From: Anaerosomatales bacterium
Lineage (GTDB): Bacteria; Actinomycetota; Coriobacteriia; Anaerosomatales; Anaerosomataceae
DNA: 64,000 bases
Direction: 5' to 3'
Assembly: GCA_030019445.1 (NCBI GenBank)
Contig: JASEEU010000006.1
Span: 1 to 64,000 of the forward strand
Below are positions 1 to 64,000 of the stretch, piece by piece (position 1 is the first letter of the stretch; each line of letters opens with the position of its first letter). The notes under the pieces are model-generated. The model searched no databases, was not told the origin of the DNA, and saw only the letters and a program-made list of their open reading frames with translations. A program made the position numbers and the translations under genes.

Positions 1-1
1 G

Positions 2-448
2 CCGCCTCATGTCAGGCGGCCGGGCCTTCGTACACCACTACCGGGGACGTTAACCGGCAACGTGCGGACCATCGACGAGTCCAAGTGCATCGGATGCGAA
101 CGCTGCGTTCAGGCGTGCCCGTTCACGCCGTCCCGGGCGCTGTGGAATGCGGGTGAGAAGCACGCGCAGAAGTGCGACCTGTGCGCCGAGACGCCGTTCT
201 GGAACGAGACAGGTGGACCGGGCGGGAAGCAGGCGTGCGTAGAGGTATGTCCGATGAACGCGATCTCCTTCACAAGCGAGATCCCGGTGCAATCAGACGC
301 GGGCTACAACGTGAATCTTCGGCTCACCGATGCCACCGCGCAGGTAGGCAAGTGGCCCCTGGGCGACAACGGCGAGTACACGGATGCACAGATCGCTGCC
401 GCGCAAGCTGCGGCTGCTGCACGAGCGGCCGCCGCGGGCGGTCACTAG
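2..448 (+). CDS. 4Fe-4S dicluster subunit of AOR module 1 (5' end outside window)
   Basis: This is the C-terminal part of a four-cluster ferredoxin-like electron-transfer subunit, the partner of the AOR that starts 72 bases downstream. The visible Cys motifs are CIGCERCVQACP, CDLCAE and a later C-x-x-x-C pair (CVEVCP), the same spacing as the complete homologues at 21910, 32014 and 36135, which carry Tat signals. By analogy it relays electrons between the AOR and a membrane cytochrome b encoded off the left edge. The frame is open to the left edge, but codons before about position 58 do not resemble the family, whereas another frame looks slightly more like it (a Cys then Gly-rich stretch). 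An indel, a damaged gene or a poor contig end is possible. The tail is Ala-rich. Confidence 0.8.
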   Translation, partial: PPHVRRPGLRTPLPGTLTGNVRTIDESKCIGCERCVQACPFTPSRALWNAGEKHAQKCDLCAETPFWNETGGPGGKQACVEVCPMNAISFTSEIPVQSDAGYNVNLRLTDATAQVGKWPLGDNGEYTDAQIAAAQAAAAARAAAAGGH

Positions 449-520
449 CGCAGGCCACGACCGAACAGACGCGGACCGGCCGCGCGCCGGGACGCTTCGT
501 GAACGAGGAGGTTCAGGTAG

Positions 521-2605
521 ATGGCTAACGGATATGCTGGGAAGATCCTCGTCGTCGATCTCTCGAGTGGCGAGATCTCCAGCCTGGATACGGCGGACTA
601 CGCCGAGTACGGCGGTGGGCACGGTATGGGCTCAGCGGTCTTCTTCGACCTCTGCGAGGACAAGACGATCTCGGCTTTCGACCCCGCCAACGTGATCACG
701 TTCATGAGCGGCCCGATCCAGGGCACGCTCGCACCGTTCGGCGCAGGCCGCTGCGAGGTGCAGGCCATCGGTCCGCAGCCCTGGCCGGTCGAGTGGTTCA
801 CACGCTCGAACTTCGGCGGCCGCTTCTCGGGCATGCTCAAGTTCGCCGGCTGGGACGGTATCGCCGTAACCGGAAAGGCCGAGAAGCCCGTGTGGATCGA
901 CATCCGCGACAGCGACGTCACGGTGCGGGACGCGAGCGAGACCGGTGACGCGCTCTGGGGCCTCGGGACGTATGACGCCGAGTCGAGGATCTACGAGCTC
1001 GTTCGCGGCGGTGAAGAAAGCGATTGGACGACATACGGCGCGAGCCGCGATTCGGGCCGGTTGGCCCAGAACCCCGCCGTCGTCTCGTGCGGCCAGGCAG
1101 GCGAGAACCTCGTGCGCTACGCCGCGTTGATCCACGAAGGTGGCGGCGGTGCGGGCCAGGGCGGCTTCGGTGCGGTCTTCGGCTCCAAGAACCTTAAGGC
1201 CATCAGCGTCATCGGGACGGGACAGGTAGCGATCGCCGACCCGCAGGCCCTGATGGAGGCGCGCGCGTGGTGGCATGAGAACTACTTCGACTGGGACGAT
1301 TACAAGCCGAGCCTTCCCGGTCTGCACTCGTATGGCGAGGGTGGCGGAGGCGGAAACCAGAGCGGCGGTGCGCTCAGGAACGTCGGGCAGCGTCCAATCG
1401 GCTGCATGGGCTGCACGAAGCTGTGCCACGGCGGTCGTTCGGCGACCGCCGAGATGCCCGGCAGCAGCTGCTTCGACACCTGGTACCAGGCGCAGTCGGG
1501 TGTCATGTGGGGCAACCCTGCGGCAAGCCCATCCAACACCGACCTGCTGCAGCAGTACGGCATCAACGCGTGGGAGCCGAGCATGCAGCTTCCCTGGCTG
1601 GTGGGTCTCTACAAGCAGGGAATCCTCGGGCCCGGCAAGGAGATCGACTCGAACCTGCCCTTCGACCAGGTGGGTTCCGACGCTTTCAACGCCGCGTTCC
1701 TCGATTGCATCGTGAACGGGACTGACATCGGCGCTGACCTCAAAGAGGGAGCCGCGCGGGCGGCGACCAAGTGGGGCCGCTACGAGCAGGACGTCACGAG
1801 CGGTGACCTCGCCATCGCGATGCACGGCTACGCGCACCACTACGACGCACGTACCGAATTCGAGTGGGGAGCCGGCTCAGCCCTCGGTGATCGGGATATC
1901 AACGAGCACGACATCACCTGGGTGCTCTACTGGCACACGTCGATGGCGCCGCTCTACGGTCAGCCGCAAGCGCTCCCGGCCAAGGAGATGGTCGAGATGA
2001 TCGGCGCCACGCTGTTGCCGTACGCCGATCCGATGATGCTCGACTTCTCGGACGAGGGCATCTACTCGGACAACTTCGTCAAGTTCGTCAGCTGGCACAG
2101 GGCGTACACACGGTTCTGGAAGCAGTCGGCGATGTACTGCGACTGGGGCATCACCGACTGGCTCAACCCGTGGGCAGACGGCTACAAGGGGCTGACGCCG
2201 GAGATCGAGCCGCGGTTCTACAACGCGGTCACCGGGAGCGATACGTCGTTCGAGCAGGGCGTCGAGATGGGCACCAAGATCTGGAATCTCGACCGCGCCA
2301 TCTGGTACCTGCAGGGTCGGAAGCCCGAACACGACCTGCTCGCGGAGTGGCAGTTCCGCCGGCAGACACCCGCCGCTCACTCCACGTACGAGATCCCGTA
2401 CATCATGCCCGTCTACGAGAACGGCGAGTGGGCCTACAAGAACCTGTGGGGTCGCACGCTCGATCACGCGAAGTACGACGACTTCCTGAAGCGCTACTAC
2501 GCGTTCGAGGGCTGGGACGCGAACGGCTGCCCGACGGCGGAGACGCTCAAGAAGCATGGACTCGACAAGGCCGCTGACGAACTCGCCGCAGCAGGAATCG
2601 TGTAG
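521..2605 (+). CDS. Aldehyde:ferredoxin oxidoreductase family protein (AOR 1)
   Basis: A 694-residue protein of the tungsten/molybdenum bis-pyranopterin AOR family, which oxidises aldehydes to acids or runs the reverse. The N-terminal cofactor domain shows the family pattern TRSNFGGRF near residue 96. The [4Fe-4S] ligands are C295-x2-C298-x3-C302 (GCMGCTKLC) with a fourth Cys at C540 (YCDWG). The start is supported by GAGGAGG upstream. It has no signal peptide of its own, so if it is exported it must travel with the Tat-dependent Fe-S partner upstream. It is one of four AORs in the window and is clearly diverged from the other three. The substrate cannot be told from sequence; distant AOR-fold enzymes such as BamB of benzoyl-CoA reductase are an alternative, though the operon differs. 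Confidence 0.92.
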   Translation: MANGYAGKILVVDLSSGEISSLDTADYAEYGGGHGMGSAVFFDLCEDKTISAFDPANVITFMSGPIQGTLAPFGAGRCEVQAIGPQPWPVEWFTRSNFGGRFSGMLKFAGWDGIAVTGKAEKPVWIDIRDSDVTVRDASETGDALWGLGTYDAESRIYELVRGGEESDWTTYGASRDSGRLAQNPAVVSCGQAGENLVRYAALIHEGGGGAGQGGFGAVFGSKNLKAISVIGTGQVAIADPQALMEARAWWHENYFDWDDYKPSLPGLHSYGEGGGGGNQSGGALRNVGQRPIGCMGCTKLCHGGRSATAEMPGSSCFDTWYQAQSGVMWGNPAASPSNTDLLQQYGINAWEPSMQLPWLVGLYKQGILGPGKEIDSNLPFDQVGSDAFNAAFLDCIVNGTDIGADLKEGAARAATKWGRYEQDVTSGDLAIAMHGYAHHYDARTEFEWGAGSALGDRDINEHDITWVLYWHTSMAPLYGQPQALPAKEMVEMIGATLLPYADPMMLDFSDEGIYSDNFVKFVSWHRAYTRFWKQSAMYCDWGITDWLNPWADGYKGLTPEIEPRFYNAVTGSDTSFEQGVEMGTKIWNLDRAIWYLQGRKPEHDLLAEWQFRRQTPAAHSTYEIPYIMPVYENGEWAYKNLWGRTLDHAKYDDFLKRYYAFEGWDANGCPTAETLKKHGLDKAADELAAAGIV

Positions 2606-2607
2606 CC

Positions 2608-3072
2608 ATGGCTATGGAATTCGTCACTGTCGATGCGAAGCTCGCGATTCCGGGTGTAGAGGCGGCGCGCGCCTTCCTGCAGGAGTGCGGCTTCGATGAC
2701 CGGCTCGTCGGCGTGCTCATGAAGGCGAGCGGCATGCTTCCGATGGATCTCTACTCGCTGGAGCACGTGCTGAGCTTCTTCGCCTACGACAACAGCGATG
2801 CCATCGGCGATGAAGCCGCCGTGTTCCAGGAGCGCAGACTGGGCGTGTCCTACCTGGCTCCCGGGCGGCTTGCCCGGTGGATCAGCGAGGTCGTCGGCGA
2901 TCGAGAGCTGGCCGAGGCCATAGAGGTGGAGGCTGCCAGGATCGAGGATCCTCACGTCTACCCTCCGCGTATGCGCATCATGCGCGAGCTGGTTTCCGCG
3001 CGGGTTCTGCAATGCTACGAAGTCCTCGGCATCGACATGGAAGCGGAGACGGCGAGCGCCACCTCGCGGTAG
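2608..3072 (+). CDS. AOR-associated small protein, module 1
   Basis: A 154-residue soluble, mostly helical protein, two bases after the AOR stop. It belongs to a family that follows every AOR in this window (24804, 34836, 39079). The shared features are an early RLVG (here DDRLVGVLM), a YSL/HSL-type motif, and W-[IL]-x-x-x-x-GDxELAxAI in the middle. It has no Cys motif, membrane segment or nucleotide-binding loop. Length, helical character and fixed position directly after a Tat-linked metalloenzyme recall TorD/NarJ-type maturation chaperones, but I see no sequence homology to them. Function is therefore inferred from context only. Start is ATG 2608; ATG 2614 is also possible. Confidence 0.78.
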   Translation: MAMEFVTVDAKLAIPGVEAARAFLQECGFDDRLVGVLMKASGMLPMDLYSLEHVLSFFAYDNSDAIGDEAAVFQERRLGVSYLAPGRLARWISEVVGDRELAEAIEVEAARIEDPHVYPPRMRIMRELVSARVLQCYEVLGIDMEAETASATSR

Positions 3073-3116
3073 GCGCTCGGCAGCAACGTCTCTGATGCCT
3101 GCGGGGCGGCGTAAGC

Positions 3117-3153
3117 CGGGTGGTGACCGTGTTTGACACGCGGTCACCACCCG
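3117..3153 (+). terminator. 13-bp perfect hairpin after AOR unit 1
   Basis: CGGGTGGTGACCG at 3117-3129 pairs perfectly with 3141-3153 across an 11-base loop. It lies 45 bases after the small AOR protein and before the dehydrogenase start. There is no T-run, as in many high-GC terminators, so an attenuator or operator role is also possible. Confidence 0.55.
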
Positions 3154-3204
3154 AGCCGCCGGTCCCCCCATCCGGGGCAGGGTCGCGAGAAAGGGGTCAG
3201 GGAA

Positions 3205-4026
3205 GTGGATACGACTCGAGAGACGATCGTCGTCACTGGCGTCGGCGGCATGGGCGTCGCCATCGCCCGTCGCTTGGGAGCGGGCCGCACGCTCGTGCTT
3301 GCGGACTTCGCCAAGGGACTGCTCGAGCAAGTGACCGAACAGTTGCGGGGCGAGGGGCACGACGTCCATGCGGTCAGAACCGACATATCCCGGCTGGAGT
3401 CTGTGCGGGAGTTGGTCGCCAAGGCCGATGCGGTCGGCGACTTCCGTGCCGTCGTGCACACAGCGGGGCTGTCGCCGGTGCAGGCCAGTCCGGCGGCGAT
3501 CGTATCGGTCGATGTGATGGGCACCGCGTACGTGCTCGACGCGTTTTGTGAGATCGCCCGACCTGGCAGCGTCGCAGTCTGCATCGCCAGCATGGCGGGG
3601 ACGATGGCCGAGCTGCCCCCCGAGACTGAGCACGCGCTTGCCGTCACGCCGTCAGCGGAGCTCGAGAAGCTGCCGGTGCTCGACCCGGCGAACCTCGATC
3701 CGGGAACGGCATACTCGATCGCCAAGCGTGCGAACCAGGCGCGGGTCAGGGCGATGTCGGTCGTGTGGGGCGCACGGGGCGGTCGTGTCGTATCGGTAAG
3801 CCCCGGTGTCATCTCCACGCCGATGGGCCAGCAGGAGTTGGCGGGTCCCTCGGGCGATCAGATGCGGGCAATGATCGCCGCATCGGGCGTCAAGCGCATT
3901 GGCACGCCCGACGACATCGCAGTGGCAGTGGAGTTCCTTGTCGGTCACGGAGCGTCGTTCATCACTGGGACCGACATCCTCGTCGACGGAGGGACGGTCG
4001 CGGCGCTAGCGTACGGTCGCCGGTGA
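3205..4026 (+). CDS. Short-chain dehydrogenase/reductase (SDR)
   Basis: A classical SDR of 273 residues with a Rossmann fold. The cofactor loop TGVGGMG is at residues 11-17, the substrate-proximal Ser is S129 (IASM), and the catalytic pair is Y170-x3-K174 (YSIAK). The C-terminal FITGTDILVDGG is typical of the family. A GTG start at 3205 is chosen because AAGGGG precedes it at suitable distance; an upstream extension lacks the fold. NAD(P)-linked oxidation or reduction of an alcohol/carbonyl is expected, with unknown substrate. Its position after an AOR unit suggests shared alcohol/aldehyde metabolism, but the hairpin at 3117 could separate transcription. Confidence 0.88.
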   Translation: MDTTRETIVVTGVGGMGVAIARRLGAGRTLVLADFAKGLLEQVTEQLRGEGHDVHAVRTDISRLESVRELVAKADAVGDFRAVVHTAGLSPVQASPAAIVSVDVMGTAYVLDAFCEIARPGSVAVCIASMAGTMAELPPETEHALAVTPSAELEKLPVLDPANLDPGTAYSIAKRANQARVRAMSVVWGARGGRVVSVSPGVISTPMGQQELAGPSGDQMRAMIAASGVKRIGTPDDIAVAVEFLVGHGASFITGTDILVDGGTVAALAYGRR

Positions 4027-4072
4027 CGGGCTGCAGGGCGCTACTCTCGATGCACACCCGGGAAGGAGTGAC

Positions 4073-4507
4073 GTGTATATCGAACAAGCACTTGACGCGG
4101 CGCGCGAGCGCCTCGCTCCGATGATGGCAGGTCAGGTGAGCGACTGGCTCGCCAGGGCAAACCGTCTACTGGGGCCTGCAGCGGCTCAGGGTCTCATCAA
4201 CTCGCCGACGATCCACGCGCAGGTCGCGGAGTTCATCCTCGACGAGATCCGCGCGCGCGGAGCCTTGTGCGCTGAAGCGGTGATGGCAGGGGATGACGCT
4301 GAGACGAGCGGCGCGTCTCCGGAAGTCCTGGCCGCCGCCGCCGATCTGCTGCTCGGAGAGCACATCGATGACCTCGCGCGCATGCGGGACGGATTCGCGG
4401 ATCTTGGTCGCGGCCAGACCATCCCCTCGCTGGTCAGGTGTCTCTCAGAGGGTCGTCGCGCTATCGAGGAGCGCATCAGCGCCGCGACGCTGCAGGTCGC
4501 CGACTGA
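4073..4507 (+). CDS. Uncharacterised helical protein
   Basis: A 144-residue protein that I do not recognise. It starts at GTG 4073 with GGAAGGAG just upstream. The sequence is predicted largely alpha-helical and amphipathic, without membrane segments, Cys motifs or a signal peptide. It follows the SDR by 46 bases and is the last gene before a strong terminator, so it probably belongs to the same transcription unit. It is not clearly related to the small AOR-associated proteins; it lacks their RLVG and GDxELAxAI signatures. A four-helix binding or regulatory protein is possible, but nothing here supports a specific role. Confidence 0.65.
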   Translation: MYIEQALDAARERLAPMMAGQVSDWLARANRLLGPAAAQGLINSPTIHAQVAEFILDEIRARGALCAEAVMAGDDAETSGASPEVLAAAADLLLGEHIDDLARMRDGFADLGRGQTIPSLVRCLSEGRRAIEERISAATLQVAD

Positions 4508-4557
4508 ATGCGGCCCGCCGCTCTCTGTCGTGAGCCGACCGATCAGGTCGCGCCGTT

Positions 4558-4592
4558 CCCCGCAGCCCGGGCCAGAGTCCCGGGTTGCGGGG
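4558..4592 (+). terminator. 14-bp GC hairpin
   Basis: Positions 4558-4571 pair with 4579-4592 (CCCCGCAGCCCGGG with one G-T wobble) around a 7-base loop, 50 bases after the stop at 4507. It is the likely end of the transcription unit beginning with AOR 1 or the SDR. Confidence 0.6.
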
Positions 4593-4654
4593 AGCCGGCG
4601 GGCGCAGTCCGCCTCTCGGCTCCGAGGCCCCTGTTCGGCGCACATACACAGCAC

Positions 4655-4710
4655 ACGTCTCGGTGCATCGGGTTTCATGCCGGGAACCGGTCCGCCTCCT
4701 TGGGAGACGT
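4655..4710 (+). ncRNA. Structured RNA element, copy 1
   Basis: This 56-base element matches the copy at 25336-25391. Outer stem P1 is ACGTCTC (4655-4661) with GAGACGT (4704-4710). Inner stem P2 is ATCGG (4667-4671) with CCGGT (4687-4691). The P2 loop contains TGCCGG and the P2-to-P1 junction ends CCTCCTTGG; both strings are identical in the other copy, while the stems differ by compensating changes. G-U pairs in both copies are consistent only with the plus strand. It sits between two terminator hairpins with no plus-strand gene directly downstream, which suggests a stand-alone or 3'-UTR RNA rather than a leader. The family is not one I can name. Confidence 0.55.
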
Positions 4711-4751
4711 GAGCACCCACACAACCCCCGCGAAGCGCCGACGGGAAGGCC

Positions 4752-4781
4752 GGGGCCGGGCCGCCAGCAAGGCCCGGCCCC
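4752..4781 (-). terminator. 11-bp GC hairpin, probably bidirectional
   Basis: GGGGCCGGGCC at 4752-4762 pairs perfectly with 4771-4781 around an 8-base loop. It lies 10 bases beyond the stop of the reverse-strand lipoprotein gene and would also end any plus-strand transcript carrying the RNA element at 4655. Confidence 0.65.
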
Positions 4782-4791
4782 ACCTCGGCTG

Positions 4792-5406
4792 CTACTCCTC
4801 GTTCCTCATGTACGAGTAGCCGAGACGACCCTCGGCATCGGTGGCGACGTGCAGGCGTCGCGGCGCGTCCGGGTCCCCGAACCGGTAGTCACCCTGCATC
4901 ACCCCGCCGGTCGCCTTCCACGTGTAGATCTCAGCGATGTCGGTCGCGTCCTCGCCGATCGCCTCGATCATCTTCGTGGCAAGCGCGAGGTACTCTGCCT
5001 TGTCGGCGTCGGTGAACGCGTCGGGCGTCGCGCTGTCGACGTCCACCGCGTCGTCGGTGTACGTCCACTCCCACTCGCCGTCGACATCGCGGTGGGTGAT
5101 GGTGATCGTCGCGACCTCGCCCGTCCACTTCACCGCGCCGTAGCCCTCCATGCTCTGCAGGACCTCGTATGTCCCATCGGCGACGGTGAGGCCGTAGCGC
5201 TCGAGGCCGACGCCGAGCAGCGCCTGGTAGAGGGCCTCATCGGCGAGGGGTGGCGGGGACTCCTCGGCAACCGAGTCGCGCGTCGTGCCGGTGTCCTCGG
5301 GCGTGGTGGTCTCCGCCGTCTCCGTGGGCTTCCCGGAGCAACCGGCGAGCAGGGCGATGACGAGCATGGCAGCGAGCGCGAGAAGTGCCGGTGTGCGAGG
5401 GCGCAT
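4792..5406 (-). CDS. Small lipoprotein of unknown function
   Basis: A 204-residue predicted lipoprotein. The N-terminus has two Arg, a hydrophobic core and the lipobox LLAGC, followed by a Thr/Glu-rich linker of about 30 residues and then a compact domain rich in beta strands with WTGEVATITITHRD. ATG 5406 is chosen because it places the signal peptide at the N-terminus and has GGGAGAG upstream; a longer reading has no signal. It should be anchored on the outer face of the membrane. I recognise no family. The gene is alone on the reverse strand, divergent from the flavodoxin-ferredoxin gene. Confidence 0.78.
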   Translation of the reverse strand: MRPRTPALLALAAMLVIALLAGCSGKPTETAETTTPEDTGTTRDSVAEESPPPLADEALYQALLGVGLERYGLTVADGTYEVLQSMEGYGAVKWTGEVATITITHRDVDGEWEWTYTDDAVDVDSATPDAFTDADKAEYLALATKMIEAIGEDATDIAEIYTWKATGGVMQGDYRFGDPDAPRRLHVATDAEGRLGYSYMRNEE

Positions 5407-5545
5407 GGTCTCTCCCGTCCGTCGAGGTCGGGTCAAGTCTAGCCGAGACGAACACCGCGCGGCGAGCGTGGACGCGAGGTCCTTCATGTGGGTATACGCC
5501 CCATAAGGGGGCGGCGCGTCAGGCAGCGCCGTCGGGGTGGCAGGG

Positions 5546-6469
5546 ATGCGCGCGCTCGTCATCTACTGGTCGATCTCCGGCACCACCCGGGCCGTCGCTC
5601 AGAGCATCGCGAACGGGCTCGAGTCGGCTGGTGCCGACGCGGTCCTGCACGATCTCGCCAAGGGCGATCCGCCCGACCCCACGACGGCCGACATCATCGG
5701 ACTCGGCTGTCCCGTGCACTACTTCCGCATGGCGGCTCCCGCGGCCCAGGCCGCGGCCGCGTTGCGCGGGCTCGACGGGCGGTCGGGCTTCGCGTTCGTC
5801 GTGCACGGGACGTATCGGGGTGTGGCGCTCAACAGGGCCCGCGCGGCTCTGCGCCGGGCGGGCGCCCGGGAGATCGGCGTGTTCAGCTGCCGCGGCGACG
5901 ACCGGTTCTTGGGCTACACGCGGCGCGGCTATGAGTTCTCTCCAGGTCGCCCGAACGGTGAGGACCTGGATCGGGCAGAACGCTTTGGCGCCGGTCTGGT
6001 GAGCGCGCACTTCTCGGCGCTGGCGGGGGCGCCTCCGCCGCTGCCACCCGAGGACCGTTCGCCCGGATGGGTGTACGCCGCCGAGCGCCTTGCCCTCGAA
6101 CGCCATCTCGTCCACGCGGTCTACTCGCGCTTCATGAGCGCCGCGACCCAGCGCTGTACACGGTGCGGCCGGTGCGCCCGCGTGTGCCCGACGACCAACA
6201 TCCGGTGGGCGAAGGGAGAAGTCCCTGCCTGGGGTCGGGAGTGCATACTCTGTCTCTCCTGTGCCGAGACCTGCCCGGAAGGCGCGGTGCGCTCGCCTCT
6301 CGATTGGCCGGTCTTCAGCCCATTCCTCGACTACAACGTGCGCCATGCGGCGCGAGATCCAGGGATAGAGCACGCGCGGGTCCGGCTCGTGAGGGGCCGG
6401 CTCCAACGGACAGCCGAGACAGACGGGCTGTCACCGACGGGAGGGGACCAGGATGGAGACGACGAGTGA
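5546..6469 (+). CDS. Flavodoxin/ferredoxin fusion (EFR1-type)
   Basis: A 307-residue electron-transfer protein. The N-terminal flavodoxin-like domain has the FMN phosphate loop SISGTTR at residues 9-15. The C-terminal 2[4Fe-4S] ferredoxin domain has C204, C207, C210, C214 and C233, C236, C239, C243 (CTRCGRCARVCP and CILCLSCAETCP). This is the layout of the EFR1 family found in anaerobes. ATG 5546 with GGGGTGG upstream is preferred to GTG 5537. Its last 17 bases overlap the aminotransferase gene, implying translational coupling, so it probably supplies or accepts low-potential electrons for the amino-acid pathway encoded next. Confidence 0.88.
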   Translation: MRALVIYWSISGTTRAVAQSIANGLESAGADAVLHDLAKGDPPDPTTADIIGLGCPVHYFRMAAPAAQAAAALRGLDGRSGFAFVVHGTYRGVALNRARAALRRAGAREIGVFSCRGDDRFLGYTRRGYEFSPGRPNGEDLDRAERFGAGLVSAHFSALAGAPPPLPPEDRSPGWVYAAERLALERHLVHAVYSRFMSAATQRCTRCGRCARVCPTTNIRWAKGEVPAWGRECILCLSCAETCPEGAVRSPLDWPVFSPFLDYNVRHAARDPGIEHARVRLVRGRLQRTAETDGLSPTGGDQDGDDE

Positions 6470-7811
6470 CGCCATCACGCTGGAGGATGCGCTACGCCTC
6501 TCGAAGAGCGAGAGCATCGGGCTGTATCGGGAGCACGTGAACCCCGGGTTGTGCACGCTGCTCGGCATCATCGGCTTCGACCGGCGCTTCGTCGCAGCTC
6601 ACGGCACGACGGTCGTGGACGATCGAGGCGTGGAGTACCTGGACTTCCTCGGCGGCTACGGAGCGCTCAACTTCGGCCATAACCACCCCGAGATCGTGGC
6701 GGCCGTCCGCGCGGTGGAGGACATGCCCAACCTCCTGCAGGCGAGCATCGGCTGCCTCGTGGGCCCGCTCGGGGCGAGCCTGGCGGCCATCCTGCCGGGA
6801 GAGCTCAGCCGGAGCTTCTTCTGCAACAGCGGTGCCGAGGCCGTGGAAGGCGCGCTCAAGCTGGCGCGCGTCGCGACCGGACGCACGGACTTCGTCTACG
6901 CCGACGGGTCGTTCCACGGCAAGTCGTTCGGTGCGCTCTCGGTCACCGGTCGCACGAAGTACCAGGAGCCGTTCGCCCCGCTCGTCCCGGGGTGCCACAT
7001 GGTCCCGTTCGGCGATGTCGATGCGCTCGGACGCGCGCTTGACGAGCACGAGTGCGCGGCCTTCATCATCGAGCCGATCCAGGGCGAAGGCGGCATCGTG
7101 GTCCCGCCTGACGGCTACATGGCCGCGGTGGCCGAGAAGTGCCGTGAAGCCGGCGCGATGCTGATCGCCGATGAGATCCAGACCGGCCTTGGGCGGACGG
7201 GCGCCGTGTTCGCGGTGGAGCACGAGGGGGTCGTGCCGGACATCATGACGACCGCGAAGAGCCTGGGCGGCGGCGTGATGCCGCTCGGCGCCTTCTCGAC
7301 GAGCGCGCCGGTGTGGGACCGCGGCTTCGGCGGGACGGAGCGTTGCGCGCTGCACACCTCCACGTTCGGCGGCAACGCGCGCGCGATGGCCGCCGGCCTC
7401 AAGGCGATCGAGATACTCGTCCGGGACGACCTCGCGAATGCCGCTGCCGTCAAAGGCGCGCGGCTCAGACGGGAGCTCGACCGGATCGCCGAGGAGAGCG
7501 CGCTCATCAAGGAGGTGCGGGGGCGGGGATTGATGCTCGGCATCGAGTTCTACGAGCCGCGTGTCGCTAAGAAGCTATCCGCCGAGTACCTCGCCGCGTC
7601 GGTCGCTGGGCTGCTCCTCGAGGAGCACGGGATCATCACCGCATACACGCTCAACAACCCCAACGTCATCCGGCTGGAGCCGCCGCTGACCGTGACGGAC
7701 GAGGAGATCGACCGCGCCATCGCGGCGATCGACGCCGTGGTCCGCAAGCATCACGGGTTTGCGGGCGTGATGGCGGGTCTCGGCAAGACCATGCTCTCGC
7801 GGCATCGCTGA
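6453..7811 (+). CDS. Class III PLP-dependent aminotransferase
   Basis: A 452-residue aminotransferase of the ornithine/putrescine/acetylornithine group. The PLP lysine is K269 in TTAKSLGGG; the carboxylate and PLP-contact motifs EPIQGEGG (207-214) and IADEIQTGLGRTG (238-250) are intact. It should move the terminal amino group of a diamine or omega-amino acid to 2-oxoglutarate. The start overlaps the preceding gene and has GGGAGGGGACC upstream. With a GlmL-like protein and an ornithine-racemase-like enzyme downstream, ornithine or a related diamino acid is the most likely substrate, though 4-aminobutyrate or putrescine cannot be excluded. Confidence 0.9.
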   Translation: METTSDAITLEDALRLSKSESIGLYREHVNPGLCTLLGIIGFDRRFVAAHGTTVVDDRGVEYLDFLGGYGALNFGHNHPEIVAAVRAVEDMPNLLQASIGCLVGPLGASLAAILPGELSRSFFCNSGAEAVEGALKLARVATGRTDFVYADGSFHGKSFGALSVTGRTKYQEPFAPLVPGCHMVPFGDVDALGRALDEHECAAFIIEPIQGEGGIVVPPDGYMAAVAEKCREAGAMLIADEIQTGLGRTGAVFAVEHEGVVPDIMTTAKSLGGGVMPLGAFSTSAPVWDRGFGGTERCALHTSTFGGNARAMAAGLKAIEILVRDDLANAAAVKGARLRRELDRIAEESALIKEVRGRGLMLGIEFYEPRVAKKLSAEYLAASVAGLLLEEHGIITAYTLNNPNVIRLEPPLTVTDEEIDRAIAAIDAVVRKHHGFAGVMAGLGKTMLSRHR

Positions 7812-7977
7812 GAGCGTCGCGTGTGCCGGGATCGTCCCCGTCGTCGTGTCGGCGGCAGGCGCACTCCTGCTACCATCACATCATGTACCGGCGATCCCAC
7901 AGCACGCTTCCCGGTCCGGCAGGCGCCGCCGCGTTGTGCGCGGCGCGCCGGTGCTCGTACCGCGCCGGAGGCCCGTC

Positions 7978-9324
7978 GTGAGCGACGCGCTCCGGATCGA
8001 CGCTCTCGTCGCCGAGATCGGCTCCACCACCACGGTGGTGAGCGCGTTCGCCGGCCTCTCCGCCTTTCCCGACACCGCCCCGCGTCTGCTCGGCCAGGGA
8101 TTCGCCGCGACGAGCGTGGACGCCGGTGACGTCGGCGTGGGGCTCGCCGCCGCGCGTGCGATGCTGGAGGAGCGGCTCGGGCCGCTCGACCCCGGCGTGA
8201 CGCTCGCGACCTCCTCGGCGGCGGGCGGCCTGAGGATGACCGTGCACGGTCTCACGGCCAAGATGACCGCCATGGCCGCGCGCGAGGCCGCGCTCGGCGC
8301 GGGCGCGGTGGTGCGCTACCAGACGGCGGGACGCCTGCGCGACGGCGACCTGCGCGAGATCGACGCCGTGCGACCCAATCTCGTGCTGCTCGCGGGCGGC
8401 GTCGAGGGCGGGGATGCCGAGGTGGTGCTCGCCAACGCCGAACGGCTGGCAGAGCTCGCTTCTCGGCCGGTCGTGGTGTACGCGGGGAACTCGGCGGTCG
8501 CTGAAGAGGCGCGCGGGCTGCTGGAAGCGGCGGGCTTCCGGGTGCGGGTCACGCGCAACGTCTACCCGGCCGTGGACGAGCTCGACATCGTCCCCGCGCG
8601 CCATGTCATCCACGACGCGTTCGAGGAGCACATCACGCATGCGCCCGGCATGGAGCGCATCGGCGAGTTCGTGAGCGGCGCCATCCTCCCCACGCCGGGA
8701 GCGGTGCTCATCGCCGCGGAGCTGCTGGCCGCCGCCGAGGGCGACCTCGTGGTGGTCGACGTGGGCGGGGCGACGACCGACGTCCATTCGGTCACCGACG
8801 GCACCGCCGAGATAGCCGCCATCAGCACCGAGCCGCAGCCGCACGCCAAGCGCACGGTCGAGGGCGACCTGGGGACGTTCGTGAGCGCCGAGACGGTCGC
8901 CGAGCTGCTCCCGCCCGACGACCGACCGGACCCGCTGCCGCCGGCGCTGCCGACCACGCCCACAGAGGTCGGAGCGGCAGCGCTGCTCGCGCGGACGGCC
9001 ACCGTCGCCGCGGTGCATCGGCACGCGGGGACGCTCACGCACCTGTATACGCCGACCGGGCGCAAGACCGTCGCGCGTGGTCGCGACCTGACGGCGTGTC
9101 GGCTCGTCATCGGCACCGGCGGGGCGCTCACGCGGCTGCCCGACGGCGCGGGGATGCTGCGCGCCGCGATCGGTGAAGGCGGGGAGCGGCTCCTGCCGCC
9201 CGCCGACGCCCGCATCGCGCTCGACGCCGACTACGTGTTCGCCTGCTGCGGTGCGCTCGCGTCGCGCTTCTCGCCGGAAGCGGTCGTGGCGCTCATGCGC
9301 GCGAGCATCGGCGGCGACCGGTGA
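7978..9324 (+). CDS. GlmL/MutL-like ATPase (B12 mutase accessory family)
   Basis: A 448-residue ASKHA-fold protein of the GlmL family, which accompanies coenzyme-B12-dependent aminomutases such as glutamate mutase and ornithine 4,5-aminomutase and probably helps reactivate them. The phosphate-binding motif VDVGGATTDVHS and the N-terminal EIGSTTTVV are clear. GTG 7978, preceded by GGAGG with 6-base spacing, is chosen over an upstream start that adds a basic non-conserved stretch. It lies 166 bases after the aminotransferase and 46 before the racemase. No mutase subunit gene is in the window, so its partner must lie elsewhere or its role here differs. Confidence 0.85.
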   Translation: MSDALRIDALVAEIGSTTTVVSAFAGLSAFPDTAPRLLGQGFAATSVDAGDVGVGLAAARAMLEERLGPLDPGVTLATSSAAGGLRMTVHGLTAKMTAMAAREAALGAGAVVRYQTAGRLRDGDLREIDAVRPNLVLLAGGVEGGDAEVVLANAERLAELASRPVVVYAGNSAVAEEARGLLEAAGFRVRVTRNVYPAVDELDIVPARHVIHDAFEEHITHAPGMERIGEFVSGAILPTPGAVLIAAELLAAAEGDLVVVDVGGATTDVHSVTDGTAEIAAISTEPQPHAKRTVEGDLGTFVSAETVAELLPPDDRPDPLPPALPTTPTEVGAAALLARTATVAAVHRHAGTLTHLYTPTGRKTVARGRDLTACRLVIGTGGALTRLPDGAGMLRAAIGEGGERLLPPADARIALDADYVFACCGALASRFSPEAVVALMRASIGGDR

Positions 9325-9370
9325 CGACGATGACTCGACAGCGGTCTCATGACGATGGAGGAGGACGCGC

Positions 9371-10447
9371 ATGATCGCACGGGCCCGGGTGACGGTCGAC
9401 CTGGCCGCGATAGCCGAGAACACGCGCACCGTCGTCTCGGCGCTCGGCGGACGAGCGGTCGTGGGTGTGACCAAGGTGACGTGCGGCTCGCCGCGCGTGG
9501 GCCGCGCGATGCTCGCCGGTGGCGCGACAGCGTTGGCGGACTCGCGGCTGGAGAACCTCGCCGGTCTGCGTGACGCCGGTATCGACGCGCCGCTGTGGCT
9601 GCTCCGCGCGCCCGTCCCCGCGCTGGCCGAGGAGGTCGTGCGGCACGCTGACGTATCGCTCGAATCCGAGCTCGAGACCCTCGAGGCGCTGGACGTCGCG
9701 GCGGGACGGCTCGGGAAGCGTCACGCCGTCGTCGCGATGGTCGACCTCGGCGACCTGCGCGAGGGCATGATGCCCGAAGCCCTGCCCGCGTTCGTCGAGC
9801 GCGCCGAGGCGCTCGCGCACACAGACCTTCTCGGCGTGGGCGTGAGCCTCACCTGCTACGGCGCCATCGTGCCGGATGAGGCCAACCTCGGCGAGCTCGT
9901 GGCGCTTACGCAGTCTGCAGAAGCCCTCACCGGTCGCCGGCTGCACGTGAGCGGCGGCATGTCGAGCTCGCTCGATGCGCTCGTCGGTGGCGTACTGCCT
10001 CCGCGCGTCGACGGTCTGCGTATCGGCGAGAGCATCCTGCTCGGCGTCTCGACCGTCACGCGTGAGCCGATCCTCGGACTGCGCACCGACGCGATCGTCG
10101 CCGAGGCGCCCGTCATCGAGGTCATGCGCAAGCCGAGCCTGCCGAGAGGGACGAGCGCGCAAGACGCCTTCGGAGGTCGTCCGGCGTTCACGGACCGCGG
10201 CGAGCGGCTCCGTGCGATCTGCGCCATCGGCCAGCAGGACGCCGTGCCCGCGGGGCTCCGGCCGCTCGATGCCGGCGTCGAGGTGCTGGGCGGCTCGAGC
10301 GACCACCTGGTGCTCGACGTGGACGACATGGCGTCGCCCCCGCGCGTCGGAGACGCGCTCCGCTTCCTCCCGGGCTACTCGGCCACGCTGCGCCTGTTCA
10401 CCTCGCCCTACGTTGACAAGCGGTATGTGGGAGGCGACGAGGGGTAG
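9371..10447 (+). CDS. Alanine/ornithine racemase-like PLP enzyme
   Basis: A 358-residue fold-type III PLP enzyme of the alanine racemase N-terminal family, closest in style to the ornithine racemase (Orr) group. The PLP lysine is K35 in VGVTKVTCG. Further support comes from VDLGDLREGM near residue 124 and the phosphate-binding SGGMSSS near residue 195. GGAGGAGGA lies just before the ATG. Orr feeds D-ornithine to ornithine 4,5-aminomutase, a pathway that also uses a GlmL homologue, which fits the gene just upstream. A broad-specificity amino-acid racemase is the alternative. The operon appears to end here. Confidence 0.85.
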   Translation: MIARARVTVDLAAIAENTRTVVSALGGRAVVGVTKVTCGSPRVGRAMLAGGATALADSRLENLAGLRDAGIDAPLWLLRAPVPALAEEVVRHADVSLESELETLEALDVAAGRLGKRHAVVAMVDLGDLREGMMPEALPAFVERAEALAHTDLLGVGVSLTCYGAIVPDEANLGELVALTQSAEALTGRRLHVSGGMSSSLDALVGGVLPPRVDGLRIGESILLGVSTVTREPILGLRTDAIVAEAPVIEVMRKPSLPRGTSAQDAFGGRPAFTDRGERLRAICAIGQQDAVPAGLRPLDAGVEVLGGSSDHLVLDVDDMASPPRVGDALRFLPGYSATLRLFTSPYVDKRYVGGDEG

Positions 10448-10485
10448 CTGCCAGACCGCATGCGGCACCGCAGCGGCGATACCCG

Positions 10486-10512
10486 TTGCGCTCTCACCGG
10501 CGGTGGTATAGT
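10486..10512 (+). promoter_or_regulatory. Candidate promoter of the Cys-repeat/radical SAM operon
   Basis: TATAGT at 10507-10512 is a good -10 hexamer in an otherwise GC-rich stretch. TTGCGC at 10486-10491 is a weak -35 with a short 15-base spacer. It lies 82 bases upstream of the Cys-repeat gene. The leader that follows contains a GGCGCC-rich dyad near 10540-10565. Confidence 0.4.
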
Positions 10513-10593
10513 CGCAGATAGGATTCATCAGGCGCTGAGGGGCGCCGTGATGGTAGGCGCCTCGGCGCATCTGCGCGGGGAGCGGGGGGCAGC

Positions 10594-11079
10594 ATGAACG
10601 AGGATCCCGAGGGAACCGGCCACGACTCCGAGCAGCCGAAGGTCTACCGGATCGCTCAGATCGACGCGCCGGGAGCATCCAAGATCGATCGGCGCACCTT
10701 CGTGAAGGCCACCGCAGCCAGCGTCGGCGCCGCTGCGGTCGTCTCGATGACCGGCTGCGACCCGGATGACGAGGAGCCCGCCGAGGAGCCCGCCGAGGAG
10801 CCCGTCGAAGAGCGTGCCGCGGAGCCCCAGAGCGAAGAGACCACGCCGGACGTCGACATCGATTGCGAGTGCGACACCGTCTGCACCTGCGAGAGCGTCT
10901 GCACGTGCGACAACGAGTGCACCTGTGACGACGTCTGCACCTGCGAGGGCGTCTGCACCTGCGAGGGAGACTGCTCCTGCGACTCGGTATGCACCTGCGA
11001 GGCTGTCTGTACCTGCGAGGGCGACTGCACGTGCGACACGGTGAGCAGCGGAGGCGGCCACTACTGGTACCCGTGCTGA
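10594..11079 (+). CDS. Tat-type lipoprotein with ten CxC[DE]xx repeats (candidate radical SAM substrate)
   Basis: A 161-residue protein in four parts. Residues 1-31 are a hydrophilic leader. Residues 32-54 are a twin-arginine signal (DRRTFVK, R33-R34, then an Ala/Val core) ending at SMTGC with C55 as possible lipidation site. Residues 56-90 are a very acidic Pro/Glu linker. Residues 91-150 are ten exact hexapeptides of the form C-x-C-[DE]-x-x, giving 20 evenly spaced Cys. The tail is SSGGGHYWYPC. The next seven genes, six of them radical SAM enzymes, are co-directional and mostly overlapping, so this is most likely their peptide substrate. Tat export suits a product modified or loaded with metal in the cytoplasm. 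A metal-binding or electron-conducting surface protein is another reading. I know no named family with this pattern. Confidence 0.85.
   Translation: MNEDPEGTGHDSEQPKVYRIAQIDAPGASKIDRRTFVKATAASVGAAAVVSMTGCDPDDEEPAEEPAEEPVEERAAEPQSEETTPDVDIDCECDTVCTCESVCTCDNECTCDDVCTCEGVCTCEGDCSCDSVCTCEAVCTCEGDCTCDTVSSGGGHYWYPC
10864..11043 (+). repeat. Ten tandem 18-bp coding repeats (CxC[DE]xx)
   Basis: Ten in-frame 18-base units encode CECDTV, then variants of CTCESV, CTCDNE, CTCDDV, CTCEGV, CTCEGD and CSCDSV. Cys at positions 1 and 3 and an acidic residue at position 4 are invariant. Position 2 is Thr except in the first (Glu) and seventh (Ser) units. Positions 5 and 6 vary, and third-base differences between units show the array is not a very recent expansion. 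Confidence 0.92.
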
Positions 11080-11107
11080 GACGCCGCGCGTCAGGCGGGT
11101 CATCGGC

Positions 11108-12469
11108 ATGAGCATCCAGTGGCGCCCGCTCGCTCCGACCGTCTTCCTGGTCTCGCGTGACGGCGGCCGGCCGCTGCTCTACGCCCCGCTCCAGGGCCTC
11201 GTCATGGAGACCAATGCGGCGTACGCCGAGCGGTTCGCCGCGGCGCTCGGAGGCGACGAGGGGGCCGCGCGCTCCATCGGAGTGGAGCCGGAGCTGCTCG
11301 TGCGGCTGGCCGAGGTCCCCGACGCGGTGAGTCGTCGGCTCGACCCCGAGTGGCCGGACGCCTTTGCGCCCGCTGCTGTGACGCTCTTCCTCACACACAA
11401 GTGCACGCTGCGCTGCGCGTACTGCTACTGCGACGGTGGCGCTGGTCGCGACATCGAGTGGCCCGTGCTCGTCTCGGCGGTCAGGTTCGCGCTCGGCAAT
11501 GCCGCACGGGCGGGGCGTGACCTCAAGGTCGCCTTCCACGGCGGCGATGTCGGCGCGGTGTGGCCGCTGTTCGAGCGCGCGGTCGGCTTCATCACGGAGG
11601 AGAGCGCCGCGGCCGGCGTGCGCCCCGTCCTCTCGATCGGCACCAACGGCGTCTACACGCCCAGGCAGGCGGCGTTCATCGCACGCCACGTCCGCAACGC
11701 GACCGTGTCGATAGACGGGGTGGCCGAGGTGCACGACCGCTACCGCACGCGCCCGGACGGCGGGGCCTCGCTTGACGACGTGCTGCGTACGCTGCGCGTC
11801 TTCGAGGACGGCGGGCTCGCGTACTCGGTCCGCATGACCGTGACGGCCGAGTCGCTTCCGCGACTGGCCGAGAGCGTCGCCTTCATCTGCGAGAACACCG
11901 CGGCGCGCTCGATCCGTGCCGAGCCGCTCTACACCCGCGGGCGTGCGACCGCGTCGGACCTGCAGGCACCCGAACCCGAGGCGTTCGTGCCGGCGTTTCG
12001 CGAGGCCCGCGCCGTCGCCGCGGCGCACGGGCGTCGCCTTACCTACTCCGGCGCCCGTCTGTCGGGTGGATCGACGGCGTTCTGCTCGTACCCGAGCCCG
12101 ACGTTCGGCGTGACACCCGACGGTGATCTCACGTGCTGCTATGAGATCCTGCACCCCGAGGACCCGCTCGCGGGGGCGTTCTTCTACGGGCGCATCGCCT
12201 CCGACGGTGCGATCGAGGTCGACGCGGAGCGCGTCTCGGCCATCCGCGCCGGTGCCCGGGAGCGCCGTCTCGGCTGCGCGCACTGCTTCTGCGTGTTCGC
12301 CTGCGCGGGGGACTGCGCCGCCAAGGCGATCGACAGCGGTCGTCCCGCCGGCGGGGCGACCACGCGGTGCGAGATCACGCGCGCGCTCGTCTACGACATG
12401 CTGCTGGCCGCGCTGGAGGGCGCGCGCTCCGACGGCGAGCGGGTGCTCGTGCGCAAGGCCGAGCCGTGA
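11108..12469 (+). CDS. Radical SAM/SPASM maturase 1
   Basis: A 453-residue radical SAM protein. Residues 1-85 form an N-terminal domain with LLYAPLQG, like those ahead of many peptide-modifying radical SAM enzymes and possibly a peptide-recognition module. The SAM [4Fe-4S] motif is C99-x3-C103-x2-C106 (KCTLRCAYC). The C-terminal SPASM-like region has CSYPS, LTCCYE and CAHCFCVFACAGDC, enough Cys for auxiliary Fe-S clusters. Enzymes of this architecture form thioether or carbon crosslinks, or epimerise residues, in ribosomal peptides. It starts 28 bases after the Cys-repeat gene and its stop overlaps the next start (GTGA). Confidence 0.9.
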   Translation: MSIQWRPLAPTVFLVSRDGGRPLLYAPLQGLVMETNAAYAERFAAALGGDEGAARSIGVEPELLVRLAEVPDAVSRRLDPEWPDAFAPAAVTLFLTHKCTLRCAYCYCDGGAGRDIEWPVLVSAVRFALGNAARAGRDLKVAFHGGDVGAVWPLFERAVGFITEESAAAGVRPVLSIGTNGVYTPRQAAFIARHVRNATVSIDGVAEVHDRYRTRPDGGASLDDVLRTLRVFEDGGLAYSVRMTVTAESLPRLAESVAFICENTAARSIRAEPLYTRGRATASDLQAPEPEAFVPAFREARAVAAAHGRRLTYSGARLSGGSTAFCSYPSPTFGVTPDGDLTCCYEILHPEDPLAGAFFYGRIASDGAIEVDAERVSAIRAGARERRLGCAHCFCVFACAGDCAAKAIDSGRPAGGATTRCEITRALVYDMLLAALEGARSDGERVLVRKAEP

Positions 12470-13629
12470 CGCTGCCGCTGCCCGATACCGTCGCCCGCAT
12501 CCGGGCCGGAGCGCGATCGTTCGCGGTGCACGCGCCCGAGCGTGCGGCGACGGCGCTCGCGTGGGTGGACCGGGCCAACGGCATCCGCCGCGCGGTCCCC
12601 TCGGCCAACGTCGAGGACGGCGGCGAGACCGTCCGCCTCGGCGAGCTGTCGGCCGGCTGCATCGCCTGCAAGCGCGGCAGCTGGGACTGCATCTTCATAA
12701 CGATGCGCTGCGATCTGGCGTGCCCGTTCTGTCTGCGGCCCACCGGCATCGCGCTCGATGCCCCGCGCTCGGCGCTCGGGGGCGACGTCGCGACGCTTGC
12801 CGAGCGGTACGCCACCTGCGGCGTCACCGGCGCGAGCTTCTCGGGAGGCGAGCCGTTCCTCGAGGCCGAGACGGTCGTCGACTGGACGCGCGGCCTACGC
12901 GAGGCGCTGCCGCACCTCTATCTCTGGGCGTACACGAACGGCCGCGCGCTCACCCCCGGGCTCATCGGCCGGCTCGCGGCGGTGGGCCTGGACGAGCTGC
13001 GCTTCGATGCCGCCGCCACCGGCTACGCCGACGCGCACGTCGACGCGATGCTGGCCGAGGCGGCCCGCGCCCTGCCCGCGGTCGCGGTCGAGGTACCCGC
13101 GATCCCCGCGCAGCGCCTGGCGCTTCTCGGCTCGCTCGAGCGTTGGGCCGAGCACGGCGTGCGCTACCTCAACCTCCACGAGCTCGTCTACGAGCAAGGG
13201 ACTGCGTCGGGCCGCATGGCGGGACGGCGCGCTCGGGTCGTCATGCCCGACGGGCACCGGTGCGAGACCGATCCCGACAGCGTGACCGTCACGCAGGCCG
13301 TGCTGGCGCGCGTGCACGAGGAGGGGTTGCCGCTTGCCGTCAACGACTGCTCCCTCGCCAACAAGGCTCGCCAGGCGCGCGGGCGCCGGCGGCGGCTCGC
13401 GACGTACTCGCTGCGGCCGTACGAGGTGATGGACGCCGAGGGCGTCGCCACCTCCGCGGTGCTCTTCGACGAGACCGCGGTGGAGTTCGTCCCCCTGGCC
13501 GAGTGGGAGACGCGCCTTACCGGACGCCCCGGCGGATGGAGCGCGGCCAGAGTCGCCCGGCTGCTGCCGCTCGACCCCGAGGAGCTCGGCGAGTGGGTCG
13601 GCTTCGAGCTGCTGGCCGAGGGGCGGTGA
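12466..13629 (+). CDS. Radical SAM protein 2 with extra N-terminal Cys cluster
   Basis: A 387-residue radical SAM enzyme. The SAM cluster motif is C82-x3-C86-x2-C89 (RCDLACPFC), preceded by GCIACKRGSWDC (C65, C68, C75), which could hold a second cluster or bind a thiol-rich substrate. SGGEPFLE follows as the SAM-binding GGE motif. There is no classic SPASM tail. The GTG start overlaps the previous stop by the GTGA arrangement, showing tight translational coupling. I cannot match it to a named family; its place in the operon suggests modification of the CxC-repeat protein. Confidence 0.85.
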   Translation: MTLPLPDTVARIRAGARSFAVHAPERAATALAWVDRANGIRRAVPSANVEDGGETVRLGELSAGCIACKRGSWDCIFITMRCDLACPFCLRPTGIALDAPRSALGGDVATLAERYATCGVTGASFSGGEPFLEAETVVDWTRGLREALPHLYLWAYTNGRALTPGLIGRLAAVGLDELRFDAAATGYADAHVDAMLAEAARALPAVAVEVPAIPAQRLALLGSLERWAEHGVRYLNLHELVYEQGTASGRMAGRRARVVMPDGHRCETDPDSVTVTQAVLARVHEEGLPLAVNDCSLANKARQARGRRRRLATYSLRPYEVMDAEGVATSAVLFDETAVEFVPLAEWETRLTGRPGGWSAARVARLLPLDPEELGEWVGFELLAEGR

Positions 13630-13634
13630 GCGCG

Positions 13635-14729
13635 ATGACGACCGAGCCCGCCGCGCCGCGCGCCTTCGAGCCCGAGTGCCTCACGCTGTTCGTCAACAAC
13701 GCCTGCAACCTCGCCTGCGCGTACTGTCACGCCACGCCGGCCGCCACCGCCGGCCCGCCGCTCTCGGCCGACACCGTCGCGGCGGCGGCCGACATCGTCG
13801 CGATGTCGTGCGCGCGTCGCGGCGTCACGATGACCCTGGCGTTGCACGGCGGCGGCGAGCCGCTGCTCGACCGCGACGAGGCCGCGCGCCTGCTCGCGAT
13901 CGTGCGACAGCGGGCCGAGAGGGCCGGCGTGCCGCTCACGACGTACGTCGCCACCAACGGCGTCGTGCCCGAGGAGACCGCGCGATGGGCGGCGGGCGCG
14001 TTCGACCTCATCGGCCTGTCGTGCGACGGTCCCCCGGACGTCCAGGACGCGCAGCGACCGCGGCGGGGCGGAGGCGCGTCCTCGGCAGCGGTCGAGCGGA
14101 CGGCGGCCGTGTTGCGCGAACGCGGTGCCCGATTCCACGCGCGAGCCACCATCACGTCTGAGACGCTCGATCGGCAGCCGGAGGTCGTGGCGTATCTGGC
14201 CGAGATGGTCCGCCCCGCGGAGATCCGCCTCGAGCCGGCGTACGCGAACCCCGGCGCGCTGGCGGCGCTGCGCCCCGGGGATGCCGGAACGTTCGTGGCG
14301 GGCTTCAGGCAGGCGCGATGCGACGGTGCGGCGCGCGACGTCCCCGTCACGACCTCGCTGCTGCGTCCCGACGAGCCGCACGGACCGTACTGCAACGTGC
14401 TGCGCGGCGTGGTGAACCTCGTCCCGGGCGGGACCGCGACCGGCTGCTTCCTCGAGTCGCGACCGCCGGAGATCGCCGCACGCCGCGTGCGCGTCGGCGG
14501 ACCCGACGGCCCCGGCGGGCGCTTCACGCTCGACCATGCGCGGATCGCGGAGCTCACCGCCGTGTGCGCGCGGGTGCCCGACGAGTGCCGCGGCTGCGCG
14601 ATCGAGCACGCGTGCTCCCGCGGGTGCCCGGATGTGTGCATGCTCGCGCCGGACCCGACCGGACGCCTCGCCGACACCTTCCGGTGTCGGGCGCAACGCC
14701 TGCTCGCGGGGGAGGTGGCGCTCGCATGA
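13635..14729 (+). CDS. Radical SAM/SPASM-like maturase 3
   Basis: A 364-residue radical SAM enzyme with C24-x3-C28-x2-C31 (ACNLACAYC) very close to its N-terminus, and a GGGEPLLD SAM-binding motif. The C-terminal third holds CNVLRG, ATGCFLE and CRGCAIEHACSRGCPDVC, a SPASM-like Cys set. It has no N-terminal recognition domain, unlike genes 1 and 4. ATG 13635 with GAGGGG 11 bases upstream is preferred; GTG 13626 overlapping the previous stop is possible. Its stop overlaps the next start (ATGA). Confidence 0.87.
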   Translation: MTTEPAAPRAFEPECLTLFVNNACNLACAYCHATPAATAGPPLSADTVAAAADIVAMSCARRGVTMTLALHGGGEPLLDRDEAARLLAIVRQRAERAGVPLTTYVATNGVVPEETARWAAGAFDLIGLSCDGPPDVQDAQRPRRGGGASSAAVERTAAVLRERGARFHARATITSETLDRQPEVVAYLAEMVRPAEIRLEPAYANPGALAALRPGDAGTFVAGFRQARCDGAARDVPVTTSLLRPDEPHGPYCNVLRGVVNLVPGGTATGCFLESRPPEIAARRVRVGGPDGPGGRFTLDHARIAELTAVCARVPDECRGCAIEHACSRGCPDVCMLAPDPTGRLADTFRCRAQRLLAGEVALA

Positions 14730-16123
14730 GCCGTCGCGTGCCCCGCGCCGACCCCTACGAGGTCTTCGCGCTCCCGCTGCAGGACCGCTGGCTCGTCTTC
14801 GCTCCGGGCACCTGGAGCGCGGCGCTCATGAACCACTCCGCGCTCGGCGCGCTCGCCGAGTGTCTCGAGCCCGATCACCGCGCGCCGTCGCTCGAGGCGC
14901 TCGAGCTCTTCCAGGCGCTCACGATCGCGGCGCCCGACGCGCGGCACGCGCGTGCGGACGCGTCGCCCAAGCTCGTCATCATGCCCACGCGCGCCTGCAA
15001 CATCGCGTGCGTGCACTGCGACTTCGGCGCCGCCGATGCGCCGCTCACCGTCCTCGACCCGCGGGTCGCGTACCCGCTCATCGACCGCGTCGCGGCCTCG
15101 CTGGGCCGTGCCCGCGGCGGTGACCGCACGCTGCGCGTGCACTTCTTCGGCGGCGAGCCGGTGGTCGCGCTGCGCTCGCTCAAGGCGATCGTCGCGCATG
15201 CGCGGGCCGCGGCACGCCGCCACGGCGTGCGCGCGCGCTTCGAGCTCACCACCAACGGCGTCTGCGGCGAGGCGGCGCGCCGTTTCCTCGGCGAGGAGAT
15301 CGACACCGTCGTCGTGTCGCTCGACGGCGACGAGGCCACGCACGACGCGATGCGTCCGCGCCGCGACGGTCGCGGGACGTTCGCCGAGGTGGCCGAGACG
15401 ATCCGCGTCCTGCGCCGCTACCCGATCGAGCTCTGCCTGCGCACGTGCGTGACCGACCGGTCGGTCGAGGCGATGCCCATGCTCGCCGAGCGCTTCTCGG
15501 CAGAGTTCTCGCCCGACGCCATCGCGTTCGAACCGCTGGCCGAGACGGACGGCGCCCGGGCGGCGGGCCTGCACGCACCGGACCCCTACGCGTTCGCGCG
15601 CGGCTTCATGGCCGCCGAGGCGATCGCCGCCGAGCACGAGGTGCGTGTCGTGAGCGGCCCGGCCGAGCTCGTCGGCCCGCGCGCCACGTCGTGTCCCCTC
15701 GGCACCGGCTCGCTCATGCTCTGGCCTGACGGCGCGATCACCGCGTGCTACCTCGATCCCGGGCGTTGGCGTTCGCGCGGCCTCGAGTTGTCCCTCGGCC
15801 GCGTCGACGCGTCGGGCGCGGTGCGCGTGAACAGCGAGCGCCTTGCGAGGATCGCGTCGAGCCTCGCGGACACGCCGCGCTGCGCGCGCTGCTTCTGCCG
15901 CTACACCTGCGCGGGCGGTTGCCACGTTGAGCAGACGCCTCCGGGCTGCGCGCCGGAGTACGACGACCGCTGCGTCGCGACGCGGCTCATCACCGCGTGC
16001 CGGCTGATGGTGACCATCGGCGTCGGGTCGGAGGCCGCCGACATGCTCTTCTCGGCCAGCGCCGCCGAGGCGCTCGCGCTCCACGCCGACGACCGGCTCC
16101 GCAGCTGGGCGAAGGTGCTCTGA
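14726..16123 (+). CDS. Radical SAM/SPASM maturase 4
   Basis: A 465-residue enzyme, the longest of the set. The first 80 residues form an N-terminal domain (ALPLQDRWLVFAPGTW) similar in position and style to that of maturase 1. The SAM motif is C91-x3-C95-x2-C98 (ACNIACVHC), with HFFGGEPV as GGE motif and SLDGDEATHD in the barrel. The SPASM tail shows SCPLGTGS, ITACYLD and CARCFCRYTCAGGC. The start overlaps the previous stop (ATGA). Maturases 1 and 4 look like paralogues. Two full SPASM enzymes in one operon suggest that more than one type of modification, or more than one residue class, is involved. Confidence 0.88.
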   Translation: MSRRVPRADPYEVFALPLQDRWLVFAPGTWSAALMNHSALGALAECLEPDHRAPSLEALELFQALTIAAPDARHARADASPKLVIMPTRACNIACVHCDFGAADAPLTVLDPRVAYPLIDRVAASLGRARGGDRTLRVHFFGGEPVVALRSLKAIVAHARAAARRHGVRARFELTTNGVCGEAARRFLGEEIDTVVVSLDGDEATHDAMRPRRDGRGTFAEVAETIRVLRRYPIELCLRTCVTDRSVEAMPMLAERFSAEFSPDAIAFEPLAETDGARAAGLHAPDPYAFARGFMAAEAIAAEHEVRVVSGPAELVGPRATSCPLGTGSLMLWPDGAITACYLDPGRWRSRGLELSLGRVDASGAVRVNSERLARIASSLADTPRCARCFCRYTCAGGCHVEQTPPGCAPEYDDRCVATRLITACRLMVTIGVGSEAADMLFSASAAEALALHADDRLRSWAKVL

Positions 16124-16124
16124 G

Positions 16125-17087
16125 ATGGCGAACCTCTCCATCACCCGCCGGTGCGCGCGCGGATGCGACTTCTGCTTCGCGTCGGCCGAGCGCGGACGCA
16201 TGCCGCTCGACATGTCCGCCGAGATGTTCGGCCGCGCGCTCGACTTCCTCGAGCGCTCCGGCGTCCCCGACGCGCGGCTGCTTGGCGGCGAGCCCACGCT
16301 CCACCCGGCGTTCGGCGTGCTCGCGCAGCGCGCGCTCGACCGCGGCTTCGCGCTCACGGTGATGACGGGCGGCCTCGTGCCGGCCGCCGAGCTCGCGTAC
16401 CTGGCGTCGATGCCCGACGGGCGCGTGAGCGTCTACCTGAATGCCGCGCGTCCCACCGACGATGAGTCGCTCGTGGCGGCGCAGCGCGCGGTGTGCGCCG
16501 CGCTCGGCCCGCGTGTCGAGCTCGGCCTGACGCTGCGCTCGGCCGATGACGACCCGGCGTTCCTTCTCGGCCTCATCGCCGAGCACGACCTCCGTCCGAG
16601 CGTGCGGCTCGGCATCGCGCACCCGGCGATCGGCGCGGCGAACCGGGCGGTGCCGGACGCGGAGCTCCGCGCGACCGGTGCGACGATGGAGCGTTTCGTC
16701 GAGCGTGCCGAGAAGGCCGGCGTGAGCGTGGGGTTCGACTGCGGCGTGACGCCGTGTCTGTTCTCGGCGGCGTTCCGTGCGCGCCGACCCGCGCTGGCCG
16801 AGACGCTCGGCACGCGCTGCGCGCCCATCGTAGACGTGCTCCCGGAGGGGGCCGCCGTGGCGTGCTACGCGCTCGCGCCGGCGGCGCGGCTGCCGCTCGG
16901 CGACAGCGACACGCGCGCTGAGGTCGTCCGCCGGCTGGACGGCGCGCTCGCCGGGTTGCCGGTCGGCGTCTTCCCCGAGTGCGACGCATGCGCGCACCGC
17001 GCCGCCGGGCACTGCACCGGCGGCTGTCGCGCGCGCGCGGTCATCGCCCGCCCCACTGCCGTGACCGCCGCCCCCGGGGAGGCGTGA
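16125..17087 (+). CDS. Short radical SAM protein 5
   Basis: A 320-residue radical SAM protein with C10-x3-C14-x2-C17 (RRCARGCDFC) at the extreme N-terminus and LLGGEPTLHP as GGE motif. The C-terminus carries CDACAHRAAGHCTGGC, a short Cys cluster resembling the last SPASM ligands. It begins one base after the previous stop. It lacks the N-terminal domain of maturases 1 and 4, so if it acts on the same peptide it may depend on them for recognition. Confidence 0.85.
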   Translation: MANLSITRRCARGCDFCFASAERGRMPLDMSAEMFGRALDFLERSGVPDARLLGGEPTLHPAFGVLAQRALDRGFALTVMTGGLVPAAELAYLASMPDGRVSVYLNAARPTDDESLVAAQRAVCAALGPRVELGLTLRSADDDPAFLLGLIAEHDLRPSVRLGIAHPAIGAANRAVPDAELRATGATMERFVERAEKAGVSVGFDCGVTPCLFSAAFRARRPALAETLGTRCAPIVDVLPEGAAVACYALAPAARLPLGDSDTRAEVVRRLDGALAGLPVGVFPECDACAHRAAGHCTGGCRARAVIARPTAVTAAPGEA

Positions 17088-17090
17088 TCG

Positions 17091-18008
17091 ATGCGCTGGG
17101 TGCTGCCCTACATCGACGAGCCGCCCGACTTCTGGGAGCGCGTGGCCGAGACGGTCGCCCCCGACCCGCTGCTCGTGTATGCGCCGCTGCCCGGCGACCC
17201 GCTCGGCACCGGCCGTCCGCCGCAGCCGACCGCGCATCTCGACGAGCTGCTCGACGCCCGCACCGTCCCCGTGGCGGCCCTCGTGAACCCGATCGTCCAC
17301 GAGGGCCCGGCTGAGCGCGCGTTCGCGTCGCTCGAGCCGACGCTCCGTCACGCCGTGGAGCAGCAGGGAGTGGCCGAGGCGGTCCTCGGCAGCGTTGGCC
17401 TCGCGCGGCTCGTGCGCGCGGCGCTCCCGACGCTCCCGCTTGCGGCTTCCACGCTGCTGGAGATCACTGCGCCCGTGCAGCTCGTCTACCTCGAGGGCGT
17501 CTTCGACACGATCACGCCGGGCGACCGCGTGATGCGCGACGCCGTCGCGCTGCGCGAACTGCGCGACGGGTGGAGCGGGCGCGTGCGACTCATGGTGAAT
17601 GAAGGGTGCCTGCCGGGCTGCGTCTACCGCACGCAGCACTTCTTCGAGATGAACGCCGGCGAGCCGATGCCGGCCTCGCTCTGCGCCGGTCTGCTCGAGC
17701 GCGAGCCGTGGCTCGCACTCACCGGCGCGTGGGTGCTGCCGCAGCACCTCGAGCTGTTCGACGGGCTCTACGACGAGCTCAAGCTCGACGGCCGCGTCAC
17801 GCTCGCCGACCCCGGACGATACCTGCGCGTGCTCCGCGCGTACGTGGAGCGCACGCCGCTCGCCCTCGGCGAGATCGGCGGCGGTCCCGCGACCGCGGTC
17901 TCCGTCCCCGCGGTGAGCCGCGCGTTCTACGTCGCCACTCTCGCGTGCGACAAGTCGTGCGCCACGTGCGACGTCTGCCGGGAGTACTACGCAAGCGGGG
18001 GACCGTGA
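17091..18008 (+). CDS. U32-like Cys protein within the radical SAM operon
   Basis: A 305-residue protein and the only non-radical-SAM member of the downstream set: it has no N-terminal CxxxCxxC. The pattern VNEGCLPGCVYRTQH (C173, C177) recalls the Cys region of peptidase-U32-family barrel proteins, several of which bind an Fe-S cluster and assist hydroxylation or RNA modification. A second group at the C-terminus is C286-x3-C290-x2-C293-x2-C296. An Fe-S or metal site formed by C173/C177 with the C-terminal group is plausible. It starts 3 bases after the previous stop, and its own stop overlaps the next start (GTGA). The family assignment is tentative. Confidence 0.7.
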   Translation: MRWVLPYIDEPPDFWERVAETVAPDPLLVYAPLPGDPLGTGRPPQPTAHLDELLDARTVPVAALVNPIVHEGPAERAFASLEPTLRHAVEQQGVAEAVLGSVGLARLVRAALPTLPLAASTLLEITAPVQLVYLEGVFDTITPGDRVMRDAVALRELRDGWSGRVRLMVNEGCLPGCVYRTQHFFEMNAGEPMPASLCAGLLEREPWLALTGAWVLPQHLELFDGLYDELKLDGRVTLADPGRYLRVLRAYVERTPLALGEIGGGPATAVSVPAVSRAFYVATLACDKSCATCDVCREYYASGGP

Positions 18009-19321
18009 GCGCCGCCGCCGGGCGCCACCGCGCGGCATGGGAGCGGGCGCGGGCGCGCTATCCGGCCTCCGGCCACCTGCCGCTGCCGCGCTGGGCCACA
18101 CGCGGCTATGCCGAGACACCCGCCGCGGCCTGGGACGCGCTCCGTTCCGACGCGGGCCGCAGTCGCGGTCCGCTGTCCATCTACGTGCACCTGCCCTTCT
18201 GCGCCACACGTTGCCCGTTCTGCGATTGCCACGCCACGCGCGTGCCGCGCGACGGTGGCGACATCGTCGAGCGATACCTCGCCGTGCTCGCGCACGAGGT
18301 GGTGAGCTGGGCGTCGATACGCGGGTTGGCCGAGAGGCCCGTCACCACCGTGCACTTCGGCGGCGGTACCCCGCTCGCGCTGGGGACGGACGCGTTCGGC
18401 GGTGTCGCGTGCGCGCTTCGCGACGCGCTCGGCACGCACGAGGGCACCGAGTGGGCGCTGGAGACGACCTCGCGGACGCTCGATGCCGACGCGCTCGATG
18501 CGCTCGACCGTCTCGGCTTCACGCGCATCCACGTCGGCGTGCAGAGCCTCGACCCTGACCAGCGCCGCCTGCTCGGCAGGCGCGAGCCGCCCGCGACCGT
18601 CATCGAGCGTATCCGGGCATGCCGCGAGCGCGGGTGGGTCGTCTCGGCGGACCTCCTCTACGGCCTGCCGGGACAGACGAGCGCAACGCTCGCCGGGGAC
18701 ATCGAGCAGCTCGCCGGCGCCGGCATCCAGGGCGTGTCGCTCTATCACCTCAACGCCGGGCCGCACAACGCGCCCTTCGTGCGCCGGCACGGGCTCGACG
18801 CGCGTGGCGAGGCGCGTCTTGCCGCCGACTTCTCGCTCATGGCCGAAGCCGCCGAGACGCTCCGCGCGCTCGGCTTCGGGCGCAACCACGTCACGCACTT
18901 CGCGCTTCCCGCCGATGAGAACCGCTACGCGCGCCACGCGCTGCGCGGGGAGGACCTGCTCGCGCTCGGCTCGTCGGCCGACGGCGTGATCGGCGACCGA
19001 TTCTACCGGCATGTCGAGGTGGACGCGTACGCCGCCGCGCCGTCCGGTGTCGCCGCGACCGACGTCCCGCCACCGCTCGAGGGCGCGGGCGTCTTCACGC
19101 CCGCCGAGCGCCGTGCCCGGCCCCTCGTGACGCGCCTGATGTCTGCCGAGGTCGACCGCGCCGGTCTCGACGCGCGATCGGTCGCATTCTCCGAAGGGCT
19201 TGTCGCCGACGGCCTGCTGGAGCCCGTCGCCGCCGGGTGGCGGCTCACCGATGCCGGCGCCTGGTTCGCGGGTGCGATCACGGCCGAGGCATGGGAGCTC
19301 CACGCCACGACCACCCGATGA
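18005..19321 (+). CDS. HemN-like radical SAM protein
   Basis: A 438-residue protein of the coproporphyrinogen-dehydrogenase-like (HemN/HemW) family. The motif C66-x3-C70-x2-C73-x-C75 (FCATRCPFCDC) has the fourth Cys typical of HemN itself rather than HemW. HFGGGTPLAL, VGVQSLD and DLLYGLPGQT are family signatures. It overlaps the previous gene by GTGA and closes the operon. In a modification operon it could be a methyltransferase or decarboxylase-like tailoring enzyme, since HemN relatives take such roles in natural-product clusters. True HemN is the alternative, but the tight coupling argues against a stand-alone haem gene. Confidence 0.85.
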   Translation: MSAAAGRHRAAWERARARYPASGHLPLPRWATRGYAETPAAAWDALRSDAGRSRGPLSIYVHLPFCATRCPFCDCHATRVPRDGGDIVERYLAVLAHEVVSWASIRGLAERPVTTVHFGGGTPLALGTDAFGGVACALRDALGTHEGTEWALETTSRTLDADALDALDRLGFTRIHVGVQSLDPDQRRLLGRREPPATVIERIRACRERGWVVSADLLYGLPGQTSATLAGDIEQLAGAGIQGVSLYHLNAGPHNAPFVRRHGLDARGEARLAADFSLMAEAAETLRALGFGRNHVTHFALPADENRYARHALRGEDLLALGSSADGVIGDRFYRHVEVDAYAAAPSGVAATDVPPPLEGAGVFTPAERRARPLVTRLMSAEVDRAGLDARSVAFSEGLVADGLLEPVAAGWRLTDAGAWFAGAITAEAWELHATTTR

Positions 19322-19423
19322 TGTCGGGCCCGCGTCCGGCGCAGAGCGTGAAGGAGCACTGCAAGCTCGCCATCTCGGCTGGGCGTGACACGGAATCGCC
19401 GACGCCCATCGCCCCGCGCTTCT

Positions 19424-20701
19424 TCAGCCGAGAAGCCGGTCGATCCGCCGGGCGCCGTCCCCGGCCAGTCTGAACTCGAACGCCTTGCCGCGCTTGCGCT
19501 GCTGCAGGTAGCCGGATTCGACGAGCTTGATGAAGTCCTGGCGCGCCGTCTCATACGCGAGTTCGCGCGTGCGGGCGTGGTGCTTGATGGTGAATGTGGT
19601 GTCCGGCTGGCGCAGCGCTCGGTCGAGTACGAACGCCTGACGATGGTTGATGCCGAGCGGCTCGAAGCGGCCGGTCACCTCCCGGAAGCGGATCACGCGT
19701 CGCCGGAGTTCGGCTTCGCCGAAGTCGTGGGAATCGCGGATCACCTCCAACTGGTGGATGAAGCGCGCGGTGAGGTCGCCGCCAGCCTCTGGGAGCAGCT
19801 GCAGGCGCTTCCCCCGGTCGACGATGCCGGTAAGCCGGTACCCATGTCGGAGCGCGAACGCCATGGACACGAGTCGCCCCACAAGGTAGTTGTACTGATC
19901 GAACGGGCGGACGCGCCGTATCCACCACGCGAGGGCGAGGGTCTTCACCAGCGGGTGAACGAACGGGACGTCCTCGCTCTCGGTATAGGCGTGCATCGCC
20001 TGCAACTCGCCCGTGATGAGCGTCGCCGGCGTCGCCGGCACGCGGCCCTCCTCCACGCCCGTTGTATCGTCGCCCGCCCTCAGTACTCCCGCGTCAACCT
20101 CGCCTTCGCGCAGCAACCGGTGGACGTCGAGGATGAAGTCGGGCGTGATCGGACGACCGTGCATGTCCGGAAGCGCTCGCATGGCCCGGTAGAAGCGCAC
20201 CGCCGTCACGCCCGCCTTGCTCGACGGCATGCTCTCCTCGTAGACGGCGGCGATGACCTCGTCTCTGGTCGCCTCCAGCGCCTCGGATGTGATCTCGCCG
20301 TCGGTCGTCTTGTCGAGGGCGACGAGCACCGCCTCCTCGACGAGCAGCCGGTCCTGGACGATCCACTCCTCGTCGTCAGGGAGCTCGGTCTTGCCGAGCA
20401 GGCTGCGCGAGGGCCAGCGGTCGATCTCGTAGAGCGCTCGCATCAACTGCGCTGTCAGCGTGACGTGCACCTGGAAGTCGCCCCACGCGCTTTCAAGCAC
20501 GAGCAGGCCCGTTGCGCGTCGTATGGCCGAGATGAGCCTCCACACGCCTTCGCGGGGGACCCCGACGCCGATGCGTAGGCTCTGGAACCCCTCATGGTCG
20601 AAGTAGTCTGTGTTCGCCTCGGTGAACAACTGATCGAGCCGTCCCGACTCGAAGGCCTCGAAAACGCGGATGGCCTGCTGTGGATCGATCTCCCGGGACA
20701 C
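19424..20701 (-). CDS. Fic-fold protein with degenerate active site
   Basis: A 425-residue protein whose middle aligns with Fic proteins: VHRLLREGEVDAGVLR matches the pre-motif helix, and RPFDQYNYLVGR occupies the place of the Fic motif HPFxxGNGRxGR. The catalytic His is Arg and the GNGR phosphate loop is YNYL, so AMP transfer is not expected. The C-terminal 100 residues look like a winged helix. It may be a DNA-binding regulator that kept the Fic fold. GTG 20701 with GGGGGAG upstream is my start; a longer TTG start at 20800 is possible. It is convergent to the radical SAM operon and divergent from AOR module 2. Confidence 0.7.
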   Translation of the reverse strand: MSREIDPQQAIRVFEAFESGRLDQLFTEANTDYFDHEGFQSLRIGVGVPREGVWRLISAIRRATGLLVLESAWGDFQVHVTLTAQLMRALYEIDRWPSRSLLGKTELPDDEEWIVQDRLLVEEAVLVALDKTTDGEITSEALEATRDEVIAAVYEESMPSSKAGVTAVRFYRAMRALPDMHGRPITPDFILDVHRLLREGEVDAGVLRAGDDTTGVEEGRVPATPATLITGELQAMHAYTESEDVPFVHPLVKTLALAWWIRRVRPFDQYNYLVGRLVSMAFALRHGYRLTGIVDRGKRLQLLPEAGGDLTARFIHQLEVIRDSHDFGEAELRRRVIRFREVTGRFEPLGINHRQAFVLDRALRQPDTTFTIKHHARTRELAYETARQDFIKLVESGYLQQRKRGKAFEFRLAGDGARRIDRLLG

Positions 20702-21086
20702 GTCTCCCCCTGGTTTCTGCACTCGCAGTATCTGTGGTGCACACAAGCCTACCACGCGCCGGGTCACCGCTGTCTCGGCGACGGCGGCCTGGAATGCCAA
20801 CCGTCGCCCACACCGATTAGCTACCGGAACCGCGCATTGTGGGGTGAAAGGTGTGAACAGTTGGAGGCGCCCTGCACAGAGGGGTCGTGCGGCGATTCAC
20901 AAAGCCAGACAGCGCGATGCTAGTAATATACGGATAAGCCGCTCACAGCATACACTACAGCACACTATGGCGCGCAACAAGCCTTTTGCTACCAACAATG
21001 GGTTGACTAGTAGCAAACACCTTGCTTTAGTGAGTCCGAGGCTGGGGCACCAGCAACCTACTCGAGAGAACGGAAGGGGTGAGGGT
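20702..21086 (+). other. AT-rich intergenic region upstream of AOR module 2
   Basis: No gene is visible. The first 230 bases are mixed; from about 20930 the DNA is markedly AT-richer than the surroundings and holds the candidate promoter and 8-bp inverted repeat listed separately. The last 23 bases are the start of the block duplicated at 31168. Confidence 0.6.
20985..21031 (+). promoter_or_regulatory. Candidate promoter and operator of AOR module 2
   Basis: TTGACT at 21003-21008 and TTTAGT at 21026-21031 form a sigma-70-like promoter with an ideal 17-base spacer, 56 bases before the cytochrome b start. TTTGCTAC (20985-20992) and GTAGCAAA (21010-21017) are perfect inverted repeats flanking the -35 box, so a dimeric regulator could bind there. 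Confidence 0.5.
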
Positions 21087-21923
21087 ATGGGTGAAGAGCT
21101 CTGGTTCGACTCGGCCATGTGGCTGGTCTGGCTCGCGCCGTTCGCTGGCGTGCTCGCCGCAGGGCTCACACGCCGCCGTGACCCGGTGATCGAGGGCGAC
21201 CGCGTGCTCAGGCACGATCCGGCCGCGATCCTCGAGCACTGGACCCACGGCATCGGCACGGCGGTGCTGCTCGCGAGCGGCATCGCGCTGGGAGTTTGGT
21301 TCACGCCGGCGCTCGTCGGGAGCGGCGAGCCGGCGCGGGCCTGGATGAACGTGCACTTCGCGGCGACCGTGGTGGTCCTGTTCGGGACCTTCTACTACGG
21401 CGCCAACACGCTGCTGGCGGTCAAGCGCTTCAAAGAGCACCTGCCCACCAAAGACGCGCTCGACTTCACCAAGCGTCACTACGGGCTCCTGCTCGGCTTC
21501 AAGAAGTTCACCTTCCCGCCCGAGCGCAAGTACTTCGAGTCCGAGAAGATGGCCTACCTGCTCGCGCTCGGCGCCACCGCCGTGGTGATCCTCACCGGCT
21601 TCGTGAAGGTCGCGGCTCACGCGGCCGACCTGCCGGCGGGGCTCATGGCGGTCGTGACGCCCGTGCACGACATCGCGGCCATCGCGATGCTCGCCTTCTT
21701 CCTCGCCCACGTCTTCTTCGCCGCGGTCCTCCCGGCGAGCTGGCCGGTCCTGAAGTCGATGTTCACCGGCTACGTCTCGCTCGAGCACGTCAAGAAGGAG
21801 CACGCGGGCTGGCTCGCCGAGCTCGAAGGGCGCGAGGTCTCCGAAGAGACCGGCCCTTCTGACGGCGCGGCCGCATGATCGGGTCGTCCCGACCCTGAAA
21901 GGATTCACCATGGCAGATACAGA
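21064..21923 (+). repeat. 860-bp near-identical block, copy A
   Basis: This block from 23 bases before the cytochrome b start to codon 5 of the Fe-S gene repeats at 31168-32027 with only four mismatches that I can count by eye. Two change the protein (Ala/Val and Val/Phe). Sequence on both sides diverges abruptly. Confidence 0.92.
21087..21878 (+). CDS. Membrane cytochrome b subunit, AOR module 2
   Basis: A 263-residue integral membrane protein like the gamma (cytochrome b) subunit of formate dehydrogenase. There are about five hydrophobic helices. His residues at helix positions in EHWTHGIG, NVHFAAT, TPVHDIAA and LAHVFF suit two b haems. The conserved cytosolic loop has RFKEHLPTKDALDF. It should anchor the Fe-S/AOR subunits and exchange electrons with quinone. 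The ATG follows GGAAGGGGTGAGGG. The Fe-S gene starts 31 bases later. The gene is almost identical to that at 31191. Confidence 0.9.
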   Translation: MGEELWFDSAMWLVWLAPFAGVLAAGLTRRRDPVIEGDRVLRHDPAAILEHWTHGIGTAVLLASGIALGVWFTPALVGSGEPARAWMNVHFAATVVVLFGTFYYGANTLLAVKRFKEHLPTKDALDFTKRHYGLLLGFKKFTFPPERKYFESEKMAYLLALGATAVVILTGFVKVAAHAADLPAGLMAVVTPVHDIAAIAMLAFFLAHVFFAAVLPASWPVLKSMFTGYVSLEHVKKEHAGWLAELEGREVSEETGPSDGAAA

Positions 21924-22662
21924 CAAGAACGCTTCGGTCGAGCAGGACTCCGCCGCACAGGCGGGCGTCTCTCGCCGTCAGTTCCTCACGGGGTTCGGCG
22001 GCCTGGGAGTGGGCGTCGTGCTCGGCGGCTCGCTCTTCAGGGGGTTCCTGCTCCCCGACGAGGTCGTTGCGATCCCCGCCTCGGACGGCTACCTGCTCGT
22101 GGACTCGAAGAAGTGCCAGGGGTGCAACACGTGCATGATGGCGTGTTCGCTCACGCACCACGGCGTGCAGAGTCTCTCGCTCTCGCGCATCCAGGTGGTC
22201 CAGGATCCGTTCGTGGCATTCCCCGAGGACAAGTCGGTGCTTCAGTGCCGGCAGTGTCCGCACCCCGCGTGTGTGGAGGCGTGCCCGACGAAGGCGATGC
22301 ATGTGGACTCTGAGACCGGTGTCAGGACTGTCGACGCGGCCAAGTGCATCGGCTGCCAGGAGTGCGTCAACGCGTGCCCGTTCGATACGAGCCGCGTCGT
22401 CTGGAACACGGCCGACAAGCATGCGCAGAAGTGCGACCTCTGCAAAGACACGCCGTTCTGGAACGAAACGGGTGGGGCCGACGGAAAGCGTGCCTGCGAG
22501 CAGGTCTGCCCCGTGGGTGCCATCAGCTTCACCACGGAGATCCCGCTGCAGTCCAACGAGGGCTACGAGGTGAACCTGCGCGATGCGGGCTGGGCCAAGA
22601 TCGGCTACCCGATCGACGATGAGGGCAAGATCAACCCCGCGACCGCGTCGGCCGCGCACTAG
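21910..22662 (+). CDS. Tat-signal 4x[4Fe-4S] subunit, AOR module 2
   Basis: A 250-residue electron-transfer subunit of the DmsB/HybA-like type. The N-terminus has a Tat motif SRRQFLTG (R22-R23) followed by a Gly/Val-rich hydrophobic stretch. Four Cys groups follow: CQGCNTCMMACS, CRQCPHPACVEACP, CIGCQECVNACP, and CDLCKD with CEQVCP, enough for four [4Fe-4S] clusters. It should link the AOR encoded next to the cytochrome b encoded before. Because the signal is on this subunit and not on the AOR, the pair may be exported together. Confidence 0.9.
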   Translation: MADTDKNASVEQDSAAQAGVSRRQFLTGFGGLGVGVVLGGSLFRGFLLPDEVVAIPASDGYLLVDSKKCQGCNTCMMACSLTHHGVQSLSLSRIQVVQDPFVAFPEDKSVLQCRQCPHPACVEACPTKAMHVDSETGVRTVDAAKCIGCQECVNACPFDTSRVVWNTADKHAQKCDLCKDTPFWNETGGADGKRACEQVCPVGAISFTTEIPLQSNEGYEVNLRDAGWAKIGYPIDDEGKINPATASAAH

Positions 22663-22725
22663 CGAACACCGGAACACGTCTGGCGCGCCACCGGCGACCG
22701 CCGGACGCTATCAGGAGGTAATGAG

Positions 22726-24804
22726 ATGGCCAAGGACGGATACTGCGGGAAGATCCTGAGACTGGATCTCTCCGCGCGCACGCACTCGGTGATCGACACC
22801 GAGAAGTACCGGGAGTGGGGCGGCGGTCACGGGATGGGCTCAGCGATATTCTGGGACCTTGTCGAGGACAAGACCGTCTCGTGGGACGACCCCAAGAACA
22901 TCGTGACGCTCATGACGTCGCCGATGTCGGGGACGATGGTCCCCTCTGCGTCAGGCCGCGTCGAGGTGCAGGGGATCGGAGCCTCGGGCTATCCGGTGCG
23001 CTGGTTCACCCGGTCCAACTTCGGCGGCCGATTCGGCGGACAGCTCAAGTACGCGGGCTGGGACGGCATCGTGATCGAGGGCCAAGCGGACGCCCCCGTA
23101 TGGGTCGACATCGTGAACGGCGACGTCCAGTTCCGTGACGCCGCCGACCTGTGGGGCAAGGACACGCAGGAGACGCAGCGGTCGATCTGGTCGCTCAAGG
23201 ATGAAGAGGCCCATGGCTGGACGAACATCGGCACGTCGCGCGACGCCGGCCGCACCACCCAGAAGCCTGCGGTCATCACCATCGGCTCCGCCGGGGAGAA
23301 CCGGTCCTCGCTCGGTTGCCTGGTTCACGACGCCGGCAACGCGGCCGGTCAGGGTGGCTTCGGCGCGGTCTGGGGCGCCAAGAACCTCAAGGCGATCAGC
23401 GTCGTGGGGACCGGCATGATCGAGGTCGCCGATCCCGCCGGGCTCTTCTCGGCGCGCATGCTCGCCAAAGACGAGTACGCCGTCGCGCCCGGCCAGCAGG
23501 CGGCCCCGAACGGCCCCTCAATCGGCAAGGACGCGAAGCCGACGCTCTTCTACAAGCGCAAGACCGAGGTCACGATGGGTCCGCAGGCGTGCCAGGGCTG
23601 CATCAACGGTTGCCGCCCGCGGTGGAGTGACGGGCTGGCCAACGAGTCGTCGTGCCAGGAGACCGGCGTGTACACGACGTTCGATGCCCTGAAGCATGGC
23701 GCGCACACCGACGCGTCGGTCATCGCGACGGACCTCGTGCAGCGTTACGGGGTGAACTCCTATGAGCTCTCGCTCGGTCTCAAGTACCTGTACGCGCTCA
23801 ATCAGATGGGCGTGCTCGGTCCCGGTCTGGAGATCGATGTCGACCTCGACTTCTCAAACATCGGCGAGACCGAGTTCGCGGTGGACTTCATCACCAAGGT
23901 CGCCAACCGCGAGGGTATCGGCGAGGACGTGGCCGAGGGCTTCGTGCGCGCCGCCGAGAAGTGGGGTCGCCTCGAAGCGGACTGGGCGTCCGGCGTGCTG
24001 GACTTCCCGTACTGGGGCTACGCGAACCACGGCTACGATCCGCGCTCCGAGGTCGAGTGGGGCTACAGCTCGATCATGGGCGAGCGCGACATGAACGAAC
24101 ACGGCTTCAACGCGCATATGTGGGGCGTCATCTACCACATGGGCGCCGGACTTGACGTGCCGGTCTCGGCGGAGCGTTACGCGGAGATCGTGACTTCCAA
24201 GATGGTGCCGTACGAAGGCGATCTCTCGATGGTCGACTACGGCACGCACAACATCTACTCGGAGTCGATGGCCAAGCTCGTCGTATGGCAGCGTCACTAC
24301 ACCCGGTTCTGGAAGCAGAGCGCGCTCTACTGCGACTTCCGCTGGCCGGACCTCGCCAACTTCTCGGCTGCGGACAACGTTGGCATGACGGGAGACGGGG
24401 AGCCGCTATTCTGGAACGCAGTGACCGGCGACGACATGACGTTCGCCGAAGGGATCGAGCTCGGGCGCAGGATCTGGAACCTGGACAACGCGATCTGGGT
24501 GTTGCAGGGTCGCCACCGCGACATGGTGAAGTTCGCGCCGTATATCTATGACAAGCCGGTCGAGACGAGCGTGGTCGGTCCCTTCTACCCGCTGGCCGGC
24601 ACGGTGGACGGCGAGTGGACGTACATCAATGCTCTCGGACGTTCGCACGACCGTGACGGTGTCGAGCAGTGGAAGACTCACTTCTACAACCTCGAGGGCT
24701 GGGATGCCGCAACCGGCTGGCCCACGCGCGAGACGCTCGAAGATATGAATCTGGCGGGTGTGGCGGACGCCCTTGACGCCGCCGGGAAGCTGGGAGGCGC
24801 GTGA
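22726..24804 (+). CDS. Aldehyde:ferredoxin oxidoreductase family protein (AOR 2)
   Basis: A 692-residue AOR with ligands C289, C292, C296 (CQGCINGC) and C536 (YCDF) for the [4Fe-4S] cluster, and the pyranopterin-site pattern TRSNFGGRFGGQLKYAGWDG. TCAGGAGG precedes the ATG. It lies 63 bases after the Fe-S subunit and its stop overlaps the small accessory gene (GTGATG). Sequence divergence from AORs 1, 3 and 4 suggests a different substrate. No signal peptide. Confidence 0.92.
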   Translation: MAKDGYCGKILRLDLSARTHSVIDTEKYREWGGGHGMGSAIFWDLVEDKTVSWDDPKNIVTLMTSPMSGTMVPSASGRVEVQGIGASGYPVRWFTRSNFGGRFGGQLKYAGWDGIVIEGQADAPVWVDIVNGDVQFRDAADLWGKDTQETQRSIWSLKDEEAHGWTNIGTSRDAGRTTQKPAVITIGSAGENRSSLGCLVHDAGNAAGQGGFGAVWGAKNLKAISVVGTGMIEVADPAGLFSARMLAKDEYAVAPGQQAAPNGPSIGKDAKPTLFYKRKTEVTMGPQACQGCINGCRPRWSDGLANESSCQETGVYTTFDALKHGAHTDASVIATDLVQRYGVNSYELSLGLKYLYALNQMGVLGPGLEIDVDLDFSNIGETEFAVDFITKVANREGIGEDVAEGFVRAAEKWGRLEADWASGVLDFPYWGYANHGYDPRSEVEWGYSSIMGERDMNEHGFNAHMWGVIYHMGAGLDVPVSAERYAEIVTSKMVPYEGDLSMVDYGTHNIYSESMAKLVVWQRHYTRFWKQSALYCDFRWPDLANFSAADNVGMTGDGEPLFWNAVTGDDMTFAEGIELGRRIWNLDNAIWVLQGRHRDMVKFAPYIYDKPVETSVVGPFYPLAGTVDGEWTYINALGRSHDRDGVEQWKTHFYNLEGWDAATGWPTRETLEDMNLAGVADALDAAGKLGGA

Positions 24805-25199
24805 TGACCTCCCTGCGCCCCCTCACCCGAGACGCGGCAGAGCGGTTCATGGCCCGCCAACCGTACGAGGCGCGCTTCCATGTGAGCCTCATCGGCAGGC
24901 ACGGCGGCTTCCAGTCGATACCGGTGCTGTCCGCCGAGGAGTTCGTCAGGGTCGCGCGTGAGCTCGATCCGGTGTTCTCGGCCGACGCGCTCGCCGTGTG
25001 GGTCGCCGAACGGCTCGGCGATCCGGAGCTTGGCGAGGCGTTGCGGGAGGCGTGTCTGGCTGAGCCGGCGTTCCATCAGGCCCCGGCGGCGCACGTGTTG
25101 ATGGCCGAGCGGCTAGCGGAGGCCGAGCAGGCTCTGGGGCTCGTTCCCGAGCGCACGGCCGGTGCCGACGCGGAGACCACGGTCGCGGCGGAAGCGTAG
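24804..25199 (+). CDS. AOR-associated small protein, module 2
   Basis: A 131-residue helical protein, the shortest and most diverged member of the family following each AOR. It retains the core WVAERLGDPELGEAL, equivalent to W-[IL]-x-x-x-x-GDxELAxAI of the others, but lacks a clear RLVG. The ATG overlaps the AOR stop (GTG 24801 is the in-frame alternative). The tail is Ala/Glu-rich. A dedicated assembly or proofreading partner for AOR 2 is the contextual guess. Confidence 0.75.
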   Translation: MTSLRPLTRDAAERFMARQPYEARFHVSLIGRHGGFQSIPVLSAEEFVRVARELDPVFSADALAVWVAERLGDPELGEALREACLAEPAFHQAPAAHVLMAERLAEAEQALGLVPERTAGADAETTVAAEA

Positions 25200-25211
25200 C
25201 GCAGGGACGGA

Positions 25212-25244
25212 CCGTGGGGGCGGGCGGAGCGTTCGCCCCCACGG
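25212..25244 (+). terminator. 11-bp hairpin after AOR module 2
   Basis: CCGTGGGGGCG at 25212-25222 pairs perfectly with 25234-25244 around an 11-base loop, 12 bases after the stop. The T-rich GTTGTCT follows. Likely terminator of AOR module 2. Confidence 0.68.
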
Positions 25245-25335
25245 GTTGTCTCCGGAGAGCGCGAGCCAGGCGCCCGCTGTCCGGAGCCAACGGCGCTCGG
25301 CGCCCCCGGCTCCCGCGCCGCCGTCCCGTGCGCGC

Positions 25336-25391
25336 TCGGTCTCGATGAAGCCTGCGGTGCCGGCCACAGGTACACCTCCTTGGGAGATCGA
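25336..25391 (+). ncRNA. Structured RNA element, copy 2
   Basis: Second copy of the element at 4655. P1 is CGGTCTC (25337-25343) with GAGATCG (25384-25390), plus an outer U-A pair. P2 is GCCTG (25350-25354) with CAGGT (25367-25371). TGCCGG in the P2 loop and CCTCCTTGG in the junction are identical to copy 1. Compared with copy 1, three P1 pairs and most P2 pairs change while pairing is kept, including G-U pairs that require the plus strand. A strong hairpin follows 44 bases later. The livK promoter candidate lies further downstream, so the RNA is probably transcribed separately or as an AOR-unit 3' tail. Confidence 0.58.
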
Positions 25392-25434
25392 ACGCGACCC
25401 TCACCCTTACCTCCGGGTCGGTTGCGGCAGCGAC

Positions 25435-25470
25435 GAGGGGGGCCGGGCGATGAGCAGCCCGGCCCCCCTC
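25435..25470 (+). terminator. 14-bp GC hairpin downstream of RNA element
   Basis: GAGGGGGGCCGGGC at 25435-25448 pairs perfectly with 25457-25470 around an 8-base loop. It could end the small RNA, paralleling the hairpin at 4752 after copy 1, and it insulates livK. Confidence 0.65.
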
Positions 25471-25519
25471 TCGCACGTATGCAGTTCTTCGCACGTCCTA
25501 TGCAATATGCATAAGGAAT

Positions 25520-25550
25520 AGATTCTCCTGCATCTAATGCGCTAGAATCT
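25520..25550 (+). promoter_or_regulatory. Candidate livK promoter/operator
   Basis: AGATTCT (25520-25526) and AGAATCT (25544-25550) form a perfect 7-bp inverted repeat. The right arm overlaps TAGAAT (25543-25548), a five-of-six match to a -10 box, 48 bases before the livK start. No good -35 is seen, which fits an activator-dependent or repressed promoter. Confidence 0.42.
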
Positions 25551-25595
25551 CGGTTTACTAGCTAGTGCGCCTTCGAAGATGAAGGAGGTAGGCGT

Positions 25596-26792
25596 ATGTG
25601 GCATGAGCGGACACGCAAGCTTCTCGCGGTCGGGCTCGCGCTCGCGCTGGCGGCCAGCATGTTCGGCCTGGTCGGCTGCAACGGCACCGAGGACGGCGGC
25701 GAGGAGGACGGCGGCGAAGCGGGGGCTACCGAGACCATCAAGATCGGTGTCCACACCTCGCTCACCGGTGGCCTTGCCGACTATGGCTTTGCCGCCGCGG
25801 AGGCCCTGAAGATCGCGGCAGAGGACTTCTCGGGCTTCGAGGTCGACGGCACGACCTACGAGATCGAGCTGGTCATCAAGGACGACAAGGGCGAGCCAGC
25901 TGAGGCCCCCATCGTCGCCCAGCAGCTCGTGGATGAGGGCGTCATCGGCGTCATCGGCTGCCTGACCTCGGGCAACACGAACGCCTCGCTCCCCATCTAC
26001 CAGTCGGCCGGTATCCCGGTGATCTCCGGTTCGGCCACCGCGCCTGACCTGACCGAGGCTGGTTTCGAGAACTTCTTCCGGACCTGCCTGCGCGACGACC
26101 TCCAGGGTGCGGCCATCGGCGAGTGGGCCGTTGAGCTCGGTTCCAAGAAGGCCGTCGTCATGGACGACCGCGGCGACTACGCCGTGGCGCTCGGCAACGA
26201 GGTCCAGGCGGCCCTCGAGGCGGCCGGCGTCGACGTTCTGCGCCAGGAAGGCCAGGAGGGTGACGTGGACTTCTCGGCCCAGGTCAACAACATCAAGAAC
26301 TTCGGACCTGACGCGGTCATCTTCACCGGCTACCACCGCGAAGCGGGCCTGCTCTTCAAGCAGCTGAAGGAAGCCGGAGTTGACGCGCAGTTCATGGGCG
26401 GCGACGGCATCAAGTCCGATGAGATCGCCGCTGAGGCGGGCGGCGCCGAGAACGTCGAAGGCGCGCTCTGCACCTTCGGCGGCTTCGCCCAGGAGAACAT
26501 GCCCGGGTACGCTGAGTTCGCGGCCAAGTTCCGTGAGGCCACCGGCAAAGAGGCCGGTCCGTACTCAGAGAACAACTACGATGCGCTCGGCGCGCTCGTG
26601 GACGCCATCAAGATCGCCGGCGGCACCGACGGCGCGGCACTGATCGATGCGCTGCACGAGGTGGAGTACGACGGAGTCCAGGGGACGCTGACCTTCGACG
26701 ACAAGGGCGATGTCTCGGTTCCCGGAGGCGGCGGCACCGACCTCATCCCGCGCTTCGAGTTCACCGAAGGCACGTGGCAGTTCATCGGATAG
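25596..26792 (+). CDS. livK: Branched-chain amino-acid type ABC transporter substrate-binding lipoprotein
   Basis: A 398-residue type I periplasmic-binding-fold lipoprotein. A basic N-terminus and hydrophobic core end at the lipobox LVGC, followed by an acidic Gly/Glu linker. The mature domain begins TIKIGVHTSLTGGLADYG, the typical Liv/amide-binding opening. AAGGAGG precedes the ATG. It should capture the ligand outside the membrane and deliver it to the LivHM permease encoded next. Ligands of this family include leucine, isoleucine, valine, urea, short amides and aromatic acids, so the exact substrate is open. Confidence 0.9.
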   Translation: MWHERTRKLLAVGLALALAASMFGLVGCNGTEDGGEEDGGEAGATETIKIGVHTSLTGGLADYGFAAAEALKIAAEDFSGFEVDGTTYEIELVIKDDKGEPAEAPIVAQQLVDEGVIGVIGCLTSGNTNASLPIYQSAGIPVISGSATAPDLTEAGFENFFRTCLRDDLQGAAIGEWAVELGSKKAVVMDDRGDYAVALGNEVQAALEAAGVDVLRQEGQEGDVDFSAQVNNIKNFGPDAVIFTGYHREAGLLFKQLKEAGVDAQFMGGDGIKSDEIAAEAGGAENVEGALCTFGGFAQENMPGYAEFAAKFREATGKEAGPYSENNYDALGALVDAIKIAGGTDGAALIDALHEVEYDGVQGTLTFDDKGDVSVPGGGGTDLIPRFEFTEGTWQFIG

Positions 26793-26973
26793 CACGATCG
26801 TGACGCATGCATGCGCGGGGCCGGGCCAGCGTCCGGCCCCGCGTCATGTGCGACGACGGTCCCACTGCGGCGCGCCCGGCGTCCACGAGGGCCGTCTCTC
26901 TGGTAGAGTGTGATGCACCTCACGGGTGCTTCGCCACGGAGCGGATGCTCGCAGCGGTGACGGGAAGGTACGG

Positions 26974-28194
26974 ATGAGTTTCGAGCACGTATTCAGTCTG
27001 ACGGTGTCGGGGGTCACCGTCGGCATGATCTACGCGCTGATCGCGCTGGGCTACACGATGGTCTATGGCGTGCTGCAGCTGATCAACTTCGCCCACGGTG
27101 AGGTCTTCACCGTCGGCGGCTACATCGCCGCTTCGACCCTCATCTGGATCGGCGTCGACGCGAGCACGCCGCTGTGGGTGAAACTCGGCTACTTCGCGCT
27201 GGCGCTCGTGGTCTCGGTGGTTGTCACCGCCACGCTCGGTTGGCTCATCGAGCGGGTCGCGTACCGACCGCTGCGCGGGCGCTCGCGGATCATCCCGCTC
27301 CTCTCGGCCATCGGCGTGTCCATCTTCCTGCAGAACCTGCTCATCGTCATCTTCGGCCCCGAGCCGATCATCATGCCGACCGCGATCGTGCCGGCCGGCT
27401 TCGTGAACGTCTTCGGCGCCCGCGTGCGCATCCTGCAGATCATCGTGATCGCCGTTTCGTTGCTCTTGATGGCGCTGCTCACGTGGATCGTGAAGGGCAC
27501 GCGCATCGGCAAGGCGATGCGGGCGACCTCACAGGACCGCGAGGCTGCCGAGATGATGGGCATCGAGACCAACCGCACCATCTCCTTCACCTTCGTCATC
27601 GGCTCGGCGCTCGCCGCGATCGGCGGCTTCATCGTGGCGATGTACTATGGCTCGCTGCAGTTCGACACGGGATTCCTCTACGGCCTCAAGGCGTTCACCG
27701 CCGCCGTCCTCGGGGGCATCGGCAACATCCCCGGCGCGGTCGTGGGTTCGCTCATCCTCGGCCTGGCCGAGAACTGGGGCGTCGGTCTCACGCTCGGCTT
27801 GCTCGCGTGGCTGTTCGTCGTGGGGCTCGCGCTCGGTCTCTACATCCAGATGGTGCATGCGCCCCGGCGTCGCATCGACCACATCGCCGACGAGTTCCGC
27901 ACGCCGGAGTACGAGGGCCGCCTGAAGGCCGTCTACCGGCTCGCGCCGGTGGTGGCCGTCAAGACGCTGCTCTCGGAGCGCACCGACGCGCTCGTGCACG
28001 TCTCGGCACGGCACGCGGTCCAGCTCATGGCCGGCAACCTCGTCCTGTTCGCCTTCGCTGTCGTGTTCTTCATGAACGGCGATGTGCAGTTCTCGTCCAA
28101 GTGGCAGCACGTCATCTCGTTCGCGGTGCTCATGGCCATCCTCATGTTCCGGCCCTCGGGCATCCTCGGCGAGAACATCCAGGAGAAGGTGTAG
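26974..28194 (+). CDS. livH: Liv-type ABC transporter permease LivH
   Basis: A 406-residue inner-membrane permease. The N-terminal MIYALIALGYTMVYGVLQLI and INFAHGEVFTVGGY are hallmark LivH sequences. About eight hydrophobic helices are present. ATG 26974 after GGGAAGG is preferred over an upstream reading with a polar extension. It is longer than the usual 290-300 residues because of an extra C-terminal stretch of about 100 residues with another two hydrophobic helices. livM starts two bases after the stop. Confidence 0.9.
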   Translation: MSFEHVFSLTVSGVTVGMIYALIALGYTMVYGVLQLINFAHGEVFTVGGYIAASTLIWIGVDASTPLWVKLGYFALALVVSVVVTATLGWLIERVAYRPLRGRSRIIPLLSAIGVSIFLQNLLIVIFGPEPIIMPTAIVPAGFVNVFGARVRILQIIVIAVSLLLMALLTWIVKGTRIGKAMRATSQDREAAEMMGIETNRTISFTFVIGSALAAIGGFIVAMYYGSLQFDTGFLYGLKAFTAAVLGGIGNIPGAVVGSLILGLAENWGVGLTLGLLAWLFVVGLALGLYIQMVHAPRRRIDHIADEFRTPEYEGRLKAVYRLAPVVAVKTLLSERTDALVHVSARHAVQLMAGNLVLFAFAVVFFMNGDVQFSSKWQHVISFAVLMAILMFRPSGILGENIQEKV

Positions 28195-28196
28195 CC

Positions 28197-29339
28197 ATGG
28201 CCGGGACATTCAGGCGCGTGGCGGACGTGTTCGGGCGGATCCCGCGGTGGGTGTACATCGTGGCCGCGCTCGTGCTGGCGATCGTGTTCCCGATGCTCGA
28301 GCAAGCCGGGCTCATGCAGACGCTATGGCTGCGCCTCGGCACGAGGACGCTCGTCTATGTTCTGCTGGCGGTCGGGTTGAACCTCGTGCTTGGCGAGACG
28401 GGGCTACTGCACCTCGGCTACGTGGCGTTCTTCGCCGTGGGAGCGTACTCGACGGCCATCCTCTCCTCGCCGCGGCTCGGCATCCACTGGAACTTCTGGG
28501 TGATCATCGTGATCGCGACGGTGCTCGCGATGCTCTTCGGCTTCGTCATCGGCATGCCGACCCTGCGATTGCGCGGAGACTACCTCGCTATCGTGACCCT
28601 CGCCTTCGGCGAGATCACGCGCATGACGTTCAACAACTGGGAGAGCGTGACCAACGGCCCCGGCGGCATCCCGGGCATCTTCCCACCCAACCTGTTCGGG
28701 TGGGTGGTGGACAAGCCCGCCGAGTTCTTCTACCTGCTGCTCGCCAGCGTCGTCCTCGTCGTGTGGCTCCTCAACAACCTCAAGAAGTCGCGCGTCGGGC
28801 GCGCGTGGAACGCGCTCCGGGAGGACGAGATCGCCTCGCACCACTCCGGCGTGCGCCCCACGCAGGTCAAGATGCTTGCGGTCGTGCTCAGCTCGGGTAT
28901 CGCCGGTCTGGCGGGCGCGATCTTCGCCTACTACCAGCAGTTCATCAACCCGACGTACTTCCTCTTCATGCAGTCGACGATCGTCGTCTGCATGGTCGTT
29001 CTCGGCGGCATGGGCTCGATCCCCGGCGCCATCGTGGGTGCGGTCGTGCTCGACGCCACGCCCGAGATCATCCGCCAGGCGTTCACCCAGTGGCTGCCCG
29101 ACGCGCTCGGCTCGGACTTCCTGCCGGGCGTGCAGACGGCGTTGCAGACCGATTTCGACCGCTATCGGATGCTCATCTTCGGCCTCGTCATCGTGTTGAT
29201 GGTGATATTCCGGCCCGAAGGGCTCCTGCCCGATCAGCTCTGGCGCCGCGAGGTCCACGACGAGGACCCGCGCGACCAGGAGCACACCCGCCAGCACCTC
29301 TTCGACTTCGAAGAGGGCGAGAAGGACCTGGAGGTGTAG
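28197..29339 (+). CDS. livM: Liv-type ABC transporter permease LivM
   Basis: A 380-residue membrane permease, the partner of LivH. It carries [17 protein letters not shown] and the family motif [20 protein letters not shown] (EAA-like coupling region follows around [13 protein letters not shown]). The hydrophilic C-terminal tail is rich in Asp, Glu and His. The ATG follows the livH stop by two bases, and livG begins three bases after its own stop, so the transporter is one operon. Confidence 0.9.
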
Positions 29340-29342
29340 CGG

Positions 29343-30134
29343 ATGGCCGAAGTCGTTCTCGATGTCCGCAGCATCACCAAGACCTTCGGAGGCCTGAAGG
29401 CGGTCAACGACCTGTCGTTCGTCGTGCGCGAAGGCGAGATCGTCTCGCTCATCGGGCCCAACGGCAGCGGCAAGACGACCACGTTCAACCTGATCACCGG
29501 CCTTTACGAGCCGGACTCCGGCGACGTCTTGCTCAAAGACGAGTCCATCGCCGGTCTCAAACCGGGCCAGATCTACGAGCGCGGCATCTCCCGCACGTTC
29601 CAGATGCTGCGGCTGTTCTCCAACATGAGCATCCTCGACAACGTGCTCGTCGGCATGCACGGTCGCACCAGGGCGAACGTCATCGACTGCATGCTGCACA
29701 CACCGCGTATGCGCCGCGAGGAAGCGGAGTCCGTCGCGCGGGCCAAGGAGATCCTCGGCCTGTTCCCCGGCCGCTTCCCCGCGAGCCGACACTCGCAGCC
29801 CGCGCTGTCGCTCTCGTACGCGAACCGCCGTCGCCTGGAGATCGCGCGCGCGCTCGCCGGCGAACCGGCGCTCTTGCTCCTTGACGAGCCGGTCGCCGGC
29901 ATGAACCCCGCCGAGAGCCTCGAGGTCATGCGGCAGATCCGCGACCTGAGGGACATGGGCTACACGATCCTCATGATCGAGCACGACATGAACGTCATCA
30001 TGGGCGCGTCAGATCGCGTGATCGCGATGGACCACGGCGAGAAGATCGCCGAGGGCGCGCCCCAGGAGGTAGCGAACGACCCCGCCGTTGTGGAGGCGTA
30101 TCTTGGCAAGCGAGGCGCAGACACCGCTTCTTGA
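29343..30134 (+). CDS. livG: Liv-type ABC transporter ATPase LivG
   Basis: A 263-residue ABC ATPase. Walker A is GPNGSGKTT near residue 39. The signature region is unusual, [19 protein letters not shown], with LSYAN in place of LSYGQ. Walker B is [10 protein letters not shown], and the conserved His is in IEHDM. The C-terminus [21 protein letters not shown] is LivG-specific. GGAGG lies just before the ATG. It powers LivHM together with LivF, whose start lies inside this gene. Confidence 0.9.
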
Positions 30135-30831
30135 GTTCGTGGGCGTCCATACGCACTACGGACGCATCCCGATCCTCAAGGACGTCAACTACCGGGTCTA
30201 CCCGGGTGAGATCGTCTGCCTGCTGGGCGGCAACGCCTCGGGCAAGTCGACGACGATGAAGACCATCCTCGGCATCGTGAAGCCGACCACAGGCAAGGTC
30301 TTCTTCGACGGCGAGGACATCACCGGGCTGCGCACCGCCGAGCGGATCAAGCGCGGTATCGCGACGGTGCCCGAGAACCGGCGTCTCTTCCCGCACCTCA
30401 CCGTGCTCGAGAACCTCGAGATGGGCGCGTACACCCGCAAGGACGCTGAGGGCATCGCGTCCGACCTCGAGCGCGTGTTCGAGCTCTACCCGCGCGTGTT
30501 CGAGCGCCGCGCGCAGCGCGCCGGGACGCTCTCGGGAGGCGAGCAGCAGATGGTGGCGTTCGCGCGCGCGCTCATGTCGCGACCGCGCCTCATCATCATG
30601 GACGAGCCGTCCATGGGGCTCGCCCCGGCACTCGTCGACCAGTCGTTCGACACCATCGCCGAGATCAACAAGCAGGGCGTCTCGATCTTCGTGGTCGAGC
30701 AGAACGCCACCGCCGCGCTCTCCATCGCGAACCGCGGCTACGTCCTCCAGAACGGCCAGGTCGTGATGGAGGGCGCCGCGCGCGAGCTTCTCGAGAACGA
30801 GGAGCTCAAGCGCGCCTATCTCGGCGGGTAG
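30103..30831 (+). CDS. livF: Liv-type ABC transporter ATPase LivF
   Basis: A 242-residue ABC ATPase. Walker A is GGNASGKST, the signature is LSGGEQQ, Walker B is LIIMDEPSMG, and VVEQNA holds the switch residue (Gln-Asn here, as usual for LivF). The TTG start at 30103 is chosen because GGAGG sits six bases before it. The coding region overlaps livG by 32 bases in another frame, which implies coupled translation. Confidence 0.9.
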   Translation: MASEAQTPLLEFVGVHTHYGRIPILKDVNYRVYPGEIVCLLGGNASGKSTTMKTILGIVKPTTGKVFFDGEDITGLRTAERIKRGIATVPENRRLFPHLTVLENLEMGAYTRKDAEGIASDLERVFELYPRVFERRAQRAGTLSGGEQQMVAFARALMSRPRLIIMDEPSMGLAPALVDQSFDTIAEINKQGVSIFVVEQNATAALSIANRGYVLQNGQVVMEGAARELLENEELKRAYLGG

Positions 30832-31190
30832 CAGGCACCCCGCTCCGCGCGGCCGGCGAGACGCGTCGTGCTCTGCGCTCGCGAACCAGGTCTCCGAGAC
30901 CTGCGGGCAGCATCCCAAGTATTGAACTATCAACTACTGATAGTCATTTCGTCAGTGAGCTGAACCTACCTTAACGCCCTCACCTCACACTGCCATGCCC
31001 TCAAGCAGGGGTTTCTCGCAATCAACCCTGCATGTAACTAGGGTTACTACCTCTCGTCTGCTCCGTTTAACTATCAGAGATTGCGAGATTGACACTATTA
31101 ACTCCCTCCCTTTCGATAGAACGTGGCGGTCCGGCATCCGCCAGGGCCGTGGTGCGCACAGCACCCGGAGAGAACGGAAGGGGTGAGGGT
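30832..31190 (+). other. Intergenic region upstream of AOR module 3
   Basis: No gene is visible. CAGGTCT/AGACCTG (30887-30903) is a small hairpin that could end the liv operon. The AT-rich part contains the inverted repeat ACTATCA/TGATAGT (30926-30944), a further AACCCT/AGGGTT pair (31024-31045) and another ACTATCA near 31071. TTGACA at 31089-31094 is a perfect -35 box, but its -10 (GATAGA at 31115) is poorly spaced. Duplicated sequence begins at 31168. Confidence 0.5.
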
Positions 31191-32027
31191 ATGGGTGAAG
31201 AGCTCTGGTTCGACTCGGCCATGTGGCTGGTCTGGCTCGCGCCGTTCGCTGGCGTGCTCGCCGCAGGGCTCACACGCCGCCGTGACCCGGTGATCGAGGG
31301 CGACCGCGTGCTCAGGCACGATCCGGCCGCGATCCTCGAGCACTGGACCCACGGCATCGGCACGGCGGTGCTGCTCGCGAGCGGCATCGCGCTGGGAGTT
31401 TGGTTCACGCCGGCGCTCGTCGGGAGCGGCGAGCCGGTGCGGGCCTGGATGAACGTGCACTTCGCGGCGACCGTGGTGTTCCTGTTCGGGACCTTCTACT
31501 ACGGCGCCAACACGCTGCTGGCGGTCAAGCGCTTCAAAGAGCACCTGCCCACCAAAGACGCGCTCGACTTCACCAAGCGTCACTACGGGCTCCTGCTCGG
31601 CTTCAAGAAGTTCACCTTCCCGCCCGAGCGCAAGTACTTCGAGTCCGAGAAGATGGCCTACCTGCTCGCGCTCGGCGCCACCGCCGTGGTGATCCTCACC
31701 GGCTTCGTGAAGGTCGCGGCTCACGCGGCCGACCTGCCGGCGGGGCTCATGGCGGTCGTGACGCCCGTGCACGACATCGCGGCCATCGCGATGCTCGCCT
31801 TCTTCCTCGCCCACGTCTTCTTCGCCGCGGTCCTCCCGGCGAGCTGGCCGGTCCTCAAGTCCATGTTCACCGGCTACGTCTCGCTCGAGCACGTCAAGAA
31901 GGAGCACGCGGGCTGGCTCGCCGAGCTCGAAGGGCGCGAGGTCTCCGAAGAGACCGGCCCTTCTGACGGCGCGGCCGCATGATCGGGTCGTCCCGACCCT
32001 GAAAGGATTCACCATGGCAGATACAGA
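31168..32027 (+). repeat. 860-bp near-identical block, copy B
   Basis: Copy of 21064-21923 at constant offset 10104 with four mismatches by eye. Two of the differences near the 3' end (CTCAAGTCCATG) match the third cytochrome b gene at 35305 instead, which hints at patchy gene conversion. Confidence 0.92.
31191..31982 (+). CDS. Membrane cytochrome b subunit, AOR module 3
   Basis: 263 residues, identical to the module 2 protein except for Val in GEPVRAW and Phe in VVFLFG. The same formate-dehydrogenase-gamma-like fold and haem-ligand His residues are present. It has the same ribosome-binding site and the same 31-base gap to its Fe-S gene, since both are inside the duplicated block. The upstream promoter region is different, so the two copies are probably expressed under different conditions. 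Confidence 0.9.
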   Translation: MGEELWFDSAMWLVWLAPFAGVLAAGLTRRRDPVIEGDRVLRHDPAAILEHWTHGIGTAVLLASGIALGVWFTPALVGSGEPVRAWMNVHFAATVVFLFGTFYYGANTLLAVKRFKEHLPTKDALDFTKRHYGLLLGFKKFTFPPERKYFESEKMAYLLALGATAVVILTGFVKVAAHAADLPAGLMAVVTPVHDIAAIAMLAFFLAHVFFAAVLPASWPVLKSMFTGYVSLEHVKKEHAGWLAELEGREVSEETGPSDGAAA

Positions 32028-32715
32028 GAACGGCAAGGCACCCGAGCAGGCTGCCGCGGGAGTCAGCCGTCGCCAGTTCCTTACCGGTATCGGAGGGCTC
32101 GGCGTCGGCGCTCTTCTCGGCGGCGTGTTCGTCAACGGATTCCTGCTGCCTGAAGAGGTCGTTGCGATCCCCGCCTCGGACGGCTACCTGCTCGTGGACA
32201 CCAAGAAGTGCGGCGGCTGCGAGAGCTGCATGCTGGCGTGCTCGCTCGTCCACACCGGACGGTCGAACATCAACCTGTCGCGCATCCAGGTCACGCAGAA
32301 CCCGTTCAACGCGTATCCGAACGTGGTCGACGTGGTCCAGTGCCGACAGTGCCCGTATCCGAGCTGCGTGGACGCGTGCCCCACGGGCGCGATGCACGCC
32401 GATGCCGAGACGGGCGTCCGCATGGTCGACGAGGCGAAGTGCATCGGCTGCGAGCGCTGCGTGAACGCGTGCCCCTTCACCCCGTCGCGCGTGCAGTGGA
32501 ACTACGAAGACGGTCACGCCCAGAAGTGCGACCTGTGCGCCAACACCCCCTACTGGAACGAAGAGGGCGGTGCGGACGGCAAGCAGGCGTGCGTGGCGGT
32601 GTGCCCGCACAACGCGATCTCGTTCACGCCGCGCATCCCCGTCCAGACGGACGACGGCTATCAGGTCAACCTGCGCAACGCGCACTGGGGCAACCTGATG
32701 TACCCCACGACCTGA
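32014..32715 (+). CDS. Tat-signal 4x[4Fe-4S] subunit, AOR module 3
   Basis: A 233-residue Fe-S subunit with Tat motif SRRQFLTG (R19-R20) and four Cys groups: CGGCESCMLACS, CRQCPYPSCVDACP, CIGCERCVNACP, and CDLCAN with CVAVCP. Only its first few codons fall in the duplicated block; the rest is clearly diverged from the module 2 subunit and closer to that of module 4 in CIGCERCVNACPFTPSRVQW. It connects the module 3 AOR with cytochrome b. Confidence 0.9.
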   Translation: MADTENGKAPEQAAAGVSRRQFLTGIGGLGVGALLGGVFVNGFLLPEEVVAIPASDGYLLVDTKKCGGCESCMLACSLVHTGRSNINLSRIQVTQNPFNAYPNVVDVVQCRQCPYPSCVDACPTGAMHADAETGVRMVDEAKCIGCERCVNACPFTPSRVQWNYEDGHAQKCDLCANTPYWNEEGGADGKQACVAVCPHNAISFTPRIPVQTDDGYQVNLRNAHWGNLMYPTT

Positions 32716-32761
32716 TGCGTCGCCCGGCAGACGACGCTCTCTGAGAAGGAGGCACAGCCAG

Positions 32762-34828
32762 ATGGCACAAGGAGGATACGTCGGCAAGATCCTTTACGTG
32801 AATCTCACCGACGGGACCACGGAGATCATCCCCACCGCCGACTACGAGCAGTGGGGCGGGGGTCACGGGATCGGCTCGGCCCTGTTCTTCGATCGCGTGA
32901 AGGACAAGACGGTCGACGGGTTCCACCCCGACAACCTCATCACGTTCATGACCGGCCCCATGTCGGGCACGCTCGCGCCGTCGGCCTCGGGTCGCACCGA
33001 GATCACCGGCATCGGCGTCACGCAGTACCCGGTCGGCTGGTTCACCCGCTCCAACTTCGGCGGCCGCTTCGCCGGCATGCTCAAGTTCGCCGGCTTCGAC
33101 GGCATCTCCATCCAGGGCAAGGCCGAGAAGCCCGTGTGGATCAACATCGTCAACGACTCGGTCACCATCGAGGACGCGGCCGGGCTCTGGGGTCTCAACA
33201 CCCACGAGACCCAGGAGGAGATCTGGGACATCGTCACCGGCCAGCCCGACGTGCGTGAGTGGTGGGGCATCGGCGGCTCGCGGGACGGCGGCCGCACCAC
33301 CCAGAAGCCGGCCGTCGTGACCATCGGCCCCGCCGGCGAGAACCTCGCCCGCAATGCGTGCGTGCTGCACGATTCCGGCAACGGCGGCGGCCAGTGCGGA
33401 TTCGGCGCCGTGATGGGCTCGAAGAACCTCAAGGCGATCAGCGCCATCGGCACGGGCAGCGTCCCCGTGGCAGACCCGGCCGCGCTCATGGAGCTGAGGA
33501 CCGAGATCAAGGAGCGCTTCGGGTTCAACCCCGACGCCCCCTCGCTGGAAACGCCGGTCCCCGGTGTCCAGCTGTACGGCATCCTGAACGCCCAGCCGGG
33601 CTACGGCACCCTGCTCTGGCCCCCGATGGCTGAGGGCGCGCAGCCGCAGGGCTGCATGGGCTGCTTCAAGAACTGCCGCATGAACCACGCGAACGGCTAC
33701 GCCAACGGCGACATCTGCGTGGAGGGCCTGTACTGGATGGCCAGCTCCGACCAGAACGAGAACATGGCCGCGACGACGCTGCTCGACCAGATGGGCCTCA
33801 ACGTCTACGACGTCATGGCGCACAGCTACATGCTCGAGCTGTACAAGCAGGGCATCCTCGGCCCGGGCAAGGAGATCGACACCGACCTGCCGTTCGACAA
33901 GTACGACACGTACGAGTTCATCGAGTCGTACACCAAGGCGATCGCGTACCGCGAGGGCATCGGCGACGACCTTGCCGAGGGCATCACGCGTGCGGCCGTC
34001 AAGTGGGGCCGCTACGAGCAAGACACTGCCACCGGGCTGCTCAACCGCCCGCAGTGGGGCTTCATGGAGCACTACGACCCGCGTCTTGAGGTCGAGTGGA
34101 GCTACGGCAGCCTCTTCGGCGATCGCGACATCAACGAGCACGGCGTGAACTGGCACGTGCACTGGATGCCGCTCGTGACGGCGGCCGTGGGCCAGGACCC
34201 GCTCGTCTCGGCCGAAGAGCTCGTCAACCTCATCGCCGAGTCCACGGGCGTGGGCGACCCCGACGGCTGGGACTACAGCGTCGACGGCATCTACTCGGAC
34301 GCCAAGCTCAAGGCCGTCTCGTGGCACCGGCACTACTCGCGCTTCTTCATCCAGTCGGCGCTCTTCTGCGACTGGGCGTGGCCGATGCTCGTGAACTACA
34401 ACGCGGGCGACGACCACACCGGCGCGACGCCGGACTACGAGATCCGGCTGCTCAACGCGGTCACCGGCAAGGACTTCACCTACGAGCAGGCGATGGAGAT
34501 CGGTCGGAGGATCTGGAACATCGACCGCGCCATCTGGGTGCTCCAGGGTCGTCACCGCGACATGGAGGTCTTCCAGGGCTACGTCTACGACGTGCCGACC
34601 GCCGCACCGTACTTCCTGCCCATCAAGAACGCCGAGGGCGAGTGGGTCTTCGACATCAACGTCGGCCGCACGCTCGACCGCGAGCGCTTCGAGGACGTGA
34701 AGTCGCGCTTCTACGAGCTCGAGGGCTGGGACCCGGCGACGGGCTGGCCGACCCGCGACGCTCTGGCCGCGCTCGACCTCGCATTCGTCGCCGACGAACT
34801 CGAGGCGGACGGCAAGCTCGGGAGCTGA
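32762..34828 (+). CDS. Aldehyde:ferredoxin oxidoreductase family protein (AOR 3)
   Basis: A 688-residue AOR with C298, C301, C305 (CMGCFKNC) and C536 (FCDW) as cluster ligands and TRSNFGGRFAGMLKFAGFDG in the cofactor domain. AAGGAGG precedes the ATG. The C-terminal region keeps the family pattern RALWILQGRHRD-like (here RAIWVLQGRHRD). It is seven bases from the small accessory gene. No signal peptide; see the Fe-S subunit for the export argument. Confidence 0.92.
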   Translation: MAQGGYVGKILYVNLTDGTTEIIPTADYEQWGGGHGIGSALFFDRVKDKTVDGFHPDNLITFMTGPMSGTLAPSASGRTEITGIGVTQYPVGWFTRSNFGGRFAGMLKFAGFDGISIQGKAEKPVWINIVNDSVTIEDAAGLWGLNTHETQEEIWDIVTGQPDVREWWGIGGSRDGGRTTQKPAVVTIGPAGENLARNACVLHDSGNGGGQCGFGAVMGSKNLKAISAIGTGSVPVADPAALMELRTEIKERFGFNPDAPSLETPVPGVQLYGILNAQPGYGTLLWPPMAEGAQPQGCMGCFKNCRMNHANGYANGDICVEGLYWMASSDQNENMAATTLLDQMGLNVYDVMAHSYMLELYKQGILGPGKEIDTDLPFDKYDTYEFIESYTKAIAYREGIGDDLAEGITRAAVKWGRYEQDTATGLLNRPQWGFMEHYDPRLEVEWSYGSLFGDRDINEHGVNWHVHWMPLVTAAVGQDPLVSAEELVNLIAESTGVGDPDGWDYSVDGIYSDAKLKAVSWHRHYSRFFIQSALFCDWAWPMLVNYNAGDDHTGATPDYEIRLLNAVTGKDFTYEQAMEIGRRIWNIDRAIWVLQGRHRDMEVFQGYVYDVPTAAPYFLPIKNAEGEWVFDINVGRTLDRERFEDVKSRFYELEGWDPATGWPTRDALAALDLAFVADELEADGKLGS

Positions 34829-34835
34829 TCTCATC

Positions 34836-35300
34836 ATGACCACCACAGAACTCGAGACGCCGGAGACCATCCCGGCGCTGACGCCGCCGAGCGTCGAGCT
34901 CGTGGACCGCGCACTGCGTGACCTCGACTACGAGGACCGCCTCGTGGGCTACAAGATGACGCCCTCGGCCGGCAACGACCGTGCGAACCTCTACAGCCTC
35001 CCGCAGGCGATCGTGTTCCTGCTCGGCACGCGGTGGGACTCGCCGATGCTCACGCCCGGATTCAAGGGCGCGATCAACTGGGTGGACCTCAACGCGTTCG
35101 CCAACTGGCTGCGCGATGCCGTCGGTGACGCGCCGCTCGCGAGCGCGGTCGAGGAGCACGTGCTGCCGCTGGACTCGTATTACGCGCAGGTCCAGACGCT
35201 GAGCCGCGTTCTCGGCATGCGCATGGACCAGTACCGCGAGGTGCGCGGTGTCGTGGAGCAGGAGGCCGATGAGGCCGAGACGACCGAGGATGCGGGGTGA
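34836..35300 (+). CDS. AOR-associated small protein, module 3
   Basis: A 154-residue helical protein with the family features YEDRLVGYKM (RLVG), LYSLPQA and FANWLRDAVGDAPLASAV. Both ends are acidic. It lies between AOR 3 and the cytochrome b gene of module 4, only four bases from the latter, so modules 3 and 4 form one continuous transcription unit. Function unknown; a maturation factor is the contextual guess. Confidence 0.78.
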   Translation: MTTTELETPETIPALTPPSVELVDRALRDLDYEDRLVGYKMTPSAGNDRANLYSLPQAIVFLLGTRWDSPMLTPGFKGAINWVDLNAFANWLRDAVGDAPLASAVEEHVLPLDSYYAQVQTLSRVLGMRMDQYREVRGVVEQEADEAETTEDAG

Positions 35301-35304
35301 GGAC

Positions 35305-36102
35305 ATGGAAGAGGAGCTGTTGTTCGATTCTGCGACGTGGCTGATCTGGCTGGCGCCGTTCGCCGGCGTGCTCGCCGCCGGGCTCACGCGCCGTCGCGAC
35401 CCGGTCATCGAAGGCGACAAGGTGCTGCGGCACGACCTCGCCGCGCGCATCGAGCATTGGACGCACGGCATCGGCACCGCGATGCTGCTCGCGAGCGGCA
35501 TCGTGCTGGGGCTGTTCTTCACTCCCGCGCTCGTGGGGAGCGGCGAACCGGTCTGGACCTGGATGAACGTGCACTTCGCGTTCGTCGCGCTGTTCCTGTT
35601 CGGCACGTTCTACTACGCGGCGAACACGCTGCTGGCGATGAAGCGCTTCAAAGAGCACCTGCCCACCAAGGACGCACTCGACTACACGAGGCGTCACTAC
35701 GGGCTGCTGCTCGGCTTCAAGAACCTCACGTTCCCGCCGGAGCGCAAGTACTTCGAGTCGGAGAAGATGGCGTACCTGCTCGCGCTCGGCGCGACGGTGC
35801 TCATCATCCTCACCGGTTTCGTGAAGGTCGCCGCGCACTCGTTCGACCTCCCGGCGTGGCTGGTGGGCATCGCGACGCCGCTGCACGACATCGCGACCGT
35901 CGCCATGCTCGCGTTCTTCCTCGCGCACATCTTCTTCGGCGCGATCCTGCCGATGAGCTGGCCGGTCCTCAAGTCCATGTTCACCGGCTACGTCTCGCTC
36001 GAGCATGCCGAGAAGGAACACGCCGGCTGGATCGCCGAGATCGAAGGGCGCGACGTCGCTGACGCGGCCGGCTCCGGATCGACGGGCGAGAACGCGGCGT
36101 AG
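35305..36102 (+). CDS. Membrane cytochrome b subunit, AOR module 4
   Basis: 265 residues, homologous to the cytochromes at 21087 and 31191 but diverged across its length. It keeps IEHWTHGIG, NVHFAFV, TPLHDIAT and LAHIFFG as likely haem-ligand helices and the loop RFKEHLPTKDALDYT. ATG 35305 with GTGAGG upstream is preferred over an upstream reading that overlaps the accessory gene. One stretch around 35966-36005 is identical to the module 3 copy. Confidence 0.9.
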   Translation: MEEELLFDSATWLIWLAPFAGVLAAGLTRRRDPVIEGDKVLRHDLAARIEHWTHGIGTAMLLASGIVLGLFFTPALVGSGEPVWTWMNVHFAFVALFLFGTFYYAANTLLAMKRFKEHLPTKDALDYTRRHYGLLLGFKNLTFPPERKYFESEKMAYLLALGATVLIILTGFVKVAAHSFDLPAWLVGIATPLHDIATVAMLAFFLAHIFFGAILPMSWPVLKSMFTGYVSLEHAEKEHAGWIAEIEGRDVADAAGSGSTGENAA

Positions 36103-36134
36103 CGCCGCACACCAAGACTCTGAAAGGACACACG

Positions 36135-36908
36135 ATGGCAGACATCGATAAGAACGCCACCGACGTGGCCGCGAACAGCGGCTCGGGCGTCTCGCGCCGG
36201 GAGTTCCTCACCGGCGTCGGCGGCGCCGGCGTGGGCCTCGTTCTGGGCGGAGCGCTCATCAAGGGCTTCTTCCTGCCTGACGAGGTCTTCGCGGTACCCG
36301 CCTCCGGCGGCTACCTGCTCGTCGACACCAAGAAGTGCGCCGGCTGCGCCTCGTGCATGCTCGCGTGCTCGCTCGCGCACTCCGGCGAGTGCAACCTCTC
36401 GCTCTCGCGCATCCAGGTGCTCTCCGACCCGTTCGGGCCCTTCGGCGAGACCGAGAGCCTCGTCCAGGAGCAGTGCCGCCAGTGCACCTATCCTGCGTGC
36501 GTGGACGCGTGCCCGACCGGCGCGATGCACGCCGACGAGAAGACCGGTGTGCGCATGGTCGATCCGGCCAAGTGCATCGGCTGCGAGCGCTGCGTCAACG
36601 CGTGCCCGTTCACGCCGTCGCGCGTGCAGTGGAACCCGGCCGAGAAGCACGCTCAGAAGTGCGACCTGTGCATCGACACGCCGTACATGACCGAGGACGG
36701 CGGGCCCGGCGGTCAGCAGGCATGCGTGGCGGTCTGCCCCACGAAGGCGATCACCTTCGTCGAGGAGATCCCCATGCAGTCTGACGCGGGCTACCAGGTG
36801 AACCTGCGCGAAGGCATGTCCGCCTGGGCCACGCTGGCGCTCCCGCAAGGCGATGACGGCGAGTACACGGGTGCGGCAGGGGCGAACAACCCGCTGGCCG
36901 GCCACTAG
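36135..36908 (+). CDS. Tat-signal 4x[4Fe-4S] subunit, AOR module 4
   Basis: A 257-residue Fe-S protein with Tat motif SRREFLTG (R21-R22), a Gly/Val-rich hydrophobic segment, and Cys groups CAGCASCMLACS, CRQCTYPACVDACP, CIGCERCVNACP, and CDLCID with CVAVCP. Its C-terminal part, including the GDDGEYTGA region, resembles the truncated subunit at the left edge, so modules 1 and 4 may be the closest pair. It starts 32 bases after the cytochrome gene. Confidence 0.9.
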   Translation: MADIDKNATDVAANSGSGVSRREFLTGVGGAGVGLVLGGALIKGFFLPDEVFAVPASGGYLLVDTKKCAGCASCMLACSLAHSGECNLSLSRIQVLSDPFGPFGETESLVQEQCRQCTYPACVDACPTGAMHADEKTGVRMVDPAKCIGCERCVNACPFTPSRVQWNPAEKHAQKCDLCIDTPYMTEDGGPGGQQACVAVCPTKAITFVEEIPMQSDAGYQVNLREGMSAWATLALPQGDDGEYTGAAGANNPLAGH

Positions 36909-36972
36909 CTTCCCGGCATCCGCACGGAACGCGTAAGCGCACTTCAGGCCTGACGATCAGGAGGAACAACAC

Positions 36973-39060
36973 ATGAGCGGTGGATACACCGGGAAGATCC
37001 TGCGGATCAACCTGACGGACAAGTCGGTGTCCACGCTGGACACCAAGGACTACGAGGAGTACGGCGGAGGCCACGGCATGGGCTCCGCGATCTTCTGGGA
37101 CCTGTGCGAGGACAAGACGGTGAGCGGCTTCGACCCCGGCAACGTCATCACCATCATGTCGTCGCCGCTCTCGGGCACGCTCACGCCGGCCGCATCCGGC
37201 CGGACCGAGGTGCAGGGCATCGGCGTCCAGGGCTACCCGACAGAGTGGTTCACGCGGTCGAACTTCGGCGGACGCTTCTGCGGCCAGATGAAGTTCGCCG
37301 GCTGGGACGGCATCGTCGTCGAGGGCGCGGCCGATAAGCCCGTCTGGGTGGACATCCGCGACGACGACGTGCAGATCAAGGACGCCGAGGGCCTCTGGGG
37401 CCTTGACACCACCGAGGTGCAGGAAGAGATCTGGCGCATCGTGCAGGGCGGCACCTCGGAGTGGCGCTCGCTCGGGGGCGGCCGCGACTCCGGCCGCACC
37501 ACGCAGCGCCCGGCCGTGCTCACGATCGGCCGCGCCGGCGAGACGATGAGCCGGACCGCCGCGCTCATCCACGACGCCGGCAACGGTGCGGGGCAGGGCG
37601 GCTTCGGCGGCGTCTTCGGCTCCAAGAACCTGAAGGCCATCAGCGTCATCGGCACCGGCGGCGTGGAGGTCGCCGACCCCGCGGCGCTCATGGACGCGCG
37701 GCTGTGGGCCAACCAGTACGCCGTGGCGGGCTCGATCGCCGACGACGACTTCGCGCCCCAGAGCATGGGATCGATGTTCGGGGGCAACCCCGCCTCCGGT
37801 GCGGCGGGCTACGCCCCGGCCGATCAGCCCAAGGCGCCCATGGGGTGTCTCGGCTGTCACAAGAACTGTCGCGCCCGCTTCCAGTCGGCGGCCAGCAACG
37901 GCTCGTCGTGCGTGGACTACTTCTTCTACCACGTCTACGACCAGGCGGCGCACGGCGGCTACACGCAGGCGATCCTCGACGCGGCGGACCTGCTGCAGCG
38001 CTACGGCATCAACTCCTACCAGGTGGAGGCCATGATCATCTGGCTGAACCACCTCTACCAGGAGGGCGTGCTCGGCAAGGGCAAGGAGATCGACACCGAG
38101 CTCGACTTCACCAAGCTCGGCGAGGTCTCGTTCGTGGAGCAGCTGCTCGACATGATCGCCGAGAAGTACGACATCGGCGAGGACCTGCACGAGGGCATCG
38201 CGCTCGCGGCCGTGAAGTGGGGTCGCTACGAGCAGGACACCAAGACCGGCATCCTGCCCATCCAGGCATGGGGCTACGTGCAGCACTATGACGCGCGGAC
38301 CGAGGTAGAGTGGGGCTACGGCTCGCTCGTCGGCGACCGCGACATCAACGAGCATGACTTCAACACCCTCGTGTACTGGGCGCCGTCCATCGCGTCGCTC
38401 TTCGGAGCGCAGCCGGCCTGCTCGGCCCCGCTGCTGGCCGAGATCATGGAGGAGAAGCTCACGCCGTACAACGACCCGATGATGATGGACTACAGCGACG
38501 AGGGCATCTACTCCGAGTCGATGGCCAAGCTCGTCGCATGGCACCGTCACTACACGCGGTACTACAAGCAGTCGCTCGCGTTCTGCGACTGGGCGTACGG
38601 CGACTTCTTCAATGCGTTCGGCCCGGATAACCGCGGCCTCACCGGCGAGGGCGAAGACAAGTTCTTCAACGCCGTCACCGGCCAGAGCCAGACGTTCGAA
38701 GAGGGCATGGAGAAGGGGCGCAAGATCTGGAACCTGGACCGCGCCATCTGGATCCTCCAGGGCCGCGAGCGCGACCAGGAGGTCTTCACGGACTACAACT
38801 ACGAGGTCGGTGCGGTTCCCGGGTACACGACCTACGAGGTCCCGTACGTCGTTCCCGCCTTCGAGAACGGCGAGTGGACGTACAAGAGCGTGTCGGGCCG
38901 GATGCTCGACCGCGACAAGGTCGAGGACTGGAAGACGAAGTTCTACACGCTCGAGGGCTGGGACACCTCCACCGGTTGGCCGACGCGGGCCACACTGGAG
39001 GACCTCGGTCTCGGGCACGTCGCCGACACCCTGGAAGAAGCCGGCAAGCTCGGCGCGTAG
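36973..39060 (+). CDS. Aldehyde:ferredoxin oxidoreductase family protein (AOR 4)
   Basis: A 695-residue AOR. Cluster ligands are C292, C295, C299 (CLGCHKNC) and C538 (FCDW). The cofactor domain contains TRSNFGGRFCGQMKFAGWDG. TCAGGAGG stands before the ATG. It shares YTGKILRINLTDK at the N-terminus with the others but differs in the region around residues 270-290 that leads into the cluster motif, where substrate access is usually shaped. The accessory gene follows after 18 bases. Confidence 0.92.
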   Translation: MSGGYTGKILRINLTDKSVSTLDTKDYEEYGGGHGMGSAIFWDLCEDKTVSGFDPGNVITIMSSPLSGTLTPAASGRTEVQGIGVQGYPTEWFTRSNFGGRFCGQMKFAGWDGIVVEGAADKPVWVDIRDDDVQIKDAEGLWGLDTTEVQEEIWRIVQGGTSEWRSLGGGRDSGRTTQRPAVLTIGRAGETMSRTAALIHDAGNGAGQGGFGGVFGSKNLKAISVIGTGGVEVADPAALMDARLWANQYAVAGSIADDDFAPQSMGSMFGGNPASGAAGYAPADQPKAPMGCLGCHKNCRARFQSAASNGSSCVDYFFYHVYDQAAHGGYTQAILDAADLLQRYGINSYQVEAMIIWLNHLYQEGVLGKGKEIDTELDFTKLGEVSFVEQLLDMIAEKYDIGEDLHEGIALAAVKWGRYEQDTKTGILPIQAWGYVQHYDARTEVEWGYGSLVGDRDINEHDFNTLVYWAPSIASLFGAQPACSAPLLAEIMEEKLTPYNDPMMMDYSDEGIYSESMAKLVAWHRHYTRYYKQSLAFCDWAYGDFFNAFGPDNRGLTGEGEDKFFNAVTGQSQTFEEGMEKGRKIWNLDRAIWILQGRERDQEVFTDYNYEVGAVPGYTTYEVPYVVPAFENGEWTYKSVSGRMLDRDKVEDWKTKFYTLEGWDTSTGWPTRATLEDLGLGHVADTLEEAGKLGA

Positions 39061-39078
39061 TGGAGGCGAGCGAGAACC

Positions 39079-39519
39079 ATGCGTACGTTGACAGAACCCA
39101 GCGCCGAGCTTGCTGAGCGGCTGCGCCGAGAGGTCGGCCCGATCGAGCGCCTCGTGGGCATGCGGATGTCGGTCATGGGCGGGTCGAATCCCACCATGCT
39201 GCACTCGCTGCCCGCGGCGGCGCACTTCTTGCACATCGGCACGTACGAAGAGGCGATGCGTCCCAACAACCAGGAGACGATCGGCTACATCGACCCGCTG
39301 GCGCTCGAGCAGTGGATCCGGGGAGTCTTCGGTGACGAGGAGCTCGCCGACGCGATCCGCGAGCAGATCGACACCGGGCAGCCGTTCGGCTTCATCGCCA
39401 ACCCGATCCGCGAGCTGCTCCAGACGCGCGCGCTGCAGGTAGCGCCGCCGGAGGAGGACGAGGACGGCGAGGCGGAGGTCGTCGTGGCGGGCGCCGCCGA
39501 GAAGGACAGCGAGGGCTAG
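39079..39519 (+). CDS. AOR-associated small protein, module 4
   Basis: A 146-residue helical protein with IERLVGMRM, MLHSLPAAAHFL and LEQWIRGVFGDEELADAI, matching the family core in modules 1 and 3. GGAGG precedes the ATG. The C-terminal 25 residues are strongly acidic. It ends the module 3-4 transcription unit before a terminator hairpin. The role is unknown. Confidence 0.78.
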   Translation: MRTLTEPSAELAERLRREVGPIERLVGMRMSVMGGSNPTMLHSLPAAAHFLHIGTYEEAMRPNNQETIGYIDPLALEQWIRGVFGDEELADAIREQIDTGQPFGFIANPIRELLQTRALQVAPPEEDEDGEAEVVVAGAAEKDSEG

Positions 39520-39540
39520 CGCCCTCAGCACGCGACCGAG

Positions 39541-39576
39541 GGGGCGGGCGCCGGGAACGATGCCGGCGTCCGCCCC
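39541..39576 (+). terminator. 14-bp GC hairpin after AOR module 4
   Basis: Positions 39541-39554 pair with 39563-39576 with a single G-T wobble around an 8-base loop, followed by TGTACC. It lies 21 bases after the last accessory gene. Confidence 0.62.
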
Positions 39577-39622
39577 TGTACCGCCCTGAACCCTGTACCG
39601 CGCCCCAAAGGAGGTGTGGCCG

Positions 39623-40939
39623 GTGGACGTGACGCTCATCAACGCGCCCGTGACGCTCCGCAACGAGCACGCGCGCCTATCGCCGCCGCTCGGCCTCGCC
39701 TACATCGCTTCAGCGCTCCTGGACGACGGCTTTGGCGTGAGCGCGATCGACTTCAACGTGAGCGGCCTGAACCTCCGGCGCGTGGACAGCGTGCTCGCCA
39801 ACGACCGGCCGGCCGTGGTGGGCATCTCGGCCACCACCGAGACGTTTCCCAACGCGCTCGCCATCGCGGGCAGGATCAAGGAGCGCGAACCCGGGACCGT
39901 CGTGGTGCTCGGCGGCGCACACCCCACCATCCGGCCGGAGGAGGCGCTTGCCGAGACGGACGTCGACTTCGTGGTGGCGGGCCCCGGCGAGCGCGCGATG
40001 GTCGAGCTCTGCCGCGCGCTCGTGCGTGGCGAGGGCGCGGCCGGCGACATCGCGGGCCTCGGCTTCCGCGTGCAGGACGGCACGCCGCACGTGAACCCGC
40101 GGGCGGAGCTGCCGCACCCCGACGAGCTGCCGCTTCCGGCGCGCGAGCTCTTCCCGCTCGAGTTCTACAAAGACACGTGGAACGTGCTCACGGCCACCGG
40201 CAGCTGCCCGTACCGGTGCTCGTTCTGCTCGGCGTCCTCGCTGTGGCAGGGGCGGCGCCGGATGCGCAGCCCCGGGAGCATCGTCGCCGAGCTCGAGCAC
40301 CTCGTGACCGCGCACGGCGTGGATCGCGTCTTCTTCACCGATGACATCTTCACCCTTAACCGCCGCTGGGTGGGCGAGCTGCTCGACGCGCTCCGGGCGA
40401 TGGAGCGCCCCGTGCGGTGGGGCTGCGCGACGCGCGTCGACCTCGTGGACGCCGAGCTCGTCTCGGCCATGGCCGAGGCAGGCTGCACCGGCATCCAGTT
40501 CGGCGTGGAGTCCGGCTCGCAGGAGGTGCTGGACTCGGTGAAAGGCATCGAGAAGGCGCAGGCGCTCGAAGCCGTGCGCGCGAGCGTGACGGCGGGCATC
40601 GACGCCGTCTGCTCGTTCATGATCCCGTTCCCGCAGGATACGCACGCCACGCTTGCCGAGAGCCTCGCGTTCATGCGCGAGGTCCGCGCGGCCGGCGCGC
40701 GCATCTTCCTCTCGTACACGTGCCCGTATCCCGGGACGCTCTTCTTCGAGGACGCCGAGAAGCTCGGCGTGCGGATCCTGAGCGACCGGTGGGACGAGTT
40801 CGACGCCAAGCATGTGGTGATGGAGACGGCGAACCTCTCGGCGGAAGAGATCCGCGAGACCGCCGAGGCGATGGCCGCCGAGCTCGGCATGCACCGCAGC
40901 GACATGCCCACGATCTCGGGCACGCATCGGCTACCCTGA
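39623..40939 (+). CDS. B12-binding-domain radical SAM protein (first of tandem pair)
   Basis: A 438-residue protein with a Rossmann-like B12-binding-type N-terminal domain (residues 1-130) and a radical SAM core with C195-x3-C199-x2-C202 (SCPYRCSFC). The family pattern FFTDDIFTLN and ESGSQEVLDSVKG is present. The B12 domain lacks DxHxxG, so cobalamin may bind without the lower His or the domain may have another use. GTG 39623 with AAAGGAGGT at 7-base spacing is chosen. Such enzymes perform methylations, ring closures or hydroxylations; the substrate here is unknown. It is paralogous to the next gene. Confidence 0.85.
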   Translation: MDVTLINAPVTLRNEHARLSPPLGLAYIASALLDDGFGVSAIDFNVSGLNLRRVDSVLANDRPAVVGISATTETFPNALAIAGRIKEREPGTVVVLGGAHPTIRPEEALAETDVDFVVAGPGERAMVELCRALVRGEGAAGDIAGLGFRVQDGTPHVNPRAELPHPDELPLPARELFPLEFYKDTWNVLTATGSCPYRCSFCSASSLWQGRRRMRSPGSIVAELEHLVTAHGVDRVFFTDDIFTLNRRWVGELLDALRAMERPVRWGCATRVDLVDAELVSAMAEAGCTGIQFGVESGSQEVLDSVKGIEKAQALEAVRASVTAGIDAVCSFMIPFPQDTHATLAESLAFMREVRAAGARIFLSYTCPYPGTLFFEDAEKLGVRILSDRWDEFDAKHVVMETANLSAEEIRETAEAMAAELGMHRSDMPTISGTHRLP

Positions 40940-40969
40940 GGGGAGCCGTCCCCGGAAGGCAGGTACTGG

Positions 40970-42319
40970 ATGCGAGTGCTCCTCATGCAGGCGCCGGTCG
41001 CGCTCGCGAGCCCGCACGCGCGGCTCTCGCCGCCGCTCGGGCTGGCGTACGTGGCCGCGCACCTCGAGGCCGCCGGGCACGAGGTGCAGCTCATCGACTT
41101 CAACGTCAGTGGCCTCAACCCGCAGCGCGTGAAGCTGGCGCTCGGGCGCGTGAAGCCGCAGCTCGTGGGCATCTCGGCGCACACTGAGACGTATCCCAAC
41201 GCGCTCCGCCTCGCCGCGCTCGTCAAGGAGCACGACACGACGACCCCTGTGGTGATGGGCGGGCCGCACGCGAGCATCCTGCCGCGTGACGTGCTGGCCG
41301 AGAAAGACGTCGACTTCGTGGCGATCGGCGAGGGCGAGCGCACGGCGGTGGAGCTCGCGGTGGCGATCGAGGCCGCCGGCGGGACGCCGGACGCCGACGC
41401 GCTGCGCGCGATCGCAGGGCTCGGCTGGCGGGGGGGCAGGGCGTCCGGTGCGGGTGGCGCGGGCGCCAGGGAGAGCGACGACGACGCGCCCGACGTGTCC
41501 GTGCTCAACGAGCCGCGCGAGCCCCTCGCGGTCACCGAGGTCGGCCGCCCGGCGCGCCACCTGCTGTCGCTCGCGTTCTACGAGGACGCCTACAACGTGC
41601 TCACCGCGCGGGGCGGCTGCCCGTACCGCTGCCCGTTCTGCTCGGCGTCGCACCTCTGGGGCGGTAGGCGTCGTCCGCGTCCGCCGGCGGACATCGTCGC
41701 CGAGGTCGCCGACATGGTGCGCGACCACGGCGCGCGCCACGTGTTCTTCGTCGACGACATCTTCACCATCAACCGCGCGTGGATCGACGAGCTGCTCACG
41801 CTGCTGGAAGGAGCGCGTCTCGGCATCACGTGGGGGTGCGGCACGCGCGTCGACCTCGTCGACGAGGCGCTGCTCGCGCGGATGGCGGCCATCGGGTGCG
41901 TCGGCATCCAGTACGGCATCGAGTCCGGCGCGCAGGATGTGCTCGACTCGGTCAAGGGCATCCACAAGTCCGACGCGCTCGACGCGGTGCGCTGGACGGT
42001 GGCGGCGGGCATCACCGCGACGTGCGCGTTCATGGTGCCGTTCCCCGAGGACACCGAGGCGACGCTCGCCGAGACGACCGCGTTCATGCGCGAGGTCAAG
42101 GACGCCGGCGGGCAGCTGCTCATGTCGTACACGACGCCGTACCCCGGCACGAGGTTCGCCGAGCAGGCCGACGAGCTCGGGCTCACCATCCTCACCGATG
42201 ACTGGACGCTCTTCGACGCCAAGCACGTGGTGCTCGAGACGCGGCACCTCTCGGCCACGCAGATCGAGACGGCGATGGCCGAGATGGCGCGCGAGCTCGG
42301 CCTCACGCGCAGCGTATAG
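40970..42319 (+). CDS. B12-binding-domain radical SAM protein (second of tandem pair)
   Basis: A 449-residue paralogue of the preceding gene. C217-x3-C221-x2-C224 (GCPYRCPFC) is the SAM cluster motif. The shared IDFNVSGLN near residue 43, HARLSPPLGLAY near residue 16 and SVKGI indicate tandem duplication. It differs by a Gly/Ala-rich insert around residues 150-175, just before the radical SAM core. It lacks DxHxxG. Only 30 bases separate the genes, so both should be co-expressed and may act together or form a heterodimer. Confidence 0.85.
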   Translation: MRVLLMQAPVALASPHARLSPPLGLAYVAAHLEAAGHEVQLIDFNVSGLNPQRVKLALGRVKPQLVGISAHTETYPNALRLAALVKEHDTTTPVVMGGPHASILPRDVLAEKDVDFVAIGEGERTAVELAVAIEAAGGTPDADALRAIAGLGWRGGRASGAGGAGARESDDDAPDVSVLNEPREPLAVTEVGRPARHLLSLAFYEDAYNVLTARGGCPYRCPFCSASHLWGGRRRPRPPADIVAEVADMVRDHGARHVFFVDDIFTINRAWIDELLTLLEGARLGITWGCGTRVDLVDEALLARMAAIGCVGIQYGIESGAQDVLDSVKGIHKSDALDAVRWTVAAGITATCAFMVPFPEDTEATLAETTAFMREVKDAGGQLLMSYTTPYPGTRFAEQADELGLTILTDDWTLFDAKHVVLETRHLSATQIETAMAEMARELGLTRSV

Positions 42320-42343
42320 GCGCGCCCGGAGCCGCCGCGGCTA

Positions 42344-43789
42344 TCACGCCAGGTGCCCGGCGAGGGTGCGGTAGATCTCGACCATCGCGAGCGTGTCCTG
42401 CCTGCAGTAGCCGAGAAGCGCCTCGCGAACCGCCTCGGCACGCTCGGCGGGCGTCTCAGGCGAGAGCAGCTCCTCGATGGCGAGCATCGCCTCGGCGCCG
42501 TCGGAGACCGCCAGCGAGGAGTAGGCGGGCAGATCGGGCGCGAGCAGCCTGACGGCGATCTTGATGCTCCACTTCCCGCCCCCGAACGCGGGGTGGTCGC
42601 ACGCGGGCTTCACGACGTCCCTGCCGAGGTCGAGCAGCGAGAGCCCTCCCTCCGGGCGCGGCAGGTCGAGCTGCTCCCCGCGATCGAGCAGCTTGCCGCC
42701 GAGCCGGTCGTAGAGCCCCGGCAGCGTCGCGAGCAGCCGCTCGCGCAGGTGCGGGAAGCGCACGCCGAGCTCGACGAGGCGCGTGAGCTCGTAGCTGGAG
42801 TAGTGCACGAACGTGCCCGTATCGCCGAGTGCGTCCAGAAGCGAGGTCAGGAACGCCTCCGAGGGGTCTTCTCCCGGCGTGGCGAAGAGCCCCTCGTTGT
42901 GCGTCAGCGTGCCGTCCGCATCCAGCCGGTGGAGCGACCACTGCACGGGGATCACCTGGTACGGGCTCGTGCCGGGGAAGAGCGGCAGGGCGGGGTTGAT
43001 GGTCTCGAAGTCCGCGAAGAAGAGCGGGTGCGGGGCGCGCTCGAGACGGCGGAGCGCCGAGGAGTCCACACGGACCGGGACGTCGCTCTGGTCCCCGTCG
43101 GAGGCGTCTCGCGTGCACCACGCAGCGAACTCGCACTCGTAGGGCGTGGTGCACTGACGGCCGCACGCTATCTCCGGCGGCCGGGGGAGCGCGAGGACGC
43201 GCATCATCTCGGCGACGAGCGGCGCGACCGTCTCGGCGTACGCGAACGCGTCGGCGGTCACGTCGGTGGCCGCGAGGATCGGGTGCGGGTCGTACTCTCC
43301 GCCGGGGTAGACGTAGCCCGTGTCCAGGTGCATGAGCGTGACGCGCCGGACGTCCACGCCGGCGCCGCGCAGCACGTAGGTCTGCACGCCCACGTCGGGC
43401 TGGTGCTTGGCCGCGTCGTAGCGGGTGGTGGACTTCACCTCGATGAGCTCCCAGCCGCCGTCCTCGAGCTTGTGGAGGACGTCCACGCGGACCTTGATGT
43501 CGTCGTAGGTGAACGCCGCCTCGAAGATGTCGCGGACGCCCTCGGCCATGAGCCGACGCGTCGTGGCGACGGCCTCGCGCTGGCGGAAGTGGTCCTCGGC
43601 CACCAGCACGCCGCCCGGGTAGCGCGCCTGCGCGAGCGCGCCGACGCGGTTGCCGACGGCGAAGCGCGCCTGCAGCGCCGGCGGGGGCGGCGTCGCCAGA
43701 TCGCGCCGATGCACGCTCAGGTAGAGCCGCAGCGGGCACTGCAGCCCCGCGACGAAGCGCGACTTCGAGAGGCGGTCGGTGAGGTCCAT
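42344..43789 (-). CDS. Cas4-like/DnaQ-like nuclease fusion (DUF2779 type)
   Basis: A 481-residue predicted nuclease. The N-terminal half is PD-(D/E)xK-like: D103, E117-x-K119 (LIEVKST), with C18 and C209, C213, C219, C225 placed to hold an Fe-S cluster as in Cas4 and AddB. The C-terminal half is a DEDD exonuclease-like domain beginning FFADFETINP (D260, E262) and ending with YCRQDTLAMVEIY. ATG 43789 with GAGGAG upstream is chosen; a longer frame extends through a divergent gene and is not credible. It could act in DNA repair or defence. No CRISPR array is nearby. Confidence 0.82.
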   Translation of the reverse strand: MDLTDRLSKSRFVAGLQCPLRLYLSVHRRDLATPPPPALQARFAVGNRVGALAQARYPGGVLVAEDHFRQREAVATTRRLMAEGVRDIFEAAFTYDDIKVRVDVLHKLEDGGWELIEVKSTTRYDAAKHQPDVGVQTYVLRGAGVDVRRVTLMHLDTGYVYPGGEYDPHPILAATDVTADAFAYAETVAPLVAEMMRVLALPRPPEIACGRQCTTPYECEFAAWCTRDASDGDQSDVPVRVDSSALRRLERAPHPLFFADFETINPALPLFPGTSPYQVIPVQWSLHRLDADGTLTHNEGLFATPGEDPSEAFLTSLLDALGDTGTFVHYSSYELTRLVELGVRFPHLRERLLATLPGLYDRLGGKLLDRGEQLDLPRPEGGLSLLDLGRDVVKPACDHPAFGGGKWSIKIAVRLLAPDLPAYSSLAVSDGAEAMLAIEELLSPETPAERAEAVREALLGYCRQDTLAMVEIYRTLAGHLA

Positions 43790-43912
43790 GGGTGCTCCTC
43801 GGTCATCTGGACTGCGTCCAGCATAGCGCGGCGGTCTGACACGCGCGGGCATCGGGTGCGTTCCTCGACGCGGTCCGCGCCTCGTGCGACGATAGCCGCC
43901 GAGGAGGGACGT

Positions 43913-44497
43913 ATGGCCGGCTTGCTCATCATGTTCGCGCTGCTCGCGGGGGCGGGCGCGTACGCCGTGGGGTACGCGTTCGTGGCGCCGCGCGACTCGT
44001 TCCTGCGCTCGGTCCCCGGCGGCATGGTGCTCGCCGCGTGCGTGCTCGTCGCGCTCGTCGGGCCTCCGTCGATGCTCGGCGTCGCACGCTCGGCATCCGG
44101 CGCCCTCGGCGACGGCATCGACCCCGCGCTCTACCGCGCGCTCTGGCTCGGGCTCGCCACGCTCGGCCTGCTCGCGGGCATGCGCGTGTGGCGGATGCGT
44201 CCCGGTGGCCGAGGAGGACGGCTTTTCGCGCTCGACGAGTCGCCGTCCGGTCGCGCCGCCGCCGAGCTCCCGCTCGCCGACTCGCTCGAAGCCGCGCTCG
44301 ACGTGCTCTCCCGCGAGCGCGTCACGATGCGCGACGTACCGCGCCTGGCCGAGACGATCCGCCATGCCGGCGCGCGCTTCTTCCACCAGATGCCCGAGCG
44401 CCAGAGCGAGCTCTACGCGCTCGTCACGCGCCACGCGCCGACCGAGGTGGCCGCCGAGGTGACCGGGCTGCTGCTCGAGGGCGCGGGGAGGCGGTGA
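43913..44497 (+). CDS. Uncharacterised membrane protein
   Basis: A 194-residue protein with three hydrophobic helices in the first 95 residues (starting AGLLIMFALLAGAGAYAV) and a soluble C-terminal half rich in charged helices (RVTMRDVPRLAETIRHAG). GAGGAGGGAC precedes the ATG. It is divergent from the nuclease gene. I recognise no family. An inner-membrane anchor with a cytoplasmic helical domain is what can be seen. Confidence 0.7.
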   Translation: MAGLLIMFALLAGAGAYAVGYAFVAPRDSFLRSVPGGMVLAACVLVALVGPPSMLGVARSASGALGDGIDPALYRALWLGLATLGLLAGMRVWRMRPGGRGGRLFALDESPSGRAAAELPLADSLEAALDVLSRERVTMRDVPRLAETIRHAGARFFHQMPERQSELYALVTRHAPTEVAAEVTGLLLEGAGRR

Positions 44498-44596
44498 GCA
44501 CGCTGTGCCAGCAGTGTCACGGGAGCGCACGTGACGTTGGCGATCTGGACGGCGGTTTCCCGGACCATCGAGGCGTTGCCGTAGGGGGGCGGGAGC

Positions 44597-45038
44597 ATGG
44601 GTTTGCCGCGACTCTTGCGTGAAGGTCGGCTGCGGCGACTGTCAGTGAGCCGGAACGAATTGGCCGACCTCCTTCGCGTCGTTGACCGTGATCTGGGGGA
44701 TGCGCGCATCGACACGCTGTCGGCCGATCGACGATTTGCGACTGCCTACAACGCCCGCTCTGCAGCTGGCGACCATCGCACTGCGCGCTGAGGGCTATCG
44801 AACCTGCGGGTCGGGGCACCATCACACGACGCTCGTTGCGCTGCCTACGATCATCGGAGCACAGGCGATACCAACGGCCGACTACTTGGATGCATGCCGG
44901 TCGAGGCGCAACACGGTGGGCTATGACGGCATAGGGATTGCGACGATCGCTGACGTCGAGGAACTCATTGAAGCGGTTGAGGCACCGAGAGGCCGAATCA
45001 CCGACTGGCTCGGGGAGAGCCACCCGGAGCTCGCATGA
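44597..45038 (+). pseudogene. Frameshifted HEPN-like protein gene
   Basis: Two overlapping reading frames join into one plausible protein. The first runs from ATG 44597 (GGGCGGGAG upstream) to about 44750 and includes SADRRFATAYNA. The second continues, in another frame, QLATIALRAEGYRT to the stop at 45038. Removing one C from the GCCC near 44750 would restore a single frame of about 146 residues with a smooth helical sequence. The C-terminal RSRRNTVGYDG resembles the R-x4-6-H region of HEPN proteins, often toxin or antitoxin partners, with Tyr at the His place. It is either a natural pseudogene or a one-base sequencing error. Confidence 0.62.
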
Positions 45039-45059
45039 TCGATGTCGCCGCCCGCGTCC

Positions 45060-45401
45060 TTACAGCTCCGTGTACTTGTCTCGCTTCCCCTTAGCCTTCT
45101 CAGTTGGGTACTTCGCCTCGTTCTTGGCGAGCTTGCGCTGTACCGCTACAGCCGGATCGATTCCCGTGTCGTGTGCGAGTAGTAGCGAGTAGATCAGCAC
45201 GTCGGCGATCTCTTCTTCGATCTCGCTGCGACGCCTCTCCGCGTCCTCGGCGATCGTCTCGTCGCTGCTCCATTGGAAGCATTCCAGCAGTTCGGCTGCC
45301 TCGATGGTGATGCTCGCCGCGAGGTTCTTCGGAGAATGGAACTGCTTCCAGTCGCGCTCGTCGCGGAACGCTACGATCTGCCGGGTGAGGTCTTCGAGCA
45401 T
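45060..45401 (-). CDS. MazG-like nucleotide pyrophosphohydrolase
   Basis: A 113-residue all-alpha NTP pyrophosphatase of the MazG/RS21-C6 superfamily. The metal-binding acidic helices are TIEAAELLECFQW and EIEEEIADVLIYSLLLAHD. Such enzymes hydrolyse non-canonical or surplus (d)NTPs to NMP and pyrophosphate. It starts five bases after the stop of the larger nuclease-helicase gene upstream on the same strand, so the two are probably one operon. Convergent to the HEPN-like pseudogene. Confidence 0.87.
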   Translation of the reverse strand: MLEDLTRQIVAFRDERDWKQFHSPKNLAASITIEAAELLECFQWSSDETIAEDAERRRSEIEEEIADVLIYSLLLAHDTGIDPAVAVQRKLAKNEAKYPTEKAKGKRDKYTEL

Positions 45402-45406
45402 CGGTA

Positions 45407-47341
45407 TCAGCCCTCCATGGGGTCTTCGGCGGCGAGCGGGGACGCGGACGGTGCCGACGCGTAGTCGGCCTGCGGCACACGGCTGCGCAGATACTCGCCG
45501 AGCGCGGGGTCTGTGCAGAACACGTAGCAGCCCTTCATCCCGCGCGTCATGAGCACGCGGTAGGTGTTCCGGATGAGTTCGTCGGCTATGCGGGTGGCGC
45601 GCGCGGGGTCTGTCTTCGCGAGCTTCTTGATGCCGTTGAGCGCGGCATCGGTCTTCGCGCGCTTGGTGTGGTCGGTGACGACACGGCCGTCTTGGAAGCG
45701 CATGTCGTCACCGACAATCACGCCCACGTAGTCGAATTCAAGGCCCTGGCACGTGTGGATGCAACCCACCTGGTCCACGGATCCGACGTCGATCGCCCAG
45801 GTGTTGGTGCTGGTGAGGTTCCATGAACGGGCGTAACCATGCTCGGAAATGACTACGTCGTGGTGGTTGGGGTTCGACCGCCCGGCGCCCGTTGGCCATT
45901 CCCAGCAATACCCCGCCACCACGCGCGCCTTGTTGGCCGCGCGGTTGCGCTCCTCGATTGCAGCGTGCAGGTCATTGGGGTCGTCGAACACCCGGAAGTC
46001 GTAGTCGAGGTCGGCCACGTCCTCCCCGGCGTGGCGGATACCCAGCACGTCGTCAAGCCAGGTGAGGTAGCCCTCGGACCCGTTGCAGCGAAACTGCGAG
46101 CGCAGCTCGGCCTCGTGGGTGTGCGCGCCGGCTGCCTTCGCGTGCGCGTGGATGTCGGAGACCGTGCCGATGTCCTTGATCGTGACCCGCTGGCTCTCGT
46201 CGATAAAGAAGACGCTGAACCGCGAAGCCGCGATGATCTCCTTGATCTGGTTCTCGCCCTCGTTGCCGTAGAGGCCCGACTTCTCGTTGAGCCGGTGTGC
46301 CTCGTCCACCACGAGGGCGTCAAACGGGTCGCCCGTGTGCTCGTGGAACTTGCCCGGGCCCCGAAAGAGGTTCTTGATGTACGTCGCCTTGTGCTTGCCG
46401 CGCAAGAGGGTGGAGTAGACGTTGCGCGGCGCGCTGTTCTTGGAGACGTACTGGGCCGTCATCTCCTCGGCGGTCAGACGCACGAGCAGGTTCACCGCCA
46501 CAACCGACTTGCCGGTGCCCGGGCCGCCGCGCACGATCATCACGTGCTTCTCGCCGGTGCGCCGCGCCTCGAGCGCGAGGGCGATTGCCTCCTCGGAGAT
46601 CACCTTCTGGTCGTCGATCATCACGAACTCGTCGTTGCCGGCGAGCATGCCTGAAAGCGCGTCTTGCAGCGACTTGGACGGGCGGAGCTTGCCGTTCTCG
46701 ATGTGGTAGAGCACCTGACCGTCATCGGCGTGCGTGATGTGGCGGCAGATGAAGTCGCGCAGCTTGAGCGCGTCGCCGTCGCAGAACGCGGGTGCGCGCT
46801 CAAGGTATTCGAGGTAGGCGGGGTCACGGAGCGGGTCGTGCACGGGGCTCTCGCGGTAGTTGTGCAGGTACGCGCAGGGCACGAGCTCGATCTCGGCCTG
46901 TCGAACGGCCTCGTTGTAGTCCTCGATCATCCTCGCGTACGACCACGCCTGGTACGAGGGGTGCGCGGTCTCGCGGTGCGCGCCGCCCACGAACGTGCGG
47001 ACCACGCCGTCCTTGGAGGGGAGCGCCTCAAGCGCCTCCCACTGCTTGAGTTCCACGATCACCGCGGCTTCGCGCGTACCGCCCTGGCGACCGGTGAGCA
47101 GAAAGTCGATGCGGCTGCTCGTGTACGGCACGCTGAACTCGATCGCCACCCCACAGCCGTCGGGCAGGGCGGGCGTGTTCAGGACCCTGTACATGTACTG
47201 CATCGAGTTGCGCCAACTCCTGACCTCGGCATGACTGGCGCGATGAACCTTGCGCTCGAACGCTGCCGTGATGTGGTCGGCGATGGCGTCGGCCTCAACG
47301 TCGTCCATGAACTCGCGCTTGGTCGCCTGATAGACGAGCAT
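45407..47341 (-). CDS. DUF2075-type helicase with N-terminal PD-(D/E)xK-like region
   Basis: A 644-residue protein. Residues 60-105 contain SRIDFLLTG followed by VIVELKQWEA, a D79...E97-x-K99 nuclease-like pattern. The superfamily 1-like helicase core has Walker A GGPGTGKS (272-279), Walker B LVVDEAHR (DEAH at 346-349), FFIDESQRV as a later motif and a final motif near TRGMKGCYVFCTDP. These proteins occur in defence and repair regions. It pairs with the MazG-like gene downstream and is divergent from the Fic gene. Confidence 0.85.
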   Translation of the reverse strand: MLVYQATKREFMDDVEADAIADHITAAFERKVHRASHAEVRSWRNSMQYMYRVLNTPALPDGCGVAIEFSVPYTSSRIDFLLTGRQGGTREAAVIVELKQWEALEALPSKDGVVRTFVGGAHRETAHPSYQAWSYARMIEDYNEAVRQAEIELVPCAYLHNYRESPVHDPLRDPAYLEYLERAPAFCDGDALKLRDFICRHITHADDGQVLYHIENGKLRPSKSLQDALSGMLAGNDEFVMIDDQKVISEEAIALALEARRTGEKHVMIVRGGPGTGKSVVAVNLLVRLTAEEMTAQYVSKNSAPRNVYSTLLRGKHKATYIKNLFRGPGKFHEHTGDPFDALVVDEAHRLNEKSGLYGNEGENQIKEIIAASRFSVFFIDESQRVTIKDIGTVSDIHAHAKAAGAHTHEAELRSQFRCNGSEGYLTWLDDVLGIRHAGEDVADLDYDFRVFDDPNDLHAAIEERNRAANKARVVAGYCWEWPTGAGRSNPNHHDVVISEHGYARSWNLTSTNTWAIDVGSVDQVGCIHTCQGLEFDYVGVIVGDDMRFQDGRVVTDHTKRAKTDAALNGIKKLAKTDPARATRIADELIRNTYRVLMTRGMKGCYVFCTDPALGEYLRSRVPQADYASAPSASPLAAEDPMEG

Positions 47342-47417
47342 GTGGCGGCTCCGGATGTCGAGAAGACTGCCGCACCCAGGGTATCAAAGGGCACGGACAC
47401 GTGGGGCAGCCCCGCGC

Positions 47418-47458
47418 TTGACTCCATAGTTAGTTGTGTGGGATAAACCTAACTATGG
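47418..47458 (+). promoter_or_regulatory. fic promoter with perfect operator
   Basis: TTGACT (47418-47423) and GATAAA (47442-47447) make a promoter with 18-base spacer. CCATAGTTAG (47424-47433) and CTAACTATGG (47449-47458) are a perfect 10-bp inverted repeat, one arm in the spacer and the other just past the -10. This is a good operator for the winged helix at the C-terminus of the Fic protein itself. Confidence 0.6.
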
Positions 47459-47471
47459 GAGGTCGGCAGTA

Positions 47472-48758
47472 ATGGCGGACTGCATCCGGAAGCGGTGGAT
47501 CGCCGAGGCGACGAGCGGGATTCCGCGCTCGGAGCGGCGCTCGTGCGAGTACGACGCGTACCTCCCTGACCTCTTGGCTGAACGCACCTTCCTGTTCGAT
47601 GGCGACGTGGCCGCAGACATCGCTGATGCGGAGGCCGCCATAGCGCGGCTCGCTGTTCGCGCGAGCACGCTCACCGACACCGAAGCACTTGCGCGGATAC
47701 TGCTGCGCGCCGAGAGCGTGGCCTCATCACGCATCGAGGGCCTGGAGATCGGGCCGCGTCGGCTGTTGCGCGCAGAGGCGGCCCGGCAGATAGGGGAAAT
47801 GCCCGCGGACATCGGTGCCGAGGAGGTTCTCGGCAACATCGATGCGACGCGGGCGGCGCTCGAGATCGGCGTGTCAACCGAGCCGCTTGCGCGTGAGCAC
47901 CTGCTGGAGATTCACCGGCTACTGCTTGCGGGTACCCCGCTCGCGCGCCACGCCGGACAGGTGCGCGAGGTGCAGAACTGGATCGGCGGCAACACCTACA
48001 ACCCATGCGCTGCATCGTACGTGCCGCCGCCTCCGGACATGGTGCACGGACTGCTCGACGACCTGTGCGCGTTCTGCAGTTCGGACCAGCTTCCCGCCGT
48101 CGCGCAGGCCGCCATCGCGCACGCGCAGTTCGAGACGATCCACCCGTTTGTCGATGGAAACGGTCGTACCGGGCGAGCCCTCATCTACCTCACTCTGCGC
48201 AGGCGCGGGCTTGCCACGCACATCCTGCCGCCGGTCTCGCTCGTGCTGGCCACGCGGGCTCGTGACTACATCGGTGGTCTGGAAGGCTTCCGGTACGTGG
48301 GTGACCCGGCCGGTCCCCAGGCGCATGAGGGCCTCAATCGCTGGGCGGCTCTGTTTGCTGCGGCGTGTGTGCGAGCGGTGGATCAGGCAGGAGCATTCGA
48401 GAAGCGCTGTGCGGAGCTCGAGGCAGGCTGGCGAGAACGGCTCGGCAGCGTGCGCGCTGGCTCCTCGGTCGAACTGCTCGTGCGTATACTCCCCGGCACG
48501 CCGATCGTGAGCGTGAAGAGCGCTATGGCGGCTATCGGCAGGAGCAAGCCGCAGGTCAACAACGCGGTGGCGCGGCTCGTCGAGGCCGGGATCCTCACGC
48601 AGGTGACCGTCGGTCGGCGCAACCGCGCGTTCGAAGCGCGCGATGTGATCGATGCGTTTGCCGACCTCGAGCGTCAGCTGGCGAGTCCGGCGGGTGACAC
48701 GCTGGCGGCGCCTCCGGTACGCCCGGTACCCGCGCGGCCACAGCGGCGAGGGGTGTGA
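47472..48758 (+). CDS. Fic family protein with C-terminal winged helix
   Basis: A 428-residue Fic protein. The active motif HPFVDGNGRTGR is intact (H224), and an N-terminal inhibitory-helix motif SSRIEG (85-90) matches the S/T-x-x-x-E-G/N rule of self-inhibited class II Fic proteins. It should transfer AMP or another phospho-group to a protein target. The C-terminal 90 residues (IGRSKPQVNNAVARLVEAG) are a winged helix-turn-helix, so it may bind the operator upstream. ATG 47472 after GGGAGG is chosen. Orientation is divergent to the DUF2075 gene. Confidence 0.9.
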   Translation: MADCIRKRWIAEATSGIPRSERRSCEYDAYLPDLLAERTFLFDGDVAADIADAEAAIARLAVRASTLTDTEALARILLRAESVASSRIEGLEIGPRRLLRAEAARQIGEMPADIGAEEVLGNIDATRAALEIGVSTEPLAREHLLEIHRLLLAGTPLARHAGQVREVQNWIGGNTYNPCAASYVPPPPDMVHGLLDDLCAFCSSDQLPAVAQAAIAHAQFETIHPFVDGNGRTGRALIYLTLRRRGLATHILPPVSLVLATRARDYIGGLEGFRYVGDPAGPQAHEGLNRWAALFAAACVRAVDQAGAFEKRCAELEAGWRERLGSVRAGSSVELLVRILPGTPIVSVKSAMAAIGRSKPQVNNAVARLVEAGILTQVTVGRRNRAFEARDVIDAFADLERQLASPAGDTLAAPPVRPVPARPQRRGV

Positions 48759-48814
48759 GCTTTCACGAGTCTGCGAATCGTCACGGCCGCGCTGCGCTGT
48801 CGCTGGTCCTTTGG

Positions 48815-49675
48815 CTACGAGGTCGGTTGAGCTGATCGCCTCGTCCTCGCCTCCGGCGACGACGGCTCGTGCTTGTTTCGCTGAAGCTCCCGTTCATGTC
48901 GCACGGCGGCCCCGAACTTGTCCAACTGGTCTTGCCACGGGTGGCGGTAGGCGGGCGGCAGCTGTGAGTAGAGCACGCGCGCGATCCGGTAGGCCTGCTC
49001 GGCTTTGAGCTCGCCCGCGGGATGCTCGATGATCTCACTGACGAGCCACCTGAGCGGGATGACTCGCGTGAAGCCTTCGCGAAGCTTCACGATGAAGGCG
49101 TCTGGCTGGGTGTAGACGACCACTCCGACCACGAACTGAGCGGCGAGCTGACCGCCCGACCACGTCGTGATCGCCTTCTTGAACTCCCTGGCGTTCCTGT
49201 CGGCTTGCCGCACGTTCTTGGCGTGGTAGGGGTCCTTCTCGGCCGGCTCGATGCGCGTGCGCGTGTAGTTCTTCGCATCCAGGACGAAGATGCCGGTGGG
49301 GCCGATCACGACGTGGTCGACGTTCCAGTCCACGCGCTTCCCGTTCTTGAACGGGTGGTAATCATTGAAGACAAGGTAGTTGTCAGGCAGCTCAGCAAGC
49401 GCCTTGACGACTGCGATCTCTCCCCCGGCGCCCTTGATCCAGGGCAGCAAGTCCTGTCTGAGCGTACGCAGGTACTCCGTGACGTGGCGTCGCATCACGA
49501 CGGCGAAGGCTGCGAGCAGCATCACGGCTATGAAGAAGCCGGCGGTTCGGAGGGTCTGCTGCAGCCACACAACGAGTGCGATCGCCATCACGAATGCGAA
49601 GACGAGGGTCCAGCGCTGTCGCGTGATACCTTCCTTGGCCGCGCCGATGCCCGCCTCGCCGATGAAACACGCCAT
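48815..49675 (-). CDS. Membrane-anchored NERD-domain protein
   Basis: A 286-residue protein with two hydrophobic helices between residues 22 and 60, then a NERD (nuclease-related) domain: GAGGEIAVVKALAEL, DWNVDHVVIGPTGIFVLDAK and ARFEKKAI-like (here AREFKKAI). The D-x-E-x-K type residues of the nuclease fold are present in VDHVV...LDAKNY. A role in DNA processing or signalling at the membrane is expected from the family but is unproven. The C-terminal 30 residues are disordered and basic. Convergent to fic. Confidence 0.83.
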   Translation of the reverse strand: MACFIGEAGIGAAKEGITRQRWTLVFAFVMAIALVVWLQQTLRTAGFFIAVMLLAAFAVVMRRHVTEYLRTLRQDLLPWIKGAGGEIAVVKALAELPDNYLVFNDYHPFKNGKRVDWNVDHVVIGPTGIFVLDAKNYTRTRIEPAEKDPYHAKNVRQADRNAREFKKAITTWSGGQLAAQFVVGVVVYTQPDAFIVKLREGFTRVIPLRWLVSEIIEHPAGELKAEQAYRIARVLYSQLPPAYRHPWQDQLDKFGAAVRHERELQRNKHEPSSPEARTRRSAQPTS

Positions 49676-49764
49676 GAATCCCCCTGGAAGCCGCTGGCAG
49701 TAGTGAGTACATCGGCGGTTCGCGAAACGGGCTTGAGGCGGAGCGTGCTCCCCGCGAGCATGCG

Positions 49765-49794
49765 AAGGGCCCGCATCCAGCGAGGCGGGCCCTT
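49765..49794 (-). terminator. 10-bp hairpin after lipoprotein gene
   Basis: AAGGGCCCGC at 49765-49774 pairs perfectly with 49785-49794 around a 10-base loop. It lies 57 bases beyond the reverse-strand lipoprotein stop. Confidence 0.6.
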
Positions 49795-49850
49795 CAACAA
49801 GTCAGCGCCGGTGCGCACCTGCGCGAACCTGGTGGACGGTGAACGCGCGC

Positions 49851-50648
49851 TCACTCCACCGGGTAGAACCACCCGTTGGCGCCGGGACCCGTGAGCCCGC
49901 CCGCCGAGCCGCCCGAGCCGCCGCCGTCAGCGGTCTTGATGCCGTAGCTTGCCATGAGCGGCGAGCCGGTCGTCTGCAGCGCGAGCATGAGCAGGCTGTA
50001 GTCCGTGCCCTTGGGCGACGCGATCGACGTCCGCACGGTGAGCTGCTCGGCCATACCCGAGCCGGGGCTCTCCATCGTCACCGACTGGATCGAGCCGTAC
50101 CAGCCCTCGGCGGGGCCGAGCGTCACGATGCCGCCCGGGCCGTACACGGCGGCCAGCCACGCCTCGACCTCTGCCGCCGTCGCCGGGGCGGGCGGCAGCT
50201 CGAACGCGTCGGCCATCGGCACGCCCTCGCCGGTCCCACCGGACCCGAGCGCCCACACCGTCCCGTCGCCGTCCGCGATCGCCACGTTGGGCGCGATGTC
50301 GACCTCGTAGCCGTCGATCGCCTGACGGATCGCCTCGGTCTTGCGGTTCTTGGCGTCCCAGTCCGGATCGTCGCCGGTCCAGCCGACGTGGATGACGAGC
50401 ACCGGCGCGCCGAGGTACGTCTCCACCGTGACGCCGGTGAGGTCGGCGTACCACTCGGCATCAGCATGGTCGGCGTCGAACGCCGCCTTCAGCGCCTCAG
50501 GCGAGGTGATCGCCTCGGCAGAACCCCCGCTCGTCCCGCCCGGGCTCCCGCCCGTCGCGTCGCCTTCACCGCCCCCACCGGTGTCGCCACACCCAGCGAG
50601 CATGCCGACCAGCAGTACCGACAGCACCAGCGCCATGAGCCGTTTCAC
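49851..50648 (-). CDS. Secreted lipoprotein of unknown function
   Basis: A 265-residue lipoprotein: signal VKRLMALVLSVLLVG ending at MLAGC, then a Gly/Ser linker and a mixed alpha/beta domain. GTG 50648 with AAGGAGG five bases upstream decides the start. Features include WYADLTGVTVETYLG and VLVIHVGWTGDDP. The C-terminal part is Gly-rich. I recognise no family. The gene is monocistronic, ending at the hairpin at 49765. Confidence 0.8.
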   Translation of the reverse strand: MKRLMALVLSVLLVGMLAGCGDTGGGGEGDATGGSPGGTSGGSAEAITSPEALKAAFDADHADAEWYADLTGVTVETYLGAPVLVIHVGWTGDDPDWDAKNRKTEAIRQAIDGYEVDIAPNVAIADGDGTVWALGSGGTGEGVPMADAFELPPAPATAAEVEAWLAAVYGPGGIVTLGPAEGWYGSIQSVTMESPGSGMAEQLTVRTSIASPKGTDYSLLMLALQTTGSPLMASYGIKTADGGGSGGSAGGLTGPGANGWFYPVE

Positions 50649-50806
50649 GGTGACCTCCTTGGCCGAGAAGCCAGGGCGCTCCCTGGTGAGACGAGTGTAG
50701 TGCGCTTCGGGGTGACATGCAGCGATTGTTTGGAGGGTGTTCGGGGCCTGGTGAGCCCCGGACGGTACGATAGCCGCTGCGGCTGGCCGGAGATGCGAGA
50801 GTGGCT

Positions 50807-50812
50807 TACAAT
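50807..50812 (+). promoter_or_regulatory. -10 box of the toxin-antitoxin operon
   Basis: TACAAT is a five-of-six match 43 bases before the antitoxin start. No convincing -35 is seen at the expected distance (TGGCCG), which is common for autoregulated antitoxin promoters. Confidence 0.38.
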
Positions 50813-50854
50813 GTGCTCGAAAGGTAAGACGCCGCAGATGTTCCGGAGGTCGCT

Positions 50855-51103
50855 GTGAGGATACGGGTGTCATCGAAGGGACAGATCGTGCTGCCGGCAC
50901 AGCTGCGCAAGCGATTCGGGATCGATACCGGCGACGAGCTCGAGGTCATCGAGTGGGCGGGCTCGATTCGGCTCGTTCCGGTGACCGGGGGTGAGCCGCT
51001 TGACGCGCTCACAGGGCTCGGCAGCGGCGTGCCGGGGTTCTCCTCGGCGGAACTGATCGCCGAGCGCCGACGCGACCGCGACCGGACGGACGACCCCCGG
51101 TGA
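50855..51103 (+). CDS. vapB: AbrB-type antitoxin
   Basis: An 82-residue SpoVT/AbrB swapped-hairpin DNA-binding protein: VSSKGQIVLPAQLRKRFGID at the N-terminus, followed by GDELEVIEW. The C-terminal charged tail (ELIAERRRDRDR) is the likely toxin-binding part. GTG 50855 follows GGAGGT. It should neutralise the PIN toxin encoded next and repress the operon. Its stop overlaps the toxin start (GTGA). Confidence 0.88.
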   Translation: MRIRVSSKGQIVLPAQLRKRFGIDTGDELEVIEWAGSIRLVPVTGGEPLDALTGLGSGVPGFSSAELIAERRRDRDRTDDPR

Positions 51104-51516
51104 GCGCTCTCGTGATCGATGCACAGCCGCTGGTTGCGCTGATCGCAGGGGAGCCGGCCGCATCGCGGATCCACGACCGGATGCGGGAGTGTCGTGATTC
51201 CGATGGGCAGCTCGTCATGAGCGCCGTCAACTGGGCGGAGCTGCTCTACATCTGTCGCCGGCGGTTGGGGGAGGCCGCCACGCTCGAGGTCGTGCGGCTC
51301 GCACGCTTGCTGCCGCTTGCGATAGTGAGCGCGGACGCCGATCTCGCGACATACGCGGCAGAACTCAAGGCGCATCATGCGCTCTCACTCGGCGATGCCT
51401 TCGCCGCCGGCCTTGCGCTGGCCGCCGCATCGCCGTTGCTCACCGGTGACACGGACTTTCTCCCGCTCACCGTGCACGGGCTCGTGATCGAGTGGGTCGG
51501 GGCCGACGCAGTCTGA
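51100..51516 (+). CDS. vapC: PIN-domain ribonuclease toxin (VapC type)
   Basis: A 138-residue PIN domain with the acidic metal-binding residues D7 (VIDAQ), E47 (NWAELL), D99 (LGDAF) and D117/D119 (TGDTDF). VapC toxins are site-specific RNases acting on tRNA or rRNA. The GTG start overlaps the antitoxin stop. The last 50 bases overlap the 3' end of the convergent Lgt-like gene, so one of the two C-termini is under dual constraint. Confidence 0.88.
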   Translation: MSALVIDAQPLVALIAGEPAASRIHDRMRECRDSDGQLVMSAVNWAELLYICRRRLGEAATLEVVRLARLLPLAIVSADADLATYAAELKAHHALSLGDAFAAGLALAAASPLLTGDTDFLPLTVHGLVIEWVGADAV

Positions 51517-52327
51517 AGCAGAGCAGTGCCACGATCACCAGCGCGAGCACCGGATAGAACACCGGGTAGAACCACTCGGGCGCGGTCACCACCGGCTGCC
51601 GGGCGCGCAAGAAGTGGTTGCCCAGACGCACGAGCGTGAAGCCGAGCGCGTACGCGAGGAACCCCACGCCGGCGGGCGTCGCACGCGTGCCGTCCGGACG
51701 TCGTCGCATCAACCACACCGCGAGCAGGCCGAACAGCACGGCTCCGCCCACCTCGTAGAGCTGTGTGGGATGCACGGGATCCACGGTGCCGGCGAAGCTC
51801 TGCAGCAACCCGCGCGTCCCCGAGGTGAACTGCGACAGCCACACCGGGCTGCCCACGGGGTAGCGCACTCCCCACGGCAGGTCGGTCGGCAGGCCGTAGC
51901 AGCAGCCGTTGAGGAAGCAGCCGGTCCGCATGAGCACCTGCCCCACCAGAAGTCCGGGGACCGCGGCATCGGCGAGCTCCCAGACGGGAAGGCGCCACGC
52001 TCGGGCGAGCGCGACGCCGGCCAACGTGGCGGCCACGAGCCCCCCGTACAGCGAGTAGCCGGCGAAGCTCGCCGCCCAGATCCGCGATGGTTCCTCGGCG
52101 TAGAAGCGCCAGGCCACGAACAGATCCAGGACGCGCGCGCCGATGACGCCTACCGCCAGCGCGAGCGCGAAGACCGCGAGGACGCGGCGCCATGCAAGCC
52201 CGCGCTGGTGCGCGAACCATGCGCCCACCAGCGGCGCCGCCACCCATGCGAGCGCGTAGAACGTGCTGTACGCGCGCAGGACGTGCTCGGTCCCGCCCAA
52301 CGTGAATCGCAGCAGGACCGGGCTCAC
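51467..52327 (-). CDS. lgt: Prolipoprotein diacylglyceryl transferase-like protein
   Basis: A 286-residue multi-pass membrane protein of the Lgt family, which transfers diacylglycerol to the lipobox Cys of prolipoproteins. Around seven hydrophobic helices are visible. The signature is a variant: MRTGCFLNGCCYGLP (R134, N140, G145) in place of the usual GRxGNFxNxExxG, and HPTQLYE is intact. Such Cys-rich variants form a separate branch of the family, so true Lgt activity is likely but not certain. GTG 52327 is the only reasonable start. Many lipoproteins in this window would need such an enzyme. Confidence 0.8.
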   Translation of the reverse strand: MSPVLLRFTLGGTEHVLRAYSTFYALAWVAAPLVGAWFAHQRGLAWRRVLAVFALALAVGVIGARVLDLFVAWRFYAEEPSRIWAASFAGYSLYGGLVAATLAGVALARAWRLPVWELADAAVPGLLVGQVLMRTGCFLNGCCYGLPTDLPWGVRYPVGSPVWLSQFTSGTRGLLQSFAGTVDPVHPTQLYEVGGAVLFGLLAVWLMRRRPDGTRATPAGVGFLAYALGFTLVRLGNHFLRARQPVVTAPEWFYPVFYPVLALVIVALLCFRLRRPRPTRSRARAR

Positions 52328-52343
52328 GCGCGCACCGCCGCCG

Positions 52344-54914
52344 TCACCGCTCCGGCGCGGGCTTCGAGACGCTGAAGCTGCCCGCCACCGTGTAACCCTC
52401 GCCTCCCATATTGAGGGTGCCGGTCATCGTGAGCGTGTCTCCCGAGCGTGTTACCGTCGCGTGCATCTCGGCACCGTCGCCCAGGCCGAAGGTGACGTCC
52501 GATCCGCTCTTGCTCACCGTCACGTCGGCGGGTTCGCTCTCGGCTTCGTCCAGCAGAGACCCGATGTCGATGAGCATGGTGCCGCTGCCGTTCCCGTCAT
52601 CGCCCACGTTGAGGTCCATGGTCATGGGAATCGGCTTCCCTACCAGCTCGGAGAGGATGGCGAGGGTGCAACCCTCCTCATCGGCCAGGTCGGGATCCAC
52701 ATCCAGGAGCTGGAAGGTGAACGTGCCGTCCCAGTGACCGCTGATGTCGAAGTCCTCGAGCACGATCAGGCTCGCGGCGCCGGTGTCCAGCCGCGTGACC
52801 TTTATGGTGCCCCTGTCCTCGGGCAGGGTGACGCTCCACTCCGCCTCGCCAGCGCCGTCGAGCGACTGCTCGGTCTTTCCGCCGATCGAGTAGTTCTCGC
52901 CGGTGACCTCGATCTTGAGCGTGGCGCCCTTTTCGCCGACGGCGCCGACGATACCGCGCACCTGGTACTCGCCGGCAGCGCCGGTGACCGCCACGGCATC
53001 CACGACGCCGAGCTTCTCGAGCGCGTCGGCATCGAAGGGCGCGAGCTTCTTCTCGGCGCGAAGGTCGTTGATCACCTTGAGCACCGCCTCATCGAGCGCG
53101 AGGATGCCCGCGCCCATCTCCGGCGGCACAAGCTGCGAGGTCGCGGTGGGGTCGTCGGAGGTCGTCGGAACGCCCGGGCGCGCCGTGGCGACCAGGATCT
53201 CCTTGATCTGCCCCGCGTTCAGCTCGGGGTTGAGCGACTTCAGGATGGCCGCTGCGGCGGTGACGTGCGGGGCCGAGAAGCTCGAGCCGTCCTGGCGCAC
53301 CGGCCCTCCCGCGCCCGCCATGCCCACCACGGCGTCCGTCCCGGGCGCACCGAGCGTGATCTCGTAGTCCTCGCTCGCCCAGTCGGCGTACTCTGCCTGC
53401 TTGCCGTCGTTGTCGAGCGCGCCGACCGTGATCATGTTGGGCAGTTTGAGCCCGCTCGGGTAGCGCTTGGATCCGTCCATCTCTGCGCCGCCGTTGCCGC
53501 CCGAGCAGACGAACAGCACGTCGGGGTGGTCCTTGGCCATCTGGGTGAAGAACCGCGTGTACGTCGCCACGTCGCGCGGGTCGGCGTTGCTGTTCCCCCA
53601 CGAGCAGTTGATGACCGTGGCGCCGGCCTCCACCTGCTTCACGAGCGCTACGAGCGAGCCGATCGAGTACGTGTGCCCGGGGCTCCAATCCTGCTTGGTG
53701 ATGTCGTCGGGGTCGGCGGTCGTGAGCGTATCGCCGTACTTGGCCGAGAAGATGTTCATCATCGAGATCGTGAGCTTCTTGCCGAGCGGCCCGGCGATGC
53801 CGGCTGGCCCGCCGTTCTCAGGGTCCGCGCCGATGATGCTCGCCACCGCGGTGCCGTGGCTTCCGGCCTCGTTGGTGGAGCCGTCCTTGTAGATCTGCGC
53901 GTCCTGGCGCTCGCCGGCCTCGGGGTCGGGGTACTCGATCGTGGGTCCGTCCGCGCCCTCGAACTCGTTCTCCGCGCCCTCTCCGGGCGCGTAGAGACCG
54001 TCGTCGCAGATGCCGACCTTCACGTCGCTGAGGTCGATGCCGGCGCCCTTGATGTACGCCCACGCCTTGGACGCGCCGATCGCCTTGTAGCCGTCGCCGG
54101 CGCCGCCGCCGTAGAAGGGGTCGGTGTACGGGTCGATCCGCACGCCCCAGATCTCGGCGTCCAGGTGGACCTGGTCGTTGGGATACGCGTAGTCGACGTT
54201 CTCATCGGCCTCGGCGGTCTGTATGGCCGAGACAAGATCGGCCTCGCTCGTGCCGGGGAACTCGATCTGGTAGAGGCCCACGTACTCGACCTCGCCGACG
54301 ACGGTGCCGCCGAGCGCGCCGGCGACCTTCTCGGCATCGCTCCGCTCGGCACCCTCCACCATCACGACCGCGAGCTGGTTGGACGGCACCTCGCCCCACG
54401 TCTCGGTGACGACGAGTGCCTTCGCATCGGGCAGCTTGGTATCTGCCGCGCCGAGCGTCGGTCCGCTGCCTGCGAAGCCGCCGTCGCCGCCGAGCAGCAG
54501 GAACGCCGCGACGCCGCCGCCGATGACGAGCGCCGCCGCCGCGACGATGCCGGCGATCAGGAGGCCGCGGCTCTTGCGGGCGGGGGCGGGCGCTGCGGGG
54601 ACGGGGACGCTGGGTGCCGCTGGCGCGGGCGCCGGTGGAGATGTCGGCGCGGGAGCCGCGGAGGCGGGCGCCGCTGGCGTGGGCGCCGGTGCGACTGGCG
54701 TCTGGGGGACGGGGGCGCCGAACAGGCCGGGAACGGTGTGCGCCTCAGCCCAGGTCGGAAGCGTGGGATGCCAGACGACGTCGGTGGGCGCGAGGCGGTT
54801 CTCGCGAACGAGCATGAAGAGCTCGTCCCACGTGTAGGGTCCGCCCTCCCAACCTGACCCGTCAGCCAACCGCTTGATGTGCCACCCGCTGCCCGTGCTC
54901 GAACGTTCGTCCAT
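52344..54914 (-). CDS. GYF-domain membrane-anchored subtilisin-like protease
   Basis: An 856-residue protein. Residues 10-65 are a GYF_2-type domain (GGPYTWDELFMLV, WHPTLPTWAEA). Residues 66-112 are a Pro/Ala linker. Residues 117-142 are a transmembrane helix. The subtilase domain has the triad D304 (ICDDG), H353 (GSHGTA) and S545 (GSSFSAPHV), preceded by an inhibitor-like propeptide segment. The C-terminal 230 residues are beta-rich, perhaps two Ig-like or lipocalin-like modules. The GYF part would be cytoplasmic and the protease outside. ATG 54914 follows GGGGGAGG. It lies 16 bases upstream of the Lgt-like gene on the same strand. Confidence 0.85.
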   Translation of the reverse strand: MDERSSTGSGWHIKRLADGSGWEGGPYTWDELFMLVRENRLAPTDVVWHPTLPTWAEAHTVPGLFGAPVPQTPVAPAPTPAAPASAAPAPTSPPAPAPAAPSVPVPAAPAPARKSRGLLIAGIVAAAALVIGGGVAAFLLLGGDGGFAGSGPTLGAADTKLPDAKALVVTETWGEVPSNQLAVVMVEGAERSDAEKVAGALGGTVVGEVEYVGLYQIEFPGTSEADLVSAIQTAEADENVDYAYPNDQVHLDAEIWGVRIDPYTDPFYGGGAGDGYKAIGASKAWAYIKGAGIDLSDVKVGICDDGLYAPGEGAENEFEGADGPTIEYPDPEAGERQDAQIYKDGSTNEAGSHGTAVASIIGADPENGGPAGIAGPLGKKLTISMMNIFSAKYGDTLTTADPDDITKQDWSPGHTYSIGSLVALVKQVEAGATVINCSWGNSNADPRDVATYTRFFTQMAKDHPDVLFVCSGGNGGAEMDGSKRYPSGLKLPNMITVGALDNDGKQAEYADWASEDYEITLGAPGTDAVVGMAGAGGPVRQDGSSFSAPHVTAAAAILKSLNPELNAGQIKEILVATARPGVPTTSDDPTATSQLVPPEMGAGILALDEAVLKVINDLRAEKKLAPFDADALEKLGVVDAVAVTGAAGEYQVRGIVGAVGEKGATLKIEVTGENYSIGGKTEQSLDGAGEAEWSVTLPEDRGTIKVTRLDTGAASLIVLEDFDISGHWDGTFTFQLLDVDPDLADEEGCTLAILSELVGKPIPMTMDLNVGDDGNGSGTMLIDIGSLLDEAESEPADVTVSKSGSDVTFGLGDGAEMHATVTRSGDTLTMTGTLNMGGEGYTVAGSFSVSKPAPER

Positions 54915-55066
54915 CGCTGCCTCCCCCGGCAGTGGGCGACGCTGCGGCCGCCCGTCACGTGCCCGTATGCCGCTCTCAAGACTGCGAGCGCCGCTCGCTC
55001 GCTGGGCCAATCGTACTGGGGCGCGTGGGGTCGCTCAAGGGCGCCGGCACAATTCCTCAAACAAGA

Positions 55067-55123
55067 TATTGACAAACGATAAATCGTAGCCGATTATCGG
55101 TATGTGCATATCGAAACACGATA
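55067..55123 (+). promoter_or_regulatory. Promoter with two operators for the DUF2975/XRE operon
   Basis: TTGACA (55069-55074) and GATTAT (55092-55097) form a promoter with 17-base spacer. TATTGACAAACGATA (55067-55081) and TATCGAAACACGATA (55109-55123) share the form TATyG-N5-CGATA, centred 42 bases apart, about four helical turns. Another dyad, CCGATTATCGG (55090-55100), covers the -10. This is the layout of an autoregulated XRE repressor. Confidence 0.6.
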
Positions 55124-55183
55124 CGTGCGCCGAGGGTCGACACACGCGGCCCGGCGCGCCCGGACGACGAAGGATGATCGGCT

Positions 55184-55795
55184 ATGACGAACCTCACGCT
55201 CTTCCTCAAGCGCATCACGGACATCGCGTACTACATCGCCATCACGGTGTTCGGCATCGCCATCGTGGCGGTGCTGGTCGTCGCGTTCTCAGACACCGGC
55301 GGCGAGCCGTCCGTGAACCTGCCCGTGCGCTTCGCCGTGGACACCGCCACGGTGCCGCTCGAGAGCTCGCTCTTCGGCGCGGGGATGCTCGACACCGCGC
55401 TGGGCGAGGCCAGCTTCCAGGGCTCGGGGCCCGGCTGGTTCATCGCGGTCTCCATCCTCGGCGTCGCCATGTTCGCCGTACCCGCGCTGTTCGTGCTCTC
55501 GTTGCTGCGACGCGTCCTGGCGACGGTGGTCGAGGGCGATCCCTTCGCCGAGGCCAACGTCCGCCGCATCCGTACGATCGGCCTGCTCGTCATCATCTTC
55601 GAGCTGTTGCGCCAGACGGTCGGCTTCGCCATAGAGGCGCTCGTGATGAGCACCACCGAGATGCCCGGCTTCACGCTGCAGGCGGTCTATGAGGGCAGCC
55701 TGACGATCATCTTCGTCGGCCTCGTCGTAGTGGTGCTGTCCGAGGTGTTCCGCTACGGGCGGCAGCTCCAGCTCGATTCCGACCTCACGGTGTAG
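55184..55795 (+). CDS. DUF2975 membrane protein
   Basis: A 203-residue protein with four hydrophobic helices (YYIAITVFGIAIVAVLVV, WFIAVSILGVAMFAVPALF, TIGLLVIIFELL and LTIIFVGLVVVVLSEVF). The conserved pattern PFAEANVRRIRTIG between helices 2 and 3 is typical of DUF2975. Members are usually encoded next to a small XRE regulator, as here. Function is unknown; a membrane sensor or immunity-like role has been suggested from context only. Confidence 0.82.
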   Translation: MTNLTLFLKRITDIAYYIAITVFGIAIVAVLVVAFSDTGGEPSVNLPVRFAVDTATVPLESSLFGAGMLDTALGEASFQGSGPGWFIAVSILGVAMFAVPALFVLSLLRRVLATVVEGDPFAEANVRRIRTIGLLVIIFELLRQTVGFAIEALVMSTTEMPGFTLQAVYEGSLTIIFVGLVVVVLSEVFRYGRQLQLDSDLTV

Positions 55796-55807
55796 GGGGC
55801 GGCGAAC

Positions 55808-56038
55808 ATGACGATCCACGTGAACCTCGATCGCGTCCTGCTCGACCGACGGATGACGCTCACCGAGCTTGCCGAGCGGGTGGACATCACCATCGCGAAC
55901 CTCTCGGTGCTCAAGACCGGCAAGGCCAAGGCGATCCGCTTCTCCACGCTCGACGGCATCTGCCGTGAGCTGGAATGTCAGCCCGGGGACATCCTCGAGT
56001 ACGCCGACGACGATCTGCGCGCCGAGGGCACCGAGTAG
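55808..56038 (+). CDS. Small XRE-family transcriptional regulator
   Basis: A 76-residue Cro/C1-type helix-turn-helix protein (RMTLTELAERVDITIANLSVLKT is split over helices 1-3; key residues T18, E19, L20, N31, L32). The C-terminal CQPGDILEY is typical of the YozG-like group paired with DUF2975. It starts 12 bases after the membrane protein stop and probably binds the TATyG-N5-CGATA sites upstream. Confidence 0.87.
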   Translation: MTIHVNLDRVLLDRRMTLTELAERVDITIANLSVLKTGKAKAIRFSTLDGICRELECQPGDILEYADDDLRAEGTE

Positions 56039-56062
56039 CGCTCTTGGCAGGCGCCTCACGCA

Positions 56063-56097
56063 CCAGGGGGCCGACCCCGCCGGGCCGGCCCCCTTGG
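56063..56097 (+). terminator. Bidirectional hairpin between convergent genes
   Basis: GGGGGCCG (56066-56073) pairs with CGGCCCCC (56086-56093), extended by CCA/TTGG with one bulge. It lies between the XRE gene and the convergent GerMN lipoprotein gene and can serve both. Confidence 0.62.
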
Positions 56098-56105
56098 CAT
56101 GCGCG

Positions 56106-56816
56106 CTACGCGTCGATCGGCACGAGCCGCCCGAAGTCGTCGGCGTCCTGCGGGCCGTCGAGGATGATGCCCTCGCTCGAGAACACGCGGACCGGGACGC
56201 CTTCGATGCGGAACTGCACGGCGTCGATCGTCGAGAACTGCGTCAGCGTGTAGACGACCTGCGCGAGTCGGGCGTGCATGGCGAACGACCCGCCGCCGTC
56301 ATCGAACTCGCGTGACAGGTCCACGGTCGCGACGCCGTCATCGATGTCGATGCCGAGCAGTCGCGTCCCCGCCGGGATGGCCGTCGAGATCGCGGGCCAC
56401 GTGGTCTTCTCGGCAGATGTCGGTCCGGCGAGCAGTGCGTCCACAGCGGCGCGCGCTACCGCCTTGGTGTACGGCACGGTGCGCGGGACGCCGAGCGCGT
56501 TCTCTCCCGCCGAGACCCAGTACAGCTGCACGGTGATCTCAGACGGCGTGCTGGCAGGGCTCACCGCGGCGGCTTTGGTGTCGGGTGCCTTCGCGGCGCC
56601 CGTCTCGGTCGCGGCGTCGTCGGTCGGCGTGACGCCGCCCGTGCCGGCCGAGGTGGTCTCGGTGGACGCGTCCGCGGGTTCGGTGGCGTCCGCGCTCGGG
56701 AGCGATGTCCCGGGTGTCGACGCGGGCTTCTCGGCACAGGCGGACAGGCCCGCTACGGCGAGCAGCAGCGAGAGCGCGAGCGCTGTCGGCGCGATGCGGC
56801 GATCGATGTGAGACAT
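56106..56816 (-). CDS. GerMN-domain lipoprotein
   Basis: A 236-residue lipoprotein: signal with double Arg and Leu/Ala core ending at GLSAC, a long Thr/Ala/Glu linker, then a GerMN domain (VQLYWVSAGENALG, DGVATVDLSREF, RLAQVVYTLTQF, VPVRVFSSEG). GerMN domains are known from the germination/sporulation protein GerM and from LpqB-like actinobacterial lipoproteins. It is a close paralogue of the gene upstream at 56916. ATG 56816 follows GAAGGAGGGG. Confidence 0.85.
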   Translation of the reverse strand: MSHIDRRIAPTALALSLLLAVAGLSACAEKPASTPGTSLPSADATEPADASTETTSAGTGGVTPTDDAATETGAAKAPDTKAAAVSPASTPSEITVQLYWVSAGENALGVPRTVPYTKAVARAAVDALLAGPTSAEKTTWPAISTAIPAGTRLLGIDIDDGVATVDLSREFDDGGGSFAMHARLAQVVYTLTQFSTIDAVQFRIEGVPVRVFSSEGIILDGPQDADDFGRLVPIDA

Positions 56817-56915
56817 GCTGACCCCTCCTTCGGGGCGACGGATTCGTACCCTCCACACCGATAGATGCGGCGGAGGGGCCGTTTGGTTCCGTCACCCCGC
56901 GGGCGGGGTCGCGCG

Positions 56916-57584
56916 CTACGCGTCGATGGGCACGAGGTCGTAGTAGTCCTCAGGGGCCTGCGGGCCGTCGAGGATGATGCCCTCGCCCGAGAACACGTCG
57001 ACCGCCACGCCCTCGATGTAGAACTCCACCGCGTCCACCGTGGGGAACTGCGCGAGCGTGTAGACGACCTGCGCGAGGCGCGCGGTCATGGAATACGTGC
57101 CGCCTCCGTCGTCGAACTCGCCCGACAGGTTCACTTGCGCCACGCCGTCGCTGACGGTCAGGCCGAGCAGCTCGGTGCCCTCCGGGATCTGCGTGGAGAG
57201 CACGGGCCACGTAGCGAGCTCGGCGTCGGTGGGGCCGGCGAGGAGCTCGTTCATCGCGGCGGTCGCAACGGCTTGGGTGTAGGGGACCGTGCGCTCGATG
57301 GCGAGCGCGGCTTCGCCGGCGTACGAGAAGTAGATCTTCAGCGTGACGTCCTCGCCGGCGGGCGCCTCATCGGATCCCGAGCCGTCGCCGTCGCCTTCGC
57401 CATCGCCTTCGCCGTCCGCCGGCGGCGTGGTCGTCGGCTCCTCGGTGTCGGGCTCTTCGGCCTGCGGCGTCTCGCCGTCGTCGGGCTCGGCCTCACCGCC
57501 GCCCCACACGGCGTACGCGATGCCGGCGAGCACGAGCGCGGCGATGACCGCGATCGCGATCCAGAGCACTCGTTTGGGGGTCAT
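56916..57584 (-). CDS. GerMN-domain membrane-anchored protein
   Basis: A 222-residue paralogue of the preceding entry, with an N-terminal signal anchor (VLWIAIAVIAALVLAGIAYAV) but no lipobox Cys, an acidic Gly/Glu/Asp linker, and the GerMN domain (LKIYFSYAGEAALA, DGVAQVNLSGEF, RLAQVVYTLAQF, VAVDVFSGEG). The two proteins end in the same LVPIDA. ATG 57584 follows GAGGAGGG. Probably extracytoplasmic and involved in envelope processes; the exact role is unknown. Confidence 0.85.
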   Translation of the reverse strand: MTPKRVLWIAIAVIAALVLAGIAYAVWGGGEAEPDDGETPQAEEPDTEEPTTTPPADGEGDGEGDGDGSGSDEAPAGEDVTLKIYFSYAGEAALAIERTVPYTQAVATAAMNELLAGPTDAELATWPVLSTQIPEGTELLGLTVSDGVAQVNLSGEFDDGGGTYSMTARLAQVVYTLAQFPTVDAVEFYIEGVAVDVFSGEGIILDGPQAPEDYYDLVPIDA

Positions 57585-57668
57585 GGCTCCCTCCTCGGCC
57601 AGGTTCTTCCACCTACTAGTATCTCCTGGTGGAGGGGGAGCGCAAACGAGCGGCCCGGCGAGCGGGTC

Positions 57669-58046
57669 TCAGAGCGCCGGCCAGCCGAGCGAGCCCGCCA
57701 CGACGATCGCGATGTCGAGCGCGAGACCCACGATGAAGTAGCGGTGCCAGAAGAGCGAGATCGCGGCTAACGAGATGAACGCCGAAGCCGCCGCCAGCGC
57801 GTGCCAGCTGCCCGCGAGGCCCGTCACGCCCAGCGCGCCGACGCCCGCGAGCACGAAGCCGACGGTCGCCGCCACCACGAGCGCCTTGCCGAGCGAGCGC
57901 ACCCGATCGGGCTCCCAGCCAAGGTTCTCCTCGGCGCGGGGGCTCTTCCACGTGAACGGATAGCGCGGGTCGTCGGACGGCGGGACGAACCACATCACAT
58001 GGATGAGCCCGTGGACGATGAGAAACGCTCCGACAGCGATGGCCAT
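57669..58046 (-). CDS. Small four-helix membrane protein
   Basis: A 125-residue protein with four hydrophobic helices (AIAVGAFLIVHGLIHVMWF, ALVVAATVGFVLAGVGAL, LAAASAFISLAAISLFW and FIVGLALDIAIVVAGS). ATG 58046 follows GAGGAGG. His residues in HGLIH lie in helix 1. I recognise no characterised family. It lies upstream of, but 84 bases away from, the GerMN genes on the same strand. Confidence 0.7.
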   Translation of the reverse strand: MAIAVGAFLIVHGLIHVMWFVPPSDDPRYPFTWKSPRAEENLGWEPDRVRSLGKALVVAATVGFVLAGVGALGVTGLAGSWHALAAASAFISLAAISLFWHRYFIVGLALDIAIVVAGSLGWPAL

Positions 58047-58282
58047 GCGTCCTCCTCGGCGGTCGTGTGCGTGCGGCCACAGGATGAGTGTTCCCGCCAC
58101 GAGCGTAGCGCATCCGCCGTTCCGCATGCGTCGCCCTAGCGCTATCCGCCGACCTCCGGCATACTGTCCCGTGCGTCCGCTAGATGCGGATGCGGAGCGC
58201 GACGTCATGCAGGCGGCGCGCACGGCCCGGGAGCGGCGGCGAGGGTCCGCGGGGCCGAGCATTCTTCTAGGAGTTGCGTCAC

Positions 58283-59572
<1,290 letters not shown>

Positions 59573-59642
59573 CGTCTGGCGGGTGCGGGAGGGTGGACTC
59601 GCGTCGGTGCCGAGCCTAGAGGATTAGCGGCCCCTTGCCGAT

Positions 59643-59669
59643 GATGAATGGCAGAGGTTGCCATTCATC
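59643..59669 (+). terminator. 11-bp hairpin after purA
   Basis: GATGAATGGCA (59643-59653) pairs perfectly with TGCCATTCATC (59659-59669) around a 5-base loop, 70 bases after the purA stop. It is AT-richer than other hairpins here, so it could also be an operator for the response-regulator gene that starts 72 bases later. Confidence 0.5.
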
Positions 59670-59740
59670 CTCAAACTAGAACCGCCCGCCGGTGACGGCA
59701 ACCCGCCTACGGACGGACATCACGCTGGGGTGGTGTCTGT

Positions 59741-60400
59741 ATGAGCACCGTGAAGGTCCTCCTCATGGGTGCGCGTCGCGCGTCTCTCGAGGCGCTCTCG
59801 CTCGCGCTCACGATCGAACCGCGCTTCTCGGTGGTGGGGGTCGAGACCGACCCCGAACGCTTCCCGGAGGCCGGGACGCGCTGCAGGGCCGACGTCGCGG
59901 TCGTCGAGCCTGAATCCGTCGACACCGGGCTCGTCCGCCTGTTCCGTGACGCGTGTCCCGAGACGCGGCTGCTGCTGCTCGGCGAGGAGTCGGACCCGCG
60001 CCTGCTCGGCCTCTTCATCGCGGGCGCCGACGGCTTCGTCGACCGCAACGGGCGCCTCGAGTCCCTCATCGACGCGGTCGCGACCCTCGCCTCCGACGGC
60101 GTGCTGCTGCCTGCCTTCCTCGCGCGGCTCATCCTCGCGCGCCTCCGTGGGTTGGAAGAGTCGTACGGATCGGTCGGCTACGACCTGCCGAGGCTCGGCG
60201 AGCGCGAGCGCGCGGTCCTGCGCGGTCTTGCGTCGGGCGCGACCAACAAGGAGATCGCGGCCGAGGCGGGCGTCTCGGTCAGCACCGTGAAGAACCAGGT
60301 CTCCTCGGTGCTCCGCAAGCTCGGCGTGGCCAACCGCAGCGAGGCCGTAGCCCGCGCGTTCCGTCTCGGCCTGCTCGCCGATGAGCCGGACGGGGGATAG
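59741..60400 (+). CDS. NarL/LuxR-type regulator with atypical receiver
   Basis: A 219-residue two-domain regulator. The C-terminal LuxR helix-turn-helix is clear: LGERERAVLRGLASGATNKE then VSVSTVKNQVSSVLRKL. The N-terminal 120 residues have a receiver-like fold, but the acidic pair after strand 1 is missing (LLMGARRAS) and the phospho-acceptor Asp position is Glu (E56 in VVEPES). Phosphorylation control is therefore doubtful; it may be constitutively active or respond to another signal. No kinase gene is adjacent. Confidence 0.85.
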   Translation: MSTVKVLLMGARRASLEALSLALTIEPRFSVVGVETDPERFPEAGTRCRADVAVVEPESVDTGLVRLFRDACPETRLLLLGEESDPRLLGLFIAGADGFVDRNGRLESLIDAVATLASDGVLLPAFLARLILARLRGLEESYGSVGYDLPRLGERERAVLRGLASGATNKEIAAEAGVSVSTVKNQVSSVLRKLGVANRSEAVARAFRLGLLADEPDGG

Positions 60401-60509
60401 GGCGAGCGACGTATGGCCATATGGCCTATTGAGCCATCGGGACGCTCTGCGGTTACTGGTAGGAGTCCGAGGGCTGTTAGATGACCGACCGGCGATCGGG
60501 GGATACGCC

Positions 60510-60839
60510 GTGACGAACGCTGAAGACCTGTCCGTGATCCGCTTCACCGACGCGGAGCGAGGCGACGTCGACGCCATTCGCGCGCTCATCGCCGATGCGC
60601 TCTCCGCGCCGAGCCCGCGTCTGCTCGCCGCCCTGACCGGCATGTCCGACGTCGACGGCTCGCTCATCGCGGCGATGCACCTTGCCTGCTCGGAGATGAG
60701 CCCCGGCGGACGCTTCGCGGTCTTCGCGCCGCCTGCCATCATCAAGCGGTTCGCCGAGTGGCACCTCGACTGCACGTGGCCGTGCTTCTCGGACTTCAAC
60801 GCCGCCACCGAGTACCTTTGCCGTCTCGACGACGCGTGA
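60510..60839 (+). CDS. STAS-domain-like protein
   Basis: A 109-residue protein resembling anti-sigma-factor antagonists: a beta-alpha pattern with LLAALTGMSDVDGSLIAAMH at the place of the phosphorylatable DxSGL loop (Ser at residue 51 in DGSLI), then GGRFAVFAPPAII. GTG 60510 with GGGGGA upstream is preferred over a start that overlaps the regulator gene. It follows the atypical LuxR regulator by 109 bases and may take part in the same control circuit. The family call is moderate. Confidence 0.65.
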   Translation: MTNAEDLSVIRFTDAERGDVDAIRALIADALSAPSPRLLAALTGMSDVDGSLIAAMHLACSEMSPGGRFAVFAPPAIIKRFAEWHLDCTWPCFSDFNAATEYLCRLDDA

Positions 60840-60925
60840 GCGCCGGCGCTGTGCGGTGACGGCTCGGTCGCGCGCCGCATCCGCTACAATCGTAGGGTCC
60901 TGCAGCGCCTCACAGGGAGTCGTCC

Positions 60926-62206
60926 ATGCGTGTGCTCGTCATCGGTTCCGGCGGCCGTGAACACGCCATCGTCGCGTCGCTCGTCGCTTCGCCGCTGGTA
61001 GACAGCGTCTTCTGTGCGCCCGGCAACGGTGGTACCGCCACCATCGCCACCAACGTCACCATCCCCGACGCCGACCCCGGTTTCTACGCGGACTGGGCGG
61101 AGGCCAACGGCATCGGCCTCGTCATCGTCGGTCCCGAGGTCCCGCTCGTGGTGGGCGTCGCGGACCTCATGCAGGCGGCGGGCATCCCGTGCTTCGGCCC
61201 CCGCGCGGCAGGCGCGTACCTGGAGGGCTCCAAGTCGTTCGCCAAGGAGTTCATGGAGCGCCATGCCATCCCCACCGGCGCGTCCAAGACGTTCGACATC
61301 CTGGAAGACGCGCTCGCCTACGTCGATGAGGTCGGCGCGCCGATCGTCGTGAAGGCCGACGGGCTCGCCGCCGGCAAGGGCGTGACCGTCGCGATGACGC
61401 CCGTGGAGGCGCGCGACGCGGTGCGGGCGTGCTTCGGCGGACGTTTCGGCACCGCCGGCGACGTGGTCGTCATCGAGGAGTACCTGGAAGGCCCCGAGTG
61501 CTCGCTGCTCGCGTTCACCGACGGCGACACCATCCTGCCCATGGTCCCCGCGCAGGACCACAAGCGCGTCTTCGACGGCGACGAGGGCCCCAACACCGGC
61601 GGCATGGGCGTCTACTCGCCGGTGCCGATCGTGGACGCAGCCACCGAAGCCGCCATGCTCGAGATCCTCGAGCGGACCGTCGCCGGTCTGCGCGAGGAGG
61701 GCATCGACTACCGCGGCGTGCTGTACGGAGGCTTCGTGCTCACCGCCGAGGGCCCCAAGGTCCTCGAGTTCAACGCGCGCTTCGGCGACCCGGAGACGCA
61801 GGTCGTCCTGCCGCGCCTCAAGACCGATCTCGCCGAGGTCTGCCTCGCGACCGCCGAGAAGCGCCTCGCGGACGTCACGCTCGAGTGGCGCGACGACCCA
61901 GCGGTGTGCGTCGTGCTCGCCTCGGGCGGCTATCCCGACCACTACGAGGTCGCCAAGGTCATCAACGGCGTCGAGGAGGCCGAGAAGCTCGAGGGCGTGA
62001 CCGTGTACCACGCGGGCACCGTGCGCGGGAATGACGGCACGCTGCTCACCTCGGGCGGTCGCGTGCTGAACGTCACGGCGCTCGCTCCCACGATGGCCGA
62101 GGCCCGTGACCGGGCATACCGCGCGGTGGACCTCATCCGCTTCGAGGACATGCACTATCGCACCGATATCGGCCTGAAGGCGCTGCGCGCGCTCGGAGAG
62201 GCGTAG
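60926..62206 (+). CDS. purD: Phosphoribosylamine-glycine ligase
   Basis: A 426-residue ATP-grasp enzyme that joins glycine to phosphoribosylamine in purine synthesis. VLVIGSGGREHAI at the N-terminus, KADGLAAGKGV, EEYLEGPECS, PNTGGMG and LEFNARFGDPE are diagnostic. Length is normal. The next gene starts two bases after its stop, so they are co-transcribed. Confidence 0.97.
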   Translation: MRVLVIGSGGREHAIVASLVASPLVDSVFCAPGNGGTATIATNVTIPDADPGFYADWAEANGIGLVIVGPEVPLVVGVADLMQAAGIPCFGPRAAGAYLEGSKSFAKEFMERHAIPTGASKTFDILEDALAYVDEVGAPIVVKADGLAAGKGVTVAMTPVEARDAVRACFGGRFGTAGDVVVIEEYLEGPECSLLAFTDGDTILPMVPAQDHKRVFDGDEGPNTGGMGVYSPVPIVDAATEAAMLEILERTVAGLREEGIDYRGVLYGGFVLTAEGPKVLEFNARFGDPETQVVLPRLKTDLAEVCLATAEKRLADVTLEWRDDPAVCVVLASGGYPDHYEVAKVINGVEEAEKLEGVTVYHAGTVRGNDGTLLTSGGRVLNVTALAPTMAEARDRAYRAVDLIRFEDMHYRTDIGLKALRALGEA

Positions 62207-62208
62207 CG

Positions 62209-63531
62209 GTGCTCGCCGAACGCCTGCTCTCCACGGCCGTCGCCACAGCGCAGAAGCGGTACTTCACCGACACGCCGCGCGCCGTCCCCTCGTTGCCGGG
62301 GCCGCGTGAGGGCATCACGTACCTGCTCTACGCGCACGTGCCGTTCTGCGAGCGGCTCTGCCCGTACTGCAGCTTCAATCGGTTCCCCTTCGCCGAGGAT
62401 CCCGCGCGCGCCTACTTCAAGAGCCTGCGCGAGCAGATGCGGATGGTGGCGGCGCTCGGCTACGACTTCCCGGCGCTCTACATCGGCGGCGGGACGCCCA
62501 CGATCCTGATCGACGAGCTCTGCGAGACCATCGACCTCGCACGCGAGCTCTTCTCGGTCAAAGAGGTGTCCACCGAGACCAACCCGAACCACCTCATACC
62601 GGAGATCCTGGAGCCGCTCAAAGACCGCGTGCAGCGCTTCTCGGTGGGCGTGCAGAGCTTCGACGACGACCTGCTGAAGCAGATGGACCGCTACGACAAG
62701 TACGGTTCCGGCGCGGAGATCCTGGAGCGCATCCAGTCGGTCGAAGGCTTCTTCCACTCGCTCAACGTGGATATGATCTTCAACTTCCCGAGCCAGACCG
62801 AGGAGGTCTTGCTCGCCGACGTGGCGGCGGTCAAGGCGAGCCGCTGCAACCAGACGACGTTCTACCCGCTCATGGCGTCGCGCTCGGTGGAGCGCAGCCT
62901 GAAGACGACCGTCGGCATGGTCGACTACGACCGCGAGGCGCGCTACTACCAGACGCTCTCGCGTTCGCTTTCGGACACGTTCGAGTTCTCGACCGCCTGG
63001 ACGTTCTCCCGCATCGGCGGCGGCATGATCGACGAGTACATCGTCGACTACGAGGAGTACGTGGGCATCGGCAGCGGCGCGTTCAGCTACCTGGACGGGA
63101 ACATCTACGTCACCACGTTCTCCCTGCGCGACTACGGTCGCGAGATCGCCGCCGGCCGGATGCCCGTTTCCATCGGCAATCGCGAGGGCGGTCTCAGGAA
63201 CCGCATGCGCTACCGGTTCCTCATGGAGCTCTTCGGCCTGCGGCTGGACAAGAAGAAGTTCGAGCGCGATTTCGGCGTGAGCGTGGAGCGCGGCCTGCGG
63301 GCCGAGATGCTCTTCTTCCGCACGTTCGGCGGCTTTGCCACCGACGACGAGGAGGAGCTGACGCTGACCGAGAAGGGCCGTTACCTGACCGTCGTCATGC
63401 AGCGACAGATGTTCGCGGACCTCAACAACCTGCGCGACGCCTCGCGCAACGCGCTCGACCCCGACGAGCGCCAGCTGCTCTTCGGGGAGGGCGGCGCCTG
63501 CCCCGCGGGTGGCGAGCCGCCCGCGCTCTAG
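62209..63531 (+). CDS. HemW/HemN-like radical SAM protein
   Basis: A 440-residue coproporphyrinogen-oxidase-like protein with C47-x3-C51-x2-C54 (FCERLCPYC) followed by Ser-Phe, so the fourth Cys of HemN is absent as in HemW/ChuW-type proteins. YIGGGTPTI, STETNPNH and FSVGVQSFDDDLL are family motifs. These proteins handle haem (trafficking or radical ring opening) rather than oxidise coproporphyrinogen. It is distinct from the HemN-like enzyme at 18005, which keeps the fourth Cys. The start is GTG, coupled to purD. Confidence 0.87.
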   Translation: MLAERLLSTAVATAQKRYFTDTPRAVPSLPGPREGITYLLYAHVPFCERLCPYCSFNRFPFAEDPARAYFKSLREQMRMVAALGYDFPALYIGGGTPTILIDELCETIDLARELFSVKEVSTETNPNHLIPEILEPLKDRVQRFSVGVQSFDDDLLKQMDRYDKYGSGAEILERIQSVEGFFHSLNVDMIFNFPSQTEEVLLADVAAVKASRCNQTTFYPLMASRSVERSLKTTVGMVDYDREARYYQTLSRSLSDTFEFSTAWTFSRIGGGMIDEYIVDYEEYVGIGSGAFSYLDGNIYVTTFSLRDYGREIAAGRMPVSIGNREGGLRNRMRYRFLMELFGLRLDKKKFERDFGVSVERGLRAEMLFFRTFGGFATDDEEELTLTEKGRYLTVVMQRQMFADLNNLRDASRNALDPDERQLLFGEGGACPAGGEPPAL

Positions 63532-63613
63532 CGGCACGGCGGTCGTTGCCCGCACGCTGTCGAACCCGTACACTCCTTCCAACCGTGTCTGGACTTCCAG
63601 GGAGGAGCACCTC

Positions 63614-64000
63614 GTGCCCACGTTCGCCTCGCGCCTCGCGGCGCTCGTACTGATCGCGGCCGTCGCCGTCGTCGCCGGCTGCTCGCCGCAGGGATCGTCC
63701 GACGTCGACGCCGCCAATGCGGCCATCGAGACCGCCAACGCGCAGATCCAGGTGTACAACGACCTCGATATCGAGATCACGCAGCTCATGGACGAGGCGA
63801 TGGGCGCCGAGGCGACCGCTGAGGGCGCCGCCCAGGCGCTGGAGCTGCTCGACCAGGTGGACGCCAAGCTCAACGAGCGCATCGCGGCCGTCAACGCCGC
63901 CAAGGATTCGCTCGCGTCGATCCAGGGCATGGACGTGGCCGAGGAGATGAAGACGTACGCAGCCAAGGAGATCGCCATCATCGACAAGATGGTCGCGGCC
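63614..64000 (+). CDS. Lipoprotein with coiled-coil region (3' end outside window)
   Basis: An open frame of 129 codons running off the right edge. GTG 63614 follows GGGAGGAGCACC. The signal peptide (RLAALVLIAAVAVVA) ends at VAGCS. The mature part is a long Ala/Glu-rich helix, probably coiled coil, with ANAQIQVYNDLDIEITQLM. Function unknown. Confidence 0.75.
   Translation, partial: MPTFASRLAALVLIAAVAVVAGCSPQGSSDVDAANAAIETANAQIQVYNDLDIEITQLMDEAMGAEATAEGAAQALELLDQVDAKLNERIAAVNAAKDSLASIQGMDVAEEMKTYAAKEIAIIDKMVAA

What the first reader, a model, noticed from the sequence alone, without database searches (positions are those of the whole stretch)
10594..19321. Candidate undescribed peptide-modification system: CxC-repeat Tat lipoprotein plus six radical SAM enzymes
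A protein with ten exact C-x-C-[DE]-x-x repeats is followed by seven co-directional genes with mostly overlapping stops and starts. Six have CxxxCxxC radical SAM motifs, two with clear SPASM tails and N-terminal domains of the kind used to recognise peptide substrates. Radical SAM/SPASM enzymes crosslink Cys to other residues in sactipeptides and ranthipeptides, and related enzymes join Cys to Asp/Glu. The invariant Cys and acidic positions would suit such chemistry. Six such enzymes for one substrate is exceptional. I know no named system with this gene set, but could not search.
Basis: partly seen in the sequence, partly recalled or inferred. Interest (0 to 1): 0.95.

Follow-up and report, generated by a model that had tools for sequence, protein, structure and literature searches.

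The report
Multi-enzyme system modifying exported cysteine-repeat protein
A bacterial gene cassette appears to use several radical-chemistry enzymes to modify a cysteine-rich protein that is then exported to the cell surface; related cassettes occur in three bacterial phyla, so this looks like a real and essentially unstudied protein-modification system.

Summary
In detail: a Tat lipoprotein with ten CxC[DE]xx repeats (10594-11079) heads an eight-gene, same-strand cassette with six radical SAM genes. The seventh downstream gene, g6, is a remote U32-fold protein. The peptide-modification reading gains support, but its details change.

Four relatives (three other genera) keep the repeat protein and g1, g3, g4, g5, g6, g7; g2 is only in the window. 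A second cassette in 21 of 140 genomes of another family, plus one genome of a third, always sets a CxC-repeat peptide beside a g1-like enzyme. Plasmids of Chloroflexota and Proteobacteria repeat the pairing. The Chlorohelix plasmid carries g1, g4 and g5 homologues and two Tat proteins with the same leader and a HYWxP C-terminus.

So the acidic residues are not invariant (the shortest repeat proteins have three CxC, only one followed by an acid). The fixed elements are the leader (E-P-V), the Tat signal, CxC and a HYW[YH]P tail. Best reading: the precursor is recognised through a leader fused to its Tat signal, g1 modifies CxC, g4/g5 modify the tail, and it is exported as a lipoprotein. No chemistry is shown. 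A 2022 survey may have glimpsed relatives.

The parts
10594..11079 (+). Precursor/substrate: Tat lipoprotein with CxC repeat array and HYWYP tail (161 aa)
10630..10659 (+). Conserved leader core E-x-P-K-V-x-R-I-A-Q (residues 13-22), upstream of the Tat motif; likely recognition sequence for the maturases (inferred)
   Evidence: 8 of 10 positions invariant in 5 orthologues, mean identity 0.92 against 0.38 in the linker; E, P and V also kept in both Chlorohelix substrates
10690..10758 (+). Twin-arginine signal RRTFVK, hydrophobic stretch and lipobox MTGC (Cys55)
   Evidence: TIGR01409 17.5 bits against cut-off 16.7; lipobox in 5 of 5 orthologues; TatC in the genome
10864..11043 (+). Array of ten CxC[DE]xx hexads (residues 91-150)
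11053..11076 (+). C-terminal tail GGHYWYPC; HYW[YH]P invariant in 7 of 7 substrates and once per genome in the window's family (twice on the Chlorohelix plasmid, once per substrate)
11108..12469 (+). g1: radical SAM/SPASM maturase with N-terminal domain; the shared partner of CxC proteins
12466..13629 (+). g2: radical SAM protein (GTG start overlapping the stop of g1), only in this cassette
13626..14729 (+). g3: radical SAM/SPASM maturase without N-terminal domain (GTG 13626 or ATG 13635)
14726..16123 (+). g4: radical SAM/SPASM maturase with N-terminal domain; orthologue in the Chlorohelix cassette
16125..17087 (+). g5: short radical SAM protein with SPASM-like C-terminal cysteines; homologue in the Chlorohelix cassette
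17091..18008 (+). g6: remote U32-fold protein with conserved cysteines; possible O2-independent hydroxylase
18005..19321 (+). g7: HemN/HutW-like radical SAM protein (possible methyltransferase)

Best explanation
The cassette encodes a radical SAM-based maturation system for one exported substrate protein. Shown by comparison: the substrate has a fixed leader, a Tat signal with lipobox, an unconserved acidic linker, CxC motifs and an invariant HYW[YH]P end, and it travels with a g1-like SPASM enzyme wherever it is found. Inferred steps, with my probability for each: (1) The leader before the twin arginines is bound by the N-terminal domains of g1 and g4 (0.6). (2) g1 modifies the CxC array, most likely by forming thioethers from Cys to a nearby carbon of the acidic or Thr/Ser residue, with loss of 2 Da each (0.5). 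(3) g4 and g5 act on the HYWYP end, perhaps by joining aromatic side chains (0.4). (4) g6 hydroxylates (0.3) and g7 methylates or oxidises (0.3) the substrate. (5) Tat exports the finished protein, and signal peptidase II removes leader and signal together, leaving a modified lipoprotein on the outer face of the membrane (0.65). The figure in the confidence field is for the core claim: a dedicated radical SAM system that modifies this exported protein.
For: Conserved cassette in four genera of the window's family, with all proteins but the substrate 59-72% identical. CxC peptide adjacent to, or in one cassette with, a g1-like enzyme in 30 of 30 loci examined (5 + 21 + 1 + 3). In the Chlorohelix plasmid, g1 (E 1e-39), g4 (8e-73) and g5 (2e-45) homologues lie in one cassette with two HYWxP Tat proteins; that record is the best plasmid match for all three. 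Its g4 groups with g4 at 100/100 and its g1 with g1 at 90/91. Cassettes without the HYWYP end (f18, Caballeronia, Methylocystis) show no g4 or g5 orthologue beside them, which ties g4/g5 to the tail. Closest known enzymes are thioether formers: PapB profile 4.7e-26 and CteB structure 1.5e-35; PapB accepts Cys-Xn-Asp with n = 0-6 (PMC9413430). Tat linkage recurs: on the substrate in the window's family, Chlorohelix and Caballeronia, and on a PqqD-like partner in 10 of 10 loci of the second cassette type.
Against: No modification has been seen; everything is sequence comparison. None of the enzymes reaches the cut-off of a characterised maturase family. The acidic residue that a Cys-Asp/Glu link would need is missing after many CxC motifs. 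The leader-recognition step rests on conservation alone. The tree does not resolve whether the f18 enzyme is closer to g1 than to g3 or g4. The g4/g5-tail link rests on two lineages with both and three without. Methylocystis has no Tat signal on its CxC protein, and Edwardsiella/Salmonella enzymes inside the same group have no CxC partner.
Confidence: 0.8

Rival explanations
1. The CxC array stays unmodified and binds metal or Fe-S clusters (a surface metal store or electron relay); the radical SAM genes make a separate small molecule or cofactor.
For: CxC is a common metal-binding motif, the linker is acidic, and the host is probably an anaerobe whose window is rich in aldehyde ferredoxin oxidoreductase genes. 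The Cys is far more conserved than the acidic neighbour.
Against: The cassettes pair CxC proteins with SPASM peptide-maturase-type enzymes again and again, in three phyla; PqqD-like proteins accompany two cassette types; repeat number falls to three or one while the HYWYP end and leader stay fixed.
Confidence: 0.1
2. The enzymes build a protein-derived redox cofactor (quinone-like or cross-linked Tyr/Trp/His) at the HYWYP end of a Tat-exported protein, with g6 supplying an O2-independent hydroxylation; the CxC part is bridged scaffold, as in quinohemoprotein amine dehydrogenase.
For: HYW[YH]P is the most constant part of the substrate and occurs once per genome in the window's family; it is fused to different passenger domains, including WD40, in Chlorohelix; the QHNDH maturase profile is among the hits of g1; g6 has a U32 fold, a family with O2-independent hydroxylases (PMC6747719, PMC11574389).
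Against: No dehydrogenase subunit in the cassette; the Chlorohelix cassette has no U32 gene; g6 lacks the usual CX6CX15CX3C motif; the QHNDH profile match is far below its cut-off (56 against 453 bits).
Confidence: 0.1
3. An ordinary secreted antimicrobial RiPP (sactipeptide or ranthipeptide bacteriocin).
For: The nearest enzyme families include sactipeptide and ranthipeptide maturases; Edwardsiella and Salmonella relatives of the enzymes sit with small peptides, ABC transporters and S8 peptidases.
Against: In the window's family there is no transporter or leader peptidase in the cassette; the substrate has a Tat signal and lipobox, so it should stay on the membrane; Chlorohelix substrates carry large domains.
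Confidence: 0.04

Closest known systems
Ranthipeptide maturases PapB / PapA (NF047865)
   Same: Radical SAM/SPASM enzyme with a substrate holding repeated Cys and Asp/Glu; best or second-best NCBIfam match for g1, g3 and g4; PapB tolerates Cys-Xn-Asp, n = 0-6 (PMC9413430)
   Different: 96 bits or less against a cut-off of 340; substrate is a Tat lipoprotein with CxC hexads and a HYWYP end, served by several enzymes
SCIFF maturase CteB (TIGR03974; PDB 5wgg)
   Same: Closest solved structure to the g1 profile, over most of its length (E 1.5e-35); forms Cys thioethers
   Different: 76 against 425 bits; SCIFF is a short six-Cys peptide with one enzyme
CXXX-repeat (TIGR04115) and His-Xaa-Ser (HxsB/HxsC) repeat systems
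   Same: Repeat protein paired with radical SAM enzymes; HxsC is the best match of g2
   Different: All far below cut-offs (49 of 350; 28 of 268); different repeat, no Tat leader fusion or HYWYP end known to me
Quinohemoprotein amine dehydrogenase maturase QhpD (TIGR03906)
   Same: SPASM enzyme making Cys-Asp/Glu thioethers in a protein, not a short peptide (general knowledge); matches g1, g3, g4
   Different: 56-74 bits against 453; no dehydrogenase genes here
U32 oxidases UbiU/UbiV, TrhP, RlhA
   Same: g6 has the U32 fold: 5d88 by structure 6.5e-9 and by profile 4e-11
   Different: Cysteine spacing differs from CX6CX15CX3C; single-sequence Pfam score under the cut-off
Unnamed RiPP clusters 59 and 115 of Kostenko et al. 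2022 (PMC9062424)
   Same: [quoted passage not shown] cluster 59 as a recombinase, a radical SAM enzyme and a peptide with repeated Asp-Cys, which resembles the Methylocystis locus
   Different: Organisms and sequences are not in the text held; identity could not be tested; no Tat leader, CxC array or HYWYP end is mentioned there

Membership tests
PapB-type ranthipeptide maturase (NF047865) | Score over the curated cut-off of 340 bits | tested here: not met
   g1 91.8, g3 68.3, g4 95.5 bits; no match over the cut-off in 41 genomes
[quoted passage not shown]
   Substrate has C-x-C-[DE]; an acid follows CxC in 33 of 37 and 93 of 145 cases
PapB-type ranthipeptide maturase (NF047865) | Thioether to a side-chain carbon | not testable with these tools
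   needs mass spectrometry or NMR
SCIFF system (TIGR03974) | Score over the curated cut-off of 425 bits | tested here: not met
   g1 76.2, g4 87.0 bits
CXXX-repeat system (TIGR04115) | Score over the curated cut-off of 350 bits | tested here: not met
   g1 48.7 bits
QHNDH maturation (TIGR03906) | Score over the cut-off of 453 bits | tested here: not met
   g1 56.2, g4 73.5 bits
Radical SAM superfamily (PF04055) | Pfam gathering score and CxxxCxxC | tested here: met
   g1, g2, g3, g4, g5, g7 all above 29.5 bits
SPASM-type enzymes | C-terminal set of cluster cysteines | tested here: met
   Conserved C-terminal cysteine sets in g1, g3, g4, g5 alignments; PF13186 matches only the relatives, of which the Chlorohelix g4 homologue (L152:3743-5116) is over its cut-off
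Tat lipoprotein | Twin-arginine motif, lipobox, TatC in the genome | tested here: met
   TIGR01409 17.5 against 16.7 bits; lipobox in 5 of 5; TatC 1.3e-51
U32 oxidase | U32 fold | tested here: met
   Model pLDDT 76, top PDB match 5d88, E 6.5e-9; profile match 4e-11
U32 oxidase | CX6CX15CX3/4C cluster motif | tested here: not met
   g6 has CX3CX20C and a C-terminal CX3CX2CX2C, kept in most remote relatives (motif from PMC6747719)
HutW/ChuW methyltransferase (TIGR04107) | Score over the cut-off of 400 bits | tested here: not met
   g7 171.3 bits

The most novel reading that the evidence does not exclude
A modular, portable C-terminal modification tag for Tat-exported proteins: a leader fused to the Tat signal recruits a set of radical SAM enzymes that cross-link a CxC segment and convert a HYWYP end into a cross-linked aromatic or redox-active group under anaerobic conditions, on unrelated passenger proteins. 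In the second family the Tat signal sits on a PqqD-like carrier, so the modified peptide would leave the cell as a hitchhiker.
Probability: 0.25. Interest if true: 0.92.

Novelty: new variant of a known kind. Interest (0 to 1): 0.74.

Why it matters
Characterised radical SAM peptide systems mostly modify short peptides with one or two enzymes (general knowledge). Here a whole exported lipoprotein appears to be the target of five or six, and comparison across phyla suggests which enzyme serves which part: g1 with CxC, g4 and g5 with HYWYP. That makes the division of labour testable with small co-expression sets, and it links RiPP-style maturation to the Tat pathway, which can export finished proteins. 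The constant aromatic tail and the U32-fold partner open the question of O2-independent aromatic chemistry on proteins.

Tried and rejected
Chance repeat or low-complexity artefact: rejected (repeats use varied codons). Acidic residue as an invariant acceptor: rejected as 'invariant'. Six dedicated enzymes: g2 is not kept in any relative.

g6 as an unknown fold: a first model from 5 sequences was poor (pLDDT 46); with remote relatives it improved to 76 and matched U32. g6 compared with the f18 U32 proteins by profile gave nothing, so the two U32 genes are not shown to be orthologous. Remote stand-alone g6 relatives (L040-L046) carry no radical SAM cassette.

g1 and f18 enzyme as strict orthologues: not resolved by two trees. 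PapB-family search in relatives for an outgroup returned many heme-type radical SAM proteins (AhbC/AhbD-like by my reading). CxC repeat DNA pattern in 396 genomes of the phylum: only the own genome, but the pattern misses the short forms. g4 profile in 396 genomes of the phylum: only the own genome.

Literature searches found no description, apart from the possible glimpse in PMC9062424. Genome-contig scan with g6 found one locus, the same as G005. f18 CxC protein against plasmids: none. Viral contigs with g4: only distant matches, not followed.

Full report
OBSERVATION. The repeat protein (10594-11079, 161 aa) has ten consecutive C-x-C-[DE]-x-x units, a twin-arginine motif, a lipobox and the end GGHYWYPC. 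Seven genes follow on the same strand with overlaps or gaps of a few bases. Corrected starts: g2 at 12466, g3 at 13626 or 13635, g4 at 14726. Six have radical SAM domains; g1, g3, g4 and g5 have SPASM-like C-terminal cysteines. g7 is HemN/HutW-like. g6 has no significant family hit by itself, but its profile matches a U32 peptidase-family structure (5d88, 4e-11) and its model has that fold (6.5e-9).

CASSETTE CONSERVATION. Of 41 relatives, five genomes in four genera have g6 orthologues, and all five have the cassette in the same order. g2 is missing in the other four. The racemase upstream is kept in the window, L008, L009 and L010, so the site is old. In 398 genomes of the class no further full-length g6 was found. 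One of the relatives is named Coriobacteriia, so the class is Coriobacteriia by inference; the host of the window itself is not named.

WHAT IS CONSERVED IN THE SUBSTRATE. Five orthologues: the leader core before the twin arginines (residues 13-22) has mean identity 0.92, the linker 0.38, the array 0.49, the tail 0.70. Two orthologues have only three CxC (CTCDTEGCACVGNCTCN), one of them followed by an acid. HYWYP is in all five, once per genome. This argues that the Cys and the tail, not the acid, define the substrate.

A SECOND CASSETTE. The class-wide profile search found CxC-repeat peptides in another family, f18. Ten neighbourhoods (nine f18 genomes and one of family f24) show the order Tat+PqqD-like protein, g1-like SPASM enzyme, CxC peptide, TPR protein, B12-binding radical SAM, U32 protein where the contig reaches (the last two genes are neighbours in the other order in L074). 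21 of 140 f18 genomes carry the peptide and all 21 have the g1-like gene next to it. These peptides have no Tat signal; their PqqD-like neighbours have RR-x-F in 10 of 10. Their U32 proteins match UbiU and TrhP profiles weakly.

OTHER PHYLA. tblastn of g1 against plasmids gave Candidatus Chlorohelix (Chloroflexota), Caballeronia and Methylocystis (Proteobacteria) as the best three. Each has a CxC protein beside the enzyme or in the same cassette; nine more distant SPASM loci have none. The Chlorohelix cassette has homologues of g1, g4 and g5, a 98-aa PqqD-like protein, and two Tat proteins with the same leader and ends CTCNC...HYWYPN and CTCDAQCTCQSYCSINYHYWHPN; one carries WD40 repeats. So the CxC/HYWYP segment is a module attached to different passengers. 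In the tree, Chlorohelix g4 joins g4 (100/100) and its g1 joins g1 (90/91); g1, g3, g4 and f18 enzymes are not resolved among themselves.

MECHANISM. Comparison assigns CxC to g1 (present in all cassette types) and HYWYP to g4+g5 (present only where the tail is). Nearest known chemistry for g1 is thioether formation; PapB's tolerance of Cys-Xn-Asp shows that C-x-C-[DE] is chemically possible (PMC9413430), but Thr/Ser between the two Cys is as regular a neighbour as the acid and is an equal candidate. The fusion of leader and Tat signal suggests that modification precedes export, since Tat carries folded proteins (general knowledge), and that signal peptidase II removes the leader. TatC is present. 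Everything after 'conserved unit with a dedicated substrate' is inference.

KNOWN OR NOT. No enzyme passes a curated cut-off of a characterised maturase and no paper in the held library describes it. [quoted passage not shown] The second resembles the Methylocystis locus, which also has a recombinase. I could not test either. I therefore file the system as a new variant of radical SAM protein/peptide maturation, not as a new kind.

Noticed in passing
window 521-2605, 20670-24804, 31089-34828, 35248-39060: Four AFOR-type (tungsten aldehyde ferredoxin oxidoreductase) genes; their paralogous neighbours include a 4Fe-4S protein and a cytochrome b561-like subunit (family-checked only at 20670-22662).
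   Followed up: partly
L067-L076 (e.g. L073:7155-13616): Second CxC cassette with a Tat-signal PqqD-like protein, TPR protein, B12 radical SAM and U32 protein; possible Tat hitchhiking of the modified peptide.
   Followed up: partly
L152:3743-10792: Chlorohelix plasmid cassette with two HYWxP Tat substrates, one a WD40 protein.
   Followed up: yes
L154:4001-8679: Methylocystis plasmid: recombinase, SPASM enzyme and a protein with nine CxC motifs; resembles cluster 59 of PMC9062424.
   Followed up: partly
L155:3941-5477, L156:4031-5267: Edwardsiella and Salmonella plasmids: related SPASM enzyme with a small peptide ending FEFLCCRGG(G)..W, plus ABC transporter and S8 peptidase; looks like an undescribed RiPP.
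   Followed up: no
L040-L046: Remote stand-alone relatives of g6 (about 320-450 aa) sharing MVNEGCLxxCPYRxxH and, in most, a C-terminal CxxxCxxCxxC.
   Followed up: partly
window 12466-13629: g2, a radical SAM protein found in no other cassette; relatives elsewhere only about 30% identical over 106 residues.
   Followed up: partly
window 19424-20800 (-): Convergent gene after the cassette, no Pfam hit, 67% identical copy downstream of the cassette in L009.
   Followed up: no
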